From: a virus
Reading direction: 5' to 3' (one strand)
IMG/VR virus record: IMGVR_UViG_3300031999_001882
Location: 62,001 to 126,000 of that record
Length of the DNA: 64,000 bases
This document shows positions 1 through 64,000 of the stretch, piece by piece (the first letter of the stretch is position 1; each line of letters opens with the position of its first letter). The translations under genes were made by a program, and so were the position numbers. Under the pieces are notes generated by a model, which worked only from the letters and a program-made list of their open reading frames with translations, was not told the DNA's origin and did no database searches.

Positions 1-207
1 CGCCATCGTGATCGAGCTGTCCTCAATCTGCGTGGTTCCTACGGCTTCATTAGCGATCTTGAGCTGAGAGACAGACAAGCTACCAAGCTTGGGATTGGTA
101 ACGGCAGAATCCGTCAACGCATTTGTAGTGACGGAATCCGTCGCCATCTTCGGGGCCGTTACCAGTCCGTCTTTGATGTCATCCGTCTGAATATATGTTC
201 TTGCCAC
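1..207 (-). CDS. tail fibre-like repetitive protein, N-terminal part (runs off window)
   Basis: Reading from a GTG at 205-207, 69 codons are open to the window edge. An AGGGGAG Shine-Dalgarno lies about 7 bases upstream. The peptide begins VARTYIQTDDIKDG and continues with short imperfect Thr/Ser/Asp-rich repeats of the type 'VTTNALTDSAVTNPKL' and 'QLKIANEAVGTTQI'. Such degenerate repeats, alternating polar residues with Val/Ile/Leu, are usual in the shafts of phage tail fibres. It is the last gene of the tail block visible here and follows another fibre-type gene by 12 bases. The C-terminal receptor-binding part lies outside the window, so the role is inferred from repeat style and position. 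Confidence 0.6.
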   Translation of the reverse strand, partial: MARTYIQTDDIKDGLVTAPKMATDSVTTNALTDSAVTNPKLGSLSVSQLKIANEAVGTTQIEDSSITMA

Positions 208-219
208 GGTAGTCTCCCC

Positions 220-987
220 TTAGATCGGATTGTAATTCAGTAAAATTTTACTCGTTGAAGCCGGAGCAAACGTAAAGCTAATTCCATTCAACCCGAACAA
301 TGTGTAATCCTCGGCTACGCCTGAATTTCGCATAACTCCGTCAATAAACACTTCTTCTGATCCAAACACAAAATTGTCCGGCGCAGTAAACTGATTATTA
401 AAGCCATCAATGAAGCCAATGGCGAATTGTCGATATTTCCGATTGATCGACCCGCCCGTGACATCAAAAATGAATTTGTTGTTCGGCGAGTCCTGCGTAA
501 TGGTGATGTTGCTCCCTGCCGCCAGCACCAAATCGCCCTGCAATCCAATGATCGCTCCGACCACAGCCAGCGTGTTGACACCTGACGAAACCGCTCCGCC
601 GGGACCACCCAAAAACGAGCGCGTATCCACCACCGAGATGACGTTGGCTGGACCTGTGAAAACACGCGCCAACGGCACAGACAAAGCCGGAAACCCGGAG
701 ATGTTCGAGGTGACCACGCCGATGTTAGAAACAAGCACAAAGTTCGTTGAATTCGCCACCATCGGAATCGTCGTCTGTCCAAGAAACGGAAAGACGTTTC
801 CGCCGATCTGCACTTGGCCGGGATTAACGGTGACATTCAGCCCACCAGAAGCCTGAACCTGTAAAGCGACGTTGACCGATGCCAGTTGATCCGCAATGTC
901 GAAGTTTCGGCGCAAAGGAGCGTCCCAATTTTGATCTCCGTGTGCTGGTTCTTCGTATCCAGCGTTAGGTGTATAAGTGCTCGCCAT
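220..987 (-). CDS. putative tail fibre/baseplate appendage protein
   Basis: A 255-residue protein, MASTYTPNAGYEEPAHGDQN..., rich in Gly, Val, Asn and Thr with no long charged stretches, as expected for a beta-structured virion protein. The N-terminal 'YEEPAHGDQNWDAPLRRNFD' resembles the start of many phage tail appendage proteins that describe a module attached to the baseplate. The C-terminus (QFTAPDNFVFGSEEVFIDGV) looks like a small beta domain. It lies between a homing endonuclease gene and the partial fibre gene at the window edge, at the distal end of the tail operon. No enzyme motif is seen. The exact role is unknown. Confidence 0.6.
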   Translation of the reverse strand: MASTYTPNAGYEEPAHGDQNWDAPLRRNFDIADQLASVNVALQVQASGGLNVTVNPGQVQIGGNVFPFLGQTTIPMVANSTNFVLVSNIGVVTSNISGFPALSVPLARVFTGPANVISVVDTRSFLGGPGGAVSSGVNTLAVVGAIIGLQGDLVLAAGSNITITQDSPNNKFIFDVTGGSINRKYRQFAIGFIDGFNNQFTAPDNFVFGSEEVFIDGVMRNSGVAEDYTLFGLNGISFTFAPASTSKILLNYNPI

Positions 988-993
988 GTTTGG

Positions 994-1695
994 TTACCCC
1001 AATATCCTCGAAAGTTTGCTTTCGTCAGCAAGGTCGTGTTGCCAGATGATTTTGCAATCAAAGCCGAACTTCTTGTAATGATTTTTTAGCTTCATTGAAT
1101 CATCGGCTCTGAACACTTTTTTGCAATGCTTTTTGCATCCATGCCAATAGCATCCAAGCAACTCAATTACTTCTTTTTTCCCGTTGATATTTATAAAATC
1201 TGGATTCTTTTTCGCAATCCAAACTTGCCCATCGCCAACATATTTATACGGCAAAGATTTTGACCTCAAAAATACCGCAAGAGCATTCTCTGATCCATTT
1301 GGCTTATTTTCGGAAAATAGCCTCTTAAACCACGCCTTTTTTTCTCTCAGACTTAACGAAGAATGAAATCTTTTTGATGCTTCGCCTATTTTTTCTCTTG
1401 TTGATCGACTAGGGCCATTTTTATTCCGAGCGATCAGCCCTTCTCGCAACCACGGCATTTTTTTGTGCATCTCAAAATTTCGCATCGAAATCGCTCGTCT
1501 TTCTTCCGGCGAAACCGTTGGCCTCCACCATCTGCCATGCTTCTTATAATACGCCTTTGAGCTTTTTGACATTTTTAGCCGCGTGACCTCAGAATGATGA
1601 CTGCCAACACGATGATGCTGTTTCAACGAACCAAGCCATTCTTTTATCGCTTGGCTCATTTTTGCACGATGCTCCGGCGTTCTAATGTAGCTCAT
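994..1695 (-). CDS. Vsr-like homing endonuclease with NUMOD3-type repeats
   Basis: A 233-residue protein when started at the ATG (1693-1695) that overlaps the upstream stop as ATGA; an in-frame start at 1764 would overlap 73 bases and is less likely. The N-terminus carries NUMOD3-like DNA-binding motifs ('TPEHRAKMSQAIKEWLG', 'HHSEVTRLKMSKSSKAY'). The C-terminal half has the Vsr/PD-(D/E)xK-type core: 'NPDFI', then 'VIELLGCYWHGC' (compare the GCFWHGC of Vsr), then 'CKIIWQHDL'. These families nick or cut DNA to spread their own gene. The coding region is visibly richer in A+T than its neighbours, fitting recent arrival. It sits between two fibre/baseplate genes. Confidence 0.85.
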   Translation of the reverse strand: MSYIRTPEHRAKMSQAIKEWLGSLKQHHRVGSHHSEVTRLKMSKSSKAYYKKHGRWWRPTVSPEERRAISMRNFEMHKKMPWLREGLIARNKNGPSRSTREKIGEASKRFHSSLSLREKKAWFKRLFSENKPNGSENALAVFLRSKSLPYKYVGDGQVWIAKKNPDFININGKKEVIELLGCYWHGCKKHCKKVFRADDSMKLKNHYKKFGFDCKIIWQHDLADESKLSRILG

Positions 1696-3062
1696 GCCAT
1701 GATTACAATGGTTCCTACGGTATCTTTGACCGTTTTCACTTGTCCATCGGATATATTCAACCATCGCCGACCGGGGAACAGCTCGATTGCCAATGGATCG
1801 CTGTGCCGAACCTCGGTATTATTTTCCCCAGCCAGAGGCCGCAAATCCTTGGCTGACCTTGAAGCTGAATTATCTGGATTGCGAATGTTCCCGCCGCCAC
1901 CTGCCGGGTCAAACGGCAACCAACTGACTGCGAACAAGGGCAGGAAATGATTGCTGTTAATGATGTTCACATAATCGGTGGTAATAGAAACATTGCCGCC
2001 ATTGTCCAAATAACCGTAATACAGGTTAGTTGCCTGTCCTAAAAAAGTGATCGTGACAGGGTTTATCCCAGCCATGACATCCGCAGAACCCTTGCGAATA
2101 CCGTTAACATACGCCGACTCGGTGTTCAGCAAATTATTGATGTTGATGAAATCATTGCCCGGATCAACCACGATAACCTGCGGAAACAACGCCGACAAAA
2201 CGGTGGCAACATCCTGCGTTTCGATTTTATTGTTCTGCGTCTCCTTGGCGTACAGCTCGTTCAAAGGCTCTAAACTCGACACCACGCCTAAGTCTGCCAG
2301 CGTCAGTCCGTGCGGGTTGACGGGCGTAAGTATCAGAGCAGTCCCTCGCGCTTTGATATGGTCATCTACCGTATGAAGCTCAGCCCCACCATATACCGTC
2401 ACGGCATCCGAGCGGTCATCCTTGGGAGTCTTGACTTTAACCGTGTTAAACTTGGTCAGTGCATACTGGCGATTAGTCAGACTGATATTAGATGGAGGAA
2501 TGGGATTTCCCGCGCCCTGCCCCAGCACCGTTCCCAAAAAAACGGCATTGGTAAGTGGATTAGAGACGGGGTGATGTGTCGTATCAACGATAATCCAATA
2601 ACCGTCTGTGTCACGGGTGAAAAACTTTTCAGAGGTGATCGGATGAATGGCGAACTGCGTTATGTCGATGGTTTGAAGATACTGAATCCAGAAATAATTA
2701 GCCGTTCCTGTCGTGTAATTGGCGAGAGAAATAGCGATACTCCCGGTGGATTGTGGTGTGGGCTTCCCAGACGAAATATCGGTCTTGGAGGGATTGGTCG
2801 GGTCATAGAGCACATTGGAAGCAATCAGAATGCGCTCCCCGCTTGAATAGGACACGCCAAAGCCAACGTCAATCTTGGTCTGATCGAGGATGTTCGGAGA
2901 AAGCGGATATTCCAGCGATCCGCCTGTTTCCGAGTGAACGATCCCATCCTGAATAAAGTCCGTGAGGCGTTCTTTGATCGCTTCCTGAGTAAACTCACTC
3001 AGCGATGTGTTGAAATCCTCGACGGCGGGTTCTATCCCAGAGGCAAGTAAAAGTCCCTTCAT
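1692..3062 (-). CDS. putative tail/baseplate structural protein
   Basis: A 456-residue protein starting MKGLLLASGIEPAVEDFNTS. It contains a predicted mixed alpha/beta head ('FTQEAIKERLTDFIQDGIV') followed by a long Ser/Thr/Asn/Gly-rich beta region ('FWIQYLQTIDITQFAIHP'). A second part near residues 290-380 contains 'NDFININNLLNTESAYVNGI'. No catalytic motif is recognised. It follows the tail-protein-I-like gene and precedes fibre-type genes, so it is probably a baseplate-to-fibre connector or a fibre. Its 3' end meets a homing endonuclease gene in an ATGA overlap, so translation of the endonuclease may be coupled to it. Confidence 0.6.
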   Translation of the reverse strand: MKGLLLASGIEPAVEDFNTSLSEFTQEAIKERLTDFIQDGIVHSETGGSLEYPLSPNILDQTKIDVGFGVSYSSGERILIASNVLYDPTNPSKTDISSGKPTPQSTGSIAISLANYTTGTANYFWIQYLQTIDITQFAIHPITSEKFFTRDTDGYWIIVDTTHHPVSNPLTNAVFLGTVLGQGAGNPIPPSNISLTNRQYALTKFNTVKVKTPKDDRSDAVTVYGGAELHTVDDHIKARGTALILTPVNPHGLTLADLGVVSSLEPLNELYAKETQNNKIETQDVATVLSALFPQVIVVDPGNDFININNLLNTESAYVNGIRKGSADVMAGINPVTITFLGQATNLYYGYLDNGGNVSITTDYVNIINSNHFLPLFAVSWLPFDPAGGGGNIRNPDNSASRSAKDLRPLAGENNTEVRHSDPLAIELFPGRRWLNISDGQVKTVKDTVGTIVIMA

Positions 3063-3108
3063 AATAGCGCTCCCACTTTGAGTCGGTTTTCCATATCAGA
3101 CTCCCAAA

Positions 3109-4227
3109 TCATGTCGTAAATACCATTTCCACCTTCGAGTTCGCCGGGATCAACTGGATCACCAACTGCTTGAGATAATCCTGATCGAGCGTCACGCCGA
3201 AGCTGTTGTAAACCGTCAGAATAAACGCATGAGCTTTCTCTGCCTTGGAATAAATAACGATGACAGGACTCAGGTTCGGATAAGCTGGGTCTTTCAAATA
3301 ATAATGCGGTCGATTGGGTTCAGGATCGGTCTTGATAAAAATGCGCCATCCTGTCAGTGACCCGATCTCGGTGATGTCCGGCTCACGACAAGTAAATACC
3401 TTGACGATCCGTTTGACAGCTCCGAAAGTTCCAGAGAACTCATAGGCATCCTTGAGCTGAATGAGTTGTTCGCGGTACTCTTGGAGGGTCTGACTGCGCT
3501 GGGTGAAGCTATAAAGCGTACCGAAGTTATTGTAGAGGGATTCGTCGCGCACAGACACCAAATAAATATCGCGCCTCGCCCTCAGAGCCTCAAATCGCAA
3601 CTCTTCGATCTGGCGTGCGTATTCGTGCGCTAAGACATAAGCGTATGTGCTGTTGACATCCTTAGAATAGACGTTCTCATCAGGATACGTTTCAAAGATT
3701 CGGGTGGTTATTTCATTTTTCGCGCTTGCGTCCCGTGTCAACGTCTGACTGTCCGTCCAAGGACTTTCCAGAGTTTGACTCAATACACGGACCCTCCAAT
3801 AATACGGAATGGATTGATTTTCAGCTCGAATCGGAAACGCGATCTCATATGCGATAACAAGCTGACCCTCACTAAATCCTACAAAGCCTCTAGACCCCCC
3901 GGCAAATCCTCCGATGCCAAATCCGTCCTCTCCGAAGCCGCCAATGCCAAATCCAGTCACCGCATCGGCCCCATTAAAGCACCGCAGGTTCGGGCTGTCG
4001 AAGTTGGCCGAGGTATCAATGCACAGCTCAAAATCATACGCATTGAACGGCGCAGGAAGCCCGCCGATACAGTCCGTACAACAATCCAGCGTCCAGAAAA
4101 AAACATAAGCATTCTCAGAAGTCCCAAGGTACGACCGAGGATTAAGCGGACTCGGCACAAACAGCTTGGGCGAGAAGTTGGTGTTAAAAAGACTGGTGTT
4201 GAATTGAGCTGTATTAAATAAGGCCAT
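3109..4227 (-). CDS. putative baseplate wedge protein, tail protein I-like
   Basis: 372 residues. The N-terminus repeats 'FNTAQFNTSLFNTNF'. A Gly-Phe-rich insertion ('GFGIGGFGEDGFGIGGF', residues about 92-115) lies in an FN3-like beta region. The C-terminal half ('RDESLYNNFGTLYSFTQRSQ', then 'IKTDPEPNRPHYYLKDPAYP' and 'DYLKQLVIQLIPANSKVEMV') resembles the tail protein I/YmfQ type of wedge component. In many contractile phages that protein lies next to the J-type wedge protein, as it nearly does here. The assignment rests on order and weak sequence resemblance. The Gly-Phe run is unusual and could be a flexible tether. Confidence 0.55.
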   Translation of the reverse strand: MALFNTAQFNTSLFNTNFSPKLFVPSPLNPRSYLGTSENAYVFFWTLDCCTDCIGGLPAPFNAYDFELCIDTSANFDSPNLRCFNGADAVTGFGIGGFGEDGFGIGGFAGGSRGFVGFSEGQLVIAYEIAFPIRAENQSIPYYWRVRVLSQTLESPWTDSQTLTRDASAKNEITTRIFETYPDENVYSKDVNSTYAYVLAHEYARQIEELRFEALRARRDIYLVSVRDESLYNNFGTLYSFTQRSQTLQEYREQLIQLKDAYEFSGTFGAVKRIVKVFTCREPDITEIGSLTGWRIFIKTDPEPNRPHYYLKDPAYPNLSPVIVIYSKAEKAHAFILTVYNSFGVTLDQDYLKQLVIQLIPANSKVEMVFTT

Positions 4228-4230
4228 GAC

Positions 4231-5424
4231 TTAGCTGATCGCCTCCCACGAAGCGTCTGCGTTTCCTCCCAGAAGCACCTCGCCGATAATGCTCGGCGTG
4301 ACAACCAGATTAAACCCATTGGCGTTGGCAGAATCCGCGCTAACGCTTGCGACGTTAAGGTTCCCTGTGCCAGCACCAACATTCACAACCGGAGAAGCCA
4401 GCGCCTTACGGCCAGAGAAATGAATCGGCAGATAATAAGGGTTGGTACTGGACGCATAGAAGCGCCACCGCAGATTACTCTGTCGTTCGTAATACCGGAG
4501 ACATCGGTCCACATCGGCAGAGGTCGGAAACGGCTGATAATCCATCGGCTTAGAGCCGTTCACCAATATAGCCGAATCCACAAAAATGTCACTCAAACTC
4601 GGCGAAATGTCCAAAAACCCAACTCCAATAATGAGCTGGGTCGATGCACCCGGAACGGTATAAGTGCAAGTCAGTCGTTGCCATGTTCCGCCGCCCACAT
4701 GGGCCACCGAAAGCGACGTGGCCGGAGTTCCGTTCGAGATGAACGCTTTGATACCCGGTACGCTCGAATTGATCCAGACTGAGAGCGAAACGATCTTTCC
4801 GATGTAATCTTTATAGTTCTCAACGTATTGCCGGATGGAGAACGTCGTCGCTCCGCCCGTGGCTGTGATTTGGTTTTCCAGCGAATAGCTCCCAAGATTC
4901 ACGACTGTAGATCGACTAACAGTAAAAGTCGGCGTATTGGTGTAATTAGCGACCCAGCGATCCGCCAGATATTGCGTATCCGACGGCGGATTGAGGATAA
5001 CTAGCGCGTTTGACCAGCATTCCAAGCCCGGATTGACAAGGAGATTCGGGTAAGCATTCAGCCGAATTCCATTGATGAGATCGTCCTCAGTCGCCTCAAT
5101 CTCGTTCTTGAGGACGTTATGGTGAGCGGCGACGAATTCCAAACTGACCGCCACGCCGCTTACATGAGTCGTAGCCTGCGTATTGTCGTAACCTCGCGTG
5201 TACCCGGTCAAATTATTGCCGATAATTGAGGTATAGCGGATCACCTCGTTCTCAATAGTTACAACGCCAGAAACCGGGAAATTGACCGTTGATATCAGAG
5301 CGATGCCATTGCCCACCGTGTTATCGCCGGATGTATTCAGGTTCCCGTTTAACGTCGTAGCAAGATTGTTAAAAGCCGGGAGGAGAGAGGTGTCATCCGC
5401 GACGGAGTTAGGATAAATTGCCAT
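4231..5424 (-). CDS. putative tail fibre/receptor-binding protein with carbohydrate-binding-like domain
   Basis: 397 residues. The first ~95 form a virion-anchoring region with a 'VTIENEVIRYTSIIGN' module often seen in phage fibres. From about residue 130 ('YPNLLVNPGLECWSN') to 300 the pattern resembles a jelly-roll carbohydrate-binding fold, including the typical 'DRWVANYTNTPTFTVSRS' and 'IGKIVSLSVWINSS'. The C-terminal 'PMDYQPFPTSADVDRCLRYY' matches 'PFEYRPFPIEVQLCQRYF' in the separate fibre-like gene at 50784-51887, so the two share a terminal module. It may bind host-surface glycans. A good SD (AAGGAG) lies inside the small upstream reading frame at 5408-5542. Confidence 0.7.
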   Translation of the reverse strand: MAIYPNSVADDTSLLPAFNNLATTLNGNLNTSGDNTVGNGIALISTVNFPVSGVVTIENEVIRYTSIIGNNLTGYTRGYDNTQATTHVSGVAVSLEFVAAHHNVLKNEIEATEDDLINGIRLNAYPNLLVNPGLECWSNALVILNPPSDTQYLADRWVANYTNTPTFTVSRSTVVNLGSYSLENQITATGGATTFSIRQYVENYKDYIGKIVSLSVWINSSVPGIKAFISNGTPATSLSVAHVGGGTWQRLTCTYTVPGASTQLIIGVGFLDISPSLSDIFVDSAILVNGSKPMDYQPFPTSADVDRCLRYYERQSNLRWRFYASSTNPYYLPIHFSGRKALASPVVNVGAGTGNLNVASVSADSANANGFNLVVTPSIIGEVLLGGNADASWEAIS

Positions 5425-5542
5425 ATTGAATCTCCTTTTTTGATTCTCTAAACTTTTTAATCGCGTCCATCAATAGCTCCTCGAAAGAATCTTTTTTCGC
5501 ATCGAGCGCATATCTTGAAATTGTATTTTTCTTAATTTTCAT
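5408..5542 (-). CDS. small charged protein (44 aa) coupled to the gp25-like gene
   Basis: The ATG at 5540-5542 overlaps the TGA of the upstream wedge gene as ATGA, a standard sign of translational coupling. The 44-residue product MKIKKNTISRYALDAKKDSF... continues 'EELLMDAIKKFRESKK'. It is highly charged, probably helical and AT-rich. Its last 17 bases overlap the start of the next fibre gene, whose ribosome-binding site lies within it. No family is recognised. It could be a real small protein or a device that carries ribosomes to the fibre start. Confidence 0.5.
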   Translation of the reverse strand: MKIKKNTISRYALDAKKDSFEELLMDAIKKFRESKKEIQYGNLS

Positions 5543-6300
5543 TGCACGCGCAGTTGCAAATTTGTCGTCACGGGCTGAAATGTTCCAACCAAAACTTCGA
5601 TCACGATATCCACCAGCCGGGGGTCTTGCTCGTTCACGTTGATGTTGATGTTGTTCAGCCCAAGAATGATCTCGTCCGCCGGAAGCGTATCGACCTCCTG
5701 AGCCTGAATTTCAATCAACCCCTGAATTGCGTTGACCACCGTCTGTTGCAACTTAAAAAAAATCGTCGGAGTCAGCTTCTCGCCAATAGCCGAGCTAAGC
5801 GTGCTTCCATAATTCGGATTGAAAACATTATTTCCGATCACCGTCAAAAGAACCTTGGAGACGTTCTGCCGCACTCGATTTATCCCCCGCACGTTGGATA
5901 ATTGCCCCACCTGATTGAACCCAATATCATTCAAGGCTTTTGAACTCAAGCACTTGGGGCAATCGAGAATCGTCGTAATGTAGCTCCCCATATAAATCCG
6001 ATTCGGAACAACGAAGGTGCTTCCCTCTACATAATTTACTCCCGGCGTAAAGTTCATCTGATTAAAATTTAAGCGCTGACCGTTATTAACCAGAGCAAAA
6101 TCCGTGATACCGTCAAGCGTATAAACGTAATTCTGGTTATCTTCCGTCTCATAATGTTCACGAACCTGCACTTCATTCTTGTTTTTATTCGACGGAAACC
6201 GTAAATCGGTATAGTAATAAGGAGTCAACCCCTGCAAAATTAGGGTTTCATCCACGATCCGATGGTCGCACACCCGGCCAAGCGTTAAATCAAATGGCAT
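5539..6300 (-). CDS. baseplate wedge protein, gp25/GpW-like
   Basis: 253 residues. The C-terminal ~130 residues match the gp25-like wedge fold in outline: 'INRVRQNVSKVLLTVIGNNV', then 'FNPNYGSTLSSAIGEKL', then a helix 'KLQQTVVNAIQGLIEIQ' and a final strand region. In T4-type and P2-type phages this protein joins sheath, tube and wedge at the baseplate. The N-terminal ~110 residues are an extension beyond the usual ~130-residue family length and include a CPKC pair ('TTILDCPKCLSSKALNDIG') that might bind a metal. It overlaps the J-type wedge gene by one base, which agrees with the usual W-J order. Confidence 0.75.
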   Translation of the reverse strand: MPFDLTLGRVCDHRIVDETLILQGLTPYYYTDLRFPSNKNKNEVQVREHYETEDNQNYVYTLDGITDFALVNNGQRLNFNQMNFTPGVNYVEGSTFVVPNRIYMGSYITTILDCPKCLSSKALNDIGFNQVGQLSNVRGINRVRQNVSKVLLTVIGNNVFNPNYGSTLSSAIGEKLTPTIFFKLQQTVVNAIQGLIEIQAQEVDTLPADEIILGLNNININVNEQDPRLVDIVIEVLVGTFQPVTTNLQLRVQ

Positions 6301-7745
6301 CAGATCACCACGATCCCCGTTAAGCTGTTGTTATCCAAGCGGAAATACTCAGTCAGTTGAGCCTGCAAAAACTGATTGCTTCCGCTCGATCCGCGCCGAG
6401 CCAATGTTGTAAACGGCAAGATGATCGAGGATACGCCCTGAACGGTGTTTCTGATTTGGAACACCAAATCGCTCTGCTCAACCCGCGCTCCAAGGCCCCC
6501 GGTATTGATGATCGTGGTCAGCGCCGCGATGATTTGGGTCTGCACCGTCGTCTTGTCGTAGCCACCTGTGGCTGTCGCCGTAAAACCGATGTCGATAAAA
6601 ACCTCAGTGGCTTCTTTCGCCAACACATCCGCCGTCAGTACCTTGTTATCTTCAAGCTCCAAAAGATTTTGAGTATCCGGCACGTTTTTGTCATAGACAT
6701 AAGCGACTGTGAACAATGATCCTGTATCCGGCTTAGCTCCCAAAACAGTCCATGCCAGCTTATCCGAAGCCAACACGGATTTCGCATAAGGCGTGGTGAT
6801 ATCCAACGATAGGCTATAATCCGCGCCCTGAGAGAAGGTAAACGGAACGGCGTTAGACAAACCAATCACACCAATGATCGAAGTCACCGGACGATTGTCG
6901 ATGAGGTATTGGAGTTGCCCGTTATAGAAGGTCGTAACCTGCTGAGCCTGAGCCGGATTCGTCCCAAGAATATAGATGTCCACTTCATTACCGAACTGAT
7001 TTCTCACGGCCTCCGAGTCATTCGGACCGACCACCGAAGCATCCAAAATGCCCGGCTGAGAAATGACGAGACTCCGGTATCCGGCCTTGGTGTCGAGGTT
7101 CCGGGCCTGAGCCTTGGCAATGATTCGCTGGGCCAGCGCCGCATTGGACTCAATATCGGTTCCACCGGATGTCGCCAGTCGGTTAGTAGATGTGTTGATG
7201 CCGGGGATGGGTTGCTGAATCACGACGATGTTGTTCGCGCCCACATTCCCAGAGATTCCGGCGAACAGCGCCACGACCGGAGCCGTCACGTCGAAGGTTC
7301 CATAAGTCGGGTCTTGGACGGATGTGGACCGCAGAAAAACGGTCTGAGTGGTCACAAACTGAACCACCGATCCGTCATCCAGAGTCCGGGTGGTGACGAT
7401 CACGCCGCCGGAGCCGTCTCCTGCGCCGATCTGAATGTCCGAGCTGGGCTGGCTGAACGAGGAGAAGGTCACAAATCCCGTGGAATAGGTCGCGGCCTTG
7501 CGGGTCAAATCAAAATTGGCGGCCAAATCATCCATCTGCTGAACGGTCAGATCATTGGCGTAATTGACGGATTGCGCTTTCTCAAGTGTCGAAATTTCCG
7601 TGTAAGCGTTAGCAATTTCTTGCGACACGGCCTCGATCACGATGTCACGCAGGACCGTACCCTCAAGCGTATCGGCATCAGGCCGTTTCAGCTTGATGTA
7701 GTTAATCATGTCGCTTACGATGTCAGCAAAAGTTAGGATTGCCAT
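6300..7745 (-). CDS. baseplate J-like wedge protein (gp6 family)
   Basis: 481 residues. It shows the usual J features: the N-terminal helix and 'DADTLEGTVLRDIVIEA', 'TVQQMDDLAANFDLTRKAAT', the central 'GISGNVGANNIVVI', and 'TNRLATSGGTDIESNAALAQ' followed by 'KAGYRSLVISQPGILDASVV'. The C-terminal part ends in 'GGLGARVEQSDLVFQIRNTV', also typical of the family. The J/gp6 protein forms the ring of wedge dimers in contractile-tail baseplates. Position directly before the gp25-like gene supports this. Length is normal for the larger family members. Confidence 0.85.
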   Translation of the reverse strand: MAILTFADIVSDMINYIKLKRPDADTLEGTVLRDIVIEAVSQEIANAYTEISTLEKAQSVNYANDLTVQQMDDLAANFDLTRKAATYSTGFVTFSSFSQPSSDIQIGAGDGSGGVIVTTRTLDDGSVVQFVTTQTVFLRSTSVQDPTYGTFDVTAPVVALFAGISGNVGANNIVVIQQPIPGINTSTNRLATSGGTDIESNAALAQRIIAKAQARNLDTKAGYRSLVISQPGILDASVVGPNDSEAVRNQFGNEVDIYILGTNPAQAQQVTTFYNGQLQYLIDNRPVTSIIGVIGLSNAVPFTFSQGADYSLSLDITTPYAKSVLASDKLAWTVLGAKPDTGSLFTVAYVYDKNVPDTQNLLELEDNKVLTADVLAKEATEVFIDIGFTATATGGYDKTTVQTQIIAALTTIINTGGLGARVEQSDLVFQIRNTVQGVSSIILPFTTLARRGSSGSNQFLQAQLTEYFRLDNNSLTGIVVI

Positions 7746-7754
7746 AAATATCCT

Positions 7755-8108
7755 TTATATCGGTATCGTCGGTATCGTCGGAACTGACGGTATCGGCGGA
7801 GTCGGCACATACGTTAATGGAGCTACTTTTTGCTCAAACACCGTGACCCCGTCTTGTTTCACTTTGAGCGTAATTGTCTGTGCGGCGGCAAACGCACTAA
7901 CCTGATTCATTGCGTTCTGCATCACGCCAAGCACCTTCTGAACCTTCGGCACAAGCCCTACAATCACCTTCTGAATTTTGACGATAGACGCAGGCATCTT
8001 CGGAATTTTGATCGACGGCAATGCCGGAGGAAACCCGCCTTTAGTAGTCGTCGCCGCAGGTTTAACTTTTGGCTTCGGTATCGGTACGACAATATCTAGG
8101 TTCGCCAT
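7755..8108 (-). CDS. small Pro-rich baseplate-region protein, function unknown
   Basis: 117 residues with Pro/Lys-rich ends and a central helical or hydrophobic segment. The N-terminus is 'MANLDIVVPIPKPKVKPAAT', the middle 'VIVGLVPKVQKVLGVMQNAM', and the C-terminus repeats 'PTPPIPSVPTIPTIPI'. It lies between the spike gene (3 bases away) and the J gene. No family is recognised. The repeated Pro-Thr-Ile-Pro ending and its place next to the spike suggest a small structural part of the hub or tail tip, which is an inference only. Confidence 0.55.
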   Translation of the reverse strand: MANLDIVVPIPKPKVKPAATTTKGGFPPALPSIKIPKMPASIVKIQKVIVGLVPKVQKVLGVMQNAMNQVSAFAAAQTITLKVKQDGVTVFEQKVAPLTYVPTPPIPSVPTIPTIPI

Positions 8109-8111
8109 AAA

Positions 8112-9437
8112 TTATTCCGAAATCGCCACCGTCGATGAAATCTGCACGGGTGTCACCGGGATTGCCGGAACCACAGGCGGCGGTGTCGGCGTTGGGCCGC
8201 CCGGCCCCGGACTGTAAATATGCGTATGCGTGTTGAATGCCAGCACCAAGTTATTGAATGCTACCGCCATCAAATCGGAAACTGTAAGCGGGTGCGAGGC
8301 CGCTTGTCCCAGCGCGATATTGCCGCTATTGACCACCACGTTCTGCGCGGTAACGCTCACTTGCATGGTAACGTCATCTACCACTACGCCAGTTCCGCCC
8401 GATGTCGTCAACTGAATATTGTTATCTTCCACATCCACGCTCGTCCCATTTGGTGACGTGAGGCTGATCGCGCCCGCGCCATCCAGCGTTACCGTAGACC
8501 CAAATCCATCGCTCATGGTGATCGAGCCATCTTCGTTCAAAGAAATAGTGACCGTGCCTTTCGCGCCGTTAACGACCATCGTGTAGCCTTTAGTCGCCAT
8601 ATGGACTTCTTCGCCTGCCGCATTAGTGGCTACATCTTTTGGGCAATTAACGGACAAACTGCCTTCGGTGTCCACCTGCGTGTTGAAGCCGGACATATGA
8701 GAAGCGTCAAAATTAACCTCTTTCCCATTGAAGGAAATCTTTTTTACGTCCTTCTTCTCGATTCCTCTCTTACTGTCTACCTCATTCGGAGAAATCAAAA
8801 ACAAGTCATTCTGTCGAGCTGTTCCCAGAGTAATGTCCCAGATTCCTGCGTTCTCTGTCACATCCGCCAGCGTTAGCTTGTTCGGATTGTTGATCTCATT
8901 GTCGTTGCGCGGCAAGCGCACGATAAACCGCATATTGGCGAAACGATCCATATAAAGCTCAGCGCCCTGAAACGACTTGAAGAACAGCTCGCCGCCCGTT
9001 AGATACCGGGTCGGACGGTACAACACTTCTCCGCCACCTGTGGCCTGTGGCGGGTAACGCTTACCCGTGATGGCTTCTCCTTGGGCGATTGGAACGAGCG
9101 ACCCCAGCTCATAATAGGGATTGCCCTGCAAATAGGCGAAAATCACCGGATATCCGCCGGAACGAAAGCCCGCCACCATGATGTCTCCGGCGCGGGGCAT
9201 GGTATAGATGCCCCAGCCTTGGCCTGAAATCGGATAGGCCAACGGCACTTGGTCAAGAATGCCGAGGCGCGTGTCCATCCATTGAATCGTGCCCGTGCCA
9301 TAGGTTTGCCGCCGCCCTGCGCCGCCCTGCTGAGGCGTGTTGTAGTCGATGGAAATGATCGTGCCGACACGGAAAAACTCATAGAAGTTCGAGCTTTCCG
9401 CGCCTTCAAAGGCCGATGTGTCGAGGTCAAGAATCAT
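8112..9437 (-). CDS. baseplate spike protein (gpV/gp5-like OB domain and beta-helix)
   Basis: 441 residues. The N-terminal ~110 residues resemble the OB-fold of phage baseplate assembly protein V ('GTIISIDYNTPQQGG', 'GILDQVPLAYPISG', 'MPRAGDIMVAGFRSGGYPVI'). From about residue 280 it turns into short beta-helix repeats ('VTISLNEDGSITMSDGFGS', 'VTLDGAGAISLTSPNG'). Near the end is a His-x-His pair (H404, H406) in 'FNTHTHIYSPGPG', the type of motif that holds an iron ion at the tip of P2- and phi92-type membrane-piercing spikes. No lysozyme domain is present. It overlaps the hub gene by 4 bases. Confidence 0.8.
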   Translation of the reverse strand: MILDLDTSAFEGAESSNFYEFFRVGTIISIDYNTPQQGGAGRRQTYGTGTIQWMDTRLGILDQVPLAYPISGQGWGIYTMPRAGDIMVAGFRSGGYPVIFAYLQGNPYYELGSLVPIAQGEAITGKRYPPQATGGGEVLYRPTRYLTGGELFFKSFQGAELYMDRFANMRFIVRLPRNDNEINNPNKLTLADVTENAGIWDITLGTARQNDLFLISPNEVDSKRGIEKKDVKKISFNGKEVNFDASHMSGFNTQVDTEGSLSVNCPKDVATNAAGEEVHMATKGYTMVVNGAKGTVTISLNEDGSITMSDGFGSTVTLDGAGAISLTSPNGTSVDVEDNNIQLTTSGGTGVVVDDVTMQVSVTAQNVVVNSGNIALGQAASHPLTVSDLMAVAFNNLVLAFNTHTHIYSPGPGGPTPTPPPVVPAIPVTPVQISSTVAISE

Positions 9438-11716
9438 GCCGTGGGAACCCTCGTCAACATATCCATCTTGTCGTAATTGGCCGATGGCGGCAAGCTCGGA
9501 ACCAGCGAAGTCTGCGTCTGCTGGCTCTTGGTGTCCGCGCTGGTCTGCGCCGTGGTGAACGCCGTCTCGGTTGCTAATGCCTTGGCAAAGTCTATGTCCA
9601 CGCCGAACTCCCAGATATAGCCGTTGTAATAAAACAGTTGAAGATTGGCCGCAATATCCGTCGGAGACGATGACCCCTTGGGGTTATAAATCCTCTGAAT
9701 CTCGTCCTCGCTATAGCCATCCGTTTTGAGAAATGCCGTGACCCCGGCATAAGCCAGCATAATGTCCGACCCCTGCATAATCGTAATTCGGCCATTCTGC
9801 TTGATATCGTAATTGAGTGACTGCACGGCCACGGCGCGTTGCGCGTCCTGCGTCGGCGCAAACCCGGAAGGAATACGTCTTTGGGAAAGAAGGAGAGCCA
9901 GATCAAAGACAGGCAAGCGCCGATAGGTGAGGTTCAGCCGCATGGTATAGCGCTGGCCCGGAGAGACGCTGTGCTCGATAGAATCCACATAATAGAGCGC
10001 GTTCGTGCCTTGCAGATAAACGTAGCTCCCGACACGAATCTGCGAATTGCCGACGATCTCCACCGATCCGCCCGCATACGCCTTTCGGTTGATTCGGGTC
10101 AAAACCGAGGTTGCCCAGACGTTCAGGCTGGCGTTGGTGGTCAACCCGATCACGGGTTGCAGGTTCAGCATTTTCTCACCGTACTTCTTGATGAGGCGGT
10201 TGTCCTTGATATAGCCGAAGATGCCGATGGCATCCAAACCGCTTCCAAAGCGTTGCTTCCAGTTGCCGACGACCACAGCGATATTGGCGATGTCCGAATT
10301 ATTCTCGTAGGTCGTCTCCCGGTAAACATCGGTGTCCTTGATGACGTTGAGATCGCTGGTCACCAAATGGCTCAGGCCAAGATTGATCGGGCGGAACCGA
10401 ATGATGCCGTCCTCGTTGGAGAAGAATTCAAAATAAATGACGTTGGCAAATTCCTGAATGAGCTTGTTGGTTTCCTTCCACTCCGACATCCAAAGATCAA
10501 ATCCGTTTCGGAAAGCGATCTGATAAGCAGGCTGATCCGTGCCTTCGATGACCATGATCGGCTTCTTATAAAAATTGGCGCTCTGAGCTGTGACCAATGA
10601 CTTGGTGTTCCGGTAAACCGACGCAGACCCGGCGATAATTTTCCACACTGTCTGACTCGGAGGTGTGTCGATATATTGGTTGATGGAATTCGAGCGCTCT
10701 GTCTCGATTGATTTCCGAGCGGCCTGCAATTCCGAGGCGAGTTCATTGCCGCTCGATCCGACAACGCCCGGACCCTTTTGAGTCGGGTTTGGCTCTGTCG
10801 AGAAGAAATTTCGCTTCTTAAACAGCGTCGTATAAGTGTTGATGGTATTGACCAGATTGGGGAGATCGTTGATCGTAGACATGGCAAGCGCCGTCACGTT
10901 CGAGACGACCTTCTGAACCGCCTCGGCTCCGCCGCCTTCGCCCTGCACCCACGGAAAGATGAACGCGCTCAGCGAAGCGAACTGCGCTTCCGGGTCACGG
11001 TCAATCAGCGCCTTGCGGATCGCGGTGCGCGAGAACCGAAGGCGCTTGGTCACATCCTCGCATTCCAGATTGATGATGTTCTGGGCTGGCGCACGCTGAC
11101 GCTCCACGGCATTCACAAAGCCCACAAAGCTGTTGTGCGGCTGATTGTCTTTGTCCGGCAACCGGACCACCACGATGTCGTCAGGCTCAAAGATCGTGCG
11201 CCCGGCCAACAACGAGTTTTTCTTAAAGGTAAATTTGTCGGTGTCGTTCTTAATCGAGATGGATGCTGTGCCGACCCCGGTTGTCGAGATTCGGCACGAT
11301 ACCGACAGCACATCCTCGATTCCGTTCATCTTGGAGGACTGCACGCGCACCGTCCATGCTGGCCGCGCCAGATTGATGATGCCAAGCGCAATCACGTCGA
11401 TGTACCGGGCATTGGCGAATAGAGGTTTGACCGAAGCATCTGTCCCGACTGAGGCGATAGGCACGAACGCATTGCCGGGGCTGTAGGAGATGATCGGTTG
11501 CAGGATGACTGCATTGCGCGTCAGCACATAATCCAGAGCGCCGCGAATGGTGGACAAAAATTCTTGGTACTTGAGCGTGAACTCTTTGTATTCGGTGTCC
11601 ACCTCAAGGCGGCTGGTTTTGAGCTGTTTGATGACAAACACATCCACATCACGGTCGAGAGCGACCATGTTCTGAACGAGAGCGCCGTCACCTCCGGCTG
11701 GAAATGTTAAGCCCAC
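9434..11716 (-). CDS. baseplate hub protein (gp27/gpD-like, large)
   Basis: 760 residues, long for a hub. Regions 'NGIEDVLSVSCRISTTGVGT' and 'VVVRLPDKDNQPHNSFVGFV' resemble the first beta-barrel of the gp27/gpD hub fold (a tube-like ring), and 'EWKETNKLIQEFANVIYFEF' plus 'LLLSQRRIPSGFAPTQDAQR' belong to the later part. The gene lies directly before the spike gene, the usual hub-spike order, with a 4-base overlap. A central insert (about residues 250-400) is Ser/Asn-rich and may be a flexible addition. The assignment is by position and fold-like pattern rather than a clear signature. Confidence 0.65.
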   Translation of the reverse strand: MGLTFPAGGDGALVQNMVALDRDVDVFVIKQLKTSRLEVDTEYKEFTLKYQEFLSTIRGALDYVLTRNAVILQPIISYSPGNAFVPIASVGTDASVKPLFANARYIDVIALGIINLARPAWTVRVQSSKMNGIEDVLSVSCRISTTGVGTASISIKNDTDKFTFKKNSLLAGRTIFEPDDIVVVRLPDKDNQPHNSFVGFVNAVERQRAPAQNIINLECEDVTKRLRFSRTAIRKALIDRDPEAQFASLSAFIFPWVQGEGGGAEAVQKVVSNVTALAMSTINDLPNLVNTINTYTTLFKKRNFFSTEPNPTQKGPGVVGSSGNELASELQAARKSIETERSNSINQYIDTPPSQTVWKIIAGSASVYRNTKSLVTAQSANFYKKPIMVIEGTDQPAYQIAFRNGFDLWMSEWKETNKLIQEFANVIYFEFFSNEDGIIRFRPINLGLSHLVTSDLNVIKDTDVYRETTYENNSDIANIAVVVGNWKQRFGSGLDAIGIFGYIKDNRLIKKYGEKMLNLQPVIGLTTNASLNVWATSVLTRINRKAYAGGSVEIVGNSQIRVGSYVYLQGTNALYYVDSIEHSVSPGQRYTMRLNLTYRRLPVFDLALLLSQRRIPSGFAPTQDAQRAVAVQSLNYDIKQNGRITIMQGSDIMLAYAGVTAFLKTDGYSEDEIQRIYNPKGSSSPTDIAANLQLFYYNGYIWEFGVDIDFAKALATETAFTTAQTSADTKSQQTQTSLVPSLPPSANYDKMDMLTRVPTA

Positions 11717-12391
11717 TTACCCTCCCGCCGTCAAGAAGCCCGGCGCACTTGTGATCCCAGAAACCGTCTTACCAAGTCCCAGCTTGAGGTTGTCTGGAAA
11801 ATTCACCAACAACTGCCGCGCAATATAGTCCGTCGAAGAAAAAGTCACCACAAACTCAAAGGCATAGTCGTACACGCGAGGGCGGTCGATCTGCTCCGAG
11901 TACGAGAACGACGTGAAAAATCCAAGGTACAGCGTGTACCGATAGACGATGAACGATTGACTGAGTACCTTGAGGTTCGAGGTCTGCTGACCCGTGATCT
12001 GGTTCTTCATGGCTTTGTCGCCGCTATTGAGGTTCACGACATCAGACCCCTGCGGCATATTCTTGGTGTTGAGCGTTTTCAGAAGGCTCACCATGCGCTC
12101 TTTGTCCAGCTTAAAAATCTGTTGAAGCCGCAAAATCTGGAAGTCCACCTTGGCAAAATCTCCGGCACTCCCGACCTTTCGCGTGGTCCATCCGACACAT
12201 TGAATGGTATCCGGGCGATTGCCCCAATGCTCATAGACCCACGATCCGAGCGTCTGGGCCTCGCTGAACGACTTGCGCGAGTTCACCCGGAAGTTCTGCG
12301 GGTTCGGACTCATCAGCAAGATGAACGGGACGTTGGCATTGCCCACGATCATCTGCGACGTTAAATCTCGAAGGCTTGGAATAATCGGCAT
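11717..12391 (-). CDS. putative tail/baseplate protein between tape measure and hub
   Basis: 224 residues, starting MPIIPSLRDLTSQMIVGNAN. The text 'FILLMSPNPQNFRVNSRKSF' and 'YTLYLGFFTSFSYSEQIDRP' suggests a beta-rich virion protein. The section 'DRPRVYDYAFEFVVTFSS' recalls tail-initiator proteins that sit on the hub and start tube growth in contractile phages. The position between the tape measure and the hub fits that role, which remains an inference. It starts one base into the stop of the tape-measure gene. No enzymatic motif is seen. Confidence 0.6.
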   Translation of the reverse strand: MPIIPSLRDLTSQMIVGNANVPFILLMSPNPQNFRVNSRKSFSEAQTLGSWVYEHWGNRPDTIQCVGWTTRKVGSAGDFAKVDFQILRLQQIFKLDKERMVSLLKTLNTKNMPQGSDVVNLNSGDKAMKNQITGQQTSNLKVLSQSFIVYRYTLYLGFFTSFSYSEQIDRPRVYDYAFEFVVTFSSTDYIARQLLVNFPDNLKLGLGKTVSGITSAPGFLTAGG

Positions 12392-14415
12392 TATTGTCGT
12401 CCCTTGACCTTCTGGCTTTTCAAAGCTTTGCTCAGTTCTTCGGCTGTGCGCCGGACTAACCCATCGGTGTCATCCCCGGTCAGCCCGATTTGGATATTGA
12501 TGGTTCCCGGCGTTCCGCCGCCACCCATTGCTGTTCCGGTGGACTTCCCGCCAGAGAACGAAGAAGGCACTTCGCCGCGAGCCTGCGTCCTCATATTGGT
12601 GGCGGCCATTGCCGACACAGGCGGCGCAAACTCTACGCCTTTGAGCTTGGCTATCGCCTCTTGAGTGACATAATTCTGGGCCTCATCCCGGCGCATTCCT
12701 TGAGCCATCAAACCAACAACTTCCTCTTGCCGATGCTGTTTGCCTATCTTCATCTGAGCATCTGCCTCGGCTCGCTCGCGCCCGCGCAGGCCCACGACAG
12801 GCATTTTCAGGCCCTTGGTCTTTTCCAACATCCGATCCCCTTCTTGGCCGACCGATGCCGGGAGTTCAAACGTCACCTTAAAAGCATCAGCTTGAATCGT
12901 TTTCAAAATTGCGTCGGCAAGCGGCATGATCGAAGTTCCAATACCTCTGGCAACTCCAATCAAGTCCTCCATCTGCTTGGCCGAGTCTGGCGGCGCATTG
13001 GCTCTTATCTCATCCTGAATCACCTTCAAATCTGGAATTCCGCCAAGAACTTTCTCCATCGTATTGTTGGATAGACCCTGCAAGCCTTTGAGCGCCGGGA
13101 ACTCCTGCGATACCAGCCGCATGGCCCCCATCTTCTCGTTCGGGGTGGCTCCCGGCCCGGCGACTTGCTCGGCCAGCGCCTTCATGGTTTTCACTTGAAT
13201 ATCGAGCATCTGGGCTTCCTTATCACGCCCGCCGATCATGCCAATGGCTCCAAGCGGGCTTATTCCTGCCGGAGCGCCTGTTTTGACCCCCATTTGAGTT
13301 GCCAGAGCGATAATTCCAGCCTGTCGGCCAAAGTCTGCCTGCCGCATGGCCGTCGCCATCTGAGCGAATTGCTGGATGGATAGCTGGCCTTCGTTCAGCT
13401 CTTTACCGAACTTTTTGACCACGGCCTGAGCGAAAGTGATGTCTGAACTATATGTCCGGGTCGCCTGCGAAAGCTCCGTCACCCAACTGGTGTAATTCTG
13501 GGTGGACATCCCGGTTGCCCGCGCCGCCCGGTCAAAGCCAATCAGGGTTGCGGCGGCCCGTTCCGCCGACATTCCGAACTTCTGAATGAGGTTGACCGTG
13601 GCGCTCCGGGCTACTTCCTCGGATACCCCGGCGGCCAAAGCAAAAGCGCTGGCGATCTGGGTTGCCTTCATGCTGAGCAAAGCACCCATTCCCATGAAAT
13701 TCGCGCCGAAAACTTGTGTCATATTGCGTATTTCGGCGGCGGCCTGCTCAGAAGTCTTGCCCATGAGCATGAGGCTTCCGATGGCTTTTCCGGCGGCATA
13801 CTGCATCTCAGCGCCCGGCTGGTACTGCCGAACTCCCATCCCTGCCGCGCCGCCCTGCATCCCGCCGCCAATCCCCATCAGGCCGATGGTGGCTTTCCGG
13901 GTCTGAATATCAATCTGTTCAAGACCCTTTGCGAGATCAAGCGCCACGCCAGCCCAGCCGTACTTCATATTGGCGAACTGTCCAGCCACAGCTTTCCCAA
14001 GATCGTTTATTCCGATAATTCCGCCGTGCATCTTCTGTTGAAGATCGCGGAAGCTCAGACCAAGGATATTTAGCTCGCCGCCAACGCTCTTGAGGCTGTC
14101 TTGAAAAACAGCCGTTGCCTTGCGAATCTGCTCACCGCTCAAGCTCGTCTTGCCAAGCTCTTTCTGAAAATCCGCAATAGCTCCCTTAGCATCCGAAGCA
14201 CTTTTGGCTTGCTCGCGGTATTTGAAAATAAGCTCTTTAACTTTTTCGCCAGCTTTTTCGGTTCCATCACCAATGTTATCAAGCGACTTAAAGAACTCAC
14301 CCAGATCACGCGTAGTACGACCTGTTTGACGCGAAATGGCTTCAATGCTTTTCGTCAGCGCGATCAGCGCTGTCGCGGCATCTATTATTTGCTTGTTTGG
14401 ATCAGGCTCAACCAT
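12391..14415 (-). CDS. tail tape measure protein
   Basis: 674 residues with the usual composition: an N-terminal helical, Lys/Glu/Ala-rich region ('LTKSIEAISRQTGRTTRDLG'), then a Gly/Ala-rich hydrophobic centre ('GIGGGMQGGAAGMGVRQYQP', 'SAFALAAGVSEEVARSATVN', 'AAATLIGFDRAARATGMSTQ') typical of tape measures. It follows the frameshifted tail chaperone gene, a very conserved order. At about 0.15 nm per residue, a relation known for tape measures, this length would give a tail of roughly 100 nm. It overlaps the upstream stop as TAATG. Confidence 0.85.
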   Translation of the reverse strand: MVEPDPNKQIIDAATALIALTKSIEAISRQTGRTTRDLGEFFKSLDNIGDGTEKAGEKVKELIFKYREQAKSASDAKGAIADFQKELGKTSLSGEQIRKATAVFQDSLKSVGGELNILGLSFRDLQQKMHGGIIGINDLGKAVAGQFANMKYGWAGVALDLAKGLEQIDIQTRKATIGLMGIGGGMQGGAAGMGVRQYQPGAEMQYAAGKAIGSLMLMGKTSEQAAAEIRNMTQVFGANFMGMGALLSMKATQIASAFALAAGVSEEVARSATVNLIQKFGMSAERAAATLIGFDRAARATGMSTQNYTSWVTELSQATRTYSSDITFAQAVVKKFGKELNEGQLSIQQFAQMATAMRQADFGRQAGIIALATQMGVKTGAPAGISPLGAIGMIGGRDKEAQMLDIQVKTMKALAEQVAGPGATPNEKMGAMRLVSQEFPALKGLQGLSNNTMEKVLGGIPDLKVIQDEIRANAPPDSAKQMEDLIGVARGIGTSIMPLADAILKTIQADAFKVTFELPASVGQEGDRMLEKTKGLKMPVVGLRGRERAEADAQMKIGKQHRQEEVVGLMAQGMRRDEAQNYVTQEAIAKLKGVEFAPPVSAMAATNMRTQARGEVPSSFSGGKSTGTAMGGGGTPGTINIQIGLTGDDTDGLVRRTAEELSKALKSQKVKGRQ

Positions 14416-15178
14416 TACTCAATGACCTCCATCTGTCCCTCTTGATCGACCACTTCCGACTCGGAATCATCCTCGTCGTCGAACACAATGCTGTCCATAT
14501 TGATCTTGGTGACATCAATGCCTTGCGACCGCAAAAGGTCCAGATACTCCGCTTTCCTGTCAGCCAAATTTCTCGTTTTGGCTTCTTTTGCTTTTTCTAT
14601 CGACGACCACAGCTCATAGTTGACCCACGGCAACAGACTCTTGACCTTCTTTGACAGCTCCTCCTCGTCGGCGATGAGGTTTGCTTGGGACCAGCCCCAA
14701 TGAATGTCCTCGAAGGTAGCGACTAAGCTACCGGGACTTTCGCCGAGCTTGGTGCAGATTTTCCAAAGGATTCTGCCTGCTGGACCCTTGAGGAGTTTTT
14801 TAGTGAATCAAGCTCCTTAATCCGTTCCGTCACCAGATCGGAGTAGCAGTTGTTAAAAAGATAATCGACGATGCCCCAATCCAGATCGTAGAGAGTTTTC
14901 TCCACGGCCCGGAAAGGGTGCATTGTCGGATCAGCTCTCAACATCTCCCGAACTTCGGGATGGGACTCTAACGGTGACTTATTGACAGACACGATGGACC
15001 TTGCCAGTATTGGCACTTTTGCGGCCTCGGATTGGGCGGCGAGGTCATAGCCAGAGATCGAACGAGCGATCTCAGCCTGTTCTCCTGCGGTTAGCGTTTG
15101 AAGCATCACCGTGCTATCTCCGATCTGATACGCCTTTGTCTTGCGCTGTCCCAACAGCGCGTCTATGAGCTTCTGCAT
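14415..15178 (-). CDS. tail assembly chaperone, -1 frameshift fusion product (G-T type)
   Basis: This is the longer product formed if ribosomes slip back one base at the A_AAA_AAC site (14795-14801) in the shorter gene at 14723-15178. The -1 frame then stays open for 126 codons to 14415. Its new part begins 'LLKGPAGRILWKICTKLGES', continues 'FEDIHWGWSQANLIADEEE', and ends in an acidic tail 'DSIVFDDEDDSESEVVDQ'. The total is about 254 residues. The text 'ILWKICTKLGESPGSL' and 'WGWSQANLI' is the sort of sequence found in the T part of tail chaperones. Lambda gpG-gpGT is the model: both forms coat the tape measure during tube assembly and leave the finished tail. Confidence 0.8.
14723..15178 (-). 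CDS. tail assembly chaperone, short form (G-type)
   Basis: 151 residues from an ATG with a clear AGGAGG four bases upstream. The sequence 'GDSTVMLQTLTAGEQAEIA' and 'YDLAAQSEAAKVPILARSI' with 'RAVEKTLYDLDWGIVDYLFN' looks like phage tail chaperones that recognise the tape measure. The first product ends at TAG at 14723 after a short Ser/Ala-rich tail. The A_AAA_AAC slip site is at codons 126-128, near the end, as in other phages. It lies between the putative tube gene and the tape measure, the standard place. Confidence 0.8.
   Translation of the reverse strand: MQKLIDALLGQRKTKAYQIGDSTVMLQTLTAGEQAEIARSISGYDLAAQSEAAKVPILARSIVSVNKSPLESHPEVREMLRADPTMHPFRAVEKTLYDLDWGIVDYLFNNCYSDLVTERIKELDSLKNSSRVQQAESFGKSAPSSAKVPVA
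14795..14801 (-). promoter_or_regulatory. programmed -1 ribosomal frameshift site A_AAA_AAC
   Basis: On the minus strand the bases CTA AAA AAC are codons 126-128 of the short chaperone, so the last A of CTA with AAA and AAC forms the canonical slippery heptamer X_XXY_YYZ in the correct phase. The -1 frame has no stop from here to 14415, and its protein looks like the T part of tail chaperones. A G+C-richer stretch (CTCCTCAAGGGTCCAGCAGG) follows, though no strong hairpin or pseudoknot is obvious by eye. Slipping efficiency cannot be judged from sequence alone. Confidence 0.8.
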
Positions 15179-15232
15179 ATGACCTCCTCAGTCAGTTTCA
15201 GTTTTCTGGGCTATCTAAAACAGCCCTTCTAT

Positions 15233-15763
15233 TTAGAATCCCTGCGAGGCAAGCGCCGGGGTTTCAACTTGGCCGTACACCACGGTCGCTGTTTCAGACT
15301 CACGGATGTCAGCCGTCACGTCGCGGGTCGAACCATAGCGGCTGATCCAAGCGTCTTTATAGACCTTCTGGACCGCTTCAACGGCTGGCGCGGAGACGTT
15401 CGGTGTCCCGTCCTGATTGAACTGCGGCGTGGTGACGATTTCGTGAATCTCGAACGGCTTGTCCATTTCAAAGAGCGTCTGAGTGCCTGTGGCGGCTCCC
15501 AACGCTTCCATGAGATTGGACCGATAAAGCCGAAGTCGCTTGACTTCCAAGCTCTTTTCTCGAACCAGACCGGGAACCATCTCGAATGGCTCTCCGATCC
15601 GCTTCCCAAGCGACTGCCCGATTTCAAACGAGGCGGTTACGTCCCTCGTCTCCGACGGATTGATGCTCTGAATAGCGCCCACATCCACCAACTGTCCCGC
15701 TTGGTTGACAATTCGGATGATGTAGGAGGTCGCTAACTGAATGCGTGTCGATGCTGGTTTCAT
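15233..15763 (-). CDS. putative tail tube protein
   Basis: 176 residues, MKPASTRIQLATSYIIRIVN..., with a strong SD (AAGGAGG) upstream. The protein alternates beta strands and polar loops ('VGAIQSINPSETRDVTASFE', 'FEMDKPFEIHEIVTTPQF'), a pattern usual for tube proteins. It sits between the sheath gene (upstream) and the chaperone/tape measure genes (downstream), where the tube gene of contractile phages lies. The family match is not strong by eye, so the call rests mostly on gene order. Confidence 0.7.
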   Translation of the reverse strand: MKPASTRIQLATSYIIRIVNQAGQLVDVGAIQSINPSETRDVTASFEIGQSLGKRIGEPFEMVPGLVREKSLEVKRLRLYRSNLMEALGAATGTQTLFEMDKPFEIHEIVTTPQFNQDGTPNVSAPAVEAVQKVYKDAWISRYGSTRDVTADIRESETATVVYGQVETPALASQGF

Positions 15764-15793
15764 TTGACTTTAATCCTCCTTAGTGCCCGGCGC

Positions 15794-17155
15794 TTAGAGC
15801 GCGGTATTTACGAAAATGCTGAACGATACATTGATGAACCGCAACGGAAACACAGGCGAAACTTCAAACGACACATTCACCTGTCGCGGATCAACGGTGT
15901 CCAACTTGGCCGTGATGTTACGGAACGCTGTGATGATGCTGGAATTCAGGAAGTTGCTCAGAATGGCTTGAGTGCTGGCTTCGATATTTCTCAAGCTTCC
16001 GCCGAGTAACTTGGTCCCGATGTAGCGCGTATCTAGCGTGGAACGAACCTGCTTCCGCAACAAGTCTTTGATTCTCCGAATACTCGGCTCCACCGTCTCA
16101 ATACTGCCTGTGTCGGTGGTGGACGCTTCCTTCACATACACGCCGTTCGTATCCGATTGCAGGATCGTCACGCCGCCACGGAGCATGAACAGCACTTCGC
16201 TCCGAATGTATTTGAAGTTGTTAGCGTCCATACGACTCGGCAAGCGCTTCCGAAGAAGCGGGGTCGCCACGTCATTTGCCGACTCAACTCCGGCCAAGGC
16301 CGCTCCCCCATAAACCGAGGAAAGGACCAACCGTGCGTCGTTGCCTGTACCCACGTCTTTCACCGTGATGCCCATTGAAGGAGGCGCGATTAAATTAACG
16401 CGATCACTCCCGATTTGAGCCGCCAGATTTCCGATGGTGGTCACCGTGTCATTAAGATTCGCCGAAGGAATCCACGCATGACGTTCCTTCTGGTTGAAGT
16501 CGGTGGACATCGACTCGACGTGATTGATGACTTCTTGACGAACCTGCGTATTGGTTGCGCCAACCACGATCAAGGTATCAATGTCCTCGCGTTCAAACTT
16601 CTGGATTGCGTCGATGTAAGAACTCGTTGCTCCATTGATTGCCTGACACGCCATAACAACCGTGCCATCGCCGCCCGCCTCAAATGCCAAGAGAGCCGCC
16701 AACGTAATTTCGCTGACCACTCCATTGCTCAGCTCAGGACCGTAAAGCTGTCGGCAATCGTCGATAGAGAACAGAGTCACCGGATTGAAATAAGCCGGAT
16801 CAACCTTGTTCTTGTTGTAAGAGGCATAATACGTCGCCCCTGTCGTCGGCTGTAAGCCTGATCCAAGCCATTGCACCGTATTATCAACTTGGTTAAAGTC
16901 CGTACCCGCAATGAAGTTGAAATACCCCGGAGCGGCCCCGACTCCAATGATGGACGCAACATCTCCGCTCACCGTATTTGGAAGCGCATCGGCTCCGTTG
17001 GTCAAACCCTTCACCACCTCGACGTTATCTACTTCGATGGTTGAACTCGCCGTCCCAACAATCCCTGTGATGTTAATGACCCCCGGCCCCAAGGCCAAGG
17101 ATGGATTTGCGACTTCTGAAACAACTACACCGGACTCTCTGACGCTGATTGTCAT
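15794..17155 (-). CDS. contractile tail sheath protein
   Basis: 453 residues, within the usual sheath range. The N-terminus 'TISVRESGVVVSEVANPSLA' and 'INITGIVGTAS' is typical of sheath proteins, followed by a Rossmann-like middle ('REDIDTLIVVGATNTQVRQE', 'RVNLIAPPSMG'). The conserved C-terminal half contains 'MDANNFKYIRSEVLFMLRGG' and 'YIGTKLLGGSLRNIEAS', ending in the strand donated to neighbours ('FINVSFSIFVNTAL'). The sheath contracts around the tube during infection. This gene fixes the phage as a myovirus type. Confidence 0.9.
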   Translation of the reverse strand: MTISVRESGVVVSEVANPSLALGPGVINITGIVGTASSTIEVDNVEVVKGLTNGADALPNTVSGDVASIIGVGAAPGYFNFIAGTDFNQVDNTVQWLGSGLQPTTGATYYASYNKNKVDPAYFNPVTLFSIDDCRQLYGPELSNGVVSEITLAALLAFEAGGDGTVVMACQAINGATSSYIDAIQKFEREDIDTLIVVGATNTQVRQEVINHVESMSTDFNQKERHAWIPSANLNDTVTTIGNLAAQIGSDRVNLIAPPSMGITVKDVGTGNDARLVLSSVYGGAALAGVESANDVATPLLRKRLPSRMDANNFKYIRSEVLFMLRGGVTILQSDTNGVYVKEASTTDTGSIETVEPSIRRIKDLLRKQVRSTLDTRYIGTKLLGGSLRNIEASTQAILSNFLNSSIITAFRNITAKLDTVDPRQVNVSFEVSPVFPLRFINVSFSIFVNTAL

Positions 17156-17173
17156 GTTATTTGCCTCCTCCTC

Positions 17174-17851
17174 TTAGAAATTCGGGTCTGTGATTCCATC
17201 AATGTTCGTTATCAGACCATTGATGTCTGGTATTTGTATCTTGTCAATCAATTCAGCTTCGGCAATGGACAATGTTTCTTCAAATTCCGTGTAAATATCG
17301 ACGCTCAACTCATGGGTCGAAACGGGATCGTTCCCGATTGTTTCCGTTCCCTCCGCCCCAAGAGAAATGTCGAGTATTTCAATGCCTGCGACCCGAAATT
17401 TCTCAAAAATCCAGAACCGCAACCCGGAGATCGTGCGATCCACGATCCGCTCCACCTTCTTCGGGTTGTAGTCGTAAAATTTCAGGTTGACAGTCAAGTT
17501 CAGAGGCCCGCCGTAGCGTTCCCCCAACACCCCCGTCTGCGTCACTCCGTTGATGAGCACAGGCCCCATGACCTGTTCTTGGAACTCCCTGTTCAGCGAC
17601 CGAAAAAACCCCCGCCCGGACACGACATCCACAATGACGATAGGGTAAATCCTGAACTGCACAGGGAAGTGCTCGTACACCGTGATTCCCGTTATCTTGT
17701 TGTCGGCATTCCATACAAAATTCACGTCCTGCGGGTTGAGCGGCGGCGCTTGCTCTGGGAACTGCGGGTCTGGCATTCCATAGACCTGATAGAACTGCCG
17801 AAGCAGGTCTACAAAGACCAGTCGCGTATACCGCTTAGCTCGCAGAATCAC
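17174..17851 (-). CDS. putative tail terminator or neck protein
   Basis: 225 residues. The N-terminus is helical ('LRAKRYTRLVFVDLLRQFYQ'), followed by a beta-rich part ('FPVQFRIYPIVIVDVVSGRG', 'NLTVNLKFYDYNPKKVERIV'). The last third holds 'SLGAEGTETIGNDPVSTHEL', a typical ending for proteins that cap the tail or join it to the neck ('...VSVDIYTEFEETL'). The position just before the sheath gene is where many contractile phages encode the tail terminator. The assignment is by position and general form only. Confidence 0.6.
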   Translation of the reverse strand: MILRAKRYTRLVFVDLLRQFYQVYGMPDPQFPEQAPPLNPQDVNFVWNADNKITGITVYEHFPVQFRIYPIVIVDVVSGRGFFRSLNREFQEQVMGPVLINGVTQTGVLGERYGGPLNLTVNLKFYDYNPKKVERIVDRTISGLRFWIFEKFRVAGIEILDISLGAEGTETIGNDPVSTHELSVDIYTEFEETLSIAEAELIDKIQIPDINGLITNIDGITDPNF

Positions 17852-17861
17852 CGTTCACTCC

Positions 17862-18743
17862 TCAACATGGCGCAGGGTACGGCGCAAGAGGCCCCGGCAC
17901 GACCAACTGCGGGTGCACATAGGCTTTGTCCGTCCGCTCCAACTGGTTCATCTCAAAATCTTGGTGCGTAATCAGGTTCCGCCAAAAATACGGCGTGACG
18001 TTGATGATCTCGAAGCGCCGATTCTCTCCGTCAATCACAATATCGTGGTCGTGCAGGCGAGGACTCCACACCGTCCATGACCGGGGAACACGCTTGATCC
18101 GCCAGCCATAGGTCGCCAATTCCTTCATGGCCTGCATATTGTAGTAGCGGATTTTTACCTTCACGGGCATGAAGTACGTCACATCTCCCGGCCCGCGCCC
18201 ATAATCCTCGCTCGTATCGGCGTTGATATCCTTCTGCTTCCTCTTAAAGAGCCAGAATTCGCCGCCATCCTGCTCCAAAAGCCAGATGTTCCTGCGCCTG
18301 ATCTCATCGAAATAATACTGGCTCTGCAAATTTGACGGGTACAAACTGCTCTGCGACTTGAGCGCCGTGATATTGACCGTTGGCGCAGGAGCCGTGAACG
18401 TCATATTGATGTCTCCAAACGGCGATACCCCAAAGGCGCTCGTATTCTCATAGGTCTGCGGCGTTGATGGGGCGCTCTCTCCCATGATGTTCACCGATGT
18501 CACCGAATAATACGGATCGGTGTCTATGATGATCGGCACGCTGGTGTCCACGAAGCCCGTAGACTGAATCAAAGACGTATTGACCCGGACAAAATCGCCG
18601 TAAGGCGTGAAGTTCCGGTACACATTGAATCCGCTCACCCCGTTCAGGTTATCCCAAAGGAGCTGGACCTCGGTTTCGGGGATGTTTACCCCCGTCACCA
18701 GCAGGTTGCGGACCATGATGTTGCCCGGCGGAACACACGCCAT
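17862..18743 (-). CDS. putative neck/head-tail joining protein with FN3-like N-terminus
   Basis: 293 residues. The first ~90 residues look like a fibronectin type III domain ('VQLLWDNLNGVSGFNVYRNF', 'DPYYSVTSVNIMGES'). The remainder has 'WLLEQDGGEFWLFKRKQKDI' and 'YFMPVKVKIRYYNMQAMKEL', then 'WTVWSPRLHDHDIVIDGENR', a pattern seen in head-completion or neck proteins. It starts immediately upstream of the tail terminator candidate and directly after the YiiX-like hydrolase gene (adjacent, no gap). No enzyme motif is seen. The FN3 domain recurs in the protein at 35460-36221. Confidence 0.55.
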   Translation of the reverse strand: MACVPPGNIMVRNLLVTGVNIPETEVQLLWDNLNGVSGFNVYRNFTPYGDFVRVNTSLIQSTGFVDTSVPIIIDTDPYYSVTSVNIMGESAPSTPQTYENTSAFGVSPFGDINMTFTAPAPTVNITALKSQSSLYPSNLQSQYYFDEIRRRNIWLLEQDGGEFWLFKRKQKDINADTSEDYGRGPGDVTYFMPVKVKIRYYNMQAMKELATYGWRIKRVPRSWTVWSPRLHDHDIVIDGENRRFEIINVTPYFWRNLITHQDFEMNQLERTDKAYVHPQLVVPGPLAPYPAPC

Positions 18744-19223
18744 CTATATACCTACCTTAACCAATTTTTCGCTCGATGCCAATTCATTCGGACTCGCCAG
18801 AGTTTCCGTCGATGGAGACAAGGGAAACCCAGCCTCTTTGAACGCCGCATCCACCCATGTCGAGCACACCTTATACGACTGCGCGATCTTGAGATAGCCC
18901 AAGAGCATATTCAGGAAGCTGTAATGGTCGTTGATGTTCATGTAGCACCAATAAAGCGCCCTGATTTTGAACTTGTCATCGCACGCTGGCCGGAACACTT
19001 GATATGCCCTTGTGTCATCCACCAGCATCCGAAATCGCGGGCGCGGCCAGACCATTTCTACCACCAGATCAGGCTCCGTCGAGATCATGGCGGCGTGCGT
19101 GTAAATCGGCGATTTCACCGATCCCAGCTCGCCGAACAGCTTTTGAAGCACCGCGAAAAAGTGGTGCTTCCATAACCCGTCATCCGGGTAAAGCAGGATG
19201 TCGCCCGGTTTCAGCTCCATCAT
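18744..19223 (-). CDS. YiiX-like (permuted NlpC/P60-fold) cysteine hydrolase
   Basis: 159 residues. The start 'MELKPGDILLYP' and the His motif 'SPIYTHAAMIS' (H43), then the later Cys motif 'YKVCSTWVDAAFKEAGF' (C120), match the circularly permuted papain-fold group that includes YiiX. There the catalytic His precedes the Cys, unlike classical NlpC/P60. Enzymes of this lineage cut amide bonds in peptidoglycan stems or lipid/protein substrates. In a phage neck/fibre block it may be a virion-associated wall hydrolase or an endopeptidase used at entry. No signal peptide or membrane segment is seen. The fold call is good; the substrate is unknown. Confidence 0.65.
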   Translation of the reverse strand: MMELKPGDILLYPDDGLWKHHFFAVLQKLFGELGSVKSPIYTHAAMISTEPDLVVEMVWPRPRFRMLVDDTRAYQVFRPACDDKFKIRALYWCYMNINDHYSFLNMLLGYLKIAQSYKVCSTWVDAAFKEAGFPLSPSTETLASPNELASSEKLVKVGI

Positions 19224-19849
19224 TGAAAGAACTCCACCATGACGTTATGCGTTCGCACAGCCGTCTCGCTGACTCCATCCGGGCAAGAGATCGACAACCT
19301 GAGCTTGTAATAGTTCGGGAATGCCATCGACTCATCGCTCAAAAACGGGATCATCATGCCGGATGAAATCGGAACAGCGTCGATCATCTTTGGCATGAGA
19401 ACAGAATCATTGGTCGCCAACAAAACATCGGCTGACAGCATATCGTCAATGTCGGCATCGTTGGTGTAGAGATGCCCGCCACGGAAATAAACTGTCGTCG
19501 GAAACTGAACATCTACAAACGTAAATGTCGCACCCGGCGGCATGGTCATCTGGTAACCCTTCCACTTGTTGTAGGTATTCAAGGGTTGAGGAGACATGGA
19601 GAAGCGCTCTGGCCTGCTCACTCCGGCCTTCACTTCCAATGGCGCGTTGGCTTTGGCTTTATAGTTCGTCTCAAAATCCGTCTGATCGGAGCCGCTATCC
19701 TTGAGAAGAACCGTATGCCACAAAAAGGTCCGAGCCTCTGGCGCATAAATCTGGTAACGGTCGCCCAGATCGCTATACTGGATCAAGAGCGCTTTGCTTG
19801 TGACAAGGCTCTTGAAATCAGCCCAAGTCGCTATATCCATCATGTTCAT
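19220..19849 (-). CDS. virion-associated protein, paralogue of the next gene upstream
   Basis: 209 residues. The first ~70 residues ('WADFKSLVTSKALLIQYSDL' through 'FLWHTVLLKDSGSDQTDFET') are clearly related to the N-terminus of the neighbour at 19846-20874, whereas the rest is different ('GYQMTMPPGATFTFVDVQFP'). This domain-swap pattern suggests a shared attachment module carrying two different distal parts. The C-terminal half is beta-rich with no catalytic signature. Genes overlap by four bases on both sides. The function is unknown, probably structural. Confidence 0.6.
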   Translation of the reverse strand: MNMMDIATWADFKSLVTSKALLIQYSDLGDRYQIYAPEARTFLWHTVLLKDSGSDQTDFETNYKAKANAPLEVKAGVSRPERFSMSPQPLNTYNKWKGYQMTMPPGATFTFVDVQFPTTVYFRGGHLYTNDADIDDMLSADVLLATNDSVLMPKMIDAVPISSGMMIPFLSDESMAFPNYYKLRLSISCPDGVSETAVRTHNVMVEFFQ

Positions 19850-20874
19850 AGCGTCACCTCCCGCCCATTCATTCCGGCTTCAAAATCACCAGCCGACGCT
19901 TGTTTGTTGGTGACGCTTACGACGATACGATGCCCTGCCGGAACAGAAACAGGAACCGGAAATATGTGATTGTATGGCGAGTTTGCGGCGCTGAAAAAAT
20001 GGTCAATTTCAGAACTGTCGCCAAGAGTTAGAGTTCGTAGCGCGTCAAAATGAAATTCTCGGTTAGCCGTTTTAGACACAAAAATGTCAATCTTGGAAAC
20101 CGCCGTTTTGTCGAATGTCGTGATCTCGGAAAGATCAAAATGAAAATCTGTCCAAGCCAACCCCAAAGCTTGTTGAGAAAACGCATAAGTAGTCGCCGCT
20201 TGCGTGACGCGAATCCAAATTTTTGGTCCGTTAGTGAGAGAGCTTGCCTTGGCCCACAAAACAATCTCTGCTTCCGATGCCCAATTCTGCGTCGGGCTGA
20301 CTGTCTTAGTAAGAATGGCTGTTGCTCCACTCCCTCCGGTAGCGTTGATCTTGAGAGAGCCTGTGCCTTCTTTCTTGTCAACCGTGTCAACAGTCAGAGT
20401 TCCCGGCCCGGAGGAAATAGCCCATCCCGTCGCCGAGTCCATTGAATCCCGCATTGTCTCAGTTTGAGTCCCGAAAAGCTCAATCAGCTCGTAATATCCG
20501 CTATTGGTCCCAGACGCATCCCAAGCTGAAATCTCCCATCGCTTTCCGGCTGGAACTTCGAGATCAATCACTCTGGCTGTTTTGTTGGCCGCGATATTCA
20601 CCAAGGCAATCGGAATGTTGTCGCCCAAATCCTTAAAATTCTGGACCCTCGGAATCAGGGCTGAGTTGGCCGTTGGTTTATAGTTCGTCTCAAAATCGGT
20701 TACATCAGGCCCGGCATCTCTGAGCAAAGTAATGTGCCACAAAAACGTCGCCGCTTCTGGGGCATAGATGTCATACCGATCCGGCATCTCTGTATATTGA
20801 ACGGTCAAGACCTTAGAGTTGATGAGATTTGTCAACCCACCCCACGTCGATAATTCCATGTTTTGCATAGTCAA
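19846..20874 (-). CDS. virion-associated protein with CBM-like middle, paralogue of 19220-19849
   Basis: 342 residues. The N-terminal ~70 ('WGGLTNLINSKVLTVQYTEM', 'RYDIYAPEAATFLWHITLLR') matches the neighbour's N-terminus, including 'TDFETNYK'. The middle (about 95-280) looks like a lectin/CBM jelly-roll ('DSMDSATGWAISSGPGTLTV', 'GTGSLKINATGGSGATAILT', 'WTDFHFDLSEITTFDKTAVS'). The C-terminus 'IFPVPVSVPAGHRIVVSVTN' is another beta module. It could bind glycans on the host or decorate the virion. It lies just after the long repeat protein. The assignment is by pattern. Confidence 0.6.
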   Translation of the reverse strand: MTMQNMELSTWGGLTNLINSKVLTVQYTEMPDRYDIYAPEAATFLWHITLLRDAGPDVTDFETNYKPTANSALIPRVQNFKDLGDNIPIALVNIAANKTARVIDLEVPAGKRWEISAWDASGTNSGYYELIELFGTQTETMRDSMDSATGWAISSGPGTLTVDTVDKKEGTGSLKINATGGSGATAILTKTVSPTQNWASEAEIVLWAKASSLTNGPKIWIRVTQAATTYAFSQQALGLAWTDFHFDLSEITTFDKTAVSKIDIFVSKTANREFHFDALRTLTLGDSSEIDHFFSAANSPYNHIFPVPVSVPAGHRIVVSVTNKQASAGDFEAGMNGREVTL

Positions 20875-20880
20875 TATCCC

Positions 20881-23445
20881 TTACGGAGTAGTCTCAGCAT
20901 ATTCAATGCTCGTCGCCAAGATTCTATTGTTGGCATCGCCGACTCCGGTAATCAACAAATTAGTGTTGGGGGCCAACACGATCCCATAACCTACATCAAC
21001 AAGCATGGAATTAGCGTCTTTTCCGGTTGATAAAGTTTTGATTTTAGTTCCAAACGCAGTAGTCGTCGGAAGCGTGTAAAACTTCATTACGCTGGTTGCT
21101 GGCGATGTTTTGATATACCCAGAGACAGGCGCGACAGACGTTCCGTTGGCGGTGATCGTCGGACTGATATAAAAACGTGGCTCAATGCTCCCGCCCTTAG
21201 TCACACAATCCATATAGATTCTGCGAATCCACATCGTTCCTCCCGATGCGTTTGGATTATTGATGAGCATGAGAGAGGTTTCGGCGGTGGTAGCGGAGTT
21301 CTGCTCCAAGGCCACATGAAAAAATTGTCCTGTAAAAGTGAACTCTGCCTCCGCAGGAATAGACGCGACATACATGGCATTTTCGCCAACCACATTGCTA
21401 TCGACGGAAACATTATGAAATGTCAGGCCATCCAAACCGCCAATTTGCAGGGCGCGGGTTGGTATGGTTATCGTCGAACCATCCTGCCCGGTATAGGAAC
21501 TGAGCTGGGCGATCTCTTGGGCTACGGCGGTATTCAGATTCGATAGCTGAGTGACTTCCTGCGATCCGTAAAGCTCAATGGTTGTGAGCTGGGTGATTTC
21601 AGTCGAAAGTTGGGAGTTTACCGTCGTAAGTTGCGTCACCTCAAGAGCAACGGCGGCGTTTAAGTTCGATAACTGAGTTACCGCCTGCGATCCATAAAGC
21701 TCGATGGTCGTCATCTGCGTCGTCTGAGCAGAGAGCTGAGCATTGACCGTCGTAAGTTGAGTGACTTCCAGAGCCACGGCAGAGTTCAGGTTTGAAAGCT
21801 GAGTAATTTCCTGCGAAAGCTGGGACAAATTATTGTTGATGAGCGTCGTCAGCTCTGCCGCTAATTGCGCCGCCGTCGTGTTCAAATTAGTGAGCTGGGT
21901 TATCTGTTGGCTTTCATAAAGCTCAATCGTGGTCATCTGCGTGGTTTGCGCCGAAAGATTGGCGTTGACCGTCGTAAGCTGTGTTACTTCCAAAGCGACC
22001 GCCGCATTGAGATTCGATAGCTGAGTGACTTCTTGCGCCAATACCGTAATTTGCGCGGTCTGGTTTGCGGCGGTTGATACGGCTGAGTTCAGCGAAGAAA
22101 GCTGGGCCGCTTCCTGCGCCAGAGTCACATTCACGGTGGAGAGTTGAGTCACTTCCAGAGCTACAGCCAGATTCAAATTACTGAGCTGGATAACTTCTTG
22201 AACGGATAAATAGGTATCCGCATCCGTGGAAGTATTGGTAATGATCTGGCTGAGTTGACCGACCTCCTGCGATCCATAAAGTTCCAGCGTCGAGAGTTGA
22301 GTAATTTCCTGAGAATGATATGGACGGTAATCTACTCCGGTGATGGCTGTGTTTGTGATGATGCTCGATAACTGAGCGACCTCTTGAGTTAAAAGAGCGA
22401 CCGTTGATGTCGAAACGGTGCGGACCTCTCCGCCCGTGAACGTAAATTGGCTGAGTTGTGTAATTTCCTGAGCCAAGGACACCAAAACGTCCGTCAACTC
22501 AGTCACTTGCTGGGAAGCCAGCGTAATCTGGGCATTTTGTCCAGCAGATGTCGCTCCGGTCGATGAAGTCACATTCAAATTTCCGCCAGAGAATGTGAAC
22601 TGACTCAGTTGCGTGACTTCTTGCACCTCATAAAGCTGTAGCGTCGAAAGCTGAGTAATTTCCGCGCTCAACTGATTGCTGACGATGGTGAGCTGATTCA
22701 CCGTCTGGTTGATGACCACTCCTGACAAGGTGTTGGTAATGATTTGGCTAAGCTGGGCAACTTCTTGGCCTAAAATTACCGTCTGCGCGTCCTGCTTGAC
22801 CTGCACATTGGTGAGCTGGCTCACTTCTTGCCCCAAAAGCAGAAACACATTGGTGAACCCGGTCGCGGCTGAGATCATTATGTTTGTCATCCCGGTCGCG
22901 TTCGAGGCAAGCAAGTCTCTGGTCAAATCTTCGAGCTGGTCCGTGTTGACGTTCACATCGCCAATGGTGATCGACAGCCCTTGAAGCTCAGCGATGATCG
23001 CCGAGAGCTGACCGACTTCAAAACTGACATTGGGCGACACCAGATCGGTGTTGATGATGACGGTCGAAAGCTGATCCACCATCTGAGTCAATGCCGGGGA
23101 GGTGACCACGGCAGTATTGGTCAGCGAAGCAATGAAATAGGTAATCCGAACATTGTTGGCCGGAGACGACGGGATAGCCTGTGTCGTCGTAATCACATAC
23201 CCAGCGACCGTAAAGGCTGAAAAAGTGGTCCAATTTGTTCCATCTGCCGTAATTTCGACAAAAACATTGGATGAGACAGGCAGATGAGCCAGCGTAAATT
23301 GCTGACCGATAGCGTTGTTACCCGTGAACTTCTCCTGAACGGAAAAGAACGCTCCAATAACTTGAAGCGAATCTTCGCGGACGCGAGCCGCCTGTTTCGT
23401 TAAAGGATCGCGGATGAAAAGGTCTGACGATTGACCGCTAAACAT
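20881..23445 (-). CDS. long fibrous virion protein with 14-residue coiled-coil repeats
   Basis: 854 residues. The N-terminal ~130 residues are a beta head ('FTLAHLPVSSNVFVEITADG'). From about 135 to 640 it is built of repeats of the form 'QEVTQLSNLNAAVA' and 'LEVTQLTTVNAQLS': 14 residues, two heptads, with Val at position 3 and Leu at 6, and Asn in the core. Three successive units form a 42-residue block repeated at 126-base spacing. This is a trimeric-coiled-coil-like rod, interrupted by short beta loops ('FTFSGGNLNVTSS'). The C-terminal ~200 residues are a globular beta domain. Probably a fibre or whisker; it is related to the neighbouring gene at 23445-24887. Confidence 0.7.
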   Translation of the reverse strand: MFSGQSSDLFIRDPLTKQAARVREDSLQVIGAFFSVQEKFTGNNAIGQQFTLAHLPVSSNVFVEITADGTNWTTFSAFTVAGYVITTTQAIPSSPANNVRITYFIASLTNTAVVTSPALTQMVDQLSTVIINTDLVSPNVSFEVGQLSAIIAELQGLSITIGDVNVNTDQLEDLTRDLLASNATGMTNIMISAATGFTNVFLLLGQEVSQLTNVQVKQDAQTVILGQEVAQLSQIITNTLSGVVINQTVNQLTIVSNQLSAEITQLSTLQLYEVQEVTQLSQFTFSGGNLNVTSSTGATSAGQNAQITLASQQVTELTDVLVSLAQEITQLSQFTFTGGEVRTVSTSTVALLTQEVAQLSSIITNTAITGVDYRPYHSQEITQLSTLELYGSQEVGQLSQIITNTSTDADTYLSVQEVIQLSNLNLAVALEVTQLSTVNVTLAQEAAQLSSLNSAVSTAANQTAQITVLAQEVTQLSNLNAAVALEVTQLTTVNANLSAQTTQMTTIELYESQQITQLTNLNTTAAQLAAELTTLINNNLSQLSQEITQLSNLNSAVALEVTQLTTVNAQLSAQTTQMTTIELYGSQAVTQLSNLNAAVALEVTQLTTVNSQLSTEITQLTTIELYGSQEVTQLSNLNTAVAQEIAQLSSYTGQDGSTITIPTRALQIGGLDGLTFHNVSVDSNVVGENAMYVASIPAEAEFTFTGQFFHVALEQNSATTAETSLMLINNPNASGGTMWIRRIYMDCVTKGGSIEPRFYISPTITANGTSVAPVSGYIKTSPATSVMKFYTLPTTTAFGTKIKTLSTGKDANSMLVDVGYGIVLAPNTNLLITGVGDANNRILATSIEYAETTP
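21480..22050 (-). repeat. tandem 42-bp/126-bp coding repeats in the fibre gene
   Basis: The gene segment coding 'SQEVTQLSNLN' recurs at 126-base spacing (for example blocks starting near 21541 and 21667), each made of three 42-base units. Codons differ at third positions among copies, so the repeat is kept at protein level but could still recombine. It encodes about half of the coiled-coil rod. Unit number may vary between related phages and would change fibre length. Confidence 0.75.
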
Positions 23446-24887
23446 TAAAATCCCCCATTGGCGTAAATTTGGAGATTGGCCGCAACGCCATTGGTCGAAA
23501 CGTATATCCGATGAGCGTTCTGATTGCTAAACCCAAACGTCCCATTGGTAAGGCTCATCACCGAATTTGCGACAGACTCAAATCTCACGTTTATGTTTGC
23601 ATCGGATGTCAGATAAACGTCCTCCATCCGAAGCCCGCCAAAATCATAGAGCACGTCAGAAAGTCCGGTCGCCTGCGTACCCTCAAAAACATAGTATTGG
23701 CCGTGCGGCGGAGTCTGCGTAATCGACAACCCTTCCACCGCCGTCAGCACGCTGAGTTGGGTGACCTCTTGATTGAGCGTAGCCGAATTGATATTGACGC
23801 ACAACCCTGCAATTTCTTGGAGGATACTGAGCTGGGTCACCTCTTGAGCCAATGAGCCGGAATTGATATTGACGCACAGCCCGGCCAGCTCTTGAAAGAT
23901 GCTGAGCTGGGTTTCTTCTGTCGCCAGCCGCGCCTGCAAATCGGAGAGCTGAGCTACTTCCTGAGCCATCAAAAACTCGGTGTCTGTGAATCCGCCCGCA
24001 ATGGTGGCCGTCTGAATCCGGGTCAATTCCTCAAGCTGATCCGTGTTGACATCCACCTTGCCGATTGAGACGGATAGATTAGACAGCTCGTAAAGAACGC
24101 TGAGCTGGGTCACTTCCTGCGCCAGCGCATTCGAGTTGATGTTGACGCACAGCCCTTGAAGTTCTTGCAGGATGCTGAGCTGAGTAATCTCGGTGGCCGC
24201 CCGGAGTTGCAGGTCGGACAGTTGCGTGATTTGCTGGCTGATTAAGGATTCCAGCGTCGAAAGCTGGACCACTTCTTGAGCCACCAGCGTCACGATATTG
24301 GTCATGCCCTCCAACAGCTCAATCTTGAGATCGGTCAGCCCATCCTGAATGGAGATGGTCGAGGACTGGATCGCGGCAAGCATCAGCGTCATGCCATCGG
24401 CCATCGTCGCCGTGTTCAGGCGCATCAGCAATTCCAGCTCATCGGTGTTCACGTTGATGTCGCCAATCGTGATCGACAGGCCGTTCAGGGCATTGATGAT
24501 GTTGGTCATGCCCTCGCTGTTGGAGATGATGAGATTCTGGATCAGGCCAATCTCGGTGAGCTGGCTGGCTTCGCTCGCCAAGGTCGGGCTGGTGATGCTC
24601 ATGCTCCATGTGCCGTCCGGGTTCGGCGTAGCTTGGATGTCGTGCTTGGCCCCGCCATAATCCACACCCTGCACAACTACCTTCCCAATGGTGATGGGCG
24701 GAACAGAAATTTCAGTATTGGCCGCAAGCGCATACTGGTTCGTTGTTCCATCGACGAGCGACACCGAAATAGGAACAATAACGCCATCATCGCGCTGTCC
24801 GGCAAGTACGGCAACCCATTCTGAATCAGCACTTCGCGGGAAGTGCTTTTTATTCAGATTAGGATTCCATGTGGGAAATATCTCCAT
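23445..24887 (-). CDS. fibrous virion protein with 25-residue repeats, paralogue of 20881-23445
   Basis: 480 residues. The N-terminus (~1-100) is beta-like ('AVLAGQRDDGVIVPISVSLV'). The middle contains segments shared with the next gene: 'GLSITIGDINVNTDELELL' (next gene 'GLSITIGDVNVNTDQLEDL') and many 'QEVTQLS' units. Here a 25-residue repeat 'LAQEVTQLSILQEIAGLCVN' plus 'INSAT' recurs, with one Cys per copy at the same place. The C-terminal ~90 residues form a beta domain ('YVFEGTQATGLSDVLYDFGG'). The two proteins probably form a composite or stacked fibre. The gene starts right after the glycosyltransferase stop. Confidence 0.65.
   Translation of the reverse strand: MEIFPTWNPNLNKKHFPRSADSEWVAVLAGQRDDGVIVPISVSLVDGTTNQYALAANTEISVPPITIGKVVVQGVDYGGAKHDIQATPNPDGTWSMSITSPTLASEASQLTEIGLIQNLIISNSEGMTNIINALNGLSITIGDINVNTDELELLMRLNTATMADGMTLMLAAIQSSTISIQDGLTDLKIELLEGMTNIVTLVAQEVVQLSTLESLISQQITQLSDLQLRAATEITQLSILQELQGLCVNINSNALAQEVTQLSVLYELSNLSVSIGKVDVNTDQLEELTRIQTATIAGGFTDTEFLMAQEVAQLSDLQARLATEETQLSIFQELAGLCVNINSGSLAQEVTQLSILQEIAGLCVNINSATLNQEVTQLSVLTAVEGLSITQTPPHGQYYVFEGTQATGLSDVLYDFGGLRMEDVYLTSDANINVRFESVANSVMSLTNGTFGFSNQNAHRIYVSTNGVAANLQIYANGGF
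23751..24250 (-). repeat. 75-bp coding repeats (GCTGAGCTGGGT units)
   Basis: On the plus strand the sequence 'gctgagttgg/gctgagctgg' starts at 23751, 23826 and 23901, exactly 75 bases apart, and a second pair is seen at about 24099 and 24174, also 75 apart. Each unit encodes the 25-residue motif with 'QEVTQLS' and 'GLCVNINS'. High base identity among copies points to recent duplication or gene conversion. Confidence 0.75.
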
Positions 24888-27344
24888 TTACGCCAGAACC
24901 CCCACTACCTGTTTATTTTTTTCCGCATCCTTGAGCCTCTGAAACATCGTCTCAATCGCCCGGAGATTGTCGTCGATCTTCTTGACGTGATCCGGGTGAC
25001 TGTTCGGACTGATATTGGCCTTGGCCTTTTCAAAAGCGTCCTTGGCTCCCTGATATTCCTTCTTGTTGAACAGGATCACGCCGATGTCATTCCACGCGCC
25101 CCAGAGCTTCGGGTCCAGCTCAGTCGTCTTGTTGTAAAGCTCCAAAGCCTCCTCATACTTCTTGTTGTGGTAGAGGTGGATCGCCCGGACAAAGAACGGG
25201 CGCGGGTCTTTGGGTGTCAGCTCACATTGTTTCTCAGCCAGCTTGTAATACCAGTCGTGCTTTTCCGCCAGCGCGTGCTTTTCCTTGAGATACCCGAAGT
25301 GGTAGAGCGGCACAGGAGTTCGCACGATATTGACTTTGCGAGTCTTGCCCAGCTCAACCAAACTGTCGTCGATGTCCTCATGGATGAGCCGGGTATAGAA
25401 CACGCGCTCATCGTTGATGAACATTCGCAGGGTTTCCGACAACACCCACTTGGCATCCCAGCCCTTCTCATAGGGGTTTTCCTGATAGTTGCGTATGGGA
25501 AACAAGTACGCATCCACAGCTTCGACCTGCGCCAGCTTCCAGACGTTCATAAGCTGATCGCGGGGAACCATCTCGTCAGCATCCAATCTGAGAATCCACG
25601 GCTTTGTGCAGGCTCGAATGGCCTTATTGCGCGGCTCCGCAAACCCTTGGGTCGGGATGTCCCAAGGAAATTCCACCACCTTGGCTCCCAAGCTCTTGGC
25701 GATTTCCACGGTCTTGTCCGTGCTTCCGGTGTCGCAGACCACGACTTCATCCACGATAGGGAACGCCGATTTGATGGCGCGGGCGATATTGGCTTCCTCG
25801 TTCTTCGCCATGATGCAGAGCGAGACTTGGTTATACCGGGGAAGCTTGGCTCGCCATTCCGAGAACTTTTTGACTTCTTCATCGAACTTCTTGTCAGCTT
25901 CCAGCGCGGCCTTGGTCTTTTGCTCCGGCGTTAAACTCTCCTCTTTCTCCACATGATCCGGGGTAAAAAAGGTATCCGCCCAGAGCTTGTAGCCCGCGCA
26001 GGTCGCCCGCACGCAGAAATCCCGGTCCTCGCCGCGCATATCGCGGGGAAGATTCGGAACCCGTGCATAGCTCACACCCTTTTTGACGATCTCCTTAGAG
26101 ATATAGGTGCACGCGCCAAGTCCGCCCACCGGGTACATACCGGGCCGCCGGAGCATGGTCAGGAACTCCGCGCTGATCTCGTAGCCGCCCCTAATCCAGA
26201 CGTTCGGAAGCGGCTGAGCCGTGGTATGGCCCCAGAGCGCCCAGAACACCTCAGAGACAATCGGACGCTCCAAACCGACCATATGCTTCAAAATGCGGGG
26301 GTGGCGGATGATGATGTCCGAGTCCACCATGAATACGCCTTCGGCATCGAACTGCTGAAACATGGACCCTAGCACCCGATTCCGCATGAAGGCCATATTC
26401 GCAAGCTTCTGGTCCTCCCAATGGTGCTCTTTGTTATCCATATTGCCGAAACTCAGCGTCTCAATTTCGATCCGCTTATAAGCCTTGTCATTGCGGGCCG
26501 ACCATTCCTTGATCTTATCGAGCGTCGCATCGGTTGAATCGTTGACGATAAAATAGAAGGAAAGCTTCTCCTTGGGATAATCCAAGCTGTCCATTCCAGC
26601 CAGCCAGCGATCAATGACCCATGCCCGGTCACGCACCAGAGTCGCCACCACGACGTTCGGCCATTCGATCTGATCCTTAAAATCCTTCAAGGTCGCGGGC
26701 ATGAAAATCGAATGCGCGTGCTCCAAGTTGATGCCCGTCGCCCGTTGGAGGTAAAATTCATATTTGCGCTCTTTGTCGTCCTGCCGCGCCCATCCCCAAT
26801 GATTCAGGAACAGGTCAGACCGCGCCGTGCCGTTATTGTTCTTGCCGACAAAGGCAGGCACACATCCGCAATGGATATTGCCCACATAACCGAAGGATTC
26901 ATTCTTGAACCGAAACAAGCGCGTGATAAGCGGACTCCAATAGCCGTCTACCCGGTACTGAGTCTCGCTCCACATATCCAAAAGCCGCACGCAGTACCAG
27001 TCAAACTTGCCCGCCATGAGCGCCGGAAGCTCCTTGATGAAGGAGTCCGAGAACGTCTCGTCGGCATCCTGCGAAATGATCCAGTCGCCTTCCTTAGCGA
27101 TCTTGCGCGTCATCTCCCATTGGAGGTTGCGAAGCTGGGACTCATCCACCCCGAACATCGGTTTATCGAAAGGCGACTTGTGAAATTCCACCTTGGGATA
27201 CGACCGACAAATCTCCTCGGTTTTATCGTCGCTCAGATCATCCAGCACCATGATCTTGTCGGCGAACTTCGAGGCGTTATCCAGCATCCGGGTCAGGTAG
27301 CGATCCGCTTCGTTTCTAACCATGAGTTGACAAATTACCGACAT
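24888..27344 (-). CDS. three-domain glycosyltransferase (GT2-like x3) with C-terminal TPR
   Basis: 818 residues. Domain 1 (about 1-200) starts 'SVICQLMVRNEADRYLTRML' and has 'IMVLDDLSDDKTEEI' and a D-x-D site 'SQDADETF' (D93, D95). Domain 2 (about 228-470) starts 'VVVATLVRDRAWVIDRWLAG' with 'VNDSTDATLDKI' and 'DSDIIIRHPR' (D341, D343). Domain 3 (about 505-690) has 'SLCIMAKNEEANIARAI', 'VCDTGSTDKTVEIAKSLGAK' and 'RLDADEMV' (D588, D590). The final ~120 residues ('YNKTTELDPKLWGAWNDIGV') are TPR repeats. All three keep the metal/sugar-nucleotide DxD. It lies between fibre genes and a methyltransferase, suggesting sugar decoration of virion or host-surface molecules. Confidence 0.85.
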   Translation of the reverse strand: MSVICQLMVRNEADRYLTRMLDNASKFADKIMVLDDLSDDKTEEICRSYPKVEFHKSPFDKPMFGVDESQLRNLQWEMTRKIAKEGDWIISQDADETFSDSFIKELPALMAGKFDWYCVRLLDMWSETQYRVDGYWSPLITRLFRFKNESFGYVGNIHCGCVPAFVGKNNNGTARSDLFLNHWGWARQDDKERKYEFYLQRATGINLEHAHSIFMPATLKDFKDQIEWPNVVVATLVRDRAWVIDRWLAGMDSLDYPKEKLSFYFIVNDSTDATLDKIKEWSARNDKAYKRIEIETLSFGNMDNKEHHWEDQKLANMAFMRNRVLGSMFQQFDAEGVFMVDSDIIIRHPRILKHMVGLERPIVSEVFWALWGHTTAQPLPNVWIRGGYEISAEFLTMLRRPGMYPVGGLGACTYISKEIVKKGVSYARVPNLPRDMRGEDRDFCVRATCAGYKLWADTFFTPDHVEKEESLTPEQKTKAALEADKKFDEEVKKFSEWRAKLPRYNQVSLCIMAKNEEANIARAIKSAFPIVDEVVVCDTGSTDKTVEIAKSLGAKVVEFPWDIPTQGFAEPRNKAIRACTKPWILRLDADEMVPRDQLMNVWKLAQVEAVDAYLFPIRNYQENPYEKGWDAKWVLSETLRMFINDERVFYTRLIHEDIDDSLVELGKTRKVNIVRTPVPLYHFGYLKEKHALAEKHDWYYKLAEKQCELTPKDPRPFFVRAIHLYHNKKYEEALELYNKTTELDPKLWGAWNDIGVILFNKKEYQGAKDAFEKAKANISPNSHPDHVKKIDDNLRAIETMFQRLKDAEKNKQVVGVLA

Positions 27345-27883
27345 ACAGCCTCCCTTTCAGTTTTCTGATATTCAGCTTCGGTTTTTTGATGGCACGACTT
27401 ACAAAGAGTTTTTAAGTTGTTAAGGTCATTGTTGTGCGAAATCCTCCACGGAACAATATGGTGAACATCTAAAATCGGATGATGGTTGCTGGCGTTTCTT
27501 TGGCACTTATAGCCATCTCTTTCAAGGCACATTGCCTTTTGATCGTCCCAATCTTCTCCACGATAAAAACTTATTCCGCCAAGCCATCGGCCATTGCCGC
27601 TACCACTTATTTTTTTGGAATGCTCTGGTCTAAATTCTCCTCGCGCCGCAGTAGCCATCGGGCGAATGCGATCCAGCCATTGAGACGACCATTTCCTATG
27701 CGCCTTTGTATGGTTGCATGGCTTACCCGTCTTGGCGACGCTGATTTTGTCGCCCCAAGTAACGGGTCTTTGCTTCGCCAAAATACTCACCTTTTTGCGC
27801 CACGAAAGGTCATGTGAATTTATATTGTTGCGATGCCATCTCTTGAATTCCGGCGATGACTTTGGCATACATTGTGGCCTCAT
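27335..27883 (-). CDS. HNH homing endonuclease
   Basis: 182 residues. The C-terminal HNH domain shows 'CLERDGYKCQRNASNHHP', 'LDVHHIVPWRISHNNDLNNL' and 'KTLCKSCHQK', with the paired zinc Cys and catalytic HH. An upstream 'RPEHSKKISGSGNGRWLGG' and 'KPCNHTKAHRKWSSQWL' look like NUMOD-type DNA-binding motifs. Its ATG overlaps the methyltransferase stop as ATGA, and the SD of the glycosyltransferase gene (GGGAGG) lies inside its end. The coding sequence is AT-richer than its neighbours. It is probably a mobile intron-less homing gene that invaded the MTase-GT junction without breaking either gene. Confidence 0.85.
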   Translation of the reverse strand: MRPQCMPKSSPEFKRWHRNNINSHDLSWRKKVSILAKQRPVTWGDKISVAKTGKPCNHTKAHRKWSSQWLDRIRPMATAARGEFRPEHSKKISGSGNGRWLGGISFYRGEDWDDQKAMCLERDGYKCQRNASNHHPILDVHHIVPWRISHNNDLNNLKTLCKSCHQKTEAEYQKTEREAVCR

Positions 27884-28530
27884 GGCTTGTCCTTTTCAGT
27901 TTCTTTTTCGAGGACCATGCCATAAACCGCAAGCTGGTCCACATGACAATCAATGTCAAATTCACGGCTCCGTAGGATGTCTGGTGGGATGACAGGAGCG
28001 ACCCCCCAATTCCCCGCGAACTTCAAGAACTTCTCCATCGGGAAATCGTAAGGACTCGGCTCAATGCTCACATCCACCGTCAGATAAAATTTCCCTCCCG
28101 GTTTAAGAACCCTCATGCACTCGTTCACGCTTTCCAACGGATCATCGCCGACGTGCTCCAAAACGCTGATACAGTAAACTGCGTCGAAGGAAGCGTCTGG
28201 GAAAGGCATCTTGCGAATGTCGGCCACCACCGCCGTCAAATTCGCAAACTCCTTTTCATGCGATGTCACCGCCGGGTCGATATCCACGTTGAACACTTTT
28301 TTGACCTTCTTGCAGAGATACTTCTGCAAGCAAGAATGACCCGCGCCAGCGTCCAACACAACCATGTCGTCCTTGAGTTCTCCGCTTTGCAAGAGCACCC
28401 ACGGATATTCCCATTGACGACTCCACGCCAGACGACCCTTGTTCAAGGTTTCCAAGTCCCTTTTCAGGTTCTTGAATTCCGGCTTGTCGAGGTCTGTTTT
28501 CAGACCGTATGTGTAGGCCACTAATTTCAT
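27880..28530 (-). CDS. class I SAM-dependent methyltransferase
   Basis: 216 residues. Motif I 'VVLDAGAGHSCLQKYL' (D60 to G64) and acidic motif II 'VFNVDIDPAVTSHE' bind SAM; 'VVADIRKMPFPDASFDAVYC' and 'ISVLEHVGDDPLESVNECMR' with 'VLKPGGKFYLTVDV' complete a Methyltransf_11-type fold. No target-recognition domain of a DNA methylase (NPPY, DPPY) is seen, so a small molecule, sugar or protein is more likely the substrate. It is in one operon with the three-domain glycosyltransferase, so it may methylate a glycan or fatty group. The HNH gene separates the two. Confidence 0.8.
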   Translation of the reverse strand: MKLVAYTYGLKTDLDKPEFKNLKRDLETLNKGRLAWSRQWEYPWVLLQSGELKDDMVVLDAGAGHSCLQKYLCKKVKKVFNVDIDPAVTSHEKEFANLTAVVADIRKMPFPDASFDAVYCISVLEHVGDDPLESVNECMRVLKPGGKFYLTVDVSIEPSPYDFPMEKFLKFAGNWGVAPVIPPDILRSREFDIDCHVDQLAVYGMVLEKETEKDKP

Positions 28531-29435
28531 ATGCCTCGTTCAGTCACCGTCAATTCATGCGCCCAATAAGCGCCTTCCTTGCCGTCGTCCCATTTCACGA
28601 TGAATGAGCCGTCCTTGTTTTTCTTGGAAACAACGCCCTTGTGTCCGGCCTTAACGACGTGCGCCCGGCGAGACACGGGTTGATAGGACTCGTCCTTGGG
28701 AATTGTCACCGACGCTTTGCGCTCCATCTTCGGAAGGCTCAGAACCGAGAGCACCGCGCTGGCAATACGAAGCGATGCTTCGCGCCGCTTGTTTTTCTCG
28801 ATGAACTGATCGAGCGTGGTTTTTTCCTCGGTCGCCGCGCCGTATTTACGAAACGTGCAGTAATCCTTCTTCGTCGCCGTCTGATAGAACGGGCAGGACT
28901 CCCCGGTAGTCGTCCCGCGACACGCATGAATCTCGATCCGCTTGTCGTCGATAGGGCATACCGGATGCTCGTCTTTCAGCTCGGCGGCCACTTCAATGCC
29001 AGCCTTCGGATGCTTCATCTGCGCGAGCTGGACAATCGCCACACCGCTTTCCCAATCCAAATCAAGAATGTTGGCCTGCTTCTGACCGTATTTCTTGGTG
29101 ATGTGGGCGAGCACGTCTCGCTTGACCGTCTCCGCATTCCAATCCTGATTGTTTTCATCAATCAAGTCCCATTGAGCCGCGATAAATAAGGAATCATCGT
29201 CGGAAGAATAGTGCGACCATTGCTCCGTCACCTTTCCGGCTGACACGACCGCAGGAACTTCGTTAGGTTCTTGCGCCGCCGGACGAGCCTCCCACGTCAT
29301 TGACCCGTCGGGAAGTTTTGAGAGCTTCCATTTCTTGCCTGCGCCGGGATCGCTGGATGGCTTGGGCGAAATGTTCTGAGCCGCCTTGCTGGTTTGTTGC
29401 TCCTTTAATGTTTGGAGCCGTTCTTTTATGTTCAT
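28527..29435 (-). CDS. unknown protein with Cys cluster and C-terminal SH3/KOW-like end
   Basis: 302 residues. The N-terminus is charged and Ser/Ala/Lys-rich ('LKEQQTSKAAQNISPKPSS'). The middle has a Cys set 'CPIDDKRIEIHACRGTTTG' and 'CPFYQTATKKDYC', possibly a zinc site. The last ~50 residues ('AHVVKAGHKGVVSKKNKDGS', 'FIVKWDDGKEGAYWAHEL') look like a small KOW/SH3-type beta barrel. It overlaps the methyltransferase start by 4 bases. The SH3-like end recurs in 36842-38149 and 29473-31452, suggesting a shared accessory module. Function unknown. Confidence 0.5.
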   Translation of the reverse strand: MNIKERLQTLKEQQTSKAAQNISPKPSSDPGAGKKWKLSKLPDGSMTWEARPAAQEPNEVPAVVSAGKVTEQWSHYSSDDDSLFIAAQWDLIDENNQDWNAETVKRDVLAHITKKYGQKQANILDLDWESGVAIVQLAQMKHPKAGIEVAAELKDEHPVCPIDDKRIEIHACRGTTTGESCPFYQTATKKDYCTFRKYGAATEEKTTLDQFIEKNKRREASLRIASAVLSVLSLPKMERKASVTIPKDESYQPVSRRAHVVKAGHKGVVSKKNKDGSFIVKWDDGKEGAYWAHELTVTERGI

Positions 29436-29472
29436 GTGTGAGCCTCCTCCTTGAAATCTCGGAAAATCATCG

Positions 29473-31452
29473 TCACTCTGATTGGCAAAGTGATCGTCGC
29501 TTCAAATAATCATCCAACGACAAAATATCCATATCCGTCGCATCCTTGGGATCGAAGTTGACGATCACACGCCACTCGTTCCTTGGAGGACTCCACACCG
29601 AATACGCCTCGTCAAACTGCCTGCACGTTCCTGTCTTTTCATCACCCACAAGCAGGAATCCATTACGATCACGGTTTTCTTCTGACGGTGCGCCGGGCGG
29701 CAAATCAGGTTTTTTCGATTCAGGTTTCGTTTCCTTCTTCGTCGGCTTTCCGGGTTCTTGAGGAGCTTGCTGAATGCGCTTGCCATGCGCCTGCTCCTTC
29801 AACGCCTCATAGCGCGGCTGGACGACCTGCCAAATCTCGCCAGACGCATGGGCGACCTGCTCCTCGACTTCCGGCGGATTCATGTATGCCCCGATATACT
29901 CCCGAAATTCGTTGGTGGCTTCGTCGGCGATCTCTTGCGGGTCCACAAACTGAAACTCGCCGTCATCGGTGTCGTTGTTCAGACCCCACCACATCGTCTC
30001 ATCGGCCCATTGAAGCGTTCCGGCGGCTTCGTACAGGCCCGTGCTTTCGACGAAATTCTCCTTCACGATCACAGGGGAATAATTCTCCGCTTTGCGCGTG
30101 ATGCCATAGTCCAGCCGGGACTTGAGCGCTTTGGACTCGTCGTAATAGCGGTAGTCCACATCCTTCAAAACCTCGGCCTCGGTTTTGTGCCGGACAAATT
30201 CGATCTCGTTCGGGTGAACCTCGAAGATGCTCTGGCCGTTGATGGGCTTTTCCCAGCGCACCACGATGTCGATGTCGGCCTCATGGTGAATTTTGGAGAT
30301 GGCAATGACCTCGCCTTCGGTGGCCGTATTGATATCCTTCACAATGTCGCCCACGGTCAGGGTGAGGGTCTTGCCGACTTCGGTACTGTGCTTGACCAGC
30401 GCATAGTTGCCGAAGCCATCCTGAACCATCGCGCCTTTGCGGATGAGGCCAAAGAGATGATCCATTGGGTAGCGCAGGCCGGACTTCTTGAACAGCTCCA
30501 CCAAATAAGGGGTGGCCCGGCGCATGAACTCGCGTTGCTGGCGCGGCGCGACCTCGCCATTGGCCTGTACCAAGAGCTTCAAAGCGGCCAACTCGGTCCG
30601 GTCCTTGACCACGGGCAGTAAATCTTCCAAGGCAAAGGCCAGACTGTGCCCGGTAACCTTGAACTGGCGGCGAATCCACGGGTTATAAACGGCCCGAACG
30701 AATAGGGGTGAAATATGGGCTTTTGGGGCGAAAAAAGCCACATGGAGGTTGTCGTTGTCCGGTAGTTCTTCCAACATAGAGGCCGGAACGCGCAGGGCCG
30801 CGATTTGGTAGCCCCTGTGTCCCGCCGCCGTACCCAGCGTGTCGGTCAGGGCCTCGCCTTCCCCGATGCCATTGGTCACCGGGTCAGCGAAGCGATCCAC
30901 CGCCGCATAGACCGTCACCAAGGCGGCCCGCGCCGGAACAGGGTCATCATTAAGCGCATGGTGAGGCAAGCCCAAGAATGCCTCCACCAAAGACCAAGCC
31001 TGATCTGCCTTTCCCTCGTCCAAAAGACGCTTGAAGCGCTGGATATGCTCATCGTCAGCCCTCTGGATGAACTTGGCCGTCTCCATGACCCCCATCCATC
31101 CGGGGTAAAAGAGCGACCAGCGCCGAACGCTGGCCCTGATCTCTCCCTGAACGCTGGAAATGCCCTTGATATGCTCCGGCGCGATGACGGCCTTGGCGAA
31201 GGCTCCAAGCGGCTCCACGATAACCACCGCCGACTCCGGCACATCCACCTCTACGACCACGGCATTGCCGCCCAAGACCTCTGGGAAAGCTTGCCGGAAG
31301 GCATTGCTGGCATTCACGCGCAGGCTGGCAAAGAACGCCGCCTCGCCCCGCGAAGCGGTGAGCCAAGCGGGTTGTCGGTACTCCCAATCGTAGAGGCCAT
31401 GCGCCTTGATCTTGTCGATGGCCTGATCTGTGGTTCCGTGATAAAGTTTCAT
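29473..31452 (-). CDS. large protein with ADP-ribosyltransferase-like N-terminus
   Basis: 659 residues. The start 'MKLYHGTTDQAIDKIKAHGL' followed by 'AWLTASRGEAAFFASLRV' and 'AVVVEVDVPESAVVIVEP' matches the opening H-G-T and later strand pattern of ART/KptA-type folds (HGTS...I...GL...LT...A..FA). The middle (about 240-420) is helical, and 'GNYALVKHSTEVGKTLTLTV' with 'VVRWEKPINGQSIFEVHP' looks like an SH3-like barrel. The C-terminus has a Lys/Pro/Glu linker and a small domain 'RNGFLLVGDEKTGTCRQFDE'. Whether the catalytic Glu is present is unclear. It overlaps the MuF-like gene by 4 bases. The protein is a multi-module mosaic; activity is a hypothesis. Confidence 0.5.
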   Translation of the reverse strand: MKLYHGTTDQAIDKIKAHGLYDWEYRQPAWLTASRGEAAFFASLRVNASNAFRQAFPEVLGGNAVVVEVDVPESAVVIVEPLGAFAKAVIAPEHIKGISSVQGEIRASVRRWSLFYPGWMGVMETAKFIQRADDEHIQRFKRLLDEGKADQAWSLVEAFLGLPHHALNDDPVPARAALVTVYAAVDRFADPVTNGIGEGEALTDTLGTAAGHRGYQIAALRVPASMLEELPDNDNLHVAFFAPKAHISPLFVRAVYNPWIRRQFKVTGHSLAFALEDLLPVVKDRTELAALKLLVQANGEVAPRQQREFMRRATPYLVELFKKSGLRYPMDHLFGLIRKGAMVQDGFGNYALVKHSTEVGKTLTLTVGDIVKDINTATEGEVIAISKIHHEADIDIVVRWEKPINGQSIFEVHPNEIEFVRHKTEAEVLKDVDYRYYDESKALKSRLDYGITRKAENYSPVIVKENFVESTGLYEAAGTLQWADETMWWGLNNDTDDGEFQFVDPQEIADEATNEFREYIGAYMNPPEVEEQVAHASGEIWQVVQPRYEALKEQAHGKRIQQAPQEPGKPTKKETKPESKKPDLPPGAPSEENRDRNGFLLVGDEKTGTCRQFDEAYSVWSPPRNEWRVIVNFDPKDATDMDILSLDDYLKRRSLCQSE

Positions 31453-32159
31453 TGTTTTAGCCCCGAAGTTCCCACTAAGAACTCCTCGCCCGGCGGAACC
31501 TGCTCCACCTGCGGCTGTGTCATTGGCCCGGTCACCCTTCTGAATGCCTCTGGGTCGATCTCCAAGACCATCAATTCCTCATCTGTCAGCGATTTGAGCC
31601 AGCTCAGCGTCTCTTGGTCAGTCTTTTGGACCAGATCAAGGACTGCTTCATCCTCCGGGGTCACATCTTCGGCATCGCCCCCGGCCAGACCCCAGCTATC
31701 CACTCGAACTACCGGAACATCGTCACGGCCATCGCAATAAACCAGCACCGAACACATCTTGTCGCCCGGATGACTGCGCTCAAAGAGCGGCGCGTCATGG
31801 GCCAACCCCTGCAAAAATTGGTTTAAGGTCCAGCGCTGGCCGCCCAGCGCCAAACACACATCATGGGTCGAAACTCCGCTATCCCATTCCACCGTGTCAT
31901 AGCCCCGGTGCAACAGGGTTTGGAGAAGGGGCCGCGATTTGTCCTTGCGGCGGTTCCCCGGCCCCGGACCCTCATAATTCGGCCCCGGAGCATCGCGGTG
32001 ATCCGGCCATGTCGACAGCCCAACAGGGGCCGGAGCCTTCGGCGCAACCGCCGGAGCACCCTGCCATTGCTCCAAACGCTTCCTGAACTGCCCGGCGCTT
32101 TCGCCCGGCTTTTTGCGCGGAATCTTGCTCTTTGGTTGCGCGATCACTACCCAGCCCAT
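31449..32159 (-). CDS. putative minor head protein fragment (MuF-like C-terminal pattern)
   Basis: 236 residues. The first ~80 are Pro/Lys/Gly-rich ('KIPRKKPGESAGQFRKRLEQ'). Residues ~90-140 hold 'VEWDSGVSTHDVCLALGGQR' and 'LFERSHPGDKMCSVLVYCDG', which recall the end of MuF/gp7-like minor head proteins (D..C...G...W...HP..C.C). The last 60 residues are acidic and Leu-rich ('LVQKTDQETLSWLKSLTDEE'). The resemblance is partial, so this may be a relic or a small head-internal protein. It overlaps the ART-like gene by 4 bases, an arrangement known for MuF-toxin fusions and pairs. Confidence 0.45.
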   Translation of the reverse strand: MGWVVIAQPKSKIPRKKPGESAGQFRKRLEQWQGAPAVAPKAPAPVGLSTWPDHRDAPGPNYEGPGPGNRRKDKSRPLLQTLLHRGYDTVEWDSGVSTHDVCLALGGQRWTLNQFLQGLAHDAPLFERSHPGDKMCSVLVYCDGRDDVPVVRVDSWGLAGGDAEDVTPEDEAVLDLVQKTDQETLSWLKSLTDEELMVLEIDPEAFRRVTGPMTQPQVEQVPPGEEFLVGTSGLKQ

Positions 32160-32180
32160 AAAACCCCTCTAAAAATCAAT

Positions 32181-32204
32181 CCGTTTTGTTGTTCACAAAA
32201 ACGG
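32181..32204. other. inverted repeat in the divergent gap
   Basis: CCGTTTT and AAAACGG face each other across a ten-base loop in the 80-base gap between the minus-strand gene ending its leader at 32159 and the plus-strand gene starting at 32240. A TTCACA hexamer in the loop followed 18 bases later by TAATCT could be a weak sigma70-type promoter for the plus gene, but the start site would fall in the SD. It might be an operator, a weak terminator for minus-strand read-through, or chance. Confidence 0.3.
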
Positions 32205-32239
32205 CCATCCCAACGTAATCTTAGTCAGGAGGGCCGAAT

Positions 32240-32686
32240 ATGAAACGAGTCTGGTTTCCCCAATTAGAAAAATACGTTGATGTCATTGAGCCAGTCAAAA
32301 TTCAGGCTGAACGCGCCAAAGAGTCTTTCCTCGGCCAAATCAACGTCATTGATCTTCTTTTTCGGGTTATCGTTCTCATTTTCGTTGCCCTGCCACTTTC
32401 AACTTGGGTGCTCTACGTCTTTTTCACAACTTTCACGCTCAAAGGCGGACTGCTGATCCTTGCTATCGCGTGGTTCCTGATTGTCATGTGCGTCCTGTCC
32501 AACTGCAAACCGGGCGAAATCTCCGTCACCTTCGGCACTCTGCTCCAAGCCGCCCTGCTCCTGCCGTTCACTCTGCTCGCCACCGTTCTTCTGGCCGGGA
32601 CTCAGATCGGAACGGCCACCGCCATAGGCGGCGCTTATTCCATCCTCAATGAAGCTGTCCGCAAAGCCACCGACAAAAACATCTAA
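32240..32686 (+). CDS. small multi-span membrane protein, the only plus-strand gene
   Basis: 148 residues with an excellent SD (AGGAGG, 8 bases from ATG). Hydrophobic segments: 'VIVLIFVALPLSTWVLYVFF' (about 43-62), 'GGLLILAIAWFLIVMCVLSN' (about 69-88) and 'LLQAALLLPFTLLATVLLAG' (about 101-120). The N-terminus is soluble and amphipathic ('QLEKYVDVIEPVKIQAERAK'). It ends four bases into the stop of the opposing gene at 32683. Opposite orientation implies its own promoter and a time of expression unlike the structural genes, as for holins or superinfection-exclusion proteins. No family is recognised. Confidence 0.75.
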   Translation: MKRVWFPQLEKYVDVIEPVKIQAERAKESFLGQINVIDLLFRVIVLIFVALPLSTWVLYVFFTTFTLKGGLLILAIAWFLIVMCVLSNCKPGEISVTFGTLLQAALLLPFTLLATVLLAGTQIGTATAIGGAYSILNEAVRKATDKNI

Positions 32687-33093
32687 GCGCTGTCCCTTGG
32701 CGGCTGAGTGTAGCGCTCGCCCTGCTCCGAATGCGGCGGTCCCTGCTGTCCGGGGTCTGTCAAAGGCTCGTTCTTCTTGATCTTAGGCCGTAGCCTGTCA
32801 CGTTCCCTTGTAAACCCGGTGGCCGCATCTTCCTCGCTTGCCGGGTCAGCGCCCATCGCACTTGGAGCCTCGCCCTCGCCATCATCAGTCACGTTGTCGC
32901 CTGTCTGCGTCACGGCATTGGCGGCTAACGCCCATCGCCCGCTTTCAAGGTCCGCTATGCGAATCACCATATGCGAGTCCAAGCCATACATCTTGCTCAT
33001 CAGGCCGATCTTCTCACCCTGAATCCAGCGCACGGTTCCCGACTGGACACCGCCGCGCTTGATGAGAAGATCACCCAGCTTTGGGCTGTTCAT
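32683..33093 (-). CDS. unknown small protein with SH3-like N-terminus
   Basis: 136 residues from ATG at 33091-33093 (AAGG nine bases upstream); another ATG at 33129 with a GAGG is possible and would overlap the next gene more. The first ~60 residues 'GDLLIKRGGVQSGTVRWIQG' and 'LMSKMYGLDSHMVIRIADLE' may be a small beta barrel; the remainder is polar, disordered and acidic/Pro-rich ('TDDGEGEAPSAMGADPASEE'). It is convergent with the plus-strand membrane gene, with stops overlapping by 4 bases. Function unknown. Confidence 0.5.
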   Translation of the reverse strand: MNSPKLGDLLIKRGGVQSGTVRWIQGEKIGLMSKMYGLDSHMVIRIADLESGRWALAANAVTQTGDNVTDDGEGEAPSAMGADPASEEDAATGFTRERDRLRPKIKKNEPLTDPGQQGPPHSEQGERYTQPPRDSA

Positions 33094-33283
33094 TTCGCTG
33101 AGCCTTGAACGCGAGCATTTGACCCACATTATCGAACCTCGGACACTTGCCTCTGACCATTGCCTTCGTGCTGATAAAACAATGACACACCGTACAGCGC
33201 AATACCCCGATGTGAACCCCGACGATATCCTCTGTGCTGAGTGAACATTGGCTACAAACCTCCGTCGAAACTACGAACGGCAT
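33071..33283 (-). CDS. small zinc-ribbon-like protein
   Basis: 70 residues from an ATG with GGAGG six bases upstream inside the neighbour's end. It contains Cys pairs 'VCSQCS' and 'LRCTVCHCFIST' plus 'KCPRF', enough to hold a zinc ion in a ribbon. Proteins of this type in phages are often unassigned DNA/RNA or assembly factors. It overlaps the genes on both sides by 20-30 bases, as is common in this region. Confidence 0.55.
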   Translation of the reverse strand: MPFVVSTEVCSQCSLSTEDIVGVHIGVLRCTVCHCFISTKAMVRGKCPRFDNVGQMLAFKAQRNEQPKAG

Positions 33284-33413
33284 TGCTGGCCTCCTGTTTC
33301 TCTTTCTGTTTTCGGCGCTTCTTCATCAAGTGTGATTTGCAAACGACATGACCCTGCGCGGCCTTTTTCTTACAGAGCGGACAAAGGCCAAACCGTTTCA
33401 TCGCCTCGTACAT
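33252..33413 (-). CDS. small Cys/Lys-rich protein
   Basis: 53 residues from the ATG at 33411-33413. An in-frame start at 33503 is possible but overlaps the upstream coding region by 67 bases. The text 'MKRFGLCPLCKKKAAQGHVV' then 'CKSHLMKKRRKQKEKQ' has C-x2-C and C-x2-H spacing, suggesting a zinc knuckle, followed by a very basic tail that could touch nucleic acid. No specific family is recognised. No strong SD precedes the chosen start, so it is uncertain. Confidence 0.45.
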   Translation of the reverse strand: MYEAMKRFGLCPLCKKKAAQGHVVCKSHLMKKRRKQKEKQEASNAVRSFDGGL

Positions 33414-33436
33414 GGATTCTGAACGAGGCTTCTTAC

Positions 33437-34879
33437 TTATTTTTTCTGAAAGTCCGATGGCACTAACCCCTTTTCGATATTGCCGATGATTGCGTCGTAG
33501 CAACCAGCGCAGTCGAATCGGTAATTCGCCAGCCGAATCAAGTCCACGTTATCGCCGAGCTTGGCAAGCTTCTGTGCCAGCTCCACGCACACCGCACTCA
33601 CATCCTTGTCGCCTTTGATAGCGGCAAATTTGCCAGCGAATTCCTTGTCCTTCGCCAGCCGAGCCATGAACGACTCCACCAAGACCTTCGCCAAGTTCGC
33701 TTCTTTGTCTGTCGAGACAACTTCCTTGACGGCGGCAGGAACTTTCACCGCGCCCATGATGGATTTCGTGCAGATGGCAAACGCCGATTCCTTCTTGGTG
33801 CGACCCTTCTGAGGCTTGAACGACTGATCGCCCATCTTGGATTCAACGCACCGATCAATCTTCCCGGCTTCCTCTTTGTCTTTTGCCAGCACGGTCAGCG
33901 TTCCTTCGCGCTTGTAATAGCCGCCAATGGCTTCACGCCAGCCAGACAATTCACGGGGTTTGACCCGATCCAGCGTCCGGGCGATGGTAGTGATGATCCT
34001 GTCGATCTTGTCCACCATCGAGTTCGAGGTCTGCAAGCCAATGTGCGCCAATGCTTTGCCGAACATCTCCGTATCCACACTCTCGCCTGTAGCCTGCGTA
34101 TAGAAGCCAAAGAGCGTCGCATACTCATCCGCCATGTCCGAGAACGAGGCGTAGCGCTCTGGGAGCGCCGGGTTTACCGGACCATCGTAAACCACGGGAT
34201 TTTTAAGCCATGCGCTAAGTCTGCCAAGACTGGCATCCTTCGGGCTGATTTTCTTGGCCCCATCTTCCTTATATTCCTCACCAGAAACATCCGATTCGTG
34301 CGTCTCGGACTTCACGGGCTTCTGGTCACCTTCGGGCGCGTCTGTTTTTTCCTGATTGCCTTCCTCTTTGTATTCCTCGCCGATCTTGTTATCGGTCGTG
34401 GTTTTCTGAGGAACGGCTTTCTGGTCGCCTTCCGGCTCGTCGAGAACTTTGGTCTTTTCGCCTTCGTTCTCCTTATATTCGTAGCCGATGGCCTCATCCG
34501 TGGTTCCGGGCTTGGTCTTGTTCGGCGTGCCGGGCGTAGCATCCGCCTTCTTCAACCATGCCTTTGGCCCCATCGTAATGTTGTCTGCCAGCGTGTCCTT
34601 GGCCGGAGCCTCGACGTGAGTTTTCTGAGGAACCTTTTTCTGGTCACCCTCTGGCGCATCCGTCTTATCTTGATTGTCGGTGCGCTTATATTCCCCGCCA
34701 ATGGCCTCGTCAGGCTTGGTCGTCTCCTTGGGTTCTTTTTGATCGCCCTTGGGTTCGTCCATGATCTTGGGCTTATCTTCTTCTTTGTAGTTCTTCCCGA
34801 TGCCGGAATCCGTCGTGCCCGGCTTAATATCCGTGTTCTTGTCACCGGGGGTTACATCAGCCTGCTTAGTCCATTGCAT
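33437..34879 (-). CDS. protein with long N-terminal repeats and WTKxA leader
   Basis: 480 residues with an excellent SD (AGAGGAGGAG). It starts 'MQWTKQADVTPGDKNTDIKP'. Residues ~1-95 and ~110-200 are two large copies of one acidic/Lys-rich unit: 'KQADVTPG...IKPGTTDSGI' is echoed by 'KKADATPGTPNKTKPGTTDE', with 'DKTDAPEGDQKKVPQKT' and 'EKTDAPEGDQKPV' and EYKE blocks in each. The C-terminal ~250 residues are globular and helical ('RELSGWREAIGGYYKREGTL', 'KSIMGAVKVPAAVKEVVSTD'), ending with 'FDCAGCYDAIIGNIEKGLVP'. The leader resembles that of three other small proteins here. Function unknown; possibly an internal virion protein. Confidence 0.65.
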   Translation of the reverse strand: MQWTKQADVTPGDKNTDIKPGTTDSGIGKNYKEEDKPKIMDEPKGDQKEPKETTKPDEAIGGEYKRTDNQDKTDAPEGDQKKVPQKTHVEAPAKDTLADNITMGPKAWLKKADATPGTPNKTKPGTTDEAIGYEYKENEGEKTKVLDEPEGDQKAVPQKTTTDNKIGEEYKEEGNQEKTDAPEGDQKPVKSETHESDVSGEEYKEDGAKKISPKDASLGRLSAWLKNPVVYDGPVNPALPERYASFSDMADEYATLFGFYTQATGESVDTEMFGKALAHIGLQTSNSMVDKIDRIITTIARTLDRVKPRELSGWREAIGGYYKREGTLTVLAKDKEEAGKIDRCVESKMGDQSFKPQKGRTKKESAFAICTKSIMGAVKVPAAVKEVVSTDKEANLAKVLVESFMARLAKDKEFAGKFAAIKGDKDVSAVCVELAQKLAKLGDNVDLIRLANYRFDCAGCYDAIIGNIEKGLVPSDFQKK

Positions 34880-34894
34880 TGTCGTCTCCTCCTC

Positions 34895-34963
34895 TTAAAA
34901 TAACTTTGTAAGTTCGTTGATCGGAAAATCTGTTACTCTGACCCATTCAATTTCGTTTTTCAT
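34895..34963 (-). CDS. possible 22-residue peptide coupled to the membrane gene
   Basis: The ATG at 34961-34963 overlaps the TGA of the upstream gene as ATGA. The peptide MKNEIEWVRVTDFPINELTK then LF ends at a TAA 16 bases before the next gene. Similar ATGA-coupled mini frames occur elsewhere in the window, which raises its plausibility, but a frame of 22 codons can arise by chance. The SD for the following gene lies between its stop and that gene. Confidence 0.3.
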   Translation of the reverse strand: MKNEIEWVRVTDFPINELTKLF

Positions 34964-35460
34964 TGCGCCGGGACAAACTGCTCGCTCGGCGCTGGATTCT
35001 CAACAGGAGGTTCCGAAGGTACAGGCGCAATCTGGTCATATGGCACGCCCGGAATCGTCATCTCCGCGCTAGACTGAGCCGCAACAACTTCCAGCGCGGC
35101 CAGTTTCTTCCTCATCCTCCCGACATTCTTCCACAGCAAATAAATTTCGTATTTGTCGTCCTTGATCGCCTTCCAACTATCAACGTGCTTCTGATCCAAG
35201 TCCTCGGCGACTTTCTGTAAGTCAACCACCCTCACAGACAAGTCCTCCAAGGGTTTGGACAAGTCCGGGGCGATCTTGGCCGCGATCTGTGTCGTCAGCT
35301 CGTCTTTGACCCGCATCAGCCTTGAGTCATACGACGAACTGATCCACCAAAGGCCACCACCCGAAAGTACCAGAGCCGCCACCGTTCCAATAATGACCGC
35401 CATGATCCATGACGAATCGCCTTCGGGCGGCTCCGACGTAAAGGTTTGAGGATCAGCCAC
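34960..35460 (-). CDS. single-span membrane protein with coiled-coil
   Basis: 166 residues. A short polar N-terminus is followed by one hydrophobic helix 'WIMAVIIGTVAALVLSGGGL' (about 18-37), then a long helical region 'LEDLSVRVVDLQKVAEDLDQ' likely to be coiled-coil, and a Pro-rich end 'IAPVPSEPPVENPAPSEQFV'. The overall plan (one N-terminal helix, periplasmic coiled-coil) is like inner-membrane spanins, but no outer-membrane partner with a lipobox is seen next to it, so this is only a possibility. It overlaps the upstream gene by one base. Confidence 0.55.
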   Translation of the reverse strand: MADPQTFTSEPPEGDSSWIMAVIIGTVAALVLSGGGLWWISSSYDSRLMRVKDELTTQIAAKIAPDLSKPLEDLSVRVVDLQKVAEDLDQKHVDSWKAIKDDKYEIYLLWKNVGRMRKKLAALEVVAAQSSAEMTIPGVPYDQIAPVPSEPPVENPAPSEQFVPAQ

Positions 35461-36221
35461 TATCGCCCCATGCTGTTGAAAATATCCAAGATATTTGACA
35501 CGCCGCGACTCACAGACCCGCCGATGCCGACGGGGAGTTGCAGGGTTCCCACCGACGACCCCGTGAAAGCAAATTCCAGCTTAATGATCGCCAGCAGATC
35601 ATTGACGATCTTCTGAACATTGGCAATCGCCACATTGATCTTGGCTCCGCGATCAATGTTGAGCGAGATGCCGTTGTCCGAATAATTGAAGTCGTTGATA
35701 GAGAACCCAAGATACAGGTTCATCATCGTGAATAGCTGAGCCAAATACAGGAGCATGACTTGGTAACAATGCGGAAAATTATCAGCCGTAAAATCTGTGA
35801 CAGGCGGATAAATATTGAACGCACAGATGCCCATGTTGATGCCCATGAGTAATTCCTGATCGGTGAGCGGCTGTCCGGTCATCGGGTTCACGGTCATCAC
35901 AGAACCGAGCATAGAGCGGAGCTGATAGACCAGTCGCGTCTGGACAGGCGACATCTCCGGGGCGGCGGGGATCAGCGTAGTTTCTTGGCTCGCCGTCGAG
36001 TCAAAAAACCGCACGTTGTAGAACTTATCCCCGCCGTTCCCAGAGGTCGTATCTGCAAAAGACGTGACAAAGGCTGGCGGACAATTCGCCACCCCAGACT
36101 GGATCGTACCGATCAGCGTGTAGGGGCCGGGTTCAGCATCCGCCCGGTAGATGTGAATTTGATCGTACTGCGGCTGGCCCGCCACCATCGCTGGAATGGG
36201 CCAAGTAATGAGTGTGCTCAA
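35460..36221 (-). CDS. putative structural protein with FN3-like N-terminus
   Basis: 253 residues. Residues ~1-85 resemble a fibronectin type III domain ('YDQIHIYRADAEPGPYTLIG', 'GDKFYNVRFFDSTASQE'). The rest is helical and hydrophobic ('VQTRLVYQLRSMLGSVMTVN', 'YQVMLLYLAQLFTMMNLYLG') and ends with 'GSVSRGVSNILDIFNSMGR'. The same general plan (FN3 plus a neck-type part) is present in 17862-18743. It lies a few genes after the major capsid gene, so a head-completion or vertex role is plausible but unproven. Confidence 0.5.
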   Translation of the reverse strand: MSTLITWPIPAMVAGQPQYDQIHIYRADAEPGPYTLIGTIQSGVANCPPAFVTSFADTTSGNGGDKFYNVRFFDSTASQETTLIPAAPEMSPVQTRLVYQLRSMLGSVMTVNPMTGQPLTDQELLMGINMGICAFNIYPPVTDFTADNFPHCYQVMLLYLAQLFTMMNLYLGFSINDFNYSDNGISLNIDRGAKINVAIANVQKIVNDLLAIIKLEFAFTGSSVGTLQLPVGIGGSVSRGVSNILDIFNSMGR

Positions 36222-36823
36222 GCGCTTTCCTCCGAACCAGCATTGCCGTTATTCCGTTCCTCTCTGACAAGAGGTGAAAGCATCACGCGCCGCTTGCCGT
36301 CCTTGATCTCCTCCGGGTTTAAGATCACCACGGGGATTCCCATGATTCCGTTATGCTCGACCAAGGGCATCTTGAACCACTTGCGCCGAGCCGTTGAGTA
36401 GCCGTACATATGCTCGTTTTTGCGGCTGTCATCTTTCTCATAGGGCGGGAGCACCCCATAGGAATGGACCTTGATCCGCGCTTCAAGCTGGTCGGCAGGA
36501 ACATCATCGGCTCCAAAGATGACCTTGAACCAATAATCCTCTGCCGCCGACATCTTGTTTTCTTCATGGCGAACCAATGCCATGTCCGTCTCGGCGATTT
36601 CCAGCCTGATCCCCTCCCCCGAAGCCGTCCCATATTTCACGGGACGATATCGGGCCACTCCCTGCTCCTCATCCTCTACAGAGATGATGATGTGATCTCG
36701 CTGGTTCTGCGTTAATCCTTTGGTATCCCACAAGAGCGAGATCAACTCCTGCGTCCGCCGATACACCCGAAGGCGAATCGGCGGTTTTTGAACTTGGTTT
36801 GAAGTCGGCGTAGTCATTGTCAT
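36218..36823 (-). CDS. unknown protein of head-region operon
   Basis: 201 residues. The middle 'DHIIISVEDEEQGVARYRPV' and 'RLEIAETDMALVRHEENKMS' with 'FKVIFGADDVPADQLEARIK' suggests a compact mixed fold. The end 'EHNGIMGIPVVILNPEEIKD' and 'KRRVMLSPLVREERNN' is charged. No motif identifies a family. It overlaps the next gene by four bases and follows the large SH3-containing protein by 18 bases. Confidence 0.5.
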   Translation of the reverse strand: MTMTTPTSNQVQKPPIRLRVYRRTQELISLLWDTKGLTQNQRDHIIISVEDEEQGVARYRPVKYGTASGEGIRLEIAETDMALVRHEENKMSAAEDYWFKVIFGADDVPADQLEARIKVHSYGVLPPYEKDDSRKNEHMYGYSTARRKWFKMPLVEHNGIMGIPVVILNPEEIKDGKRRVMLSPLVREERNNGNAGSEESA

Positions 36824-36841
36824 TTTCAGATTTCTCCCTCG

Positions 36842-38149
36842 TTAAGCTATTTGTAATTGAGCAATTCGTTCGTCCAGCATCCGTCGCACAGGCTGATCGG
36901 CGGCTACAAACTGCGCCAATTCCTGCAACTTCTCAACGCTGTTGGTTCGAGCGATATGGAATTTCTGCTCGTTTGACTTTGACGAGAGAAACTTACTGAC
37001 GTGCGCTGGCGCTCCTTTAGGAACCGCCGGAGTCTCCGGGGTCTGTGTCTTGGCTTTGAGCCGATCACGATAGCGGAGGTTATATTCCCGCTTCTTGGCG
37101 GCGCGAGCCTGCTCTTTGGTCAGAGATTTCACCGTGTCGCGCACTAAGCGCTGAGGTGTAACCTCGGCTCCATCAAGCGGATTATTCTTGGGAGCGCTCA
37201 CAATGATCGTCCCGCGATCCTCGTCGGCCTCCGTCTGATCCGTCGGAGAATCCGAAATCTCGATTTCCGGCAACGGCTGTGTCCGGCCATGCAACTTGTC
37301 CGATACCAGCGTCTCCGAGTTTACGATCTGCTGGTTCGGCATCATAATCTCGACTCCACCTTCCACCGGGGGTCGGCCCTTCACTTCATCCGTGGTAAAG
37401 CGCCTGCCGCTTACTGCCGCACCTTCGTCCGGTCGAGCGGGCTTTCCCTGCAACTGGCTGGCCGGGGTCGAGGTGCGGTTCCGCATCACGGCATCGGCGC
37501 TCATGCGCTTGTCCGTGACCTGAGCGAAACGTCTCTGCTTATCCGGCGTGACAATGTTCCGCTTGAGCACTTCCGAAGCGGAGAGCGTCGTCTTGGTTGG
37601 TTCGGCGGGCGAGCTGACTGCATACTGATCGACGGTGAGCATGGACTCCTCATAGGCATAAGCCACGCGCCCGTCTTGAAGCTGAACCTGCCACCGCCCG
37701 TCCGATTTGCGGCTGGAAATGCGACCGGACAAACCGGATGGCCCTTTCAAATGGACGAAATCACCCACCGCAAACAGGGGATTCACAAACTCCGTTCCTT
37801 GAGACGAGATGTAGCTGTTTCCCTTTTCGTCAATGCTCTGCACATCCACGCCATCAGGAATGGCCGCTCTCCGGCGCACCGGAGGCTGATTGACTGATTC
37901 CGGCAGGATTCTGGCCGGGATACTTCGGCGAAGCGGCGGAAGCACGTCGGGCGGAGTTTCCTCCTGCGTCAAAATGCCCAGCTCATAAAAACGCCGCAAG
38001 TCCGAGGACTGCCGGACCTCATCAGGGGTAAAGCTTCGAGACACCTGTCGCGGGCCAATAGAGGCCGGGCGCGTCAGGTCATTCACGATGATCGTGCTGT
38101 CTGTCGTGTTGCGAAACCAGTAATAGTCTTGATCTGCGTTCGGATTCAT
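36842..38149 (-). CDS. unknown protein with SH3/KOW-like module
   Basis: 435 residues. The N-terminal ~60 residues 'DQDYYWFRNTTDSTIIVNDL' and 'EVRQSSDLRRFYELGILTQE' look like a small beta unit with a helix. Around 120-165, 'PLFAVGDFVHLKGPSGLSGR' with 'ISSRKSDGRWQVQLQDGRVA' fits an SH3/KOW barrel. After this the chain is polar and probably disordered, with a basic helix 'QARAAKKREYNLRYRDRLKA' near 370 and a C-terminal helical domain. The gene follows the capsid hairpin, so it may be expressed less than the capsid protein. Function unknown. Confidence 0.5.
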   Translation of the reverse strand: MNPNADQDYYWFRNTTDSTIIVNDLTRPASIGPRQVSRSFTPDEVRQSSDLRRFYELGILTQEETPPDVLPPLRRSIPARILPESVNQPPVRRRAAIPDGVDVQSIDEKGNSYISSQGTEFVNPLFAVGDFVHLKGPSGLSGRISSRKSDGRWQVQLQDGRVAYAYEESMLTVDQYAVSSPAEPTKTTLSASEVLKRNIVTPDKQRRFAQVTDKRMSADAVMRNRTSTPASQLQGKPARPDEGAAVSGRRFTTDEVKGRPPVEGGVEIMMPNQQIVNSETLVSDKLHGRTQPLPEIEISDSPTDQTEADEDRGTIIVSAPKNNPLDGAEVTPQRLVRDTVKSLTKEQARAAKKREYNLRYRDRLKAKTQTPETPAVPKGAPAHVSKFLSSKSNEQKFHIARTNSVEKLQELAQFVAADQPVRRMLDERIAQLQIA

Positions 38150-38229
38150 TTTGATTCTCCTTTTCGTTTTCGTTTTATCGGCTTTCAGTTTCGGTGTAGC
38201 CGATTCCTGTTTTTTCTGGTGAAGGATGT

Positions 38230-38259
38230 GGGGAGGAGGGCTGTTACACCCTCCTCCCC
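38230..38259 (-). terminator. strong hairpin directly after the major capsid gene
   Basis: GGGGAGGAGGG and CCCTCCTCCCC pair perfectly over 11 bases with an eight-base loop, 31 bases after the capsid gene stop. On the minus strand no U-run follows, so it is not a textbook intrinsic terminator in that direction; on the plus side a T-rich stretch follows more distantly. It may act as a partial terminator or protect the 3' end of the very abundant capsid message. Confidence 0.6.
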
Positions 38260-38289
38260 TACCCTTTAATTCTTTTTCGAGTCCTTGAC

Positions 38290-39291
38290 TTACACGATGT
38301 CTAGTTCAACCACGCCAGCCGTGTTATGGATTCCCATTCCGATCTGTTCCCAGCCGTAGATGTCATACTGACCTTGAGGGACGTTATCGAAGATTTTGAC
38401 TTCGACTTTCTTCCGCTCAGGTAGACGGCCAAGTTTGTCAGGGGTGGTAACCACGAACACTTTGTTGACAGGGTTGCGTGTGCTAACGATCAACTTCATC
38501 CCGAAGATCGACCCAAAATATCCCGTTTCAACGACAGTGTTCAGGGTGACCTGATCTATGTCATTGGAGGGGAATTTCAGGAGGTCTGAGTAGTTCTTAG
38601 GGTTCATCAGAACCGTGGAAGCGATGAGCTGATTCTGCGTGATGCTCCCCACCATGTCGGCCAATACGGTCTTGGTGACCGCGCTGGACGAGAATGGCGT
38701 ATTCGGCGAAACTGCACTCGCCGCTTGGAGCACTCGATAGAATTCGTCATCCTCGGCAATCGCCATCGCAATCGCTACGCGCTCTTTAGCGCGGTCGAAG
38801 ATTGGATAACGACGGATTTGGATGTCCTCATACTTCACGACTTCATCAATCCCTAGAACGAACGTCGGGAATTGCACGCGACGAACATTCGTTTCAAACG
38901 TGGTCGGTGAACCCAAAGCGGCCAACTTCACCGCTCCGAATTCAGGGATGTCCACGTCATAGATCGGAAAATCTCCCTGTGGCATTTCATCCACAAGCAG
39001 AACTTTCCGGTCCACCGAAACGTAGTCCAAACGAGTTTTCAAGGGCAACTGCATGGAGTACGCCAACCGCCTGAACCCGTTAGGGCCAGACAGGATTTGC
39101 GACAGCGCATCTTCCATTTGCTGTGGCGGGACGGTCGGAAGGAGAGGCGCATTACCCGCAGAGCGAGCAAAGCCACCTGTTCCAAGCTGACCCGAACCGC
39201 CAACAGTATTCGCCGCTTTCAGAATTTGCGCGATGAAGCGATCCTTCTGAACTGGCGATAAATCACCCATCAGGTTTTGTCCCGGTAGCAT
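38290..39291 (-). CDS. major capsid protein (HK97 fold type)
   Basis: 333 residues. After an N-terminal ~75-residue arm (containing 'FARSAGNAPLLPTVPPQQ'), the text shows the E-loop and P-domain pattern of phage capsid proteins: 'LLVDEMPQGDFPIYDVDIPE', 'VQFPTFVLGIDEVVKYEDIQ', 'RRYPIFDRAKERVAIAMAIA', 'QLIASTVLMNPKNYSDLLKF', 'LNTVVETGYFGSIFGMKLIV', then 'QYDIYGWEQIGMGIHNTAGV'. The gene order scaffold, decoration candidate, capsid is typical. The size is small to average. A strong hairpin follows. Confidence 0.85.
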   Translation of the reverse strand: MLPGQNLMGDLSPVQKDRFIAQILKAANTVGGSGQLGTGGFARSAGNAPLLPTVPPQQMEDALSQILSGPNGFRRLAYSMQLPLKTRLDYVSVDRKVLLVDEMPQGDFPIYDVDIPEFGAVKLAALGSPTTFETNVRRVQFPTFVLGIDEVVKYEDIQIRRYPIFDRAKERVAIAMAIAEDDEFYRVLQAASAVSPNTPFSSSAVTKTVLADMVGSITQNQLIASTVLMNPKNYSDLLKFPSNDIDQVTLNTVVETGYFGSIFGMKLIVSTRNPVNKVFVVTTPDKLGRLPERKKVEVKIFDNVPQGQYDIYGWEQIGMGIHNTAGVVELDIV

Positions 39292-39324
39292 GATGTTTCT
39301 CCTGTTAGTTAAGTTCGTGTCCCG

Positions 39325-39795
39325 TTAAGCCAGTAACCCAAGACGAATTTCCATGTTTGGATTTGTGATCGTCGGGGGCACATTGACCCTACCAACAAAG
39401 TTGGTAAGACCATTAGCAACACCAGCATCGTTGGTGAGAAGGCCCGCCGAGGTTGCCCACAGCGTGTCATTCACCAAGTACGTCTTAGACGAGTCATACA
39501 CATCCACCGTGGTCGTGCCATTGACGGTCGAATAGAGAGACGGTGCTACGGTCACAATGCCTGCTTTGACGACATTGATTTTTCCAGACCCGAAAGCGCC
39601 AAACTCTCCATAGGTGTCATCACGATAAGAGTTCTTATCGTTTTTGGACAGACCATAAACAAGCGTGGAGGCAGAGGCGGCAACCACAGTAGCGGCAGAA
39701 TCCAACGCGACAGCGCGGCCAGCATAGACCACGGCGGTTGCATTCGCTACTTTTGTGGAATCTTCCTCGACTCGACGATCCGTATTGATACTCAT
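39325..39795 (-). CDS. putative capsid decoration/stabilisation protein
   Basis: 156 residues, low in charge and rich in Val, Ala, Thr and Gly: 'KVANATAVVYAGRAVALDSA', 'VVAASASTLVYGLSKNDKNS', 'YSTVNGTTTVDVYDSSKTYL', 'VGRVNVPPTITNPNMEIRLG'. This composition, size and place (between scaffold and major capsid genes) are usual for small head decoration proteins. No exact family is named here. A protein of this type binds the outside of the expanded capsid. Confidence 0.65.
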   Translation of the reverse strand: MSINTDRRVEEDSTKVANATAVVYAGRAVALDSAATVVAASASTLVYGLSKNDKNSYRDDTYGEFGAFGSGKINVVKAGIVTVAPSLYSTVNGTTTVDVYDSSKTYLVNDTLWATSAGLLTNDAGVANGLTNFVGRVNVPPTITNPNMEIRLGLLA

Positions 39796-39849
39796 GTTAT
39801 GTTCCTCCGATTGGAGTTCGTTTTGGTACTGCGACTAACCTTTTTGAGA

Positions 39850-40878
39850 TTAGCCGCGATTCAGCGTGTCCTGAGTCCACAGATTCGAGAGACGTTCGAC
39901 CGCGCTTCCCTGCGAGGTTTTTTCAGGACCAAGCACCACAGGGGGCACATCTCCTTCACCTTCGTCAAGACTGCTGAATGTTTCAACACCTTCGGGTTTC
40001 GGTAATCCTTCGGATTTCGGTAGTCCTGCACCAGAAACTTTTGACTGGACCTTTTCGATGACACTTTCCAGCGCGGCAAGCGCCTTGTCGTCAAGTTCGG
40101 CCAGTTCTTTGCGGCAAGCTTCAAGATCAGCTTCCTCGATACCGATTTCGGTCAGCTCATGGAGAATCGCGTCAATGGCGGTAGCCTTCTCCCTCTGAAC
40201 TTCCTCCTCGGCTTTCTTCTGTAGCGCGGCCTTGGCTTCGGCGGCTTCCTTCTTTGCCGCTTCCACCGCTTTCAGGGCTTCGCCACGTTCATCGAGCGCT
40301 CTTTTCAGCAACTTCATGGGGCCGCTCAAATTTTTTGATTTGAGGTCAATGGCCTTGGTGGGTTCACCAACACCCGCCGGGTCCGGCAGACGATTGAAGA
40401 AGTCTTTGATCTTCCGGCCATGTCCCGGCACGGGAGAGATTTTGCCAGCCAAATCTCGATTGGCTTTGGCTTCTTCTTCGCTGACAGCTTCGGTCGGTCT
40501 TTCTTCCTTGCTGGCATCCTGCCGGGGCACTTCTTTTTCATTCAGCGCCCAATTCGCATAGTCAAAGTCCTTGTCGCCGGACGTGGCGATCTTTTTGAGT
40601 CCCGCTTTGACCACGGTCTTTTGCGCCGTCACCCATTTCAGGTAACCATCGAAGGTTCCACCACATTCCTTCTTAATCAGATCACAGATTTGTTCAGGTT
40701 CAATGACCTCGGACTGCTTGCCCTTGACAATCAATTTCTGAATCTCAACGGGCACGACATCTGCGGCCTTCACGACCTTGAGCTTCCCGGCCCCTTCTCT
40801 TGCAAGGAAAAAGGAACGCAGGAACGAATCACGGGCGTTCGAGCCTTCACGAATCATGTATTTCAGCGAGAATTCCAT
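39850..40878 (-). CDS. putative scaffold protein
   Basis: 342 residues from an ATG with AGGAGG nine bases upstream; an ATG at 40905 without a good SD is rejected. The sequence is strongly helical and charged: 'KRALDERGEALKAVEAAKKE', 'AAEAKAALQKKAEEEVQREK', then 'DLEACRKELAELDDKALAAL'. It ends with an acidic/Gly-rich stretch and 'SAVERLSNLWTQDTLNRG'. Two VVKA motifs ('VVKAADVVPVE', 'VVKAGLKK') lie in the first half. Position between protease and capsid genes and coiled-coil composition are normal for scaffold. Confidence 0.7.
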   Translation of the reverse strand: MEFSLKYMIREGSNARDSFLRSFFLAREGAGKLKVVKAADVVPVEIQKLIVKGKQSEVIEPEQICDLIKKECGGTFDGYLKWVTAQKTVVKAGLKKIATSGDKDFDYANWALNEKEVPRQDASKEERPTEAVSEEEAKANRDLAGKISPVPGHGRKIKDFFNRLPDPAGVGEPTKAIDLKSKNLSGPMKLLKRALDERGEALKAVEAAKKEAAEAKAALQKKAEEEVQREKATAIDAILHELTEIGIEEADLEACRKELAELDDKALAALESVIEKVQSKVSGAGLPKSEGLPKPEGVETFSSLDEGEGDVPPVVLGPEKTSQGSAVERLSNLWTQDTLNRG

Positions 40879-40891
40879 TGTAGATAGCCTC

Positions 40892-42574
40892 CTATTGGCA
40901 TTCATATTTCGGCGTTTCCGCCGTGTCAGATTTCCTATCTAAGCCCAGCGACTCCCGCCAATAGGCGATCTTCTGCGTTTCAGGCATCTCAGTTTTCGTG
41001 CGTTCGAGCAAGACTTGGGTCGCTTGTCCGCCCCGGTAGAGCCGGAGCAAATTGGTTTGTGCATCTGCCTTGAGAGTCAGGCCCGGTCCGATTTCGATGC
41101 CGATTTCTTCCGGCTTCGGCTGGATCACGGCATAGAGCGCCTTCAAATAGGCCCCTTGGCGCGTGTCGCCCTCAAGAGACTGCCGAACGGCCTTGTCCAA
41201 GAGAATGGTTGCCATGACCTGCGGACCATAGACCAGCTCCGGGGATACCATCGGCGGGCAGGCGGTTTCCGGCGGATTGGCGATCTCCTCCTGCATCCTC
41301 TGGACTTCCTGCTGGGCATCTTGGCGGTGCTCTTGGACAGCTTGGCTGACTTCGTTGATGATCGGAAGCTGGACTTGGGCCATCATCTCGGCCAACAGCA
41401 CGTCCACCTGCTTCATCACCTCTTGGGACACTAGCCCGTCGATCTTGTTCTTGATCGCGTCCTTGATCGTTTCGTCGATCTTGGTGGAAATGGGCTTGGT
41501 TTCTTCCTGAATCTGGTCCAAAAGCGGGGTTGGAGGCACTTCGCCCACCAGCGCATCGGCCTTTACCACCTTGGAAATGGGGGCGATATCCGCCGGGTTG
41601 AAGGAAGCCGGGCCACGGCGCTCTTTGCGGCGCTTTTCCACGAAATCCCCGCCCCCGGTCATGCTGGGGGCGGCATCCATGACCTTTTTGGGGTTGGCCG
41701 CGCCGCTATCCACGGCGGGGTTGCCCTGAAAGGTCGAAGGCGACTGAGCGTTGAGCGCGGACTTATCCAGCGCAGAGCGGAGCGCCACGCGCTCCTCTGG
41801 CGACAGATTGGACAGCGCCATGTCCAGCGTGCACTTCCCGTCCGGGCATCCGGCGGCCTTGGCCTTCCTGTTCTGGTACTGGACGGCATGGGTCAAAAGG
41901 TTCTTCTGGACCGAAGCAAACACTTCAAAGACGTGCGCCTCGATGTCGGCGGGCTGGGCCACGCCGGACAGCTCCGAGAAGGTCACTTTGCGGTTGATCT
42001 CATAGGCTTTGACCCCATCCGACTGCGTGCGGCCCTTGCAGTAGGTGGGCGACATAGGGTTCATATGGGCGCACAGCTCATGCTGGTTGCGGGCGATGTT
42101 GCGGCAGATCGAGCACTCCGCTTCTTCCACGACGCATCCCATCGACACGCTGTTGAGGATTCCGGCTTCGATCTGGCGGGCGATGTCTTGATAAGCTTTC
42201 CGGTCTACAGCGACAAGACACTCAATGTATTTGCCTTCGGGATACCACACCGAGTCCAAGATGATGCCCTTGGCCTTCTCGATGGAGTCCGAGTCATGCT
42301 CGATGTAGAAACCCTTGCCCACGAAGGACTTATAGGAAGCCTCAAGCTCTTTGTCCTCAAAGAAATCCCCGTTGCCATTGGCGATGTTGGCCGTGATCGA
42401 GCGAGCGCGGAAATAAACAAAATTATCGGGGTCATAGTCGAAGGCTTCCGCCGGGAGGAAATCGCTCTTTTTAAGGAGCGTGGATTTCTTCACGACTTCC
42501 TGCCATGTCCATGTCTTGTTGTCGTTCTGCTTTAAGATGTCCGAAATCTCGATGGTCGCTTTTCTGTAAAACAT
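40892..42574 (-). CDS. prohead protease with long C-terminal scaffold-like extension
   Basis: 560 residues from the ATG in a TGATG junction (a TTG codon just ahead is less likely). Residues ~1-150 show the prohead serine-protease pattern: 'VGKGFYIEHDSDSIEKAKGI' (H93) and 'EAGILNSVSMGCVVEEAECS' (S142/S144 before Met-Gly), as in T4 gp21-like and herpes assemblin folds. A Cys/His cluster follows ('CSICRNIARNQHELCAHMNP', then 'YCKG'), probably zinc-binding. The rest, from ~250, is Glu/Lys/Gln-rich coiled-coil ('EVSQAVQEHRQDAQQEVQRM'). It may cut scaffold, capsid N-terminus and internal proteins at capsid maturation. Confidence 0.75.
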   Translation of the reverse strand: MFYRKATIEISDILKQNDNKTWTWQEVVKKSTLLKKSDFLPAEAFDYDPDNFVYFRARSITANIANGNGDFFEDKELEASYKSFVGKGFYIEHDSDSIEKAKGIILDSVWYPEGKYIECLVAVDRKAYQDIARQIEAGILNSVSMGCVVEEAECSICRNIARNQHELCAHMNPMSPTYCKGRTQSDGVKAYEINRKVTFSELSGVAQPADIEAHVFEVFASVQKNLLTHAVQYQNRKAKAAGCPDGKCTLDMALSNLSPEERVALRSALDKSALNAQSPSTFQGNPAVDSGAANPKKVMDAAPSMTGGGDFVEKRRKERRGPASFNPADIAPISKVVKADALVGEVPPTPLLDQIQEETKPISTKIDETIKDAIKNKIDGLVSQEVMKQVDVLLAEMMAQVQLPIINEVSQAVQEHRQDAQQEVQRMQEEIANPPETACPPMVSPELVYGPQVMATILLDKAVRQSLEGDTRQGAYLKALYAVIQPKPEEIGIEIGPGLTLKADAQTNLLRLYRGGQATQVLLERTKTEMPETQKIAYWRESLGLDRKSDTAETPKYECQ

Positions 42575-42822
42575 CAATGCCCCCCGTTTTTAGCGGCCAG
42601 CCGTTTGGCTTTCTGGCTGTCCCACGCATACTCACGACCGCATTCGCACCGCATCTCGCTCTTGCCGCCAATGAGTAAAAATCCGTTTGTCGCTTCCAGC
42701 ACGCCATGAGAGTATCGGCCCAACGACCTGCCGCACGGACAATTCACCACGGTCGCGTCATCCACCACAAAGGCCCCTTTGTGGGTGATGGGTTCCGGCG
42801 ATCCTTGGCGCTGAAAGCTCAT
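42574..42822 (-). CDS. small zinc-ribbon protein in the head operon
   Basis: 82 residues starting at the ATG that overlaps the upstream TGA as ATGA; a start 63 bases earlier is in frame but has no such support. Two Cys pairs 'NCPCGRSLGRYSHGVLEA' and 'EMRCECGREYAWD' form a simple ribbon of the rubredoxin/Com type, which in phage Mu binds mRNA. It sits between the portal-side small genes and the protease. Function unknown; a translation regulator or assembly factor is possible. Confidence 0.6.
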   Translation of the reverse strand: MSFQRQGSPEPITHKGAFVVDDATVVNCPCGRSLGRYSHGVLEATNGFLLIGGKSEMRCECGREYAWDSQKAKRLAAKNGGH

Positions 42823-43202
42823 TTCTTTGTAAGCCTCTCCAAAAATCCTTCGGTCACTTGGCGCTCCGCCTCTTGCCACGCCCAATAAGTCGCCAAAGCT
42901 ACTCGCTCCTGCTCTTTACTCGTCCGCTTCATTGCCCGCCGCACCAGCCGACTCAGCTCAAGCGTCGGCACTTTGAAAGCATCTTTGCCAGCCCGCACCT
43001 TGGCGAGTCCGTGGTCTGGCCGATCATCGCCGAACATCGCATCAATCGAGTGATGCAGAAACAGGCTGATCGCTGGGAGAAAAGCGCGGGGTACGCGAAT
43101 TTGCACGCTGTCCCTTAGCACTTCTTTGGCTAAGAGCCGCGCTCTCTCGATGGGCTTCTTCGTCGATTTCGCGGAGGACTCTCTGTTGTTCTTGCTGGAC
43201 AT
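42819..43202 (-). CDS. unknown basic protein overlapping the upstream gene
   Basis: In this frame the chain from ATG 43200-43202 (127 residues) is 'MSSKNNRESSAKSTKKPIER', then 'VQIRVPRAFLPAISLFLHHS' and 'LVRRAMKRTSKEQERVALAT'. Starts at GTG 43106 (AAGGGA upstream) or ATG 43037 are also possible. It overlaps 43042-43383 in another frame by up to 161 bases. The part downstream of 43106 reads like a real globular protein, and it ends in the ATGA junction with the zinc-ribbon gene, which supports translation of at least that part. Confidence 0.5.
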   Translation of the reverse strand: MSSKNNRESSAKSTKKPIERARLLAKEVLRDSVQIRVPRAFLPAISLFLHHSIDAMFGDDRPDHGLAKVRAGKDAFKVPTLELSRLVRRAMKRTSKEQERVALATYWAWQEAERQVTEGFLERLTKK

Positions 43203-43383
43203 ACCGAGCGATGTTCTCCCCGAAGCGTGCGATCCCATTGGACACTTCCCCAATCTCCCGATACAGCAATCCCATTTCTCGGTCATTAAGAACCCTCTTT
43301 AACTGCGCCAGCGCCCGATCCACCTGCGCCAGATAGTGCCCTGCGTCATTTTCAAATCCGTTTAACGATTCGAGATCGCTCAT
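43042..43383 (-). CDS. small coiled-coil protein after the portal gene
   Basis: 113 residues, starting five bases after the portal stop. The first ~75 residues ('LAQVDRALAQLKRVLNDREM', 'NGIARFGENIARYVQQEQQR', 'VLREIDEEAHRESAAL') are clearly helical. The remainder is Ser/Arg/Pro-rich and looks unstructured; that portion overlaps the next gene in another frame. It may be a portal- or scaffold-associated factor. No family is recognised. Confidence 0.5.
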   Translation of the reverse strand: MSDLESLNGFENDAGHYLAQVDRALAQLKRVLNDREMGLLYREIGEVSNGIARFGENIARYVQQEQQRVLREIDEEAHRESAALSQRSAKGQRANSRTPRFSPSDQPVSASLD

Positions 43384-43388
43384 TCAAG

Positions 43389-45269
43389 CTATACCGCCGG
43401 GCCTTCCGCGCCCGGAGTCACAGGTAACTTCTCTTTTTCTTCCGGTGCGCCAGCGCCCGGCTTGGCTTCTTCGGGCTTACCCGGAGGCGGCCCAAGGCTC
43501 GGACCCTTCATCGGTCCGCCGCCTGCGGGCGCTTTGGTATCCATCAAATCTTTGAGTGGCTTGGGGCGCGAAGGCTTTTCCTCGACAGGCTTGGAATCTT
43601 CCGATGCCTTTTCCTTCATGGCGATGTCTTTCAAGATGTCCTTCATCTTGTCGCCGCGCAGGAAGCGGTCGCGCAACTCTTTGTTCTGCTCATCCGTGAG
43701 ATACGCCTTCTTGAGTTCCTGCCAATCAGGATCGAGGTAAGTGGCTTCCTCTGTCTCGAACTGCTTGGTGACGATCTTAGATGACAGCCCAAAGACATCG
43801 TTGATGATCTCCTGCGGAATGCGGCCATCGGTTCGCATTCGGAGCAACATCTCCTGCTCCTGCGTGTTGTTGAGCAAATTGAGCTTCTGCCAAATGAAGG
43901 TCGGCAGATAATAGCGGTCGTCCGGCACATTCTCTTTGAAGTTGTTGCGAACCTTGTGGTCGATCTCGGCCTTGGTTCGGCGGATGAGCTTCTGCTCACG
44001 GGCGATGGGCAGGAAAATCTTGTATTTGAAAATCTTTTCGATCTCGGCCCGCTCGGTGATATAGCGATGGAACAGCATTTTGAGGTTGACCGTCTGCCCG
44101 GCGTAGCTCGGCGCTTCGCCGCCCAACAGCGCTTCGTTGGCGAACAGCCCGGTCATAATGCGCTTGCCCACCCAATCGAACCACGGAATGAGGTTTTCAA
44201 TCTTGTCCTTGGTCCCGACATAATCCACCTGCACGCCAAAGTGGTAGATGATGTTGTAGTCCGGGTCATTCGCCGCGCTGACCAAAAGCTGTTTGAACTT
44301 GTCAAAATGCTTCTTCGACGGAATCCAGCCCTTCGCCTCGGAACCGAGCTTGAAAATCTTGATCGGGAACATATGCCGATCTACGAAGGTGTATTGGAGA
44401 TACCGAAGCTTGTCCTCGAACAGCAAATCCTTGAGCACACGCTTGACCAAGGACAGGCCGCGCAGGGTGTATTTCGATGTCCGGTTAGCGAAGTGGATCA
44501 CCCGGTTGGCATCGAGCATATAGGGTTTCCCCCGACCCACAGACTCCACGAAATGCTTAGGCATCAGGCCCACGATGGCCCGGTCCACCGGGTCATTGGA
44601 GCCGACGACTTTCTGCAACTCAGGATCGGGCAGGAGGAAATAGGCGGCGGAGTTCGAGACATAGGTGCGCTTGATGTCGATGTATTCCGGTGGATACTGG
44701 TTCCACTCGGACCATTCGAGATTGTTCTTGTCCCACATCCCATACCACATCGACTCGCCCAAAAGATGCTTGTCACGGAGCATCCAGACCGCCATTTGCA
44801 GGAGGTCCAGCTTTTCCTTGATATAGTTGAACTTGGATTTTACGGATGGCTCATCGACATGAAGCTCGAAGTCGGAGAGCGGAAAGGTCGAATGGATGTC
44901 AATGATCGAGCCGACGTAAGGCTGAAATTTGTAGTAGTGACGTAGCCGCTTATTGACCTCTTTGAGATTGTCCTCTGGGAACAGGAGGAGAACGGTATCC
45001 CAAAGCGGATCAACATAGAGAAGCGGAGTGCGTACTGTGTCTTGGGTGGAGGAGGACTGAAACAACTGCTGAAAGTCAGCTTGGCGCTTAAAGCCTTTTC
45101 CGTCACCCAACTGGCCGCCGCGCCGTGTGCCTGTGCCATCGGCTTGCGCGATCTCCGCCAGAGCTTCGCCCGCCGACTCCAACAGCTCGGACTGCTGGGC
45201 AGAGCGATGGAAGGCCCCGGAGAAGCCTACTGGCTCGAATGATTCGTCTGGATTACTATTTTTCGCCAT
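43389..45269 (-). CDS. portal protein
   Basis: 626 residues. It has the portal pattern: an N-terminal disordered part, 'LWDTVLLLFPEDNLKEVNKR', the clip/stem region with 'YYKFQPYVGSIIDIHSTFPL', 'DKHLLGESMWYGMWDKNNLE', 'NRVIHFANRTSKYTLRGLSL', 'GWIPSKKHFDKFKQLLVSAA' and 'GGEAPSYAGQTVNLKMLFHR', and a Pro/Gly/Lys-rich C-terminus ('GGPMKGPSLGPPPGKPEEAK'). The portal forms the dodecameric DNA-entry ring. The long disordered tail (from about 545) is unusual. Its position ahead of the protease and capsid genes is standard. No terminase is visible upstream in the window. Confidence 0.85.
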   Translation of the reverse strand: MAKNSNPDESFEPVGFSGAFHRSAQQSELLESAGEALAEIAQADGTGTRRGGQLGDGKGFKRQADFQQLFQSSSTQDTVRTPLLYVDPLWDTVLLLFPEDNLKEVNKRLRHYYKFQPYVGSIIDIHSTFPLSDFELHVDEPSVKSKFNYIKEKLDLLQMAVWMLRDKHLLGESMWYGMWDKNNLEWSEWNQYPPEYIDIKRTYVSNSAAYFLLPDPELQKVVGSNDPVDRAIVGLMPKHFVESVGRGKPYMLDANRVIHFANRTSKYTLRGLSLVKRVLKDLLFEDKLRYLQYTFVDRHMFPIKIFKLGSEAKGWIPSKKHFDKFKQLLVSAANDPDYNIIYHFGVQVDYVGTKDKIENLIPWFDWVGKRIMTGLFANEALLGGEAPSYAGQTVNLKMLFHRYITERAEIEKIFKYKIFLPIAREQKLIRRTKAEIDHKVRNNFKENVPDDRYYLPTFIWQKLNLLNNTQEQEMLLRMRTDGRIPQEIINDVFGLSSKIVTKQFETEEATYLDPDWQELKKAYLTDEQNKELRDRFLRGDKMKDILKDIAMKEKASEDSKPVEEKPSRPKPLKDLMDTKAPAGGGPMKGPSLGPPPGKPEEAKPGAGAPEEKEKLPVTPGAEGPAV

Positions 45270-45642
45270 TACTGAACACGCCAGCCTTTTGTAATCGTTC
45301 GACTTCCTGCGCCTTGCTCGTCAGACCCGTCATCAAAAGAACCGTGATCTTCCGGCCTGCGTCCGCCTGCTCATTCCATAAGACTCGCAACTGCTCCTTG
45401 CGCTCATCTTGGAACAGGTCAGTCATATACTCGTAAGGGACCGCGACCTGACTCCGCAATCCCGACTTGGCGAAGGCCACGAACACGAATTGAGTCTTGG
45501 GCACATCGTCAAAGAGTCTGAGCGCCCATCCGCCATCTACCAGCTTCATCAAATCCTGCAACTGGTTCACGATTTCCGGCAACGGCAACCTCGGTAAGTT
45601 AATGACATCCACTCGATAACGCTCCCGCCCGCCCTGTATCAT
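45256..45642 (-). CDS. unknown protein preceding the portal gene
   Basis: 128 residues from ATG 45640-45642; in-frame alternatives are ATG 45678 (overlapping the previous gene by 29 bases) and GTG 45612 with a GGGAG upstream. The chain 'EIVNQLQDLMKLVDGGWALR' and 'VPKTQFVFVAFAKSGLRSQV' is a compact alpha/beta protein, with a helical 'LRVLWNEQADAGRKITVLLM'. It overlaps the portal start by 14 bases, implying coupled translation. No family is recognised. Confidence 0.55.
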   Translation of the reverse strand: MIQGGRERYRVDVINLPRLPLPEIVNQLQDLMKLVDGGWALRLFDDVPKTQFVFVAFAKSGLRSQVAVPYEYMTDLFQDERKEQLRVLWNEQADAGRKITVLLMTGLTSKAQEVERLQKAGVFSNGEK

Positions 45643-45649
45643 GGCGGCA

Positions 45650-46120
45650 TCAGTTGAACAGAATTTCAAACCCGCCATACGGCCCGCCGCGCCATTTCCC
45701 GGCCTGCCAGTCTCTTGCGCTCCACATCCCGATGGCGGTGTATTTCAGGAGGCCGCTTGTAATGACCCCGGACTGCGCCAAGGTCTTAAAGAAGTCCACC
45801 CGATCCACCAGCAATTCCCCGGCATAAAGTCGAAGCCCGCCCATCGCCAATGCTCCGCTTGAATCACCCGTGATAGGCTTGACCGCGCCAAGGTCCGCCG
45901 AGATGTAGTATTTCTTGTAGAGGGTCGTTACGCCGCCCGCGAGCCATTGCCCTTGAGCGATGTCGTAGAACGATCCGGGTGTCAAGTTGTCGAGAACGTG
46001 ATAAGTGTCGGCGATTCGGGCCACCCCGGTCGGAGTCGATGTGCTGAGCACCACCGGATCAGCCTGCGCCACACTACACAGCCCAGCCACCAAAGCCACG
46101 ACGATCATTTTCATTTTCAT
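45650..46120 (-). CDS. secreted/periplasmic protein with Sec signal peptide
   Basis: 156 residues with a strong SD (AAGGAGG). The first ~20, 'MKMKMIVVALVAGLCSVAQA', form a classic signal peptide with an A-x-A cleavage site before DPVVLSTST. The mature part ends with Tyr/Trp/Gly-rich strands ('LLKYTAIGMWSARDWQAGKW', 'GPYGGFEILFN') that resemble an outer-membrane barrel end with terminal aromatic (F, N). Phage-coded exported proteins often block superinfection or alter the cell surface. Its place beside the head genes is odd. Export is likely; the role is a guess. Confidence 0.65.
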   Translation of the reverse strand: MKMKMIVVALVAGLCSVAQADPVVLSTSTPTGVARIADTYHVLDNLTPGSFYDIAQGQWLAGGVTTLYKKYYISADLGAVKPITGDSSGALAMGGLRLYAGELLVDRVDFFKTLAQSGVITSGLLKYTAIGMWSARDWQAGKWRGGPYGGFEILFN

Positions 46121-46132
46121 GTTCGGGCCTCC

Positions 46133-46444
46133 TTAGCTCGCCATCTCTACACAGCCCTTATCCTTGCGGAAGTAGAACTGTGTGTTGCACGGAAACGTCT
46201 TGATGCCTTGTCCACGGCGCGGATCGAAAATCGTTCTCACCGCATGAGAAATCGACTTTTTACCATACACCTGCTCCGCGCTCATCTGAATGTCTGCGTA
46301 GCACTTCGGGCACGAAATGATGGCTTCCGGCCCGAATGAACCGTCTGTTTTTGTCATCCACGCCCATGTCCCAGACGGCATCGAGTCTTTGCGCCACCCT
46401 GCGAGGCCGATTGGCGCTCGCTGGATAGGAAAGACGGTCGGCAT
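46133..46444 (-). CDS. unknown small protein with Cys pair
   Basis: 103 residues. It begins 'MPTVFPIQRAPIGLAGWRKD'; the middle has 'IISCPKCYADIQMSAEQVYG', a single C-x2-C, with single Cys in 'FPCNTQF' and 'KGCVEM', so a zinc site is possible. No strong SD precedes the ATG, which directly follows the TAG of the upstream gene. Function unknown. Confidence 0.45.
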   Translation of the reverse strand: MPTVFPIQRAPIGLAGWRKDSMPSGTWAWMTKTDGSFGPEAIISCPKCYADIQMSAEQVYGKKSISHAVRTIFDPRRGQGIKTFPCNTQFYFRKDKGCVEMAS

Positions 46445-46795
46445 CTAGCGGAAATTGCCGCTTGCGCCGCTATTTTCGGTGGCCGGAGCCGCCGTATTGC
46501 CCAAATCGCCCGGAACTTTGGACGCGCCCGGATTGGTCGCATCCAGCAAGGACGGACCCCAAGAGTTCATTCCGCCATAAGCCGGAACCTGAACGCTCTT
46601 AGTCTGGTGCGTGATAACGCCCACGCCTGTGGGTTCGCCAATGACAGCACTCTCATTGAGCGTGTCGCGGGAAACCGCAACAGTCTTGACGGGAGCATCT
46701 GCCGCCAAAGGGATACCATTGCCTGCGCCCGGATATGACTGTTTGGGCGCGGGCGCTCCTGCCACCAATCCACCTGTGAAATCTAAATTAGCCAT
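46445..46795 (-). CDS. unknown Gly/Ala/Pro-rich protein
   Basis: 116 residues with a good SD (AAAGGAGG). It is low in hydrophobic core residues: 'GLVAGAPAPKQSYPGAGNGI', 'ATNPGASKVPGDLGNTAAPA'. The phrase 'TLNESAVIGEPTGVGVITHQ' resembles 'MLSESAVIGQLPPLPPITTV' in 47895-48209 and 'TLRDTTAIGQLPPYPAITVT' in 47480-47800, so the three may share a short structural motif. Probably a small virion or accessory protein. Confidence 0.5.
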   Translation of the reverse strand: MANLDFTGGLVAGAPAPKQSYPGAGNGIPLAADAPVKTVAVSRDTLNESAVIGEPTGVGVITHQTKSVQVPAYGGMNSWGPSLLDATNPGASKVPGDLGNTAAPATENSGASGNFR

Positions 46796-46818
46796 TGAAT
46801 CCTCCTTTGATAGTTCTG

Positions 46819-47010
46819 TTACGACGCTGACTGTGCCGGGGTTTCCGGCGCGGCTGGCGCTTCTGCCGGAGCCACTTCGGGCGCTGTCTCCGCTACTGGC
46901 GCTTCAACCGGGGCTGGCGCTTCGGGCGCTGTCTCCGGCACAACGGTCGGTTCGGCTGTCGGCGCTTCTGGTTTCACTTCTGGTTCGGGTACTGGCGTTT
47001 CATCGTTCAT
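46819..47010 (-). CDS. low-complexity Pro/Glu/Ala-rich peptide
   Basis: 63 residues with a strong SD (AGGAGG). The sequence is almost entirely Pro, Glu, Ala, Val and Thr ('PEPEVKPEAPTAEPTVVPET', 'APEVAPAEAPAAPETPAQSA'), so it cannot fold on its own and is strongly acidic. Such PEA-rich chains can serve as linkers or bristles. It is the first gene after the terminator at 47039-47100, with no obvious promoter, so its expression may depend on read-through. Confidence 0.5.
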   Translation of the reverse strand: MNDETPVPEPEVKPEAPTAEPTVVPETAPEAPAPVEAPVAETAPEVAPAEAPAAPETPAQSAS

Positions 47011-47038
47011 GGTAGCCTCCTAAAAACAGTCACCCAAC

Positions 47039-47100
47039 AAAAAGGGGGCTGGCTCAGACCAACGACAACAAAATTCGTTATCGGTCTGGAACCAGCCCCC
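47039..47100 (-). terminator. Rho-independent terminator (minus strand)
   Basis: GGGGGCTGG pairs with CCAGCCCCC, extended by CAGACC/GGTCTG and an inner AACGA/TCGTT stem. On the minus strand the outer stem is followed at once by a run of five T (47043-47039). This is the clearest terminator in the window. It separates the small-gene/exported group (47190 and upstream) from the structural genes downstream (46819 and on). The inner part may be an independent hairpin. Confidence 0.85.
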
Positions 47101-47189
47101 AAAGGCTGTTGGGCTATGCTACGGCCAAGGTTTTGGGCCTTGTGCGCGGGGATCAGCCGCTACCGCAAAAACGACATGAAAAAGATCGG

Positions 47190-47483
47190 TTACTGTTGTT
47201 CTTCGGGCTTTACTACTGGCTTGTCCGAAGGAACTCTCATCAAGATGACTTTATCATCTATACGCAGGTCCGTAAATGGAACCTCGGCCTTGCCTCGAAC
47301 ACACATCACGTCTTTGTCCACAGGAAACGTGAACAAGTCGCCGTCCTTATTCTGAATCGTGACGATTGACTTCTTGAAGTCGAGGGCTTTGACTTCGCCC
47401 CTGAATCTTGTCCATTGAATTTCGGTGGCCTGAGAAAGCGCCGGGATCGACACCATCAGCAAAAGAGCCGCTAAGCGCTTCAT
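47190..47483 (-). CDS. small exported protein, OB/SH3-like
   Basis: 97 residues whose ATG overlaps the upstream TGA (ATGA). A signal peptide 'MKRLAALLLMVSIPALSQA' precedes TEIQW. The mature ~78 residues form a beta sequence: 'FRGEVKALDFKKSIVTIQNK', 'DGDLFTFPVDKDVMCVRGKA', 'VPFTDLRIDDKVILMRVPSD', suggesting a small barrel of the periplasmic OB/SH3 kind. It lies directly before the strong terminator. The role is unknown; an envelope-located phage factor is likely. Confidence 0.65.
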   Translation of the reverse strand: MKRLAALLLMVSIPALSQATEIQWTRFRGEVKALDFKKSIVTIQNKDGDLFTFPVDKDVMCVRGKAEVPFTDLRIDDKVILMRVPSDKPVVKPEEQQ

Positions 47484-47800
47484 GCGTCTTTCACCACGGC
47501 AAGCGTTTTCTCGGCTTCAACCGGAATCTGGCTCAGGCCCTTCACGTTGTTCACGCCGCCGCGAGTCTGTTCGACAGCAATGCTTTCAGGCGTGACGGTG
47601 ATGGCTGGGTAAGGCGGAAGCTGGCCGATGGCGGTGGTATCGCGGAGCGTGTTGACGGTCTGAACTAAAATCCTGCTTTCGAGTTTCGGGGCTACGCTTC
47701 TCGGCGTAGCGGCTAAATTCTCATACGAAGGAGTGAATAAAATATCCAGCTTCGGCGCGTCTAAGGGTGCGGCTCTCTGTCCATCTAGGAAATATCCCAT
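47480..47800 (-). CDS. unknown protein, paralogue of 47895-48209
   Basis: 106 residues from an ATG with GGGAGGG five bases upstream (an in-frame start 24 bases earlier lacks an SD). The part 'RILVQTVNTLRDTTAIGQLP' and 'PYPAITVTPESIAVEQTRGG' then 'VNNVKGLSQI' lines up with 'MQEVTMLSESAVIGQLPPLP', 'PITTVIRDSLIQTIRAGVND' in the neighbour. The N-terminus differs. It is probably a product of tandem duplication. No function is recognised. Confidence 0.55.
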   Translation of the reverse strand: MGYFLDGQRAAPLDAPKLDILFTPSYENLAATPRSVAPKLESRILVQTVNTLRDTTAIGQLPPYPAITVTPESIAVEQTRGGVNNVKGLSQIPVEAEKTLAVVKDA

Positions 47801-47828
47801 CTTAACCCTCCCTATGTATAGCAAATCG

Positions 47829-47859
47829 GGGATTGTCGCTCATCGAAAACGACAATCCC
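47829..47859 (-). other. perfect 10-bp hairpin between paralogues (may contain a 27-codon frame)
   Basis: GGGATTGTCG and CGACAATCCC pair with an 11-base loop, midway between 47895-48209 and 47480-47800. On the minus strand no T-run follows. A frame of 27 codons starts at ATG 47893-47895 (TGATG with the upstream stop) and ends at 47812: MRNLSLNACTPLGIVVFDER then QSPICYT. The hairpin might mask or modulate the SD of the next gene, or act as a weak terminator. Significance is uncertain. Confidence 0.4.
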
Positions 47860-47894
47860 AAGTGGCGTGCAGGCGTTGAGGCTTAAATTTCTCA

Positions 47895-48209
47895 TCAGGT
47901 TCCTGCGTGTCTATAGACGAGCGACGCACTCACATCATTAACCCCGGCGCGGATCGTCTGGATCAAACTGTCTCGGATCACGGTCGTGATTGGCGGAAGC
48001 GGCGGGAGCTGTCCAATCACCGCCGACTCGCTCAGCATCGTCACTTCCTGCATCACGCTTCCCAAGCTGATACTGTTCTCCGTGTACGGTTGTGTGAACT
48101 GCAACTGCGTCGCTTCCGTGATATGGAGAAACGAAATGTCTGAAATCGGTATCGGCTGAGACTCTTTGGGGGCGGCCCCACCTCCAAAATTTATAAGGTC
48201 ATCAGCCAC
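47895..48209 (-). CDS. unknown protein, paralogue of 47480-47800
   Basis: 104 residues, 'MADDLINFGGGAAPKESQPI', then 'ISFLHITEATQLQFTQPYTE', 'NSISLGSVMQEVTMLSESAV', and 'IRAGVNDVSASLVYRHAGT'. The last ~50 residues match the neighbour. Its start is 8 bases inside the homing endonuclease end, so the endonuclease lies between it and the coupled mini-gene chain upstream. Function unknown. Confidence 0.55.
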   Translation of the reverse strand: MADDLINFGGGAAPKESQPIPISDISFLHITEATQLQFTQPYTENSISLGSVMQEVTMLSESAVIGQLPPLPPITTVIRDSLIQTIRAGVNDVSASLVYRHAGT

Positions 48210-48861
48210 AGGCGGCTCCGTTATGTCTCCGCGAATCTAAAACATCCCTGATTTCATATCCGCGCTTAATTCTGTGCGCTAAAGTATCAGCCGTCAAGCC
48301 AACCTCCTTGGCCCAATCTTGAAGAATCATTTTTCTTCCATCAAACTCAATCCAAACATTATCGCTTCTATTGCGAGCTTGCTCTGCAATCGTCGCCCAG
48401 CGAATGTTGCCGGGAACATAACCCTTGGAATTATCAATGCGATCTATGGAATGCTGTGGTGATGGCCTTCGGCCAATGGTACTTAAAAGATATTTCAAAA
48501 ATTCTGGATAAGAATTGCGCCATAGCTTATACACCTGAATGCCTTTTGCGCCATATTTTTCATAGCCCCCAGAATTTTTGCTGTGACATCTTTTTTTAAT
48601 ACCCATCCACAATGAATACTCTCGCGTGCTTTTGCCTACCTTTTTCTCTCCATGAATTGTAGCTCGCTTAGATGATACCTCTCTCCTTAAACACCCGCAT
48701 GACCGAGAATGACAAGTTATTAAATTCGACTGCATGACGACTACGGACTTGCCGCATTCGCACTTACACAGCCATAATTGCCTTTTTCCACATTTATAGC
48801 GGATTAACTTGTCTTTCCCGATAACAACGAGCCGACCAAAAACATCACCAGTCTTAATCAC
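48202..48861 (-). CDS. HNH homing endonuclease with N-terminal zinc domain
   Basis: 219 residues from the GTG overlapping the upstream TAA (AGAGG upstream); a further in-frame ATG 69 bases earlier is less likely. The N-terminal ~60 residues carry 'VFGRLVVIGKDKLIRYKCGK', 'LWLCKCECGKSVVVMQSNLI' and 'SRSCGCL', a zinc domain. The C-terminal HNH part has 'YSLWMGIKKRCHSK', 'YEKYGAKGIQVYKLWRNSYP', 'HSIDRIDNSKGYVPGNIRWA' and 'EQARNRSDN', typical of the S-x-D-R-I-D-N-x-x-G-Y group. It is AT-richer than its neighbours. A fragment of a related gene is at 52487-52648. Confidence 0.85.
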   Translation of the reverse strand: MIKTGDVFGRLVVIGKDKLIRYKCGKRQLWLCKCECGKSVVVMQSNLITCHSRSCGCLRREVSSKRATIHGEKKVGKSTREYSLWMGIKKRCHSKNSGGYEKYGAKGIQVYKLWRNSYPEFLKYLLSTIGRRPSPQHSIDRIDNSKGYVPGNIRWATIAEQARNRSDNVWIEFDGRKMILQDWAKEVGLTADTLAHRIKRGYEIRDVLDSRRHNGAACG

Positions 48862-48952
48862 GATTCCTCTGGTTCCACTTTTCCGCCGCCCACCACCAAG
48901 CTCCCAGCACCCACGACAACGGCACAGCAATGATCTTGAGCAACAGCCTCAT
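48854..48952 (-). CDS. 32-residue single-span membrane peptide
   Basis: The ATG at 48950-48952 overlaps the upstream TGA as ATGA. The product begins MRLLLKIIAVPLSWVLGAWW and continues WAAEKWNQRNRD: a short basic N-terminus, one hydrophobic Trp-rich helix and a polar end. Its stop overlaps the GTG of the homing endonuclease. A second such mini gene (49131-49232) lies 180 bases upstream. Small Trp-rich membrane peptides coupled to soluble genes are found among phage lysis and regulatory factors. Translation is supported by the junction pattern, not by homology. Confidence 0.5.
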   Translation of the reverse strand: MRLLLKIIAVPLSWVLGAWWWAAEKWNQRNRD

Positions 48953-49134
48953 CCTTGTGTTTGGAGAGGTTTGACGGTGACCCGGTACTCTTGGCCCCTA
49001 AAGCTGACCGTACCCTCGGCTCCATCTGCAAGATAGTTCGAGTTCGTAAGCCCACCACCAACTCCTTCTGCCAAAGCGTCAAGGCATTCCCTGACGTGCG
49101 TCTCCTGAATCTCGGCCACTTTGGTCCAGCTCAT
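48949..49134 (-). CDS. small protein with WTKxA leader
   Basis: 61 residues from ATG 49132-49134, with GGGGAGGGG upstream. It starts 'MSWTKVAEIQETHVRECLDA', then 'GVGGGLTNSNYLADGAEGTV' and ends 'FRGQEYRVTVKPLQTQG'. The first five residues MSWTK are shared with 52048-52290, and similar W-T-K-x-A starts occur in 52287-52487 and 33437-34879. The C-terminal 'GTVSFRGQEYRV' recalls the 'GGTFTCRAQEYRFFW' of the nearby paralogue pair (49229 and 49712). ATGA junctions are present at both ends. Confidence 0.6.
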   Translation of the reverse strand: MSWTKVAEIQETHVRECLDALAEGVGGGLTNSNYLADGAEGTVSFRGQEYRVTVKPLQTQG

Positions 49135-49232
49135 CGGCCCCTCCCCACAAACCACGCCCCGACACACGCCACCATCCCGCCCAAAAACGGGAGGAGTTGT
49201 TCAAGAGGACACAAAACGCAGTAGAACTTCAT
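49131..49232 (-). CDS. 33-residue membrane peptide with C-x2-C
   Basis: Starts at the ATG overlapping the upstream stop (ATGA at 49229-49232) and ends in an ATGA overlap with the next gene, so it is tightly coupled on both sides. The peptide MKFYCVLCPLEQLLPFLGGM then VACVGAWFVGRGR has a Cys pair near the start and one hydrophobic segment. With 48854-48952 it makes a pair of mini membrane genes around the WTKVA gene. No family is recognised. Confidence 0.5.
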   Translation of the reverse strand: MKFYCVLCPLEQLLPFLGGMVACVGAWFVGRGR

Positions 49233-49684
49233 CCTCTGAAATAAACAATGCCCTGCCGTGTCTGGGCAAAGCGTCCATCCGTCAAATAGGTATCCCAACC
49301 ATCAGCAATCACAAGCTCCTGCGCGGCTTCCTGCGCGTTAATGAGCGAGCTTTGGATAGAGATGATCCATGCTTGGTCAAACGATTCGGGGGTGGCTTCC
49401 AGCATCTTCTGGACGTGCGCCACCGCGACACGCTCTGCCTTATAGGTGTCCCAGAAGAAGCGGTACTCTTGGGCGCGGCAGGTGAATGTGCCGCCGTCCT
49501 TGTCCGCTTGGAAGTTTTCGATGTCCGTAGCCCGGCAACGAAGCGAACTCGCCAGATCAGCGCGGACGCTTTCATCGCTCAGCTCAGAGGCATCACGGAT
49601 CAGACGGATTGCGTCGCGGGTTTCAACCCCACGTTCCGCGAGCCGTTCAAGCCGTTCCAGCTTATCCTCGTATTGAGGTTCCAT
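49229..49684 (-). CDS. unknown protein, paralogue of 49712-50461
   Basis: 151 residues from ATG 49682-49684, chosen because it aligns with the paralogue's start (MEPQYEDKLERLERLAERG against MENTAEKRLAQLERLAEKG). Shared blocks include 'GVETRDAIRLIRDASELSDE', 'GGTFTCRAQEYRFFWD' and 'AERVAVAHVQKMLEATPESF'. The two end alike ('TRQGIVYFRG' and 'TPKGLVYFREN'). The N-terminal ~50 residues are a helical pair, followed by a small mixed domain. Function unknown. It probably arose by tandem duplication; the other copy has an acidic insert. Confidence 0.6.
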   Translation of the reverse strand: MEPQYEDKLERLERLAERGVETRDAIRLIRDASELSDESVRADLASSLRCRATDIENFQADKDGGTFTCRAQEYRFFWDTYKAERVAVAHVQKMLEATPESFDQAWIISIQSSLINAQEAAQELVIADGWDTYLTDGRFAQTRQGIVYFRG

Positions 49685-49711
49685 AATTTTCCGTTGAGTG
49701 TTCTCTCTCAC

Positions 49712-50461
49712 TCAGTTCTCTCTGAAATAGACCAGACCCTTGGGGGTCGTCTCGTAATTGCCGTCGTAATGGCTGACGAAATGCGGCCAGCCATCTGTGG
49801 ACACCGCATCCTGCGCCGCTTCGTCGGTGTCGATCATAATGAAGTTGGCCTTCATCAAATCTTCGATTGAATACATCCCGCGATCATGCACGAAATACTG
49901 AATCGGGTCGGCCAACTCTTTTTCCAGCTCCTCGGACTTTGTGCCGCGCACTTCTTCCTTGGCTTCTTCGGCAATAGTCACCATCCGAGCTTCATCCCCG
50001 GCGGTCTGTGCCTCCGCATACTCATCGGCCTTGCCCGCTTCTTCGATCAGCGTGGCTTCGTCAGCCACATTGTCCACATAATCGTCGGCTTCTTCGCCCG
50101 CGATGATCCGACGGTCGGTATCCGAGATCGTGATATAACTCTGCAACCAGTCCTGATTGAAAATCTCAGGCTCAGACTCAAGATCATTCTTAACCTGTTC
50201 GACGGTCACGCGCTCCGCCGTATCCTCATCCCAGAAAAATCGGTATTCAAAGCCGCTCTTAAATGTACCCCCATCTTGGTCCATTTCAAGGTCGGTGATC
50301 TCGTCAACTTCAACGCCAAGGGCCGCCGCCAAGTCCGCGATGGTTTCTTCCTCGGACAATTCAGAAGCGTGCCGGATCAGGTCGATAGCCTCATCCGTCT
50401 CCACGCCCTTCTCGGCCAGCCGTTCCAACTGCGCGAGTCGCTTCTCTGCGGTGTTTTCCAT
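49712..50461 (-). CDS. unknown protein, paralogue of 49229-49684 with acidic insert
   Basis: 249 residues from ATG with AGGGA upstream. It shares its first ~105 residues with the neighbour ('GVETDEAIDLIRHASELSEE', 'GGTFKSGFEYRFFWDEDTAE') and then has an insert ('GEEADDYVDNVADEATLIEE', 'AQTAGDEARMVTIAEEAKEE') rich in Glu, Ala and Asp before returning to a related end ('DTDEAAQDAVSTDGWPHFVS'). The insert looks like a helical acidic region. Function unknown. Confidence 0.6.
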   Translation of the reverse strand: MENTAEKRLAQLERLAEKGVETDEAIDLIRHASELSEEETIADLAAALGVEVDEITDLEMDQDGGTFKSGFEYRFFWDEDTAERVTVEQVKNDLESEPEIFNQDWLQSYITISDTDRRIIAGEEADDYVDNVADEATLIEEAGKADEYAEAQTAGDEARMVTIAEEAKEEVRGTKSEELEKELADPIQYFVHDRGMYSIEDLMKANFIMIDTDEAAQDAVSTDGWPHFVSHYDGNYETTPKGLVYFREN

Positions 50462-50462
50462 T

Positions 50463-50639
50463 TTATTTCCCTGTGTCCGGCTTCTCGTCCTTATAGAAGT
50501 AGTCCCGAACAAAATTAGTCAGCACTTCATTCGTCAAATCGTCGTAACCCTTACCCATCTCCCGCGCAATCTGGCTGAGCTGTTGGTCCAGCCATGTCGT
50601 GATCGGGACATACGCCCGCTTACGACGTTCTTCCGGCAC
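50463..50639 (-). CDS. small ribbon-helix-helix-like protein
   Basis: 58 residues from a GTG that overlaps the upstream stop (TAGTG at 50637-50641) to a TAA two bases before the next gene. The sequence 'RRKRAYVPITTWLDQQLSQI' then 'AREMGKGYDDLTNEVLTNFV' has a basic N-terminal strand (V-P-I-T) followed by two helices, the plan of Arc/CopG-type RHH DNA-binding proteins. It could regulate the local operon. The family call is by pattern only. Confidence 0.5.
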   Translation of the reverse strand: MPEERRKRAYVPITTWLDQQLSQIAREMGKGYDDLTNEVLTNFVRDYFYKDEKPDTGK

Positions 50640-50773
50640 TACTTCGCCGCTTTAACCGTCCCGGTCGAAATCTCTACGGTCTGAACAGCCACCTTCGCCG
50701 CTCTGTGCTTCTTGACCACAAACAGCAATGCGATTGCGGCCACCACTACGACTGCGATAACGATTTTCTTCAC
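50639..50773 (-). CDS. 44-residue single-span membrane protein
   Basis: From a GTG with AAGGAGG five bases upstream. The product VKKIVIAVVVVAAIALLFVV then KKHRAAKVAVQTVEISTGTV ends in KAAK. One hydrophobic helix (about 4-20) is followed by a basic stop-transfer cluster and a small soluble tail, so the N-terminus would be outside and the tail inside. Its stop overlaps the RHH-like gene start. No family is recognised; it could be a small lysis- or membrane-regulating protein. Confidence 0.55.
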   Translation of the reverse strand: MKKIVIAVVVVAAIALLFVVKKHRAAKVAVQTVEISTGTVKAAK

Positions 50774-50783
50774 TCGACCCTCC

Positions 50784-51887
50784 TTAAAGCCGTGCGTCCG
50801 CCGCCCAATGCCCATCTCCACCATTACGATCAGTTAGGACGGCTGTTTGAAACAAAATAGAGGTGTTCTCTCCGATTGGATTTGCTGATGTCGGATGATC
50901 TGTCCTTGTTGCTGTCGTATTACTCCACCAACCCCAAGACCCAGATACTCCTGCCACCGTATAAGTATTGAAGTTTGTTGGAACTGCTCTCTTTGGAACT
51001 TTATAAATGACCATCACATCAACCTCATCGCCAATAACAAATACAGGTGCAAGACGATACATATTTATAGAAGTATTAGTCCCCGGCACAGTATCAAGCG
51101 CATAGCTTTTCTCAAAATACCTCTGACAAAGCTGAACCTCTATCGGGAACGGTCGATACTCGAACGGGGTCGCCGAAGAACCAAGCTCAAGCTGGACCCC
51201 GGTGATGTCAAAAGTGTTGCTGATTGTCGCCATCCAATTAACTTGATTTATTGAATTGGGTCGTCCGCTTGCGTTCCATTGATTCGGCGTGTCTGCAATA
51301 CCTGAATCTCTAGCTAAAACAAAATGGACCGCAAACCCCGCATTTACATCAGTCGCCCATGTGCCAGATGTATCGCCCGGATAAGTCAATGTGACGAGTT
51401 GCCACACATTTGCGCTTGTGATCGTATACTCTCGGATAAAACTTCTATTGGGCGATCCATTTTGAAGTGCCACGCAATAAGTTCCGGCCAAACTTGAGCG
51501 AACCCAAAACTGCAAAGACAATGTTTTCGCATTTACTGAACCGAATAAAAAATCCCTAACATTTAATCCTTCAATGCGTTGCTGAAACGTATAGTTGTCG
51601 TTGGATGTCAAGGGAGTACGAGCCGTCGATACAGTTGCTCGCAAATAGTAAGGAAATCCTGTTGGCGGAGTAGCCGTAGCGCGTTGAAGGGTAAAAACCC
51701 CCGCCGCACTACGTCCATTCGCTATCCACATATCAGTAGAGCGAAAATCAGCAGTACCATTTACTGTTAAAGCTGTCCCGCCGTTGGCTTGGTCAATCGC
51801 CATCTCGCCATTGATGAGCCGATTGCGGCCCATCGACGGGAAGGCCGTTGTGTTAAAATCCAACGCTGGATTCAGTTGAGTGACCAT
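50784..51887 (-). CDS. putative tail fibre/appendage with jelly-roll domain, related to 4231-5424
   Basis: 367 residues. It begins 'ALDFNTTAFPSMGRNRLING' and continues 'EMAIDQANGGTALTVNGTAD', the usual opening of phage-coded carbohydrate-binding jelly-rolls ('...LTSNDNYTFQQRIEGLNVRD', 'KTLSLQFWVRSSLAGTYCVA'). The later 'PFEYRPFPIEVQLCQRYFEK' is the marker shared with 4231-5424. The last ~100 residues are beta-rich ('VPKRAVPTNFNTYTVAGVSG'). It is far from the tail operon, among small accessory genes, so it may be an alternative adhesin or a decorating protein. Confidence 0.65.
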   Translation of the reverse strand: MVTQLNPALDFNTTAFPSMGRNRLINGEMAIDQANGGTALTVNGTADFRSTDMWIANGRSAAGVFTLQRATATPPTGFPYYLRATVSTARTPLTSNDNYTFQQRIEGLNVRDFLFGSVNAKTLSLQFWVRSSLAGTYCVALQNGSPNRSFIREYTITSANVWQLVTLTYPGDTSGTWATDVNAGFAVHFVLARDSGIADTPNQWNASGRPNSINQVNWMATISNTFDITGVQLELGSSATPFEYRPFPIEVQLCQRYFEKSYALDTVPGTNTSINMYRLAPVFVIGDEVDVMVIYKVPKRAVPTNFNTYTVAGVSGSWGWWSNTTATRTDHPTSANPIGENTSILFQTAVLTDRNGGDGHWAADARL

Positions 51888-51889
51888 AG

Positions 51890-52051
51890 TTATTTACCCA
51901 CCCATTTGCCGCTTGCCTTGCGCGGCTCTCCGCCGCCCTTCTTCCGGCTCCCGCAGGCTTGGTGATATTTGCCAAGCGACCCCGGCGTGCTCATGGCTTC
52001 CACGCCACATTTGTCGCACACAACACGGATCGCCGCTTGGCTGACGCTCAT
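51890..52051 (-). CDS. small Cys/His protein (53 aa)
   Basis: The ATG at 52049-52051 overlaps the upstream TGA as ATGA. The product 'MSVSQAAIRVVCDKCGVEAM' continues 'STPGSLGKYHQACGSRKKGG' and ends 'EPRKASGKWVGK'. The C-x2-C and later H-x2-C make a zinc finger-like site, followed by a basic tail. It ends two bases before the fibre-like gene start. No family is named; this kind of mini zinc protein recurs in the window. Confidence 0.55.
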   Translation of the reverse strand: MSVSQAAIRVVCDKCGVEAMSTPGSLGKYHQACGSRKKGGGEPRKASGKWVGK

Positions 52052-52290
52052 GCAGGCTCCTGCGGCGGCATCTGGCTCCGCGCCCCGCTATCTGGCGGCT
52101 CCGGCAGATCAGAACCCAACAACGCCAAAGCATCATCAATCAAATCCCGCACCGCTTCGTTGCATTCGTCGGTGGTGTTATGGGCGCACTCGCCCGCCGT
52201 GTGCTTGTAGGCTTCCACCAACACCCTGATCGCCTGTCGTGTTTTCGGTTCGTTAGAAGCAGATGGCCCGGCTGTCTTGGTCCAGCTCAT
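52048..52290 (-). CDS. small protein with WTKxA leader
   Basis: 80 residues, 'MSWTKTAGPSASNEPKTRQA' then 'IRVLVEAYKHTAGECAHNTT' and 'CNEAVRDLIDDALALLGSDL'. After the leader it is helical with an acidic middle. The neighbour at 52287-52487 starts 'MWTKTAAPEAGREKSLENAL' and has a comparable helix pair, so they are likely duplicates. An ATGA overlap joins the two genes. Function unknown. Confidence 0.6.
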   Translation of the reverse strand: MSWTKTAGPSASNEPKTRQAIRVLVEAYKHTAGECAHNTTDECNEAVRDLIDDALALLGSDLPEPPDSGARSQMPPQEPA

Positions 52291-52487
52291 TGAAATCCTC
52301 CTGCTACCGATCCCACAACCGCTTCGGCGGCTTCGATAGCCTCTATCACTTCGTCAAAATGATCGCCTTCCGGGTCTTTAATCAGGCCCCGGTCAACCAA
52401 ATTTCGCATGGCCGCCAGCGAAATCACCAACGCATTTTCGAGACTCTTTTCGCGGCCTGCTTCTGGTGCGGCTGTCTTAGTCCACAT
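52287..52487 (-). CDS. small protein with WTKxA leader
   Basis: 66 residues from ATG with AGGAGG nine bases upstream, overlapping the stop of the remnant upstream. It starts 'MWTKTAAPEAGREKSLENAL', continues 'VISLAAMRNLVDRGLIKDPE' and ends 'IEAIEAAEAVVGSVAGGFQ'. The leader W-T-K-T-A is the same as in the following gene. The remainder is helical. It might be a small internal or regulatory protein; function unknown. Confidence 0.6.
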   Translation of the reverse strand: MWTKTAAPEAGREKSLENALVISLAAMRNLVDRGLIKDPEGDHFDEVIEAIEAAEAVVGSVAGGFQ

Positions 52488-52648
52488 TATCGAAATCCTC
52501 CTAGTATGATTTTTTCTATCCCGCAATCACATCGACAAAGCCATTGAGTCGAAGTCGAACTGCCATACCGAACAGACGGCATCTTCTGTAAAACAAGCCA
52601 TCTCCCATAACGCTGTTTAGGATGAATGTAGCTGGATCGTCCAATCAT
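52487..52648 (-). pseudogene. remnant of a homing endonuclease zinc domain (53 codons)
   Basis: An open frame from ATG 52646-52648 (ATGA with the upstream stop) to TAA at 52487-52489 encodes 'MIGRSSYIHPKQRYGRWLVL', 'QKMPSVRYGSSTSTQWLCRC' and 'DCGIEKIILGGFR'. The stretch 'YGRWLVLQKMPSVRY...WLCRCDCGIEKII' lines up with 'FGRLVVIGKDKLIRY...WLCKCECGKSVVV' of the complete endonuclease at 48202-48861. The HNH part is missing. It is most likely a truncated copy of that gene type, still in frame and possibly translated as a small zinc peptide. Confidence 0.7.
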
Positions 52649-54039
52649 AAATGTCCGAGTTCAGTATCATGGCTCTGCTGTCGCTCTCTATAGAACAGCT
52701 TTCCAAGACCTTCTTCTGTAAGGGCCATGATTTTGTTTTCATCCGACTTAAAAGTATCGTCAAAAACAATGCTTCCGTCGGCGATCACAAAAACTAAAAG
52801 ACCAGCCTTTGTTCCTATGTCGGCAGATAGCGTATTGTCAACGATATCGACGATCACCGACATAATGGCGTTTGCCGAGAAGAATTGTTCGATATCTTCT
52901 CCCGGCACTTGGACTTCGTTCTCTATTTTCTCAGCCAATTCTCTGCCATGATATTTGAAGCTCGATATTCGTAACGAAAAATTACGCAGAACTGAATTCT
53001 TCTGACGGATGTATTCGAGAATCTTGGAGACATTCTCGGTCATCGCCTTGTCCACATCCACTTCGTCGCGCTCTGCTTCAAAATACTCAGAAGGCGTGAC
53101 CTGCTTGCGCTCGTCCTCAAACGGTTGCTTCTTCACATCTGTCTCGGCATCCATCAGCTTCTCAGAGAGGCCCGTCTCCATCGCTCTCTGCTGGGAATCG
53201 CCCGCAGGTTGCTCAGTCGGGGTGGCTTCGGTCGGCGTAAGCGCCACGCGAATCCACTCCGATTCCTTGGACGAGATATGACCCATTTCTTCCGCGCCCT
53301 TGAGCATCGTGTCGATCTCGCGGTTGTCGCGTGCGTGCCGATATAAGTGCGTGTAGATGGCCGAAGCCCGCTCGCCCAGCTCTGCGGCCTGCAACAGAAT
53401 GCTGGGGTTGTTCGAGTCCAGCGTGCTCAGCGCTTCGCCATCGTCCTTAAAGTCCTTCATCTGGTCTTTGGTGAGCGGTGCGTCAAAGAGCATTGCTTCC
53501 TTCACATGATCCTTGAGTCCTTTGATCGCGTGATCGGAAGTCAGATACATCTCGACGACATCTCGCTGAGTATCGCCCTTCTGACCAAAAAGAGCGAAGC
53601 CCCAATTAAACGGATTTATGAAAAAATAATCGTACTTTTCTTTGCCCTTGGCTTCGCCCCATCCCATCGAGATTCCGGGGATGGTCGGAGGCGTGCTCAA
53701 GAACTTCGCCGGGTTCAGGAGATCGTAGGGGTGGATGCCCGTGAGATGCTTAAAAGCCCGCACGATCTCATCTCGCTGATAGCCGAGAGAAATCAGGTAG
53801 CCTTCCATGAACTTGTAAGCAAAGCGGCCCTCATTGATGAGACGCTTTAAGTTTCTCTCAAGCTCAATGCGCTCCGGGCGCGTGTTGGTCCCGGCGTAAT
53901 AGACATCAGCGTATTGATGGCTGATATTCCAGTCACGGGCGGAGGCGGTTCGTTTGGTCTTTTCCAATGCGTTAAGAACGGGGTCGAAGTCTCCCCCTTC
54001 AAAGTCGGTCACTTCATTTTCCAGCCAATTTTTAGACAT
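52645..54039 (-). CDS. unknown 464-residue protein
   Basis: It starts 'MSKNWLENEVTDFEGGDFDP' and contains 'LEKTKRTASARDWNISHQYA' (a KRTA motif like those in the giant protein) near residue 30. The middle has 'FEYGRFAYKFMEGYLISLGY'-like helical text, 'DYFFINPFNWGFALFGQKGD' and 'RDVVEMYLTSDHAIKGLKDH'. The C-terminal ~120 residues ('FFSANAIMSVIVDIVDNTLS', 'GLLVFVIADGSIVFDDTFKS') look like a separate alpha/beta domain. No enzyme signature is recognised. It follows the giant gene pair and may be another head-internal protein. Confidence 0.5.
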   Translation of the reverse strand: MSKNWLENEVTDFEGGDFDPVLNALEKTKRTASARDWNISHQYADVYYAGTNTRPERIELERNLKRLINEGRFAYKFMEGYLISLGYQRDEIVRAFKHLTGIHPYDLLNPAKFLSTPPTIPGISMGWGEAKGKEKYDYFFINPFNWGFALFGQKGDTQRDVVEMYLTSDHAIKGLKDHVKEAMLFDAPLTKDQMKDFKDDGEALSTLDSNNPSILLQAAELGERASAIYTHLYRHARDNREIDTMLKGAEEMGHISSKESEWIRVALTPTEATPTEQPAGDSQQRAMETGLSEKLMDAETDVKKQPFEDERKQVTPSEYFEAERDEVDVDKAMTENVSKILEYIRQKNSVLRNFSLRISSFKYHGRELAEKIENEVQVPGEDIEQFFSANAIMSVIVDIVDNTLSADIGTKAGLLVFVIADGSIVFDDTFKSDENKIMALTEEGLGKLFYRERQQSHDTELGHL

Positions 54040-54055
54040 TAACCTGCCCTCCTAA

Positions 54056-54084
54056 AATATATGCTATTTTTATGCGCTTTACAA
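54056..54084 (-). promoter_or_regulatory. possible sigma70-type promoter
   Basis: On the minus strand TTGTAA (54079-54084) and TATATT (54056-54061) are 17 bases apart in an AT-rich gap. The start site predicted ~7 bases after the -10 would fall at or inside the SD of 52645-54039, which is unusual, so this may be coincidental. It is one of the few promoter-like sites seen in the window. Confidence 0.3.
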
Positions 54085-54111
54085 CTGGTGGTGTTCTTTT
54101 TTAACACACCC

Positions 54112-54339
54112 CTACCCGTTGCGTTGCCCGTTACTGCTTGCCACGGCTCTTAACGCCTTCAAAGTATCTTCATCCAGACGTGATCCTAAGCTGAAATCCA
54201 ACCTCTCTGGCCGGGCTTGCGCCGGGCGCTCTTGTCTTACAAACGCCTGCGGCTGACGACGAACGACCTTCTGCATCGGCCTTACGGCCTGAGTCTTTCG
54301 ATCTAAGAGTTCTACAGCCCGGTCGAGACTTCCCATCAT
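54112..54339 (-). CDS. small Arg-rich protein after the giant gene
   Basis: 75 residues whose first ATG overlaps the giant gene's TGA (ATGA). The text 'ELLDRKTQAVRPMQKVVRRQ' then 'PQAFVRQERPAQARPERLDF' is basic and Gln/Pro-rich, probably disordered, with a short helical C-terminus ('LDEDTLKALRAVASSNGQ'). It may bind nucleic acid. No family is recognised. Translation is supported by the junction. Confidence 0.55.
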   Translation of the reverse strand: MMGSLDRAVELLDRKTQAVRPMQKVVRRQPQAFVRQERPAQARPERLDFSLGSRLDEDTLKALRAVASSNGQRNG

Positions 54340-57300
54340 TTCGTTGGTTCGAGTTCTTTCTCAGCGATAGTAAATTGCGATCCAGTACGCTGGCCGTAAG
54401 AATCCAGCGTAATCACTTCATAGCTTTTGTCCGCAGAGATCGCAGAAGCCACACGCTTGATGATCTCGGCTTTGTCACCGGACACCAACCAGACGTGAGA
54501 GCCTTCCGCGAAGCGATACCCGGCGTTCTTGAAGAAGTCGGCTGTCGATTGAAGCTTCATAGAGAGCTTTTTGCGGCGAAGCTTCTTGGATTCTTTGTCC
54601 AGCTCCCACGCGCTTCCTACAAGGTCCGAGGACTTGAACTGATCGAAGTAGCGGGCCGCACGCTGGGCGGCTTGCGCTGGCGGCAGATCGGACTTGGTAG
54701 CGATCTGATCCAAGAGCGCAGTAACGGCGGCTTTGACATCGCCGCCTCTCAGGTAAGCTTCTTCGCCAGCCTTCCAGACCTTTGAAATGTCCATCATATT
54801 GATCTGGTAGCCATACACCGCATCTTGAATGAGGTGCGCCATCTCATCCTTTTGCTTGCGCGTAATCTTGCCGGGAACTGCCGCCTGTTTCTCCACAGAT
54901 GTGTCGCCGCCGATAATCCCGTTCTCAACAAACTCGTCCTTCAATTCAGGGAACCGCTCGGCGAGCTGTTCAAAATAAGCCCCCCATTCAGCGAGTTCGC
55001 CGTAGCTGAGGTTCTGCTGACTCACCCAATTCTGCCAGCCTATCGCATAATCTCTGGCTTCTTGGGCAGTCTTGAGGACAGCATAGGGAGCCTTCTTGAG
55101 TTCTTTGGCCGCCGTGACTTCGGCAGTCGCAGGAGTGGCTTCGGCTTCCTTGGCCTTCTCCTCTTTGCGCTTGGCCCGGTCCTCCTGCTGTTCCTTGAGC
55201 CGCTTCTCCATCTTCTCAAGCGCGTCCACGGTTGACGCGATCTCTGAGGGGTCGGCTTTGTCCACATCCAAATCCTTGAGCTTGCGCCGGAGCGACTTCA
55301 CCTGATCCGACAATCCTGATTCGACTTCCATGCTGGCCTCCTTTAACTCGAACGGTTCTTCTCCTGCATAGGTGAAGATGGTTTTGCCAGTCTCCGCCAA
55401 GTCCTCTAAAGGAGAACGCAACTCATACTGCGGATACCACCAAAACTTTGGCTTGCTTCCGAAATCAATCTCTCCGTTGTCATCCAAGCTTCCATCGGAG
55501 ATGATGAGCGAATCAGTCAAAGCGCCGATCTGCTCTGGCCGAACTAACATATAGCCGTTGCCAAACATCGGCTCAAGATAATCCAGCAAACGCGAATCGC
55601 TCTGATCCTCAACATCCTGTCGGATTTCCTCTAAATCATCACCCGTTGCGGTGATCTCAAGATTCTTATTTGGCAGAACCTTCCAGCTTATACCGCCGCG
55701 AGCCTTCTTCTCCATTGACCCAAACGCACTCCCGGTCATAATACCCAGCGCCGCCTGCACGCCTCCGGCATCTGCCCCGGCCCCGATAAGCGCCTGCGAG
55801 ATGATGTGAAGCATCACCTTGCCTTGGCTCTTATACTGGTCCAAGACCCCCATGTAATCGCCGTAGTGCCCCTTGGTGGTGGCGGGCTTGCTCTCGATGT
55901 GCTTGACCATCTCGATGATGTCCGGGTCTTTCGACAGCATATCAATGGCCTGCTTAATCTTCTGCTCTCTGGACACTTCCGGCCCGCCGAAGCGATCTAA
56001 GCTGGCCGCCATCTCCATCGGCTCCTCCGGTTGTGCTTTGGCCTTGCCGATTTCCTCCGCATTGGCATCTTGCGCCTGCTGGATCGCGGCCTTGATTCCG
56101 GCCTCGTCGCCCTCAGTCGCATCACTCAAATAGCGGCGAATCTGGGTCTGAATCTTGGAGGTGGTCACCGAATACTTCTGCGTGTTGAAGAAGGTTTCTC
56201 CGGTGTTGCTTCGGAACACGATGGGGGTCGCATAGTTCACCAGCGCCCAGCCACCCGGATACTTCTGGATGGTCAAGTGCTCTGTGCCCCAGCGATCCCG
56301 CTTGTCTTTGGGGAACGAATCGTGCGCGAACATCTCAATAACCTGCTCGTTGGAGGCGGCCTCAACCTTCATTGCGGCGGTCGGCTTGCCCGGCCACTCA
56401 TCGCCTTCGGACATCGCCACGCAGTTCGCGTGCGCGAAAGAAGTCGGCATCACTTCCCCCGGCTCAGATTTGGAATCCACGATCATATCCCCGGCCTCGA
56501 TTGCGTTGCCGCATATCGGGCACGTCTCTCCGATCTCTCCTTCTTCGGCAGATCGCGCCTCTAGCTTGGAATAACACTCGTTACACAACGCTTCGTTAGG
56601 GTCATCGCCTTCGCCCCAGCCTTCCGGCATCTCCACGGGCTTCCCGCATTGAGGACACGACACGCGCTGAGCGGCCTTCTGCTTGCGCCAGCTCTTGAAC
56701 TCCTCGCTGTTGCGAACTTCGTCGCTTTCCTTCTTCTCCGGCGACTCGCGCCACTTCTTGTCCTCGTCTTGGAGCCGCTTCACGTCCTTCTGATTCTTGG
56801 GATTGTGTTCCAGAGGAGGCCAGCCAGAAGCGTCAACCTTGGTCGGCATATTGTCCGGGTCACAGCCGCATTCGTTGACGATATCATTCATCTTGCCGCA
56901 GGTCGGGCACTTGTGAATCCCGGCTTTGCGGTCATGCTTCTCGGCCAGCTCCTTCTCGAAATCCGCCAGCTCCTTACAATCCTTGCACCAGCGCGAGCCT
57001 TTCTCGGCATCGGCCTTGTGACAGAGCGTGCACTTCTGGGCGGAGGTCACCACTTGAAGGCCGCCGTGGTCATCCAAGAACCAGATGGTCGGATAGAAAT
57101 TGCCCTGATCCACCGCTTTGACGGCGGCAATCAGCTCGTCCCACTCCGGCGACTCGGCGAGCTTCTTACCGCTCTGATAAGCGGCGTACATCCCGCCAAG
57201 CTGTCCTTCGGTCTGGATCACGATATCGTCCTCGGCAGGCTCCTGCATCTCCTCCGAGTCAAACTCCTCCACCTCGGCTTCGGCTGTGCGCTTGCTGGCT

Positions 57301-60300
57301 TTCTTCTCTGATTTCTTTTGTTGCAGGATGGCTTCTGCTTCCTTGATTCGCTTGGCAACATACGCCTGCGTGCCCTTATCGGTCACATCGTTCATGCGAC
57401 TCATCCAGTTATCAATGAGCGCTTCCAGCTCGGCTACTGATTTATCCTTGAGATCGCTGGCTGTGCGCTTGCTGGCGATGGTGTCTTTCCAATAAACCCA
57501 AGCGACCGTCACCTTGTCATTCTCCACTTCGTCGATCTTGACGGCATAACCCGCCGAAGCATAAGCGCCCTTCACGCCGTTAAAGCCCAGCTTCGCCAGA
57601 TCACCATTGGGTTCCACAACCTCGAACTCGCCCAGATCAAAGATGTTCCCGTCATACCGGAAGAAGTCGCCCTCTCCGTTCTCGACGTAATCCAGCTCCT
57701 TCTTCTCCTCGTCAGTCAGTTGAGAATAATCCATGAGCGGAACAGTCTGCTCGTTCTTAACCACCAATCCAGTCGGCCCCGCTTGGTCATCGGCCTTCTT
57801 TTCAAGGGGTGGTTTCCGGTGCTTAACCGGGATATAGTGATGTTCGTCATCCAAGCATTTGTCGCATTGTCCACGTCGTTCGCGTGTCTCGTTGTCGTGA
57901 TTTTTGAGCGGGTGTCTGCATACGGCACATGGCGGGGCATCAACATTCTCTTTGAGCGGAGCATCAGCCTTGCGTCTGGCGGCCTGCGTCGGCGGCTTGC
58001 CCTGTAGCTCGGCAATGCCTGTGCTGATCCCTTCGCCCACGCCACGGTCGTACTCCTCCCACAGCTCATCAGCATTCTCGGCCTTGTTAAAGGCGCTGGC
58101 AAGAAACTCGAAGGGCGTATATTGCCGACCATTCTGCTCGGCCTCAAACGCTTCGTCGGCGATCTTTTCCACGTCGAGATTGCCTTGGGCATCTTTATAG
58201 CCTTGGAATTCGCCCTTGTTCGTGATGATGATGTTGAATCCCTCGTCATAGCCCATGCGGTACGCTTCATCCGGCATGATCGGTTCTTCTGCGCCCCGGC
58301 GACCCAGCGCCGAATAGAGACGCACCTTGGCTTCTTTGGAGAGCGGCTTGAGCGAGGACTGCTTGGTGGGTGGAATGTCGCCTTCTTCCAGATGCTCGAT
58401 CTCGCCGCTCTCGGTGAACGCCAGATCATTGGCCTCCGCATCCTCTTTGATGTATTCGTCGGACTGCTGGTACTCAAGCTCGGCATAGCCGTCCTTCTCA
58501 AGCTGACTACACAACTCCTGACGAACCTCGTCGATATACTGGATGAACTCGACGTACAGCTTCTCAAATTCCTCCGTGGACATCCCGGCTTCTGCGGCCA
58601 GATCATCCATGCTTCCGGGGGTATTGTCCTCCACCTTGACGGTGTATTTGTGGGAGTAATGATGGTCGATGCTCTTGAGGTCGATGTAAAGCGACTCATA
58701 GAACTTGGCGAAGATATTGAACCGCTCGTTCGGGTGCGCTTGCAGGAACTTCGCCACGTCCATGTGCGCGGTAAAGCTCACGCCGGAACCCTGCGTCGAG
58801 CTGAGATCGTAATTCACCTTCGGGTTCACAAACCCGTGCTCTTGCAAATCGCTCTCGGCATTCTCTTTCCAGAAATCAACGTCCGCCATTTCGTAATACT
58901 TATAGCGCACCTTGTCCTTGGCCTTCTCATCCAGATCATCGAAGGTAAAGAGATCGACCTTCCGGTAGAAGGTGTGCTTGGGCTTGCGCGGCTCGTCGGC
59001 AAATCGCTTCATAAAGCTCTCCTTGGCGGCGAGGCGCGAAGCCTCTTTGCTGATATTCTTGGCATAGGCCATCGCTTCTTCGCGTGAATCAAATGTCTTG
59101 TTGCCAGCGCCGGACTTATCCCGCTCGCCGCCGTGCTGAATGCCATCCACCAGCACCATGAACTTTCCGCCCAAAGCTTCCTTGATCGAAACATTCTCAG
59201 GCATCGACGACTTCCTTGTGCGCCGCCCGACGCGCTGTTCCGTCGGATTCACATAGACATTGTTATCCTGATCCTTGAAGAAGTCAGCGCCAAAAGAATC
59301 GAACTGGCCGCCGTTACGTTCATAGGGATCGAGAAACACCAGCTTGAAGTCCGTCGCCAAATCGCTGGCCGACATATAAAGGAACTCTGTGTTCGGCTCC
59401 TCGTCCTCTTTAAGCGGCTCGCCCGTCAGCGCTTGGTAATCCTCTTTGCTCCAATCGTTCGCATAGACCCGGAGAACCATCTCTGCCGTCTCGACTTCTC
59501 CACCCGGCGGGACCAGCATATAGACTCGATGGCCGCTCTGCATATCGGTGTCGGTCAAAAGAGTCCAGCCCGTGCGAATCTCTCCGATGTTCTCTACCGC
59601 ATTCCAGTCCACCTGAGTCTTGAGCGCTTCGCCATCGCCTTGAGTCAGCTCGGCGGGCAATGTCTTGAGCATTGCCACGGCTTCCGCGCCACTACCTTCC
59701 GCATATTCGGTCAGGGTAGCCGAGTAATTCACCTCGGTCCGCGCCCAATCCAAGAGGAATGCCAACTGCTCATCAGTCAGCGCGGCGGCTTTGCGGCTCA
59801 CCTTCTTAGCTTCAAACTCTTTGCGGTGTTCTTTCTCCTGCGAGATGGCGTGGTCCAGCACTTCCTTGAGCGCTGGGCTGGCATCTTCCTTCTGCCCGCG
59901 ATACTCGTCGATAGCGGCCTGCTCCTGCTCCACATCGCGCTTGACGATCTCAGCATCCCGGTCGGCTTTGCGCTTGGACGCGAAGGGCATCTTCATCTGC
60001 GCGGGGTTCTCTGGCGGTGTCAGCTCTTGTTTGATCGCTTGGTGAACGCCGGAGTCCTCGGCATACTTCAACAGGTCTTTGGCATCCATAAAAGCTTCAC
60101 CGTTGTTTTCAAAGGACGACTCCACAGCTTCCCATAAGAGTTGAAGCACGCGCTCGGAAGGCTCATACGCTTCGAGTGCTTCCTGCTTCTCCGCCGGAAG
60201 CTCCTTCGCCAAATCTTCCTTGACCCATTTCAGGGCTTCATCCTTACCCCATACGTCAAACGATTCCCGGTATTCCTGCTGTTCTGCATTCGTAAGAGCT

Positions 60301-61670
60301 TCCTCATCAAGCACCGGATAATCGGCCATGTCGCGCTCAATGCCTTCGGCAATCGCTACCTTGTCGGCGGCATCTTTATGGACCAGCAAGAATTCAACCC
60401 AGCCCACCGCCCAATGACCTGACTTTGCCACGACCACGCCATTGCCTTCGCCGCCCAAAGCTTTGAGCGCCGCATCGAAATTGGTTTTCTCAAGCGCTTC
60501 GGAGTCCCGGTTCTGCGTGAGCACGACATAATAATCGGAGTAGTCGTCGCCCATATAATTCTCGGCAGGCTTCCACAGTTCGAGCGCCTTGCGCTTTAAG
60601 CTGGCCGTGTCATAACGACCCTTGATGGGCGGCGCGGTCTTTTTGCCTGTGCCTTTGCAATAGGGGCACGTCTCCAAAGGCCCGGCTCCGGTGCGTGACT
60701 TCCCATAACCAGCGCAATACTCACACTCTGCTCCGTCTGCCGCCTTCGCTGTCATGCCGCCCTCCAAATAGACGTTGCCATCGTCGCCAACAATAGCATC
60801 GCAGTTCCCGAAGGCTCTGGCAATGTCGCTCAGCTTCTCACCCACATCGCCCAGCCCGCGATCCCAGAAGCCCGCGCCATGCCCACAGCGCGTCAGCCAG
60901 AAGTCATGGCCCGCCTGCTCATCGTCAATCTCATTTAAGAGATCGCCTGCTTGCTGGCGAAACGCCGCGCAATCGGCCTTGGCCTTCTCGATGCTCTCCG
61001 GGGCAATATCCTCGATCCCGAAGTTCTGATCCAGAGGTTCGCCGCCCGTCTCCGGGTCAGAGTTGTCGTTCGACGACCATAGCGCCGCTTCGAGATAGGC
61101 CGACACAAAGGGATCAAGCCCTGCGGCTTGCCGAGATGTCTTGGCCTGCTCATCGACCAGCCGCTTGTTGTGCTCGCCCTGCATATGCTCGAACGACTCC
61201 TCAGATTCATTTAAGGGTTCGCCCTTGGCTCGCTTGGCTTTGATCTTGGCTTCCATCTCCTCCTGCCACGCTACAGTCCCGAACTGAGCCGCCGACTTGG
61301 TTGCGGGCTTAACCTTGGCCCAGCACGCATCACACAGCGCCCCAAAATTCTGTTCGTTGAACATCCGCTCTCTGGCAGGCTGGCCGTCGTTCTTGCATTG
61401 GCGAGCCGCATCCCGGTTCCCGAAGTCCCGCTCTAAGATGCCCGTCTCGCAGGAGTCGCACAGCCCAGCCGCCGCGCCATAGGTATTGATGATGGTGTCC
61501 TTGCCACACTTCTTACACTTGCCTTGGGCGGCAGAGCGCTTGGAAGCCGCGCACGCGCAGGTTCCCCCGCAGGCGCACGTCTCCGACTCTTGACGAATTT
61601 TTGAAGGAGCTTTTTTGTCTTTTGGCTCCACGATATCTGTCCAATGATTTTTCAATACCGCTTTATCCAT
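54336..61670 (-). CDS. giant mosaic protein (2444 aa), candidate polyprotein of small domains
   Basis: Domains seen in order: Cys-rich zinc segments (C32-C40, C52/C55, C71/C74, C113/C116); a DnaJ-type centre (C316/C319, C335/C338); a ~130-residue unit with 'GHWAVGWVEFLLVHKDAADK' and 'ADYPVLDEEAL' known from many plasmids/phages; a ferritin-like helix pair (E583, Y590, E612-x2-H615); a phage-type unit around 900-1090 ('SDEYIKEDAEANDLAFTESG'); zinc ribbons at C1248/C1251, C1547/C1550, C1588/C1591, C1672/C1675 and C1717/C1720; a unit with 'NFYPTIWFLDDHGGLQVV'; and one with 'GGWALVNYATPIVF'. Between them basic-x-Ala motifs recur (residues 43, 179, 565, 625, 878, 1231, 1400, 1459). Many of these units resemble small independent proteins, so proteolytic processing is plausible. 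The SD AAGGAG is inside the upstream endonuclease. Confidence 0.65.
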   Translation of the reverse strand: MDKAVLKNHWTDIVEPKDKKAPSKIRQESETCACGGTCACAASKRSAAQGKCKKCGKDTIINTYGAAAGLCDSCETGILERDFGNRDAARQCKNDGQPARERMFNEQNFGALCDACWAKVKPATKSAAQFGTVAWQEEMEAKIKAKRAKGEPLNESEESFEHMQGEHNKRLVDEQAKTSRQAAGLDPFVSAYLEAALWSSNDNSDPETGGEPLDQNFGIEDIAPESIEKAKADCAAFRQQAGDLLNEIDDEQAGHDFWLTRCGHGAGFWDRGLGDVGEKLSDIARAFGNCDAIVGDDGNVYLEGGMTAKAADGAECEYCAGYGKSRTGAGPLETCPYCKGTGKKTAPPIKGRYDTASLKRKALELWKPAENYMGDDYSDYYVVLTQNRDSEALEKTNFDAALKALGGEGNGVVVAKSGHWAVGWVEFLLVHKDAADKVAIAEGIERDMADYPVLDEEALTNAEQQEYRESFDVWGKDEALKWVKEDLAKELPAEKQEALEAYEPSERVLQLLWEAVESSFENNGEAFMDAKDLLKYAEDSGVHQAIKQELTPPENPAQMKMPFASKRKADRDAEIVKRDVEQEQAAIDEYRGQKEDASPALKEVLDHAISQEKEHRKEFEAKKVSRKAAALTDEQLAFLLDWARTEVNYSATLTEYAEGSGAEAVAMLKTLPAELTQGDGEALKTQVDWNAVENIGEIRTGWTLLTDTDMQSGHRVYMLVPPGGEVETAEMVLRVYANDWSKEDYQALTGEPLKEDEEPNTEFLYMSASDLATDFKLVFLDPYERNGGQFDSFGADFFKDQDNNVYVNPTEQRVGRRTRKSSMPENVSIKEALGGKFMVLVDGIQHGGERDKSGAGNKTFDSREEAMAYAKNISKEASRLAAKESFMKRFADEPRKPKHTFYRKVDLFTFDDLDEKAKDKVRYKYYEMADVDFWKENAESDLQEHGFVNPKVNYDLSSTQGSGVSFTAHMDVAKFLQAHPNERFNIFAKFYESLYIDLKSIDHHYSHKYTVKVEDNTPGSMDDLAAEAGMSTEEFEKLYVEFIQYIDEVRQELCSQLEKDGYAELEYQQSDEYIKEDAEANDLAFTESGEIEHLEEGDIPPTKQSSLKPLSKEAKVRLYSALGRRGAEEPIMPDEAYRMGYDEGFNIIITNKGEFQGYKDAQGNLDVEKIADEAFEAEQNGRQYTPFEFLASAFNKAENADELWEEYDRGVGEGISTGIAELQGKPPTQAARRKADAPLKENVDAPPCAVCRHPLKNHDNETRERRGQCDKCLDDEHHYIPVKHRKPPLEKKADDQAGPTGLVVKNEQTVPLMDYSQLTDEEKKELDYVENGEGDFFRYDGNIFDLGEFEVVEPNGDLAKLGFNGVKGAYASAGYAVKIDEVENDKVTVAWVYWKDTIASKRTASDLKDKSVAELEALIDNWMSRMNDVTDKGTQAYVAKRIKEAEAILQQKKSEKKASKRTAEAEVEEFDSEEMQEPAEDDIVIQTEGQLGGMYAAYQSGKKLAESPEWDELIAAVKAVDQGNFYPTIWFLDDHGGLQVVTSAQKCTLCHKADAEKGSRWCKDCKELADFEKELAEKHDRKAGIHKCPTCGKMNDIVNECGCDPDNMPTKVDASGWPPLEHNPKNQKDVKRLQDEDKKWRESPEKKESDEVRNSEEFKSWRKQKAAQRVSCPQCGKPVEMPEGWGEGDDPNEALCNECYSKLEARSAEEGEIGETCPICGNAIEAGDMIVDSKSEPGEVMPTSFAHANCVAMSEGDEWPGKPTAAMKVEAASNEQVIEMFAHDSFPKDKRDRWGTEHLTIQKYPGGWALVNYATPIVFRSNTGETFFNTQKYSVTTSKIQTQIRRYLSDATEGDEAGIKAAIQQAQDANAEEIGKAKAQPEEPMEMAASLDRFGGPEVSREQKIKQAIDMLSKDPDIIEMVKHIESKPATTKGHYGDYMGVLDQYKSQGKVMLHIISQALIGAGADAGGVQAALGIMTGSAFGSMEKKARGGISWKVLPNKNLEITATGDDLEEIRQDVEDQSDSRLLDYLEPMFGNGYMLVRPEQIGALTDSLIISDGSLDDNGEIDFGSKPKFWWYPQYELRSPLEDLAETGKTIFTYAGEEPFELKEASMEVESGLSDQVKSLRRKLKDLDVDKADPSEIASTVDALEKMEKRLKEQQEDRAKRKEEKAKEAEATPATAEVTAAKELKKAPYAVLKTAQEARDYAIGWQNWVSQQNLSYGELAEWGAYFEQLAERFPELKDEFVENGIIGGDTSVEKQAAVPGKITRKQKDEMAHLIQDAVYGYQINMMDISKVWKAGEEAYLRGGDVKAAVTALLDQIATKSDLPPAQAAQRAARYFDQFKSSDLVGSAWELDKESKKLRRKKLSMKLQSTADFFKNAGYRFAEGSHVWLVSGDKAEIIKRVASAISADKSYEVITLDSYGQRTGSQFTIAEKELEPTK

Positions 61671-62145
61671 TGCAATTACTCCTTGATTTCAAATTCGCCA
61701 AAGCGCTTTGATATGCCTTACTCGCCCTATGTTCGTCAGCGAACATCCCAAGATGATGACACTTGCCATCAAATTTAATTGCGGCCTTCCATCGTCTATT
61801 ATGCTTATCCCATGAAATGCCAACGAATTTTGACGAGAGCTTCCCTTCCTTTTTTCTTTTCTGATTGGATACGTTTTCTCTATTCGTGACGATCTGTAGA
61901 TTCTCTCGCTGATTGTTCAAGCCATTGCCATCCTTGTGATCGGTAACAAACCCTCGTTGCGGAACACCTGCGACACAATGGTGCATCAGTCGCCTTCGCC
62001 GCAAGCCATCTCCAAGAATTTCATTTCTGGACGCATAAAAAACATTGTGAGTGCGACAAGCACTCCACTTAAATTGATTAAGCTCGTTAAATATATCGTC
62101 ATCGACAAAAGCTACCCTGCCTTGAGATAATTTAATCTTCTTCAT
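61663..62145 (-). CDS. HNH-AP2 homing endonuclease
   Basis: 160 residues. 'KIKLSQGRVAFVDDDIFNEL' and 'FKWSACRTHNVFYASRN' lead to the HNH core 'LMHHCVAGVPQRGFVTDHKD' and 'GNGLNNQRENLQIVTNRENV', then an AP2-like DNA-binding domain 'FVGISWDKHNRRWKAAIKFD' and 'HLGMFADEHRASKAYQSALA'. This combination is a standard phage homing endonuclease. AT-rich relative to its neighbours, it lies directly before the giant gene, whose SD is within its last codons, so it entered that junction without harming it. Confidence 0.9.
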   Translation of the reverse strand: MKKIKLSQGRVAFVDDDIFNELNQFKWSACRTHNVFYASRNEILGDGLRRRRLMHHCVAGVPQRGFVTDHKDGNGLNNQRENLQIVTNRENVSNQKRKKEGKLSSKFVGISWDKHNRRWKAAIKFDGKCHHLGMFADEHRASKAYQSALANLKSRSNCNG

Positions 62146-62160
62146 TGCCGACCTTCTCCT

Positions 62161-62529
62161 TCAAAATTTCTTCATAGACTCGTAAAGAGACACCCGCGCA
62201 ATGATCCTCTCAATAGCAAGCTCAGCGTTCTTTTCGTTGATACCCATAAATTCTTCGTGCGACACGCCATGATCCCATGCCGTGTCAATGCAGATGGTTT
62301 CCTTCCCTTCTCGGCAATCAAACAGGAGCGTAATCATCACCCGCCACCGCATGAAGATAAAGCGGGCGAAGCGATCATGGAAAATCTGGTGTTGATGCCA
62401 GCCCTTGAGCTGGTGCGAAATTTTCTCAGCGATGGCCTTGCATGGCGCGAGACTCTGATCGCTACAGACACAGCCCTCGTTACAACACTTCCCGTCACAA
62501 TGTTTTTCGTCCACCGTTTCCTTATGCAA
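62161..62529 (-). CDS. unknown Cys-rich protein, related to 62553-62879
   Basis: 122 residues if started at TTG 62527-62529 (AAGGAG seven bases upstream). It begins LHKETVDEKHCDGKCCNEGC, followed by 'VCSDQSLAPCKAIAEKISHQ', i.e. six Cys near the N-terminus. The C-terminal half 'EGKETICIDTAWDHGVSHEE' and 'AELAIERIIARVSLYESMKK' aligns with 'EGEEGFEVHADWPSGFCRDS' and 'AEKAIKSAIARATVIEELSL' of the neighbour, indicating an old duplication. The Cys-rich start, absent in the other, may bind metal. Function unknown. Confidence 0.55.
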   Translation of the reverse strand: MHKETVDEKHCDGKCCNEGCVCSDQSLAPCKAIAEKISHQLKGWHQHQIFHDRFARFIFMRWRVMITLLFDCREGKETICIDTAWDHGVSHEEFMGINEKNAELAIERIIARVSLYESMKKF

Positions 62530-62552
62530 ATTCAAACTCCTTATTTTTTTTC

Positions 62553-62879
62553 CTAAAAAAGTGAAAGTTCCTCGATGACAGTCGCTCGCGCAATAGCACT
62601 TTTAATCGCTTTTTCAGCGCCGACAGACGTAAATCCTCGGTAAGAGTCACGGCAGAAACCCGAAGGCCAGTCAGCGTGCACCTCGAAACCTTCTTCCCCT
62701 TCTCGGACTGAAAGATAGACGGAGATAGAAGAAGCTTTTTTGGCGAACCTAATTTTTCTGATAGCAACGTCGATTTCAACAGTTTCCTCTTTCCACGTCG
62801 GCAATTCTTTTTTCAGGGCCACCAACATCACCGCCGTTGAATGGTCCAGCTTCCTGATCGCGCCTGTATTGTCGGGCAT
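62553..62879 (-). CDS. unknown protein, related to 62161-62529
   Basis: 108 residues, 'MPDNTGAIRKLDHSTAVMLV' then 'ALKKELPTWKEETVEIDVAI' and 'SSISVYLSVREGEEGFEVHA'. An AGGAG is 11 bases before the ATG. A small alpha/beta domain without motifs. The C-terminal ~50 residues are shared with the next gene. They are probably diverged tandem copies. Function unknown. Confidence 0.55.
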   Translation of the reverse strand: MPDNTGAIRKLDHSTAVMLVALKKELPTWKEETVEIDVAIRKIRFAKKASSISVYLSVREGEEGFEVHADWPSGFCRDSYRGFTSVGAEKAIKSAIARATVIEELSLF

Positions 62880-62940
62880 TGTCTATTAAACTCCTGCAAT
62901 TAAATTCACCGCTTCTCCATTTCATATTTTCAGCTCAATA

Positions 62941-64000
62941 CTACGAAACAGACAACACTTGATCGAGGACATCCATCGCCTGAGCTTCTGTGAGCTTGAA
63001 CTCACGCATCAAATCCTCGGCAATTTCATCCTCATTGGCCTGACCCAGCCGAACAAGATCACGGGCCAAATCAAGAGCGCTGTTCGTAGGAATATCCGGC
63101 TCGGTCGGTCCTCGCTTCGGATATACGTCGCGTGTTCCAGTTTCTACAGCATCTTCAAATTGATCGCGGTAAGTGGCCGGGGCGCTTTGCCCCGGTGCTT
63201 CTGTCGGGCCGCCCTTCTCTGCGTCCGTGTCGGTATGCGCGTGCATATCGTTGGTCTTGAGACTGAACGGTTTGACCCAGCCCCAAGACACCATGCGCCC
63301 ATAAATCTCCGTGGCAGACATCCCTGTGCCGCCGCCTGTCTCCGCCGCATAGCGCTGTGCCAGTACCTCTGCCTGCTTCTCATCAAGGAACGCATGATCC
63401 GGTTCGATGTCTGTGCCAAGAAATTCGCGGGCCAAGACCAGCAAAGACTCCTGCTCGTCCTCCGCCCGGCGCTTGATCTCGGCCACCTTCTCGTTGCCGG
63501 AGAGCGAGGCTTCCAGCTCAAGGAGCCGGACAAAAGCCGGAGCGCCCTTCGCGGAAGCCGCAACCCACTCAAACCCACTATTGGATTTAGCGGTGCGCCA
63601 GCCGGGGTTGCCCTGAACCAGCGAGCGCCATTCATCGAACTCCGTGGCTTTCACAAAGCCAGCGCCAGACTTCACAAATATGATCCGGCCAATGACCTTG
63701 GGGGCCGGGCGCGGCGTTGGGGCTGAGGGCGGCGTGCGGACCACAGGCTCCTCGCCGGGGGCCGGGTTAGACTCCGGCTCTGGCTCGGCGGCGGGCGCAG
63801 GCTTCGGCGCTTCGCCTTTAATCTGATCCACCGGGGTCGGAGGCATGACTGGCCCGCCAGCCGGGGCAGATTCGTCCGGCTTCGGTTCCTTCGGGGGCGG
63901 CTCCTCAATCCCGGTCTGCTTGGATAGCTGGTCGTGAATCTTCCGCACGTCCTCTTTGGTGTATTTGAGCTGGTTGCGAGAAAGCCATGTGTAGATTTCG
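62941..64000 (-). CDS. modular protein, 5' end beyond window (352 aa visible)
   Basis: The frame is open to the window edge: the visible chain begins EIYTWLSRNQLKYTKEDVRK, upstream of an internal GTG at 63948, so the true start is outside. Next comes a Pro/Glu-rich linker ('PPTPVDQIKGEAPKPAPAAE'), a small domain 'IIFVKSGAGFVKATEFDEWR', a helical section 'LEASLSGNEKVAEIKRRAED' and 'LDEKQAEVLAQRYAAETGGG', a polar linker and a C-terminal helical bundle ('EDEIAEDLMREFKLTEAQAM'). Several modules separated by linkers recall the giant protein next in the operon. Function unknown. Confidence 0.55.
   Translation of the reverse strand, partial: EIYTWLSRNQLKYTKEDVRKIHDQLSKQTGIEEPPPKEPKPDESAPAGGPVMPPTPVDQIKGEAPKPAPAAEPEPESNPAPGEEPVVRTPPSAPTPRPAPKVIGRIIFVKSGAGFVKATEFDEWRSLVQGNPGWRTAKSNSGFEWVAASAKGAPAFVRLLELEASLSGNEKVAEIKRRAEDEQESLLVLAREFLGTDIEPDHAFLDEKQAEVLAQRYAAETGGGTGMSATEIYGRMVSWGWVKPFSLKTNDMHAHTDTDAEKGGPTEAPGQSAPATYRDQFEDAVETGTRDVYPKRGPTEPDIPTNSALDLARDLVRLGQANEDEIAEDLMREFKLTEAQAMDVLDQVLSVS

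Follow-up and report, generated by a model that had tools for sequence, protein, structure and literature searches.

Introduction

In RNA viruses and retroviruses, the units of a polyprotein lie between sites for a virus protease and are released during or before maturation. Substrates of prohead proteases are known among tailed phages from T4 (the internal proteins), SPN3US/phiKZ and P1. Such substrates mostly lose propeptides at their ends: of the 14 sites mapped in SPN3US, where the cleavage motif is AXE, 13 serve to take off an N-terminal propeptide and one a C-terminal propeptide (PMC10052503). Virion proteins of the jumbo phage PaBG appear in several gel bands, from which its authors inferred multiple proteolysis sites (PMC7412058). 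In P1, DarA is a head protein that is believed to be proteolytically processed, and the first 30 residues of DarB are sufficient to send a reporter to the capsid (PMC9024508). For the polyvalent proteins, an analogy to the polyproteins of RNA viruses has already been drawn (Iyer et al., 2017; PMC5512222). The open-licence literature searched yielded no report of a head polyprotein in phages that is cleaved in trans.

Here, we describe a giant protein encoded in a 64,000-nucleotide stretch of viral DNA (the window), which covers positions 62,001 to 126,000 of the 144-kb virus record IMGVR_UViG_3300031999_001882. Polyvalent proteins are its nearest conceptual kin and also join many unrelated domains that are rearranged between relatives and are encoded in a virion gene cluster. 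They differ in having defined domains and, where processing was proposed, often an embedded peptidase (PMC5512222), whereas the giant shows no hallmark domains by Pfam, lacks HExxH and would depend on the capsid protease for cleavage in trans. The locus resembles those of known prohead-protease substrates in its assemblin-kind protease, in a motif common to the capsid and head proteins, and in apparent N-terminal propeptides. The difference is that the motif of the giant, basic-x-Ala, would separate many units of a single polypeptide. This motif does not fit the AXE consensus of the SPN3US protease and would represent a different specificity. Unlike the polyproteins of RNA viruses and retroviruses, the giant belongs to a dsDNA tailed phage, would carry accessory cargo only, is encoded apart from the protease, and consists of units that shuffle rapidly.

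Results and discussion

Organisation of the giant protein

The giant is encoded on the minus strand at 54336-61670 as a single open reading frame of 2444 codons, with an ATG start and without an internal stop. The uninterrupted gene reported in the initial annotation is thus borne out, and the strand, which had been missing there, is added. The eight motifs quoted at that time, at residues 43, 179, 565, 625, 878, 1231, 1400 and 1459, are all present at those positions. The features of the locus are collected in Table 1.

A whole-protein Pfam search of the giant returned no confident family. Thirteen CxxC pairs were counted in the sequence, and the DnaJ-type centre noticed earlier corresponds to a CxxCxGxG pair at residues 316-341; on the giant of a related phage (G001, below), the Pfam family DnaJ_CXXCXGXG gave a sub-threshold match. 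The ferritin-like pair that had also been proposed is reduced to one two-helix half-unit with ExxH (residues 569-624), and the ferritin resemblance itself is weak (match to EncFtn, E 0.0095). This half-unit would be cargo of an HK97-fold shell, as is the ferritin encapsulated by encapsulin, although the shell here would be a phage capsid and not an encapsulin. An embedded metallopeptidase was considered and rejected, as HExxH is absent from all three giants analysed (window, G001 and G002).

Table 1. Coordinates of the giant protein, its units and border motifs, and neighbouring head genes in the window (residue numbers refer to the protein concerned).
Feature	Coordinates	Strand	Remarks
Major capsid protein	38290..39291	-	conserved GF[AST]R[ST]A at residues 40-45 (about 39157-39174), where variable N-arm meets shell fold
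Putative scaffold/core protein	39850..40905	-	homologous to C-terminal part of protease fusion in G004/G005
Head maturation protease, phrog_18299	40892..42577	-	invariant His94, Ser145; MF[YI]R[KR]A N-terminus in close relatives
Portal protein	43389..45269	-	
464-aa neighbour	52645..54039	-	variable N-arm, basic/Ala site, SARDW (residues 30-34); G001 homologue took giant unit
Giant modular protein, proposed cargo polyprotein	54336..61670	-	2444 aa; shuffled shared units in giants of two relatives
C-terminal unit, 2341-2444	54339..54650	-	C-terminal in all three giants
Unit 2264-2330	54681..54881	-	common to G001; EKQAAV / TKIAAV
Unit 2192-2260	54891..55097	-	in G001 within homologue of 52645-54039 protein
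Unit 2117-2188 (GLSDQVKSL)	55107..55322	-	two copies in G002
Unit 1990-2105	55356..55703	-	common to G001; EKKA / DKKA
Unit 1893-1984	55719..55994	-	common to G002; border without K/R
Unit 1761-1870	56061..56390	-	common to G002; border without K/R
Unit 1470-1541	57048..57263	-	common to all three giants
Border motif SKRTA, 1459-1463	57282..57296	-	
Border motif SKRTA, 1400-1404	57459..57473	-	
Unit 1290-1400	57471..57803	-	N-border EKKADD, MKKQADD in G001
Border motif ARRKA, 1231-1235	57966..57980	-	
Unit 904-1090	58401..58961	-	phrog_5162 (201 aa) matched nearly full-length
Border motif SRLAA, 878-882	59025..59039	-	
Border motif SRKAA, 625-629	59784..59798	-	
Two-helix ferritin-like half unit, 569-624	59799..59966	-	weak encapsulated-ferritin likeness
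Border motif SKRKA, 565-569	59964..59978	-	KTA before matching unit in both relatives
Unit 356-564	59979..60605	-	neighbours differ in G002
DnaJ-type CxxCxGxG zinc unit, 308-350	60621..60749	-	from sequence; phrog_3931 match
phrog_1915 unit, 184-306	60753..61121	-	occurs as separate ORF in many phages; AF2 fold compact and confident
Border motif SRQAA, 179-183	61122..61136	-	
Border motif SKRSA, 43-47	61530..61544	-	matching G002 unit has VSQRKAAQG despite different neighbour
N-terminal unit, 1-44	61539..61670	-	N-terminal in all three giants; Cys-rich SETCxC...C.C
Second long modular protein, C-terminal part	62941..64000	-	extends past window

Rearrangement of units among related phages

A direct scan of viral contigs with the whole giant as query gave no match. 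Relatives were reached with the portal and capsid proteins as queries, which led to two close relatives in other metagenomes. These phages, G001 (90 kb) and G002 (147 kb), encode giant ORFs of 1778 and 2320 aa, respectively, in the same gene neighbourhood. These giants share part of the units of the window giant in a shuffled order, with duplications, losses and insertions. From the N- to the C-terminus, the G002 protein presents window residues 1-58, 42-93, 355-564, 1471-1541, 566-625, 183-315, 2109-2188, 1900-1986, 2116-2189 (a second copy), 1761-1875 and 2335-2441. The ends keep their position in all three giants, namely the first 43-58 residues and the last ~100. In G001, the window unit 2192-2260 is found as an insertion within the homologue of the 464-aa protein encoded at 52645-54039. 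The giant therefore joins several unrelated domains in one polypeptide, and these are rearranged in its relatives; the modular composition claimed from the window alone is well supported.

A fourth giant was identified on a 456-kb phage contig, which also encodes related capsid and protease proteins. This 1478-aa protein carries the phrog_1915 unit and is rich in the border motif, with 8 KTA against 0.6 expected and 16 [KR][KRTQS]A against 4.1 expected. Records of more distant capsid-clade members (L032/L034 and L074/L075), which may be fragments, contained no match to the giant (P0001), which was therefore not seen across the wider clade. The C-terminal and GLSDQV units had no matches beyond the two known relatives, and scans of bacterial and archaeal genome contigs with a conserved unit and with the capsid protein yielded no relative.

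Border motifs

The strict pattern [AS][KR][KRQLT][KRASTQ]A has eight matches in the giant, and the remaining ORFs listed for the window have none. The looser form [KR][KRTQS]A was observed 21 times against 9.3 in shuffled sequences (z 4.2). A similar excess was seen in the two relatives (z 5.0 and 3.3) and in the giant of the 456-kb phage (z 5.7), and it was small or nil in most other long proteins of these phages.

The position of the motif was then compared with the ends of the homologous blocks. Of 62 block ends, 37 lay within 8 residues of [KR]xA, against 17.0±3.3 under circular shifts (p≤5e-5). Within 5 residues, using a slightly different definition of position, the count was 32 of 62 against a null of 11.6±2.9 (z 7.0). 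Among the early control motifs, [KR].E was weakly enriched at borders and the others showed no enrichment. The mirror motif A[KRTQS][KR] was also enriched (11 vs 2.5, compared with 22 vs 5.5 for the ordered form), as were [KR][KR], AA and [KR]A. Since the mirror motif shares the enrichment, the borders are in part simply rich in Lys and Ala; part of the signal is linker composition, and the order of the motif matters only partly. The partial enrichment of such composition-matched controls lowers our confidence in the motif statistics alone, although ordered [KR]xA gave the strongest border signal in both count and z.

The motif accompanying single units to new neighbours appears more telling than the border counts. 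The ferritin-half unit is preceded by KRKA, KTAS and KTAG in the three giants, and one zinc unit is preceded by SKRSAAQG or SQRKAAQG with a differing upstream neighbour. Further borders kept with their units include EKKA/DKKA, EKQA/TKIA and RAAR/RYAK/KDAK. When about 15 borders were compared by eye, roughly 10 of them had [KR]xA throughout their copies; those of GLSDQV, 1761 and 1893 did not. Hand-collected sites, picked for having [KR]xA, suggest that T, K or Q is favoured in the middle and that the Ala is followed by small residues. The basic-x-Ala motif noted initially does recur at unit borders; it is looser than first listed, with [KR]-x-A as its core, and several borders have no basic residue (for example 1761, 1893 and 2116).

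Free-standing homologues of single units

The resemblance of the units to small free-standing phage and plasmid proteins, which the initial annotation had pointed out, held for the unit tested, phrog_1915, whose homologues span almost exactly the stretch from motif to motif. Phages of Serratia, Cronobacter and Mycobacterium, among them Kashira, CR3 and Pound, and a Paraburkholderia plasmid encode this unit (about residues 181-306) as an ORF of its own, about 118-150 aa long. Among viral contigs, it formed a short separate open frame at 14 of the 17 loci carrying it. The free-standing homologues sit amid small accessory genes. Modelled alone with AF2, the unit was predicted as a compact domain (pLDDT 87.6, pTM 0.84). 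A fold search of the PDB found no counterpart, and the predicted fold matches predicted single-domain viral proteins. Conservation of this folded domain includes invariant polar residues, and AGHDF..R.GHG.G.W is invariant in it. The border test, the free-standing homologues and the predicted fold of this one unit suggest that the giant is built of autonomous units separated by linkers resembling protease sites.

Head genes and the maturation protease

The giant sits in a head-gene cluster in all three phages; in the window, the genes for the portal, capsid and protease proteins are downstream of it. Among named phages, Bacillus phage G and Mycobacterium phages come closest by portal and capsid proteins, with identities below 30%. 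The protein at 40892-42577, which had been called a phage prohead protease, looks like a head-maturation protease. It matches the family phrog_18299 (E 1.8e-22), and its invariant His and Ser lie in GFYIEH and VSMGC. The AF2 core is confident at about residues 53-210, and its best fold match in the PDB is to the herpesvirus assemblins, at a weak E of 0.026. In the four closest phages, the protease itself begins with MF[YI]R[KR]A.

The capsid proteins of all six aligned relatives, down to 59% identity, carry GF[AST]R[ST]A at the border between N-arm and shell; in the capsid protein of phage G, the arm and the site are absent. The giant motifs SKRSA, SKRTA and SRQAA match this capsid motif, F-x-R-[ST]-A. 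The agreement between the border sites and the site in the shell protein suggests that the giant is cut by the phage's own shell-maturation protease. The site of the 464-aa neighbour fits [KR]xA in three of four close copies, the G002 copy reading KQKA. For the prohead-protease part of the initial annotation, these shared sites and the apparent nature of the 40892-42577 gene are new but indirect support.

The second long protein has variable middle parts and a [WLV]T[KR][TQ]AQEPGEP junction in all three phages. In the relatives, its N-terminus is nucleotidyltransferase-like (sub-threshold Polbeta). The G002 homologue has a DarA_C domain above the Pfam cut-off, which was searched for and not detected in the window copy.

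Proposed mechanism and alternatives

Judging from these sequence comparisons, we consider it probable that the giant is a head-cargo polyprotein, which would enter the prohead and there be divided by the capsid protease, so that one gene supplies internal proteins that evolve combinatorially. The polyprotein idea of the initial annotation is strengthened, not proven. The fixed N- and C-terminal units would direct the giant into the prohead core, and the cassette between them would comprise some 15-25 small autonomous units. Inside the prohead, the herpes-assemblin-type maturation protease, encoded 12 kb downstream, would cut the basic-x-Ala linkers at sites with K/R at P3 and A at P1, the same signal as at the border between capsid N-arm and shell. 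Once freed, the small proteins would remain with the DNA and be carried into the next host; there, the probable role of individual units is to counter host systems or to handle metals or redox. Any unit with such a border could be inserted, lost or moved, so that the cassette would evolve combinatorially.

Another reading is that the giant is an uncut modular virion protein, packaged and injected whole in the manner of P1 DarB, with the K/A-rich motifs serving as flexible linkers. The general Lys/Ala richness of the borders is in line with this. So is the 251-kDa DarB, which is packaged through an N-terminal targeting sequence (PMC9024508), and in G002 the neighbouring protein has a DarA_C domain, which is suggestive of antirestriction proteins that are injected. 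We nevertheless regard this reading as unlikely, as ordered [KR]xA is strongest at the borders, recurs at the capsid site and other conserved sites, and travels with the units. Alternatively, the giant may be mainly a cleavable prohead core or scaffold, with the units as fillers and the fragments degraded or lost. Its place in the head-gene cluster and its conserved termini around a varying middle would suit such a role, and known proteases strip long propeptides and cut them further (PMC10052503). This is improbable in view of a separate scaffold-like gene at 39850-40905, which is fused to the protease in two other genomes (G004/G005), and of the conserved fold, invariant polar residues and free-standing homologues of the phrog_1915 unit.

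The giant could also be a protein of the host cytoplasm that is never packaged, in which case small accessory ORFs would have been joined at a fusion hotspot and would act during infection; the units resemble such ORFs of unknown function, and free-standing homologues lie among small accessory genes. We find this very improbable, given the head-cluster position in all three phages, the border motif common to the capsid protein and the protease, and the move of one unit into the conserved head-cluster gene 52645-54039.

The broader reading of the head-cargo polyprotein is that a lineage of tailed dsDNA phages evolved a polyprotein holding an exchangeable library of effector and metal-binding units, cut in trans in the prohead by the capsid maturation protease and injected, whose units move between polyproteins at protease-site borders; to this we would give even chances.

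If the head-cargo polyprotein is real, one protease-processed gene would load many small head proteins in equal ratio with one targeting signal, and to gain or swap cargo it would be enough to pick up a suitably bordered unit. With this, the polyprotein strategy known from RNA viruses would reach into the tailed phages. Injected phage proteins whose function is unknown could be sought by a sequence rule, the [KR]xA borders, and the arrangement would suggest a route to programmable multi-protein delivery by one phage.

Possible N-terminal tags in the capsid region

In G001 and G002, small genes close to those of the capsid start with MWTKTA, and those of the wider clade with MEWLRKAAD, MKWIKKAAL, MDWLKRKAI and MSWLIKKSG. 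These MWTKTA and MxWLxKKA-like starts, on otherwise unrelated genes, may be comparable to the N-terminal head-cargo tags known as targeting sequences in P1 DarB and T4 IPIII. Unlike those, the tag-like motif also occurs inside the giants of the relatives (SWTKVAKDW, GWTKTSKDW and RWTKTSGRD). Across seven genomes, the tag pattern was more frequent near the capsid gene (42/326) than elsewhere (18/457), the pattern having been chosen post hoc and controls such as [WF]...[KR].[DE] being enriched as well. In a further phage, the starts read MSF[VI]NFK[KR], and in one case this sequence also lies internally in an ORF, ahead of the ferritin-half unit.

Domains of the giant protein and neighbouring genes

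The best match of the ferritin-half unit of the giant modular protein was to the encapsulated ferritins, which are cargo in HK97-fold encapsulins, although this match was weak (E 0.0095). The phrog_1915 domain, which is common in phages and also occurs on some plasmids, presented an invariant AGHDF..R.GHG.G.W pattern. A PDB fold search returned nothing matching this domain, which may represent a so far uncharacterised fold that binds metal or acts as an enzyme. An HNH_3 endonuclease was located between the giant gene and the second long modular gene, and none was found at the corresponding position in the two close relatives compared (G001 and G002). In L075, a distant relative, a LAGLIDADG-domain intein was observed in the protease gene immediately after the conserved SMGC, and a LAGLIDADG ORF interrupted the capsid gene. 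The protease and a scaffold-like protein were fused in a single gene in L034, an arrangement of the more distant relatives. A large protein placed between the tail and head genes carried a glycosyltransferase-like domain.

Repeated motifs in other proteins

Two copies of W-x-K-x-A-D-x-TPG, one of them N-terminal, were identified in a 480-aa protein that is kept in both close relatives. In the further phage L048, the tag MSFVNFKRLSS opened an ORF and also began several unrelated adjacent genes; a second, internal copy (MSFINFKKLG) was located upstream of a ferritin-half unit.

Coordinates of the features described
Sequence	Position (strand)	Feature
Window	24888-27344 (-)	Beta-1,4-glycosyltransferase-like domain protein (phrog_13126)
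Window	33437-34879 (-)	480-aa protein
Window	59799-59966 (-)	Ferritin-half unit
Window	60753-61121 (-)	phrog_1915 domain
Window	61663-62145 (-)	HNH_3 endonuclease
L034	7169-9430	Protease-scaffold fusion (753 aa)
L048	8648-10222	Tagged ORF (524 aa)
L075	4881-8363 and 9253-9966	LAGLIDADG insertions in protease and capsid genes
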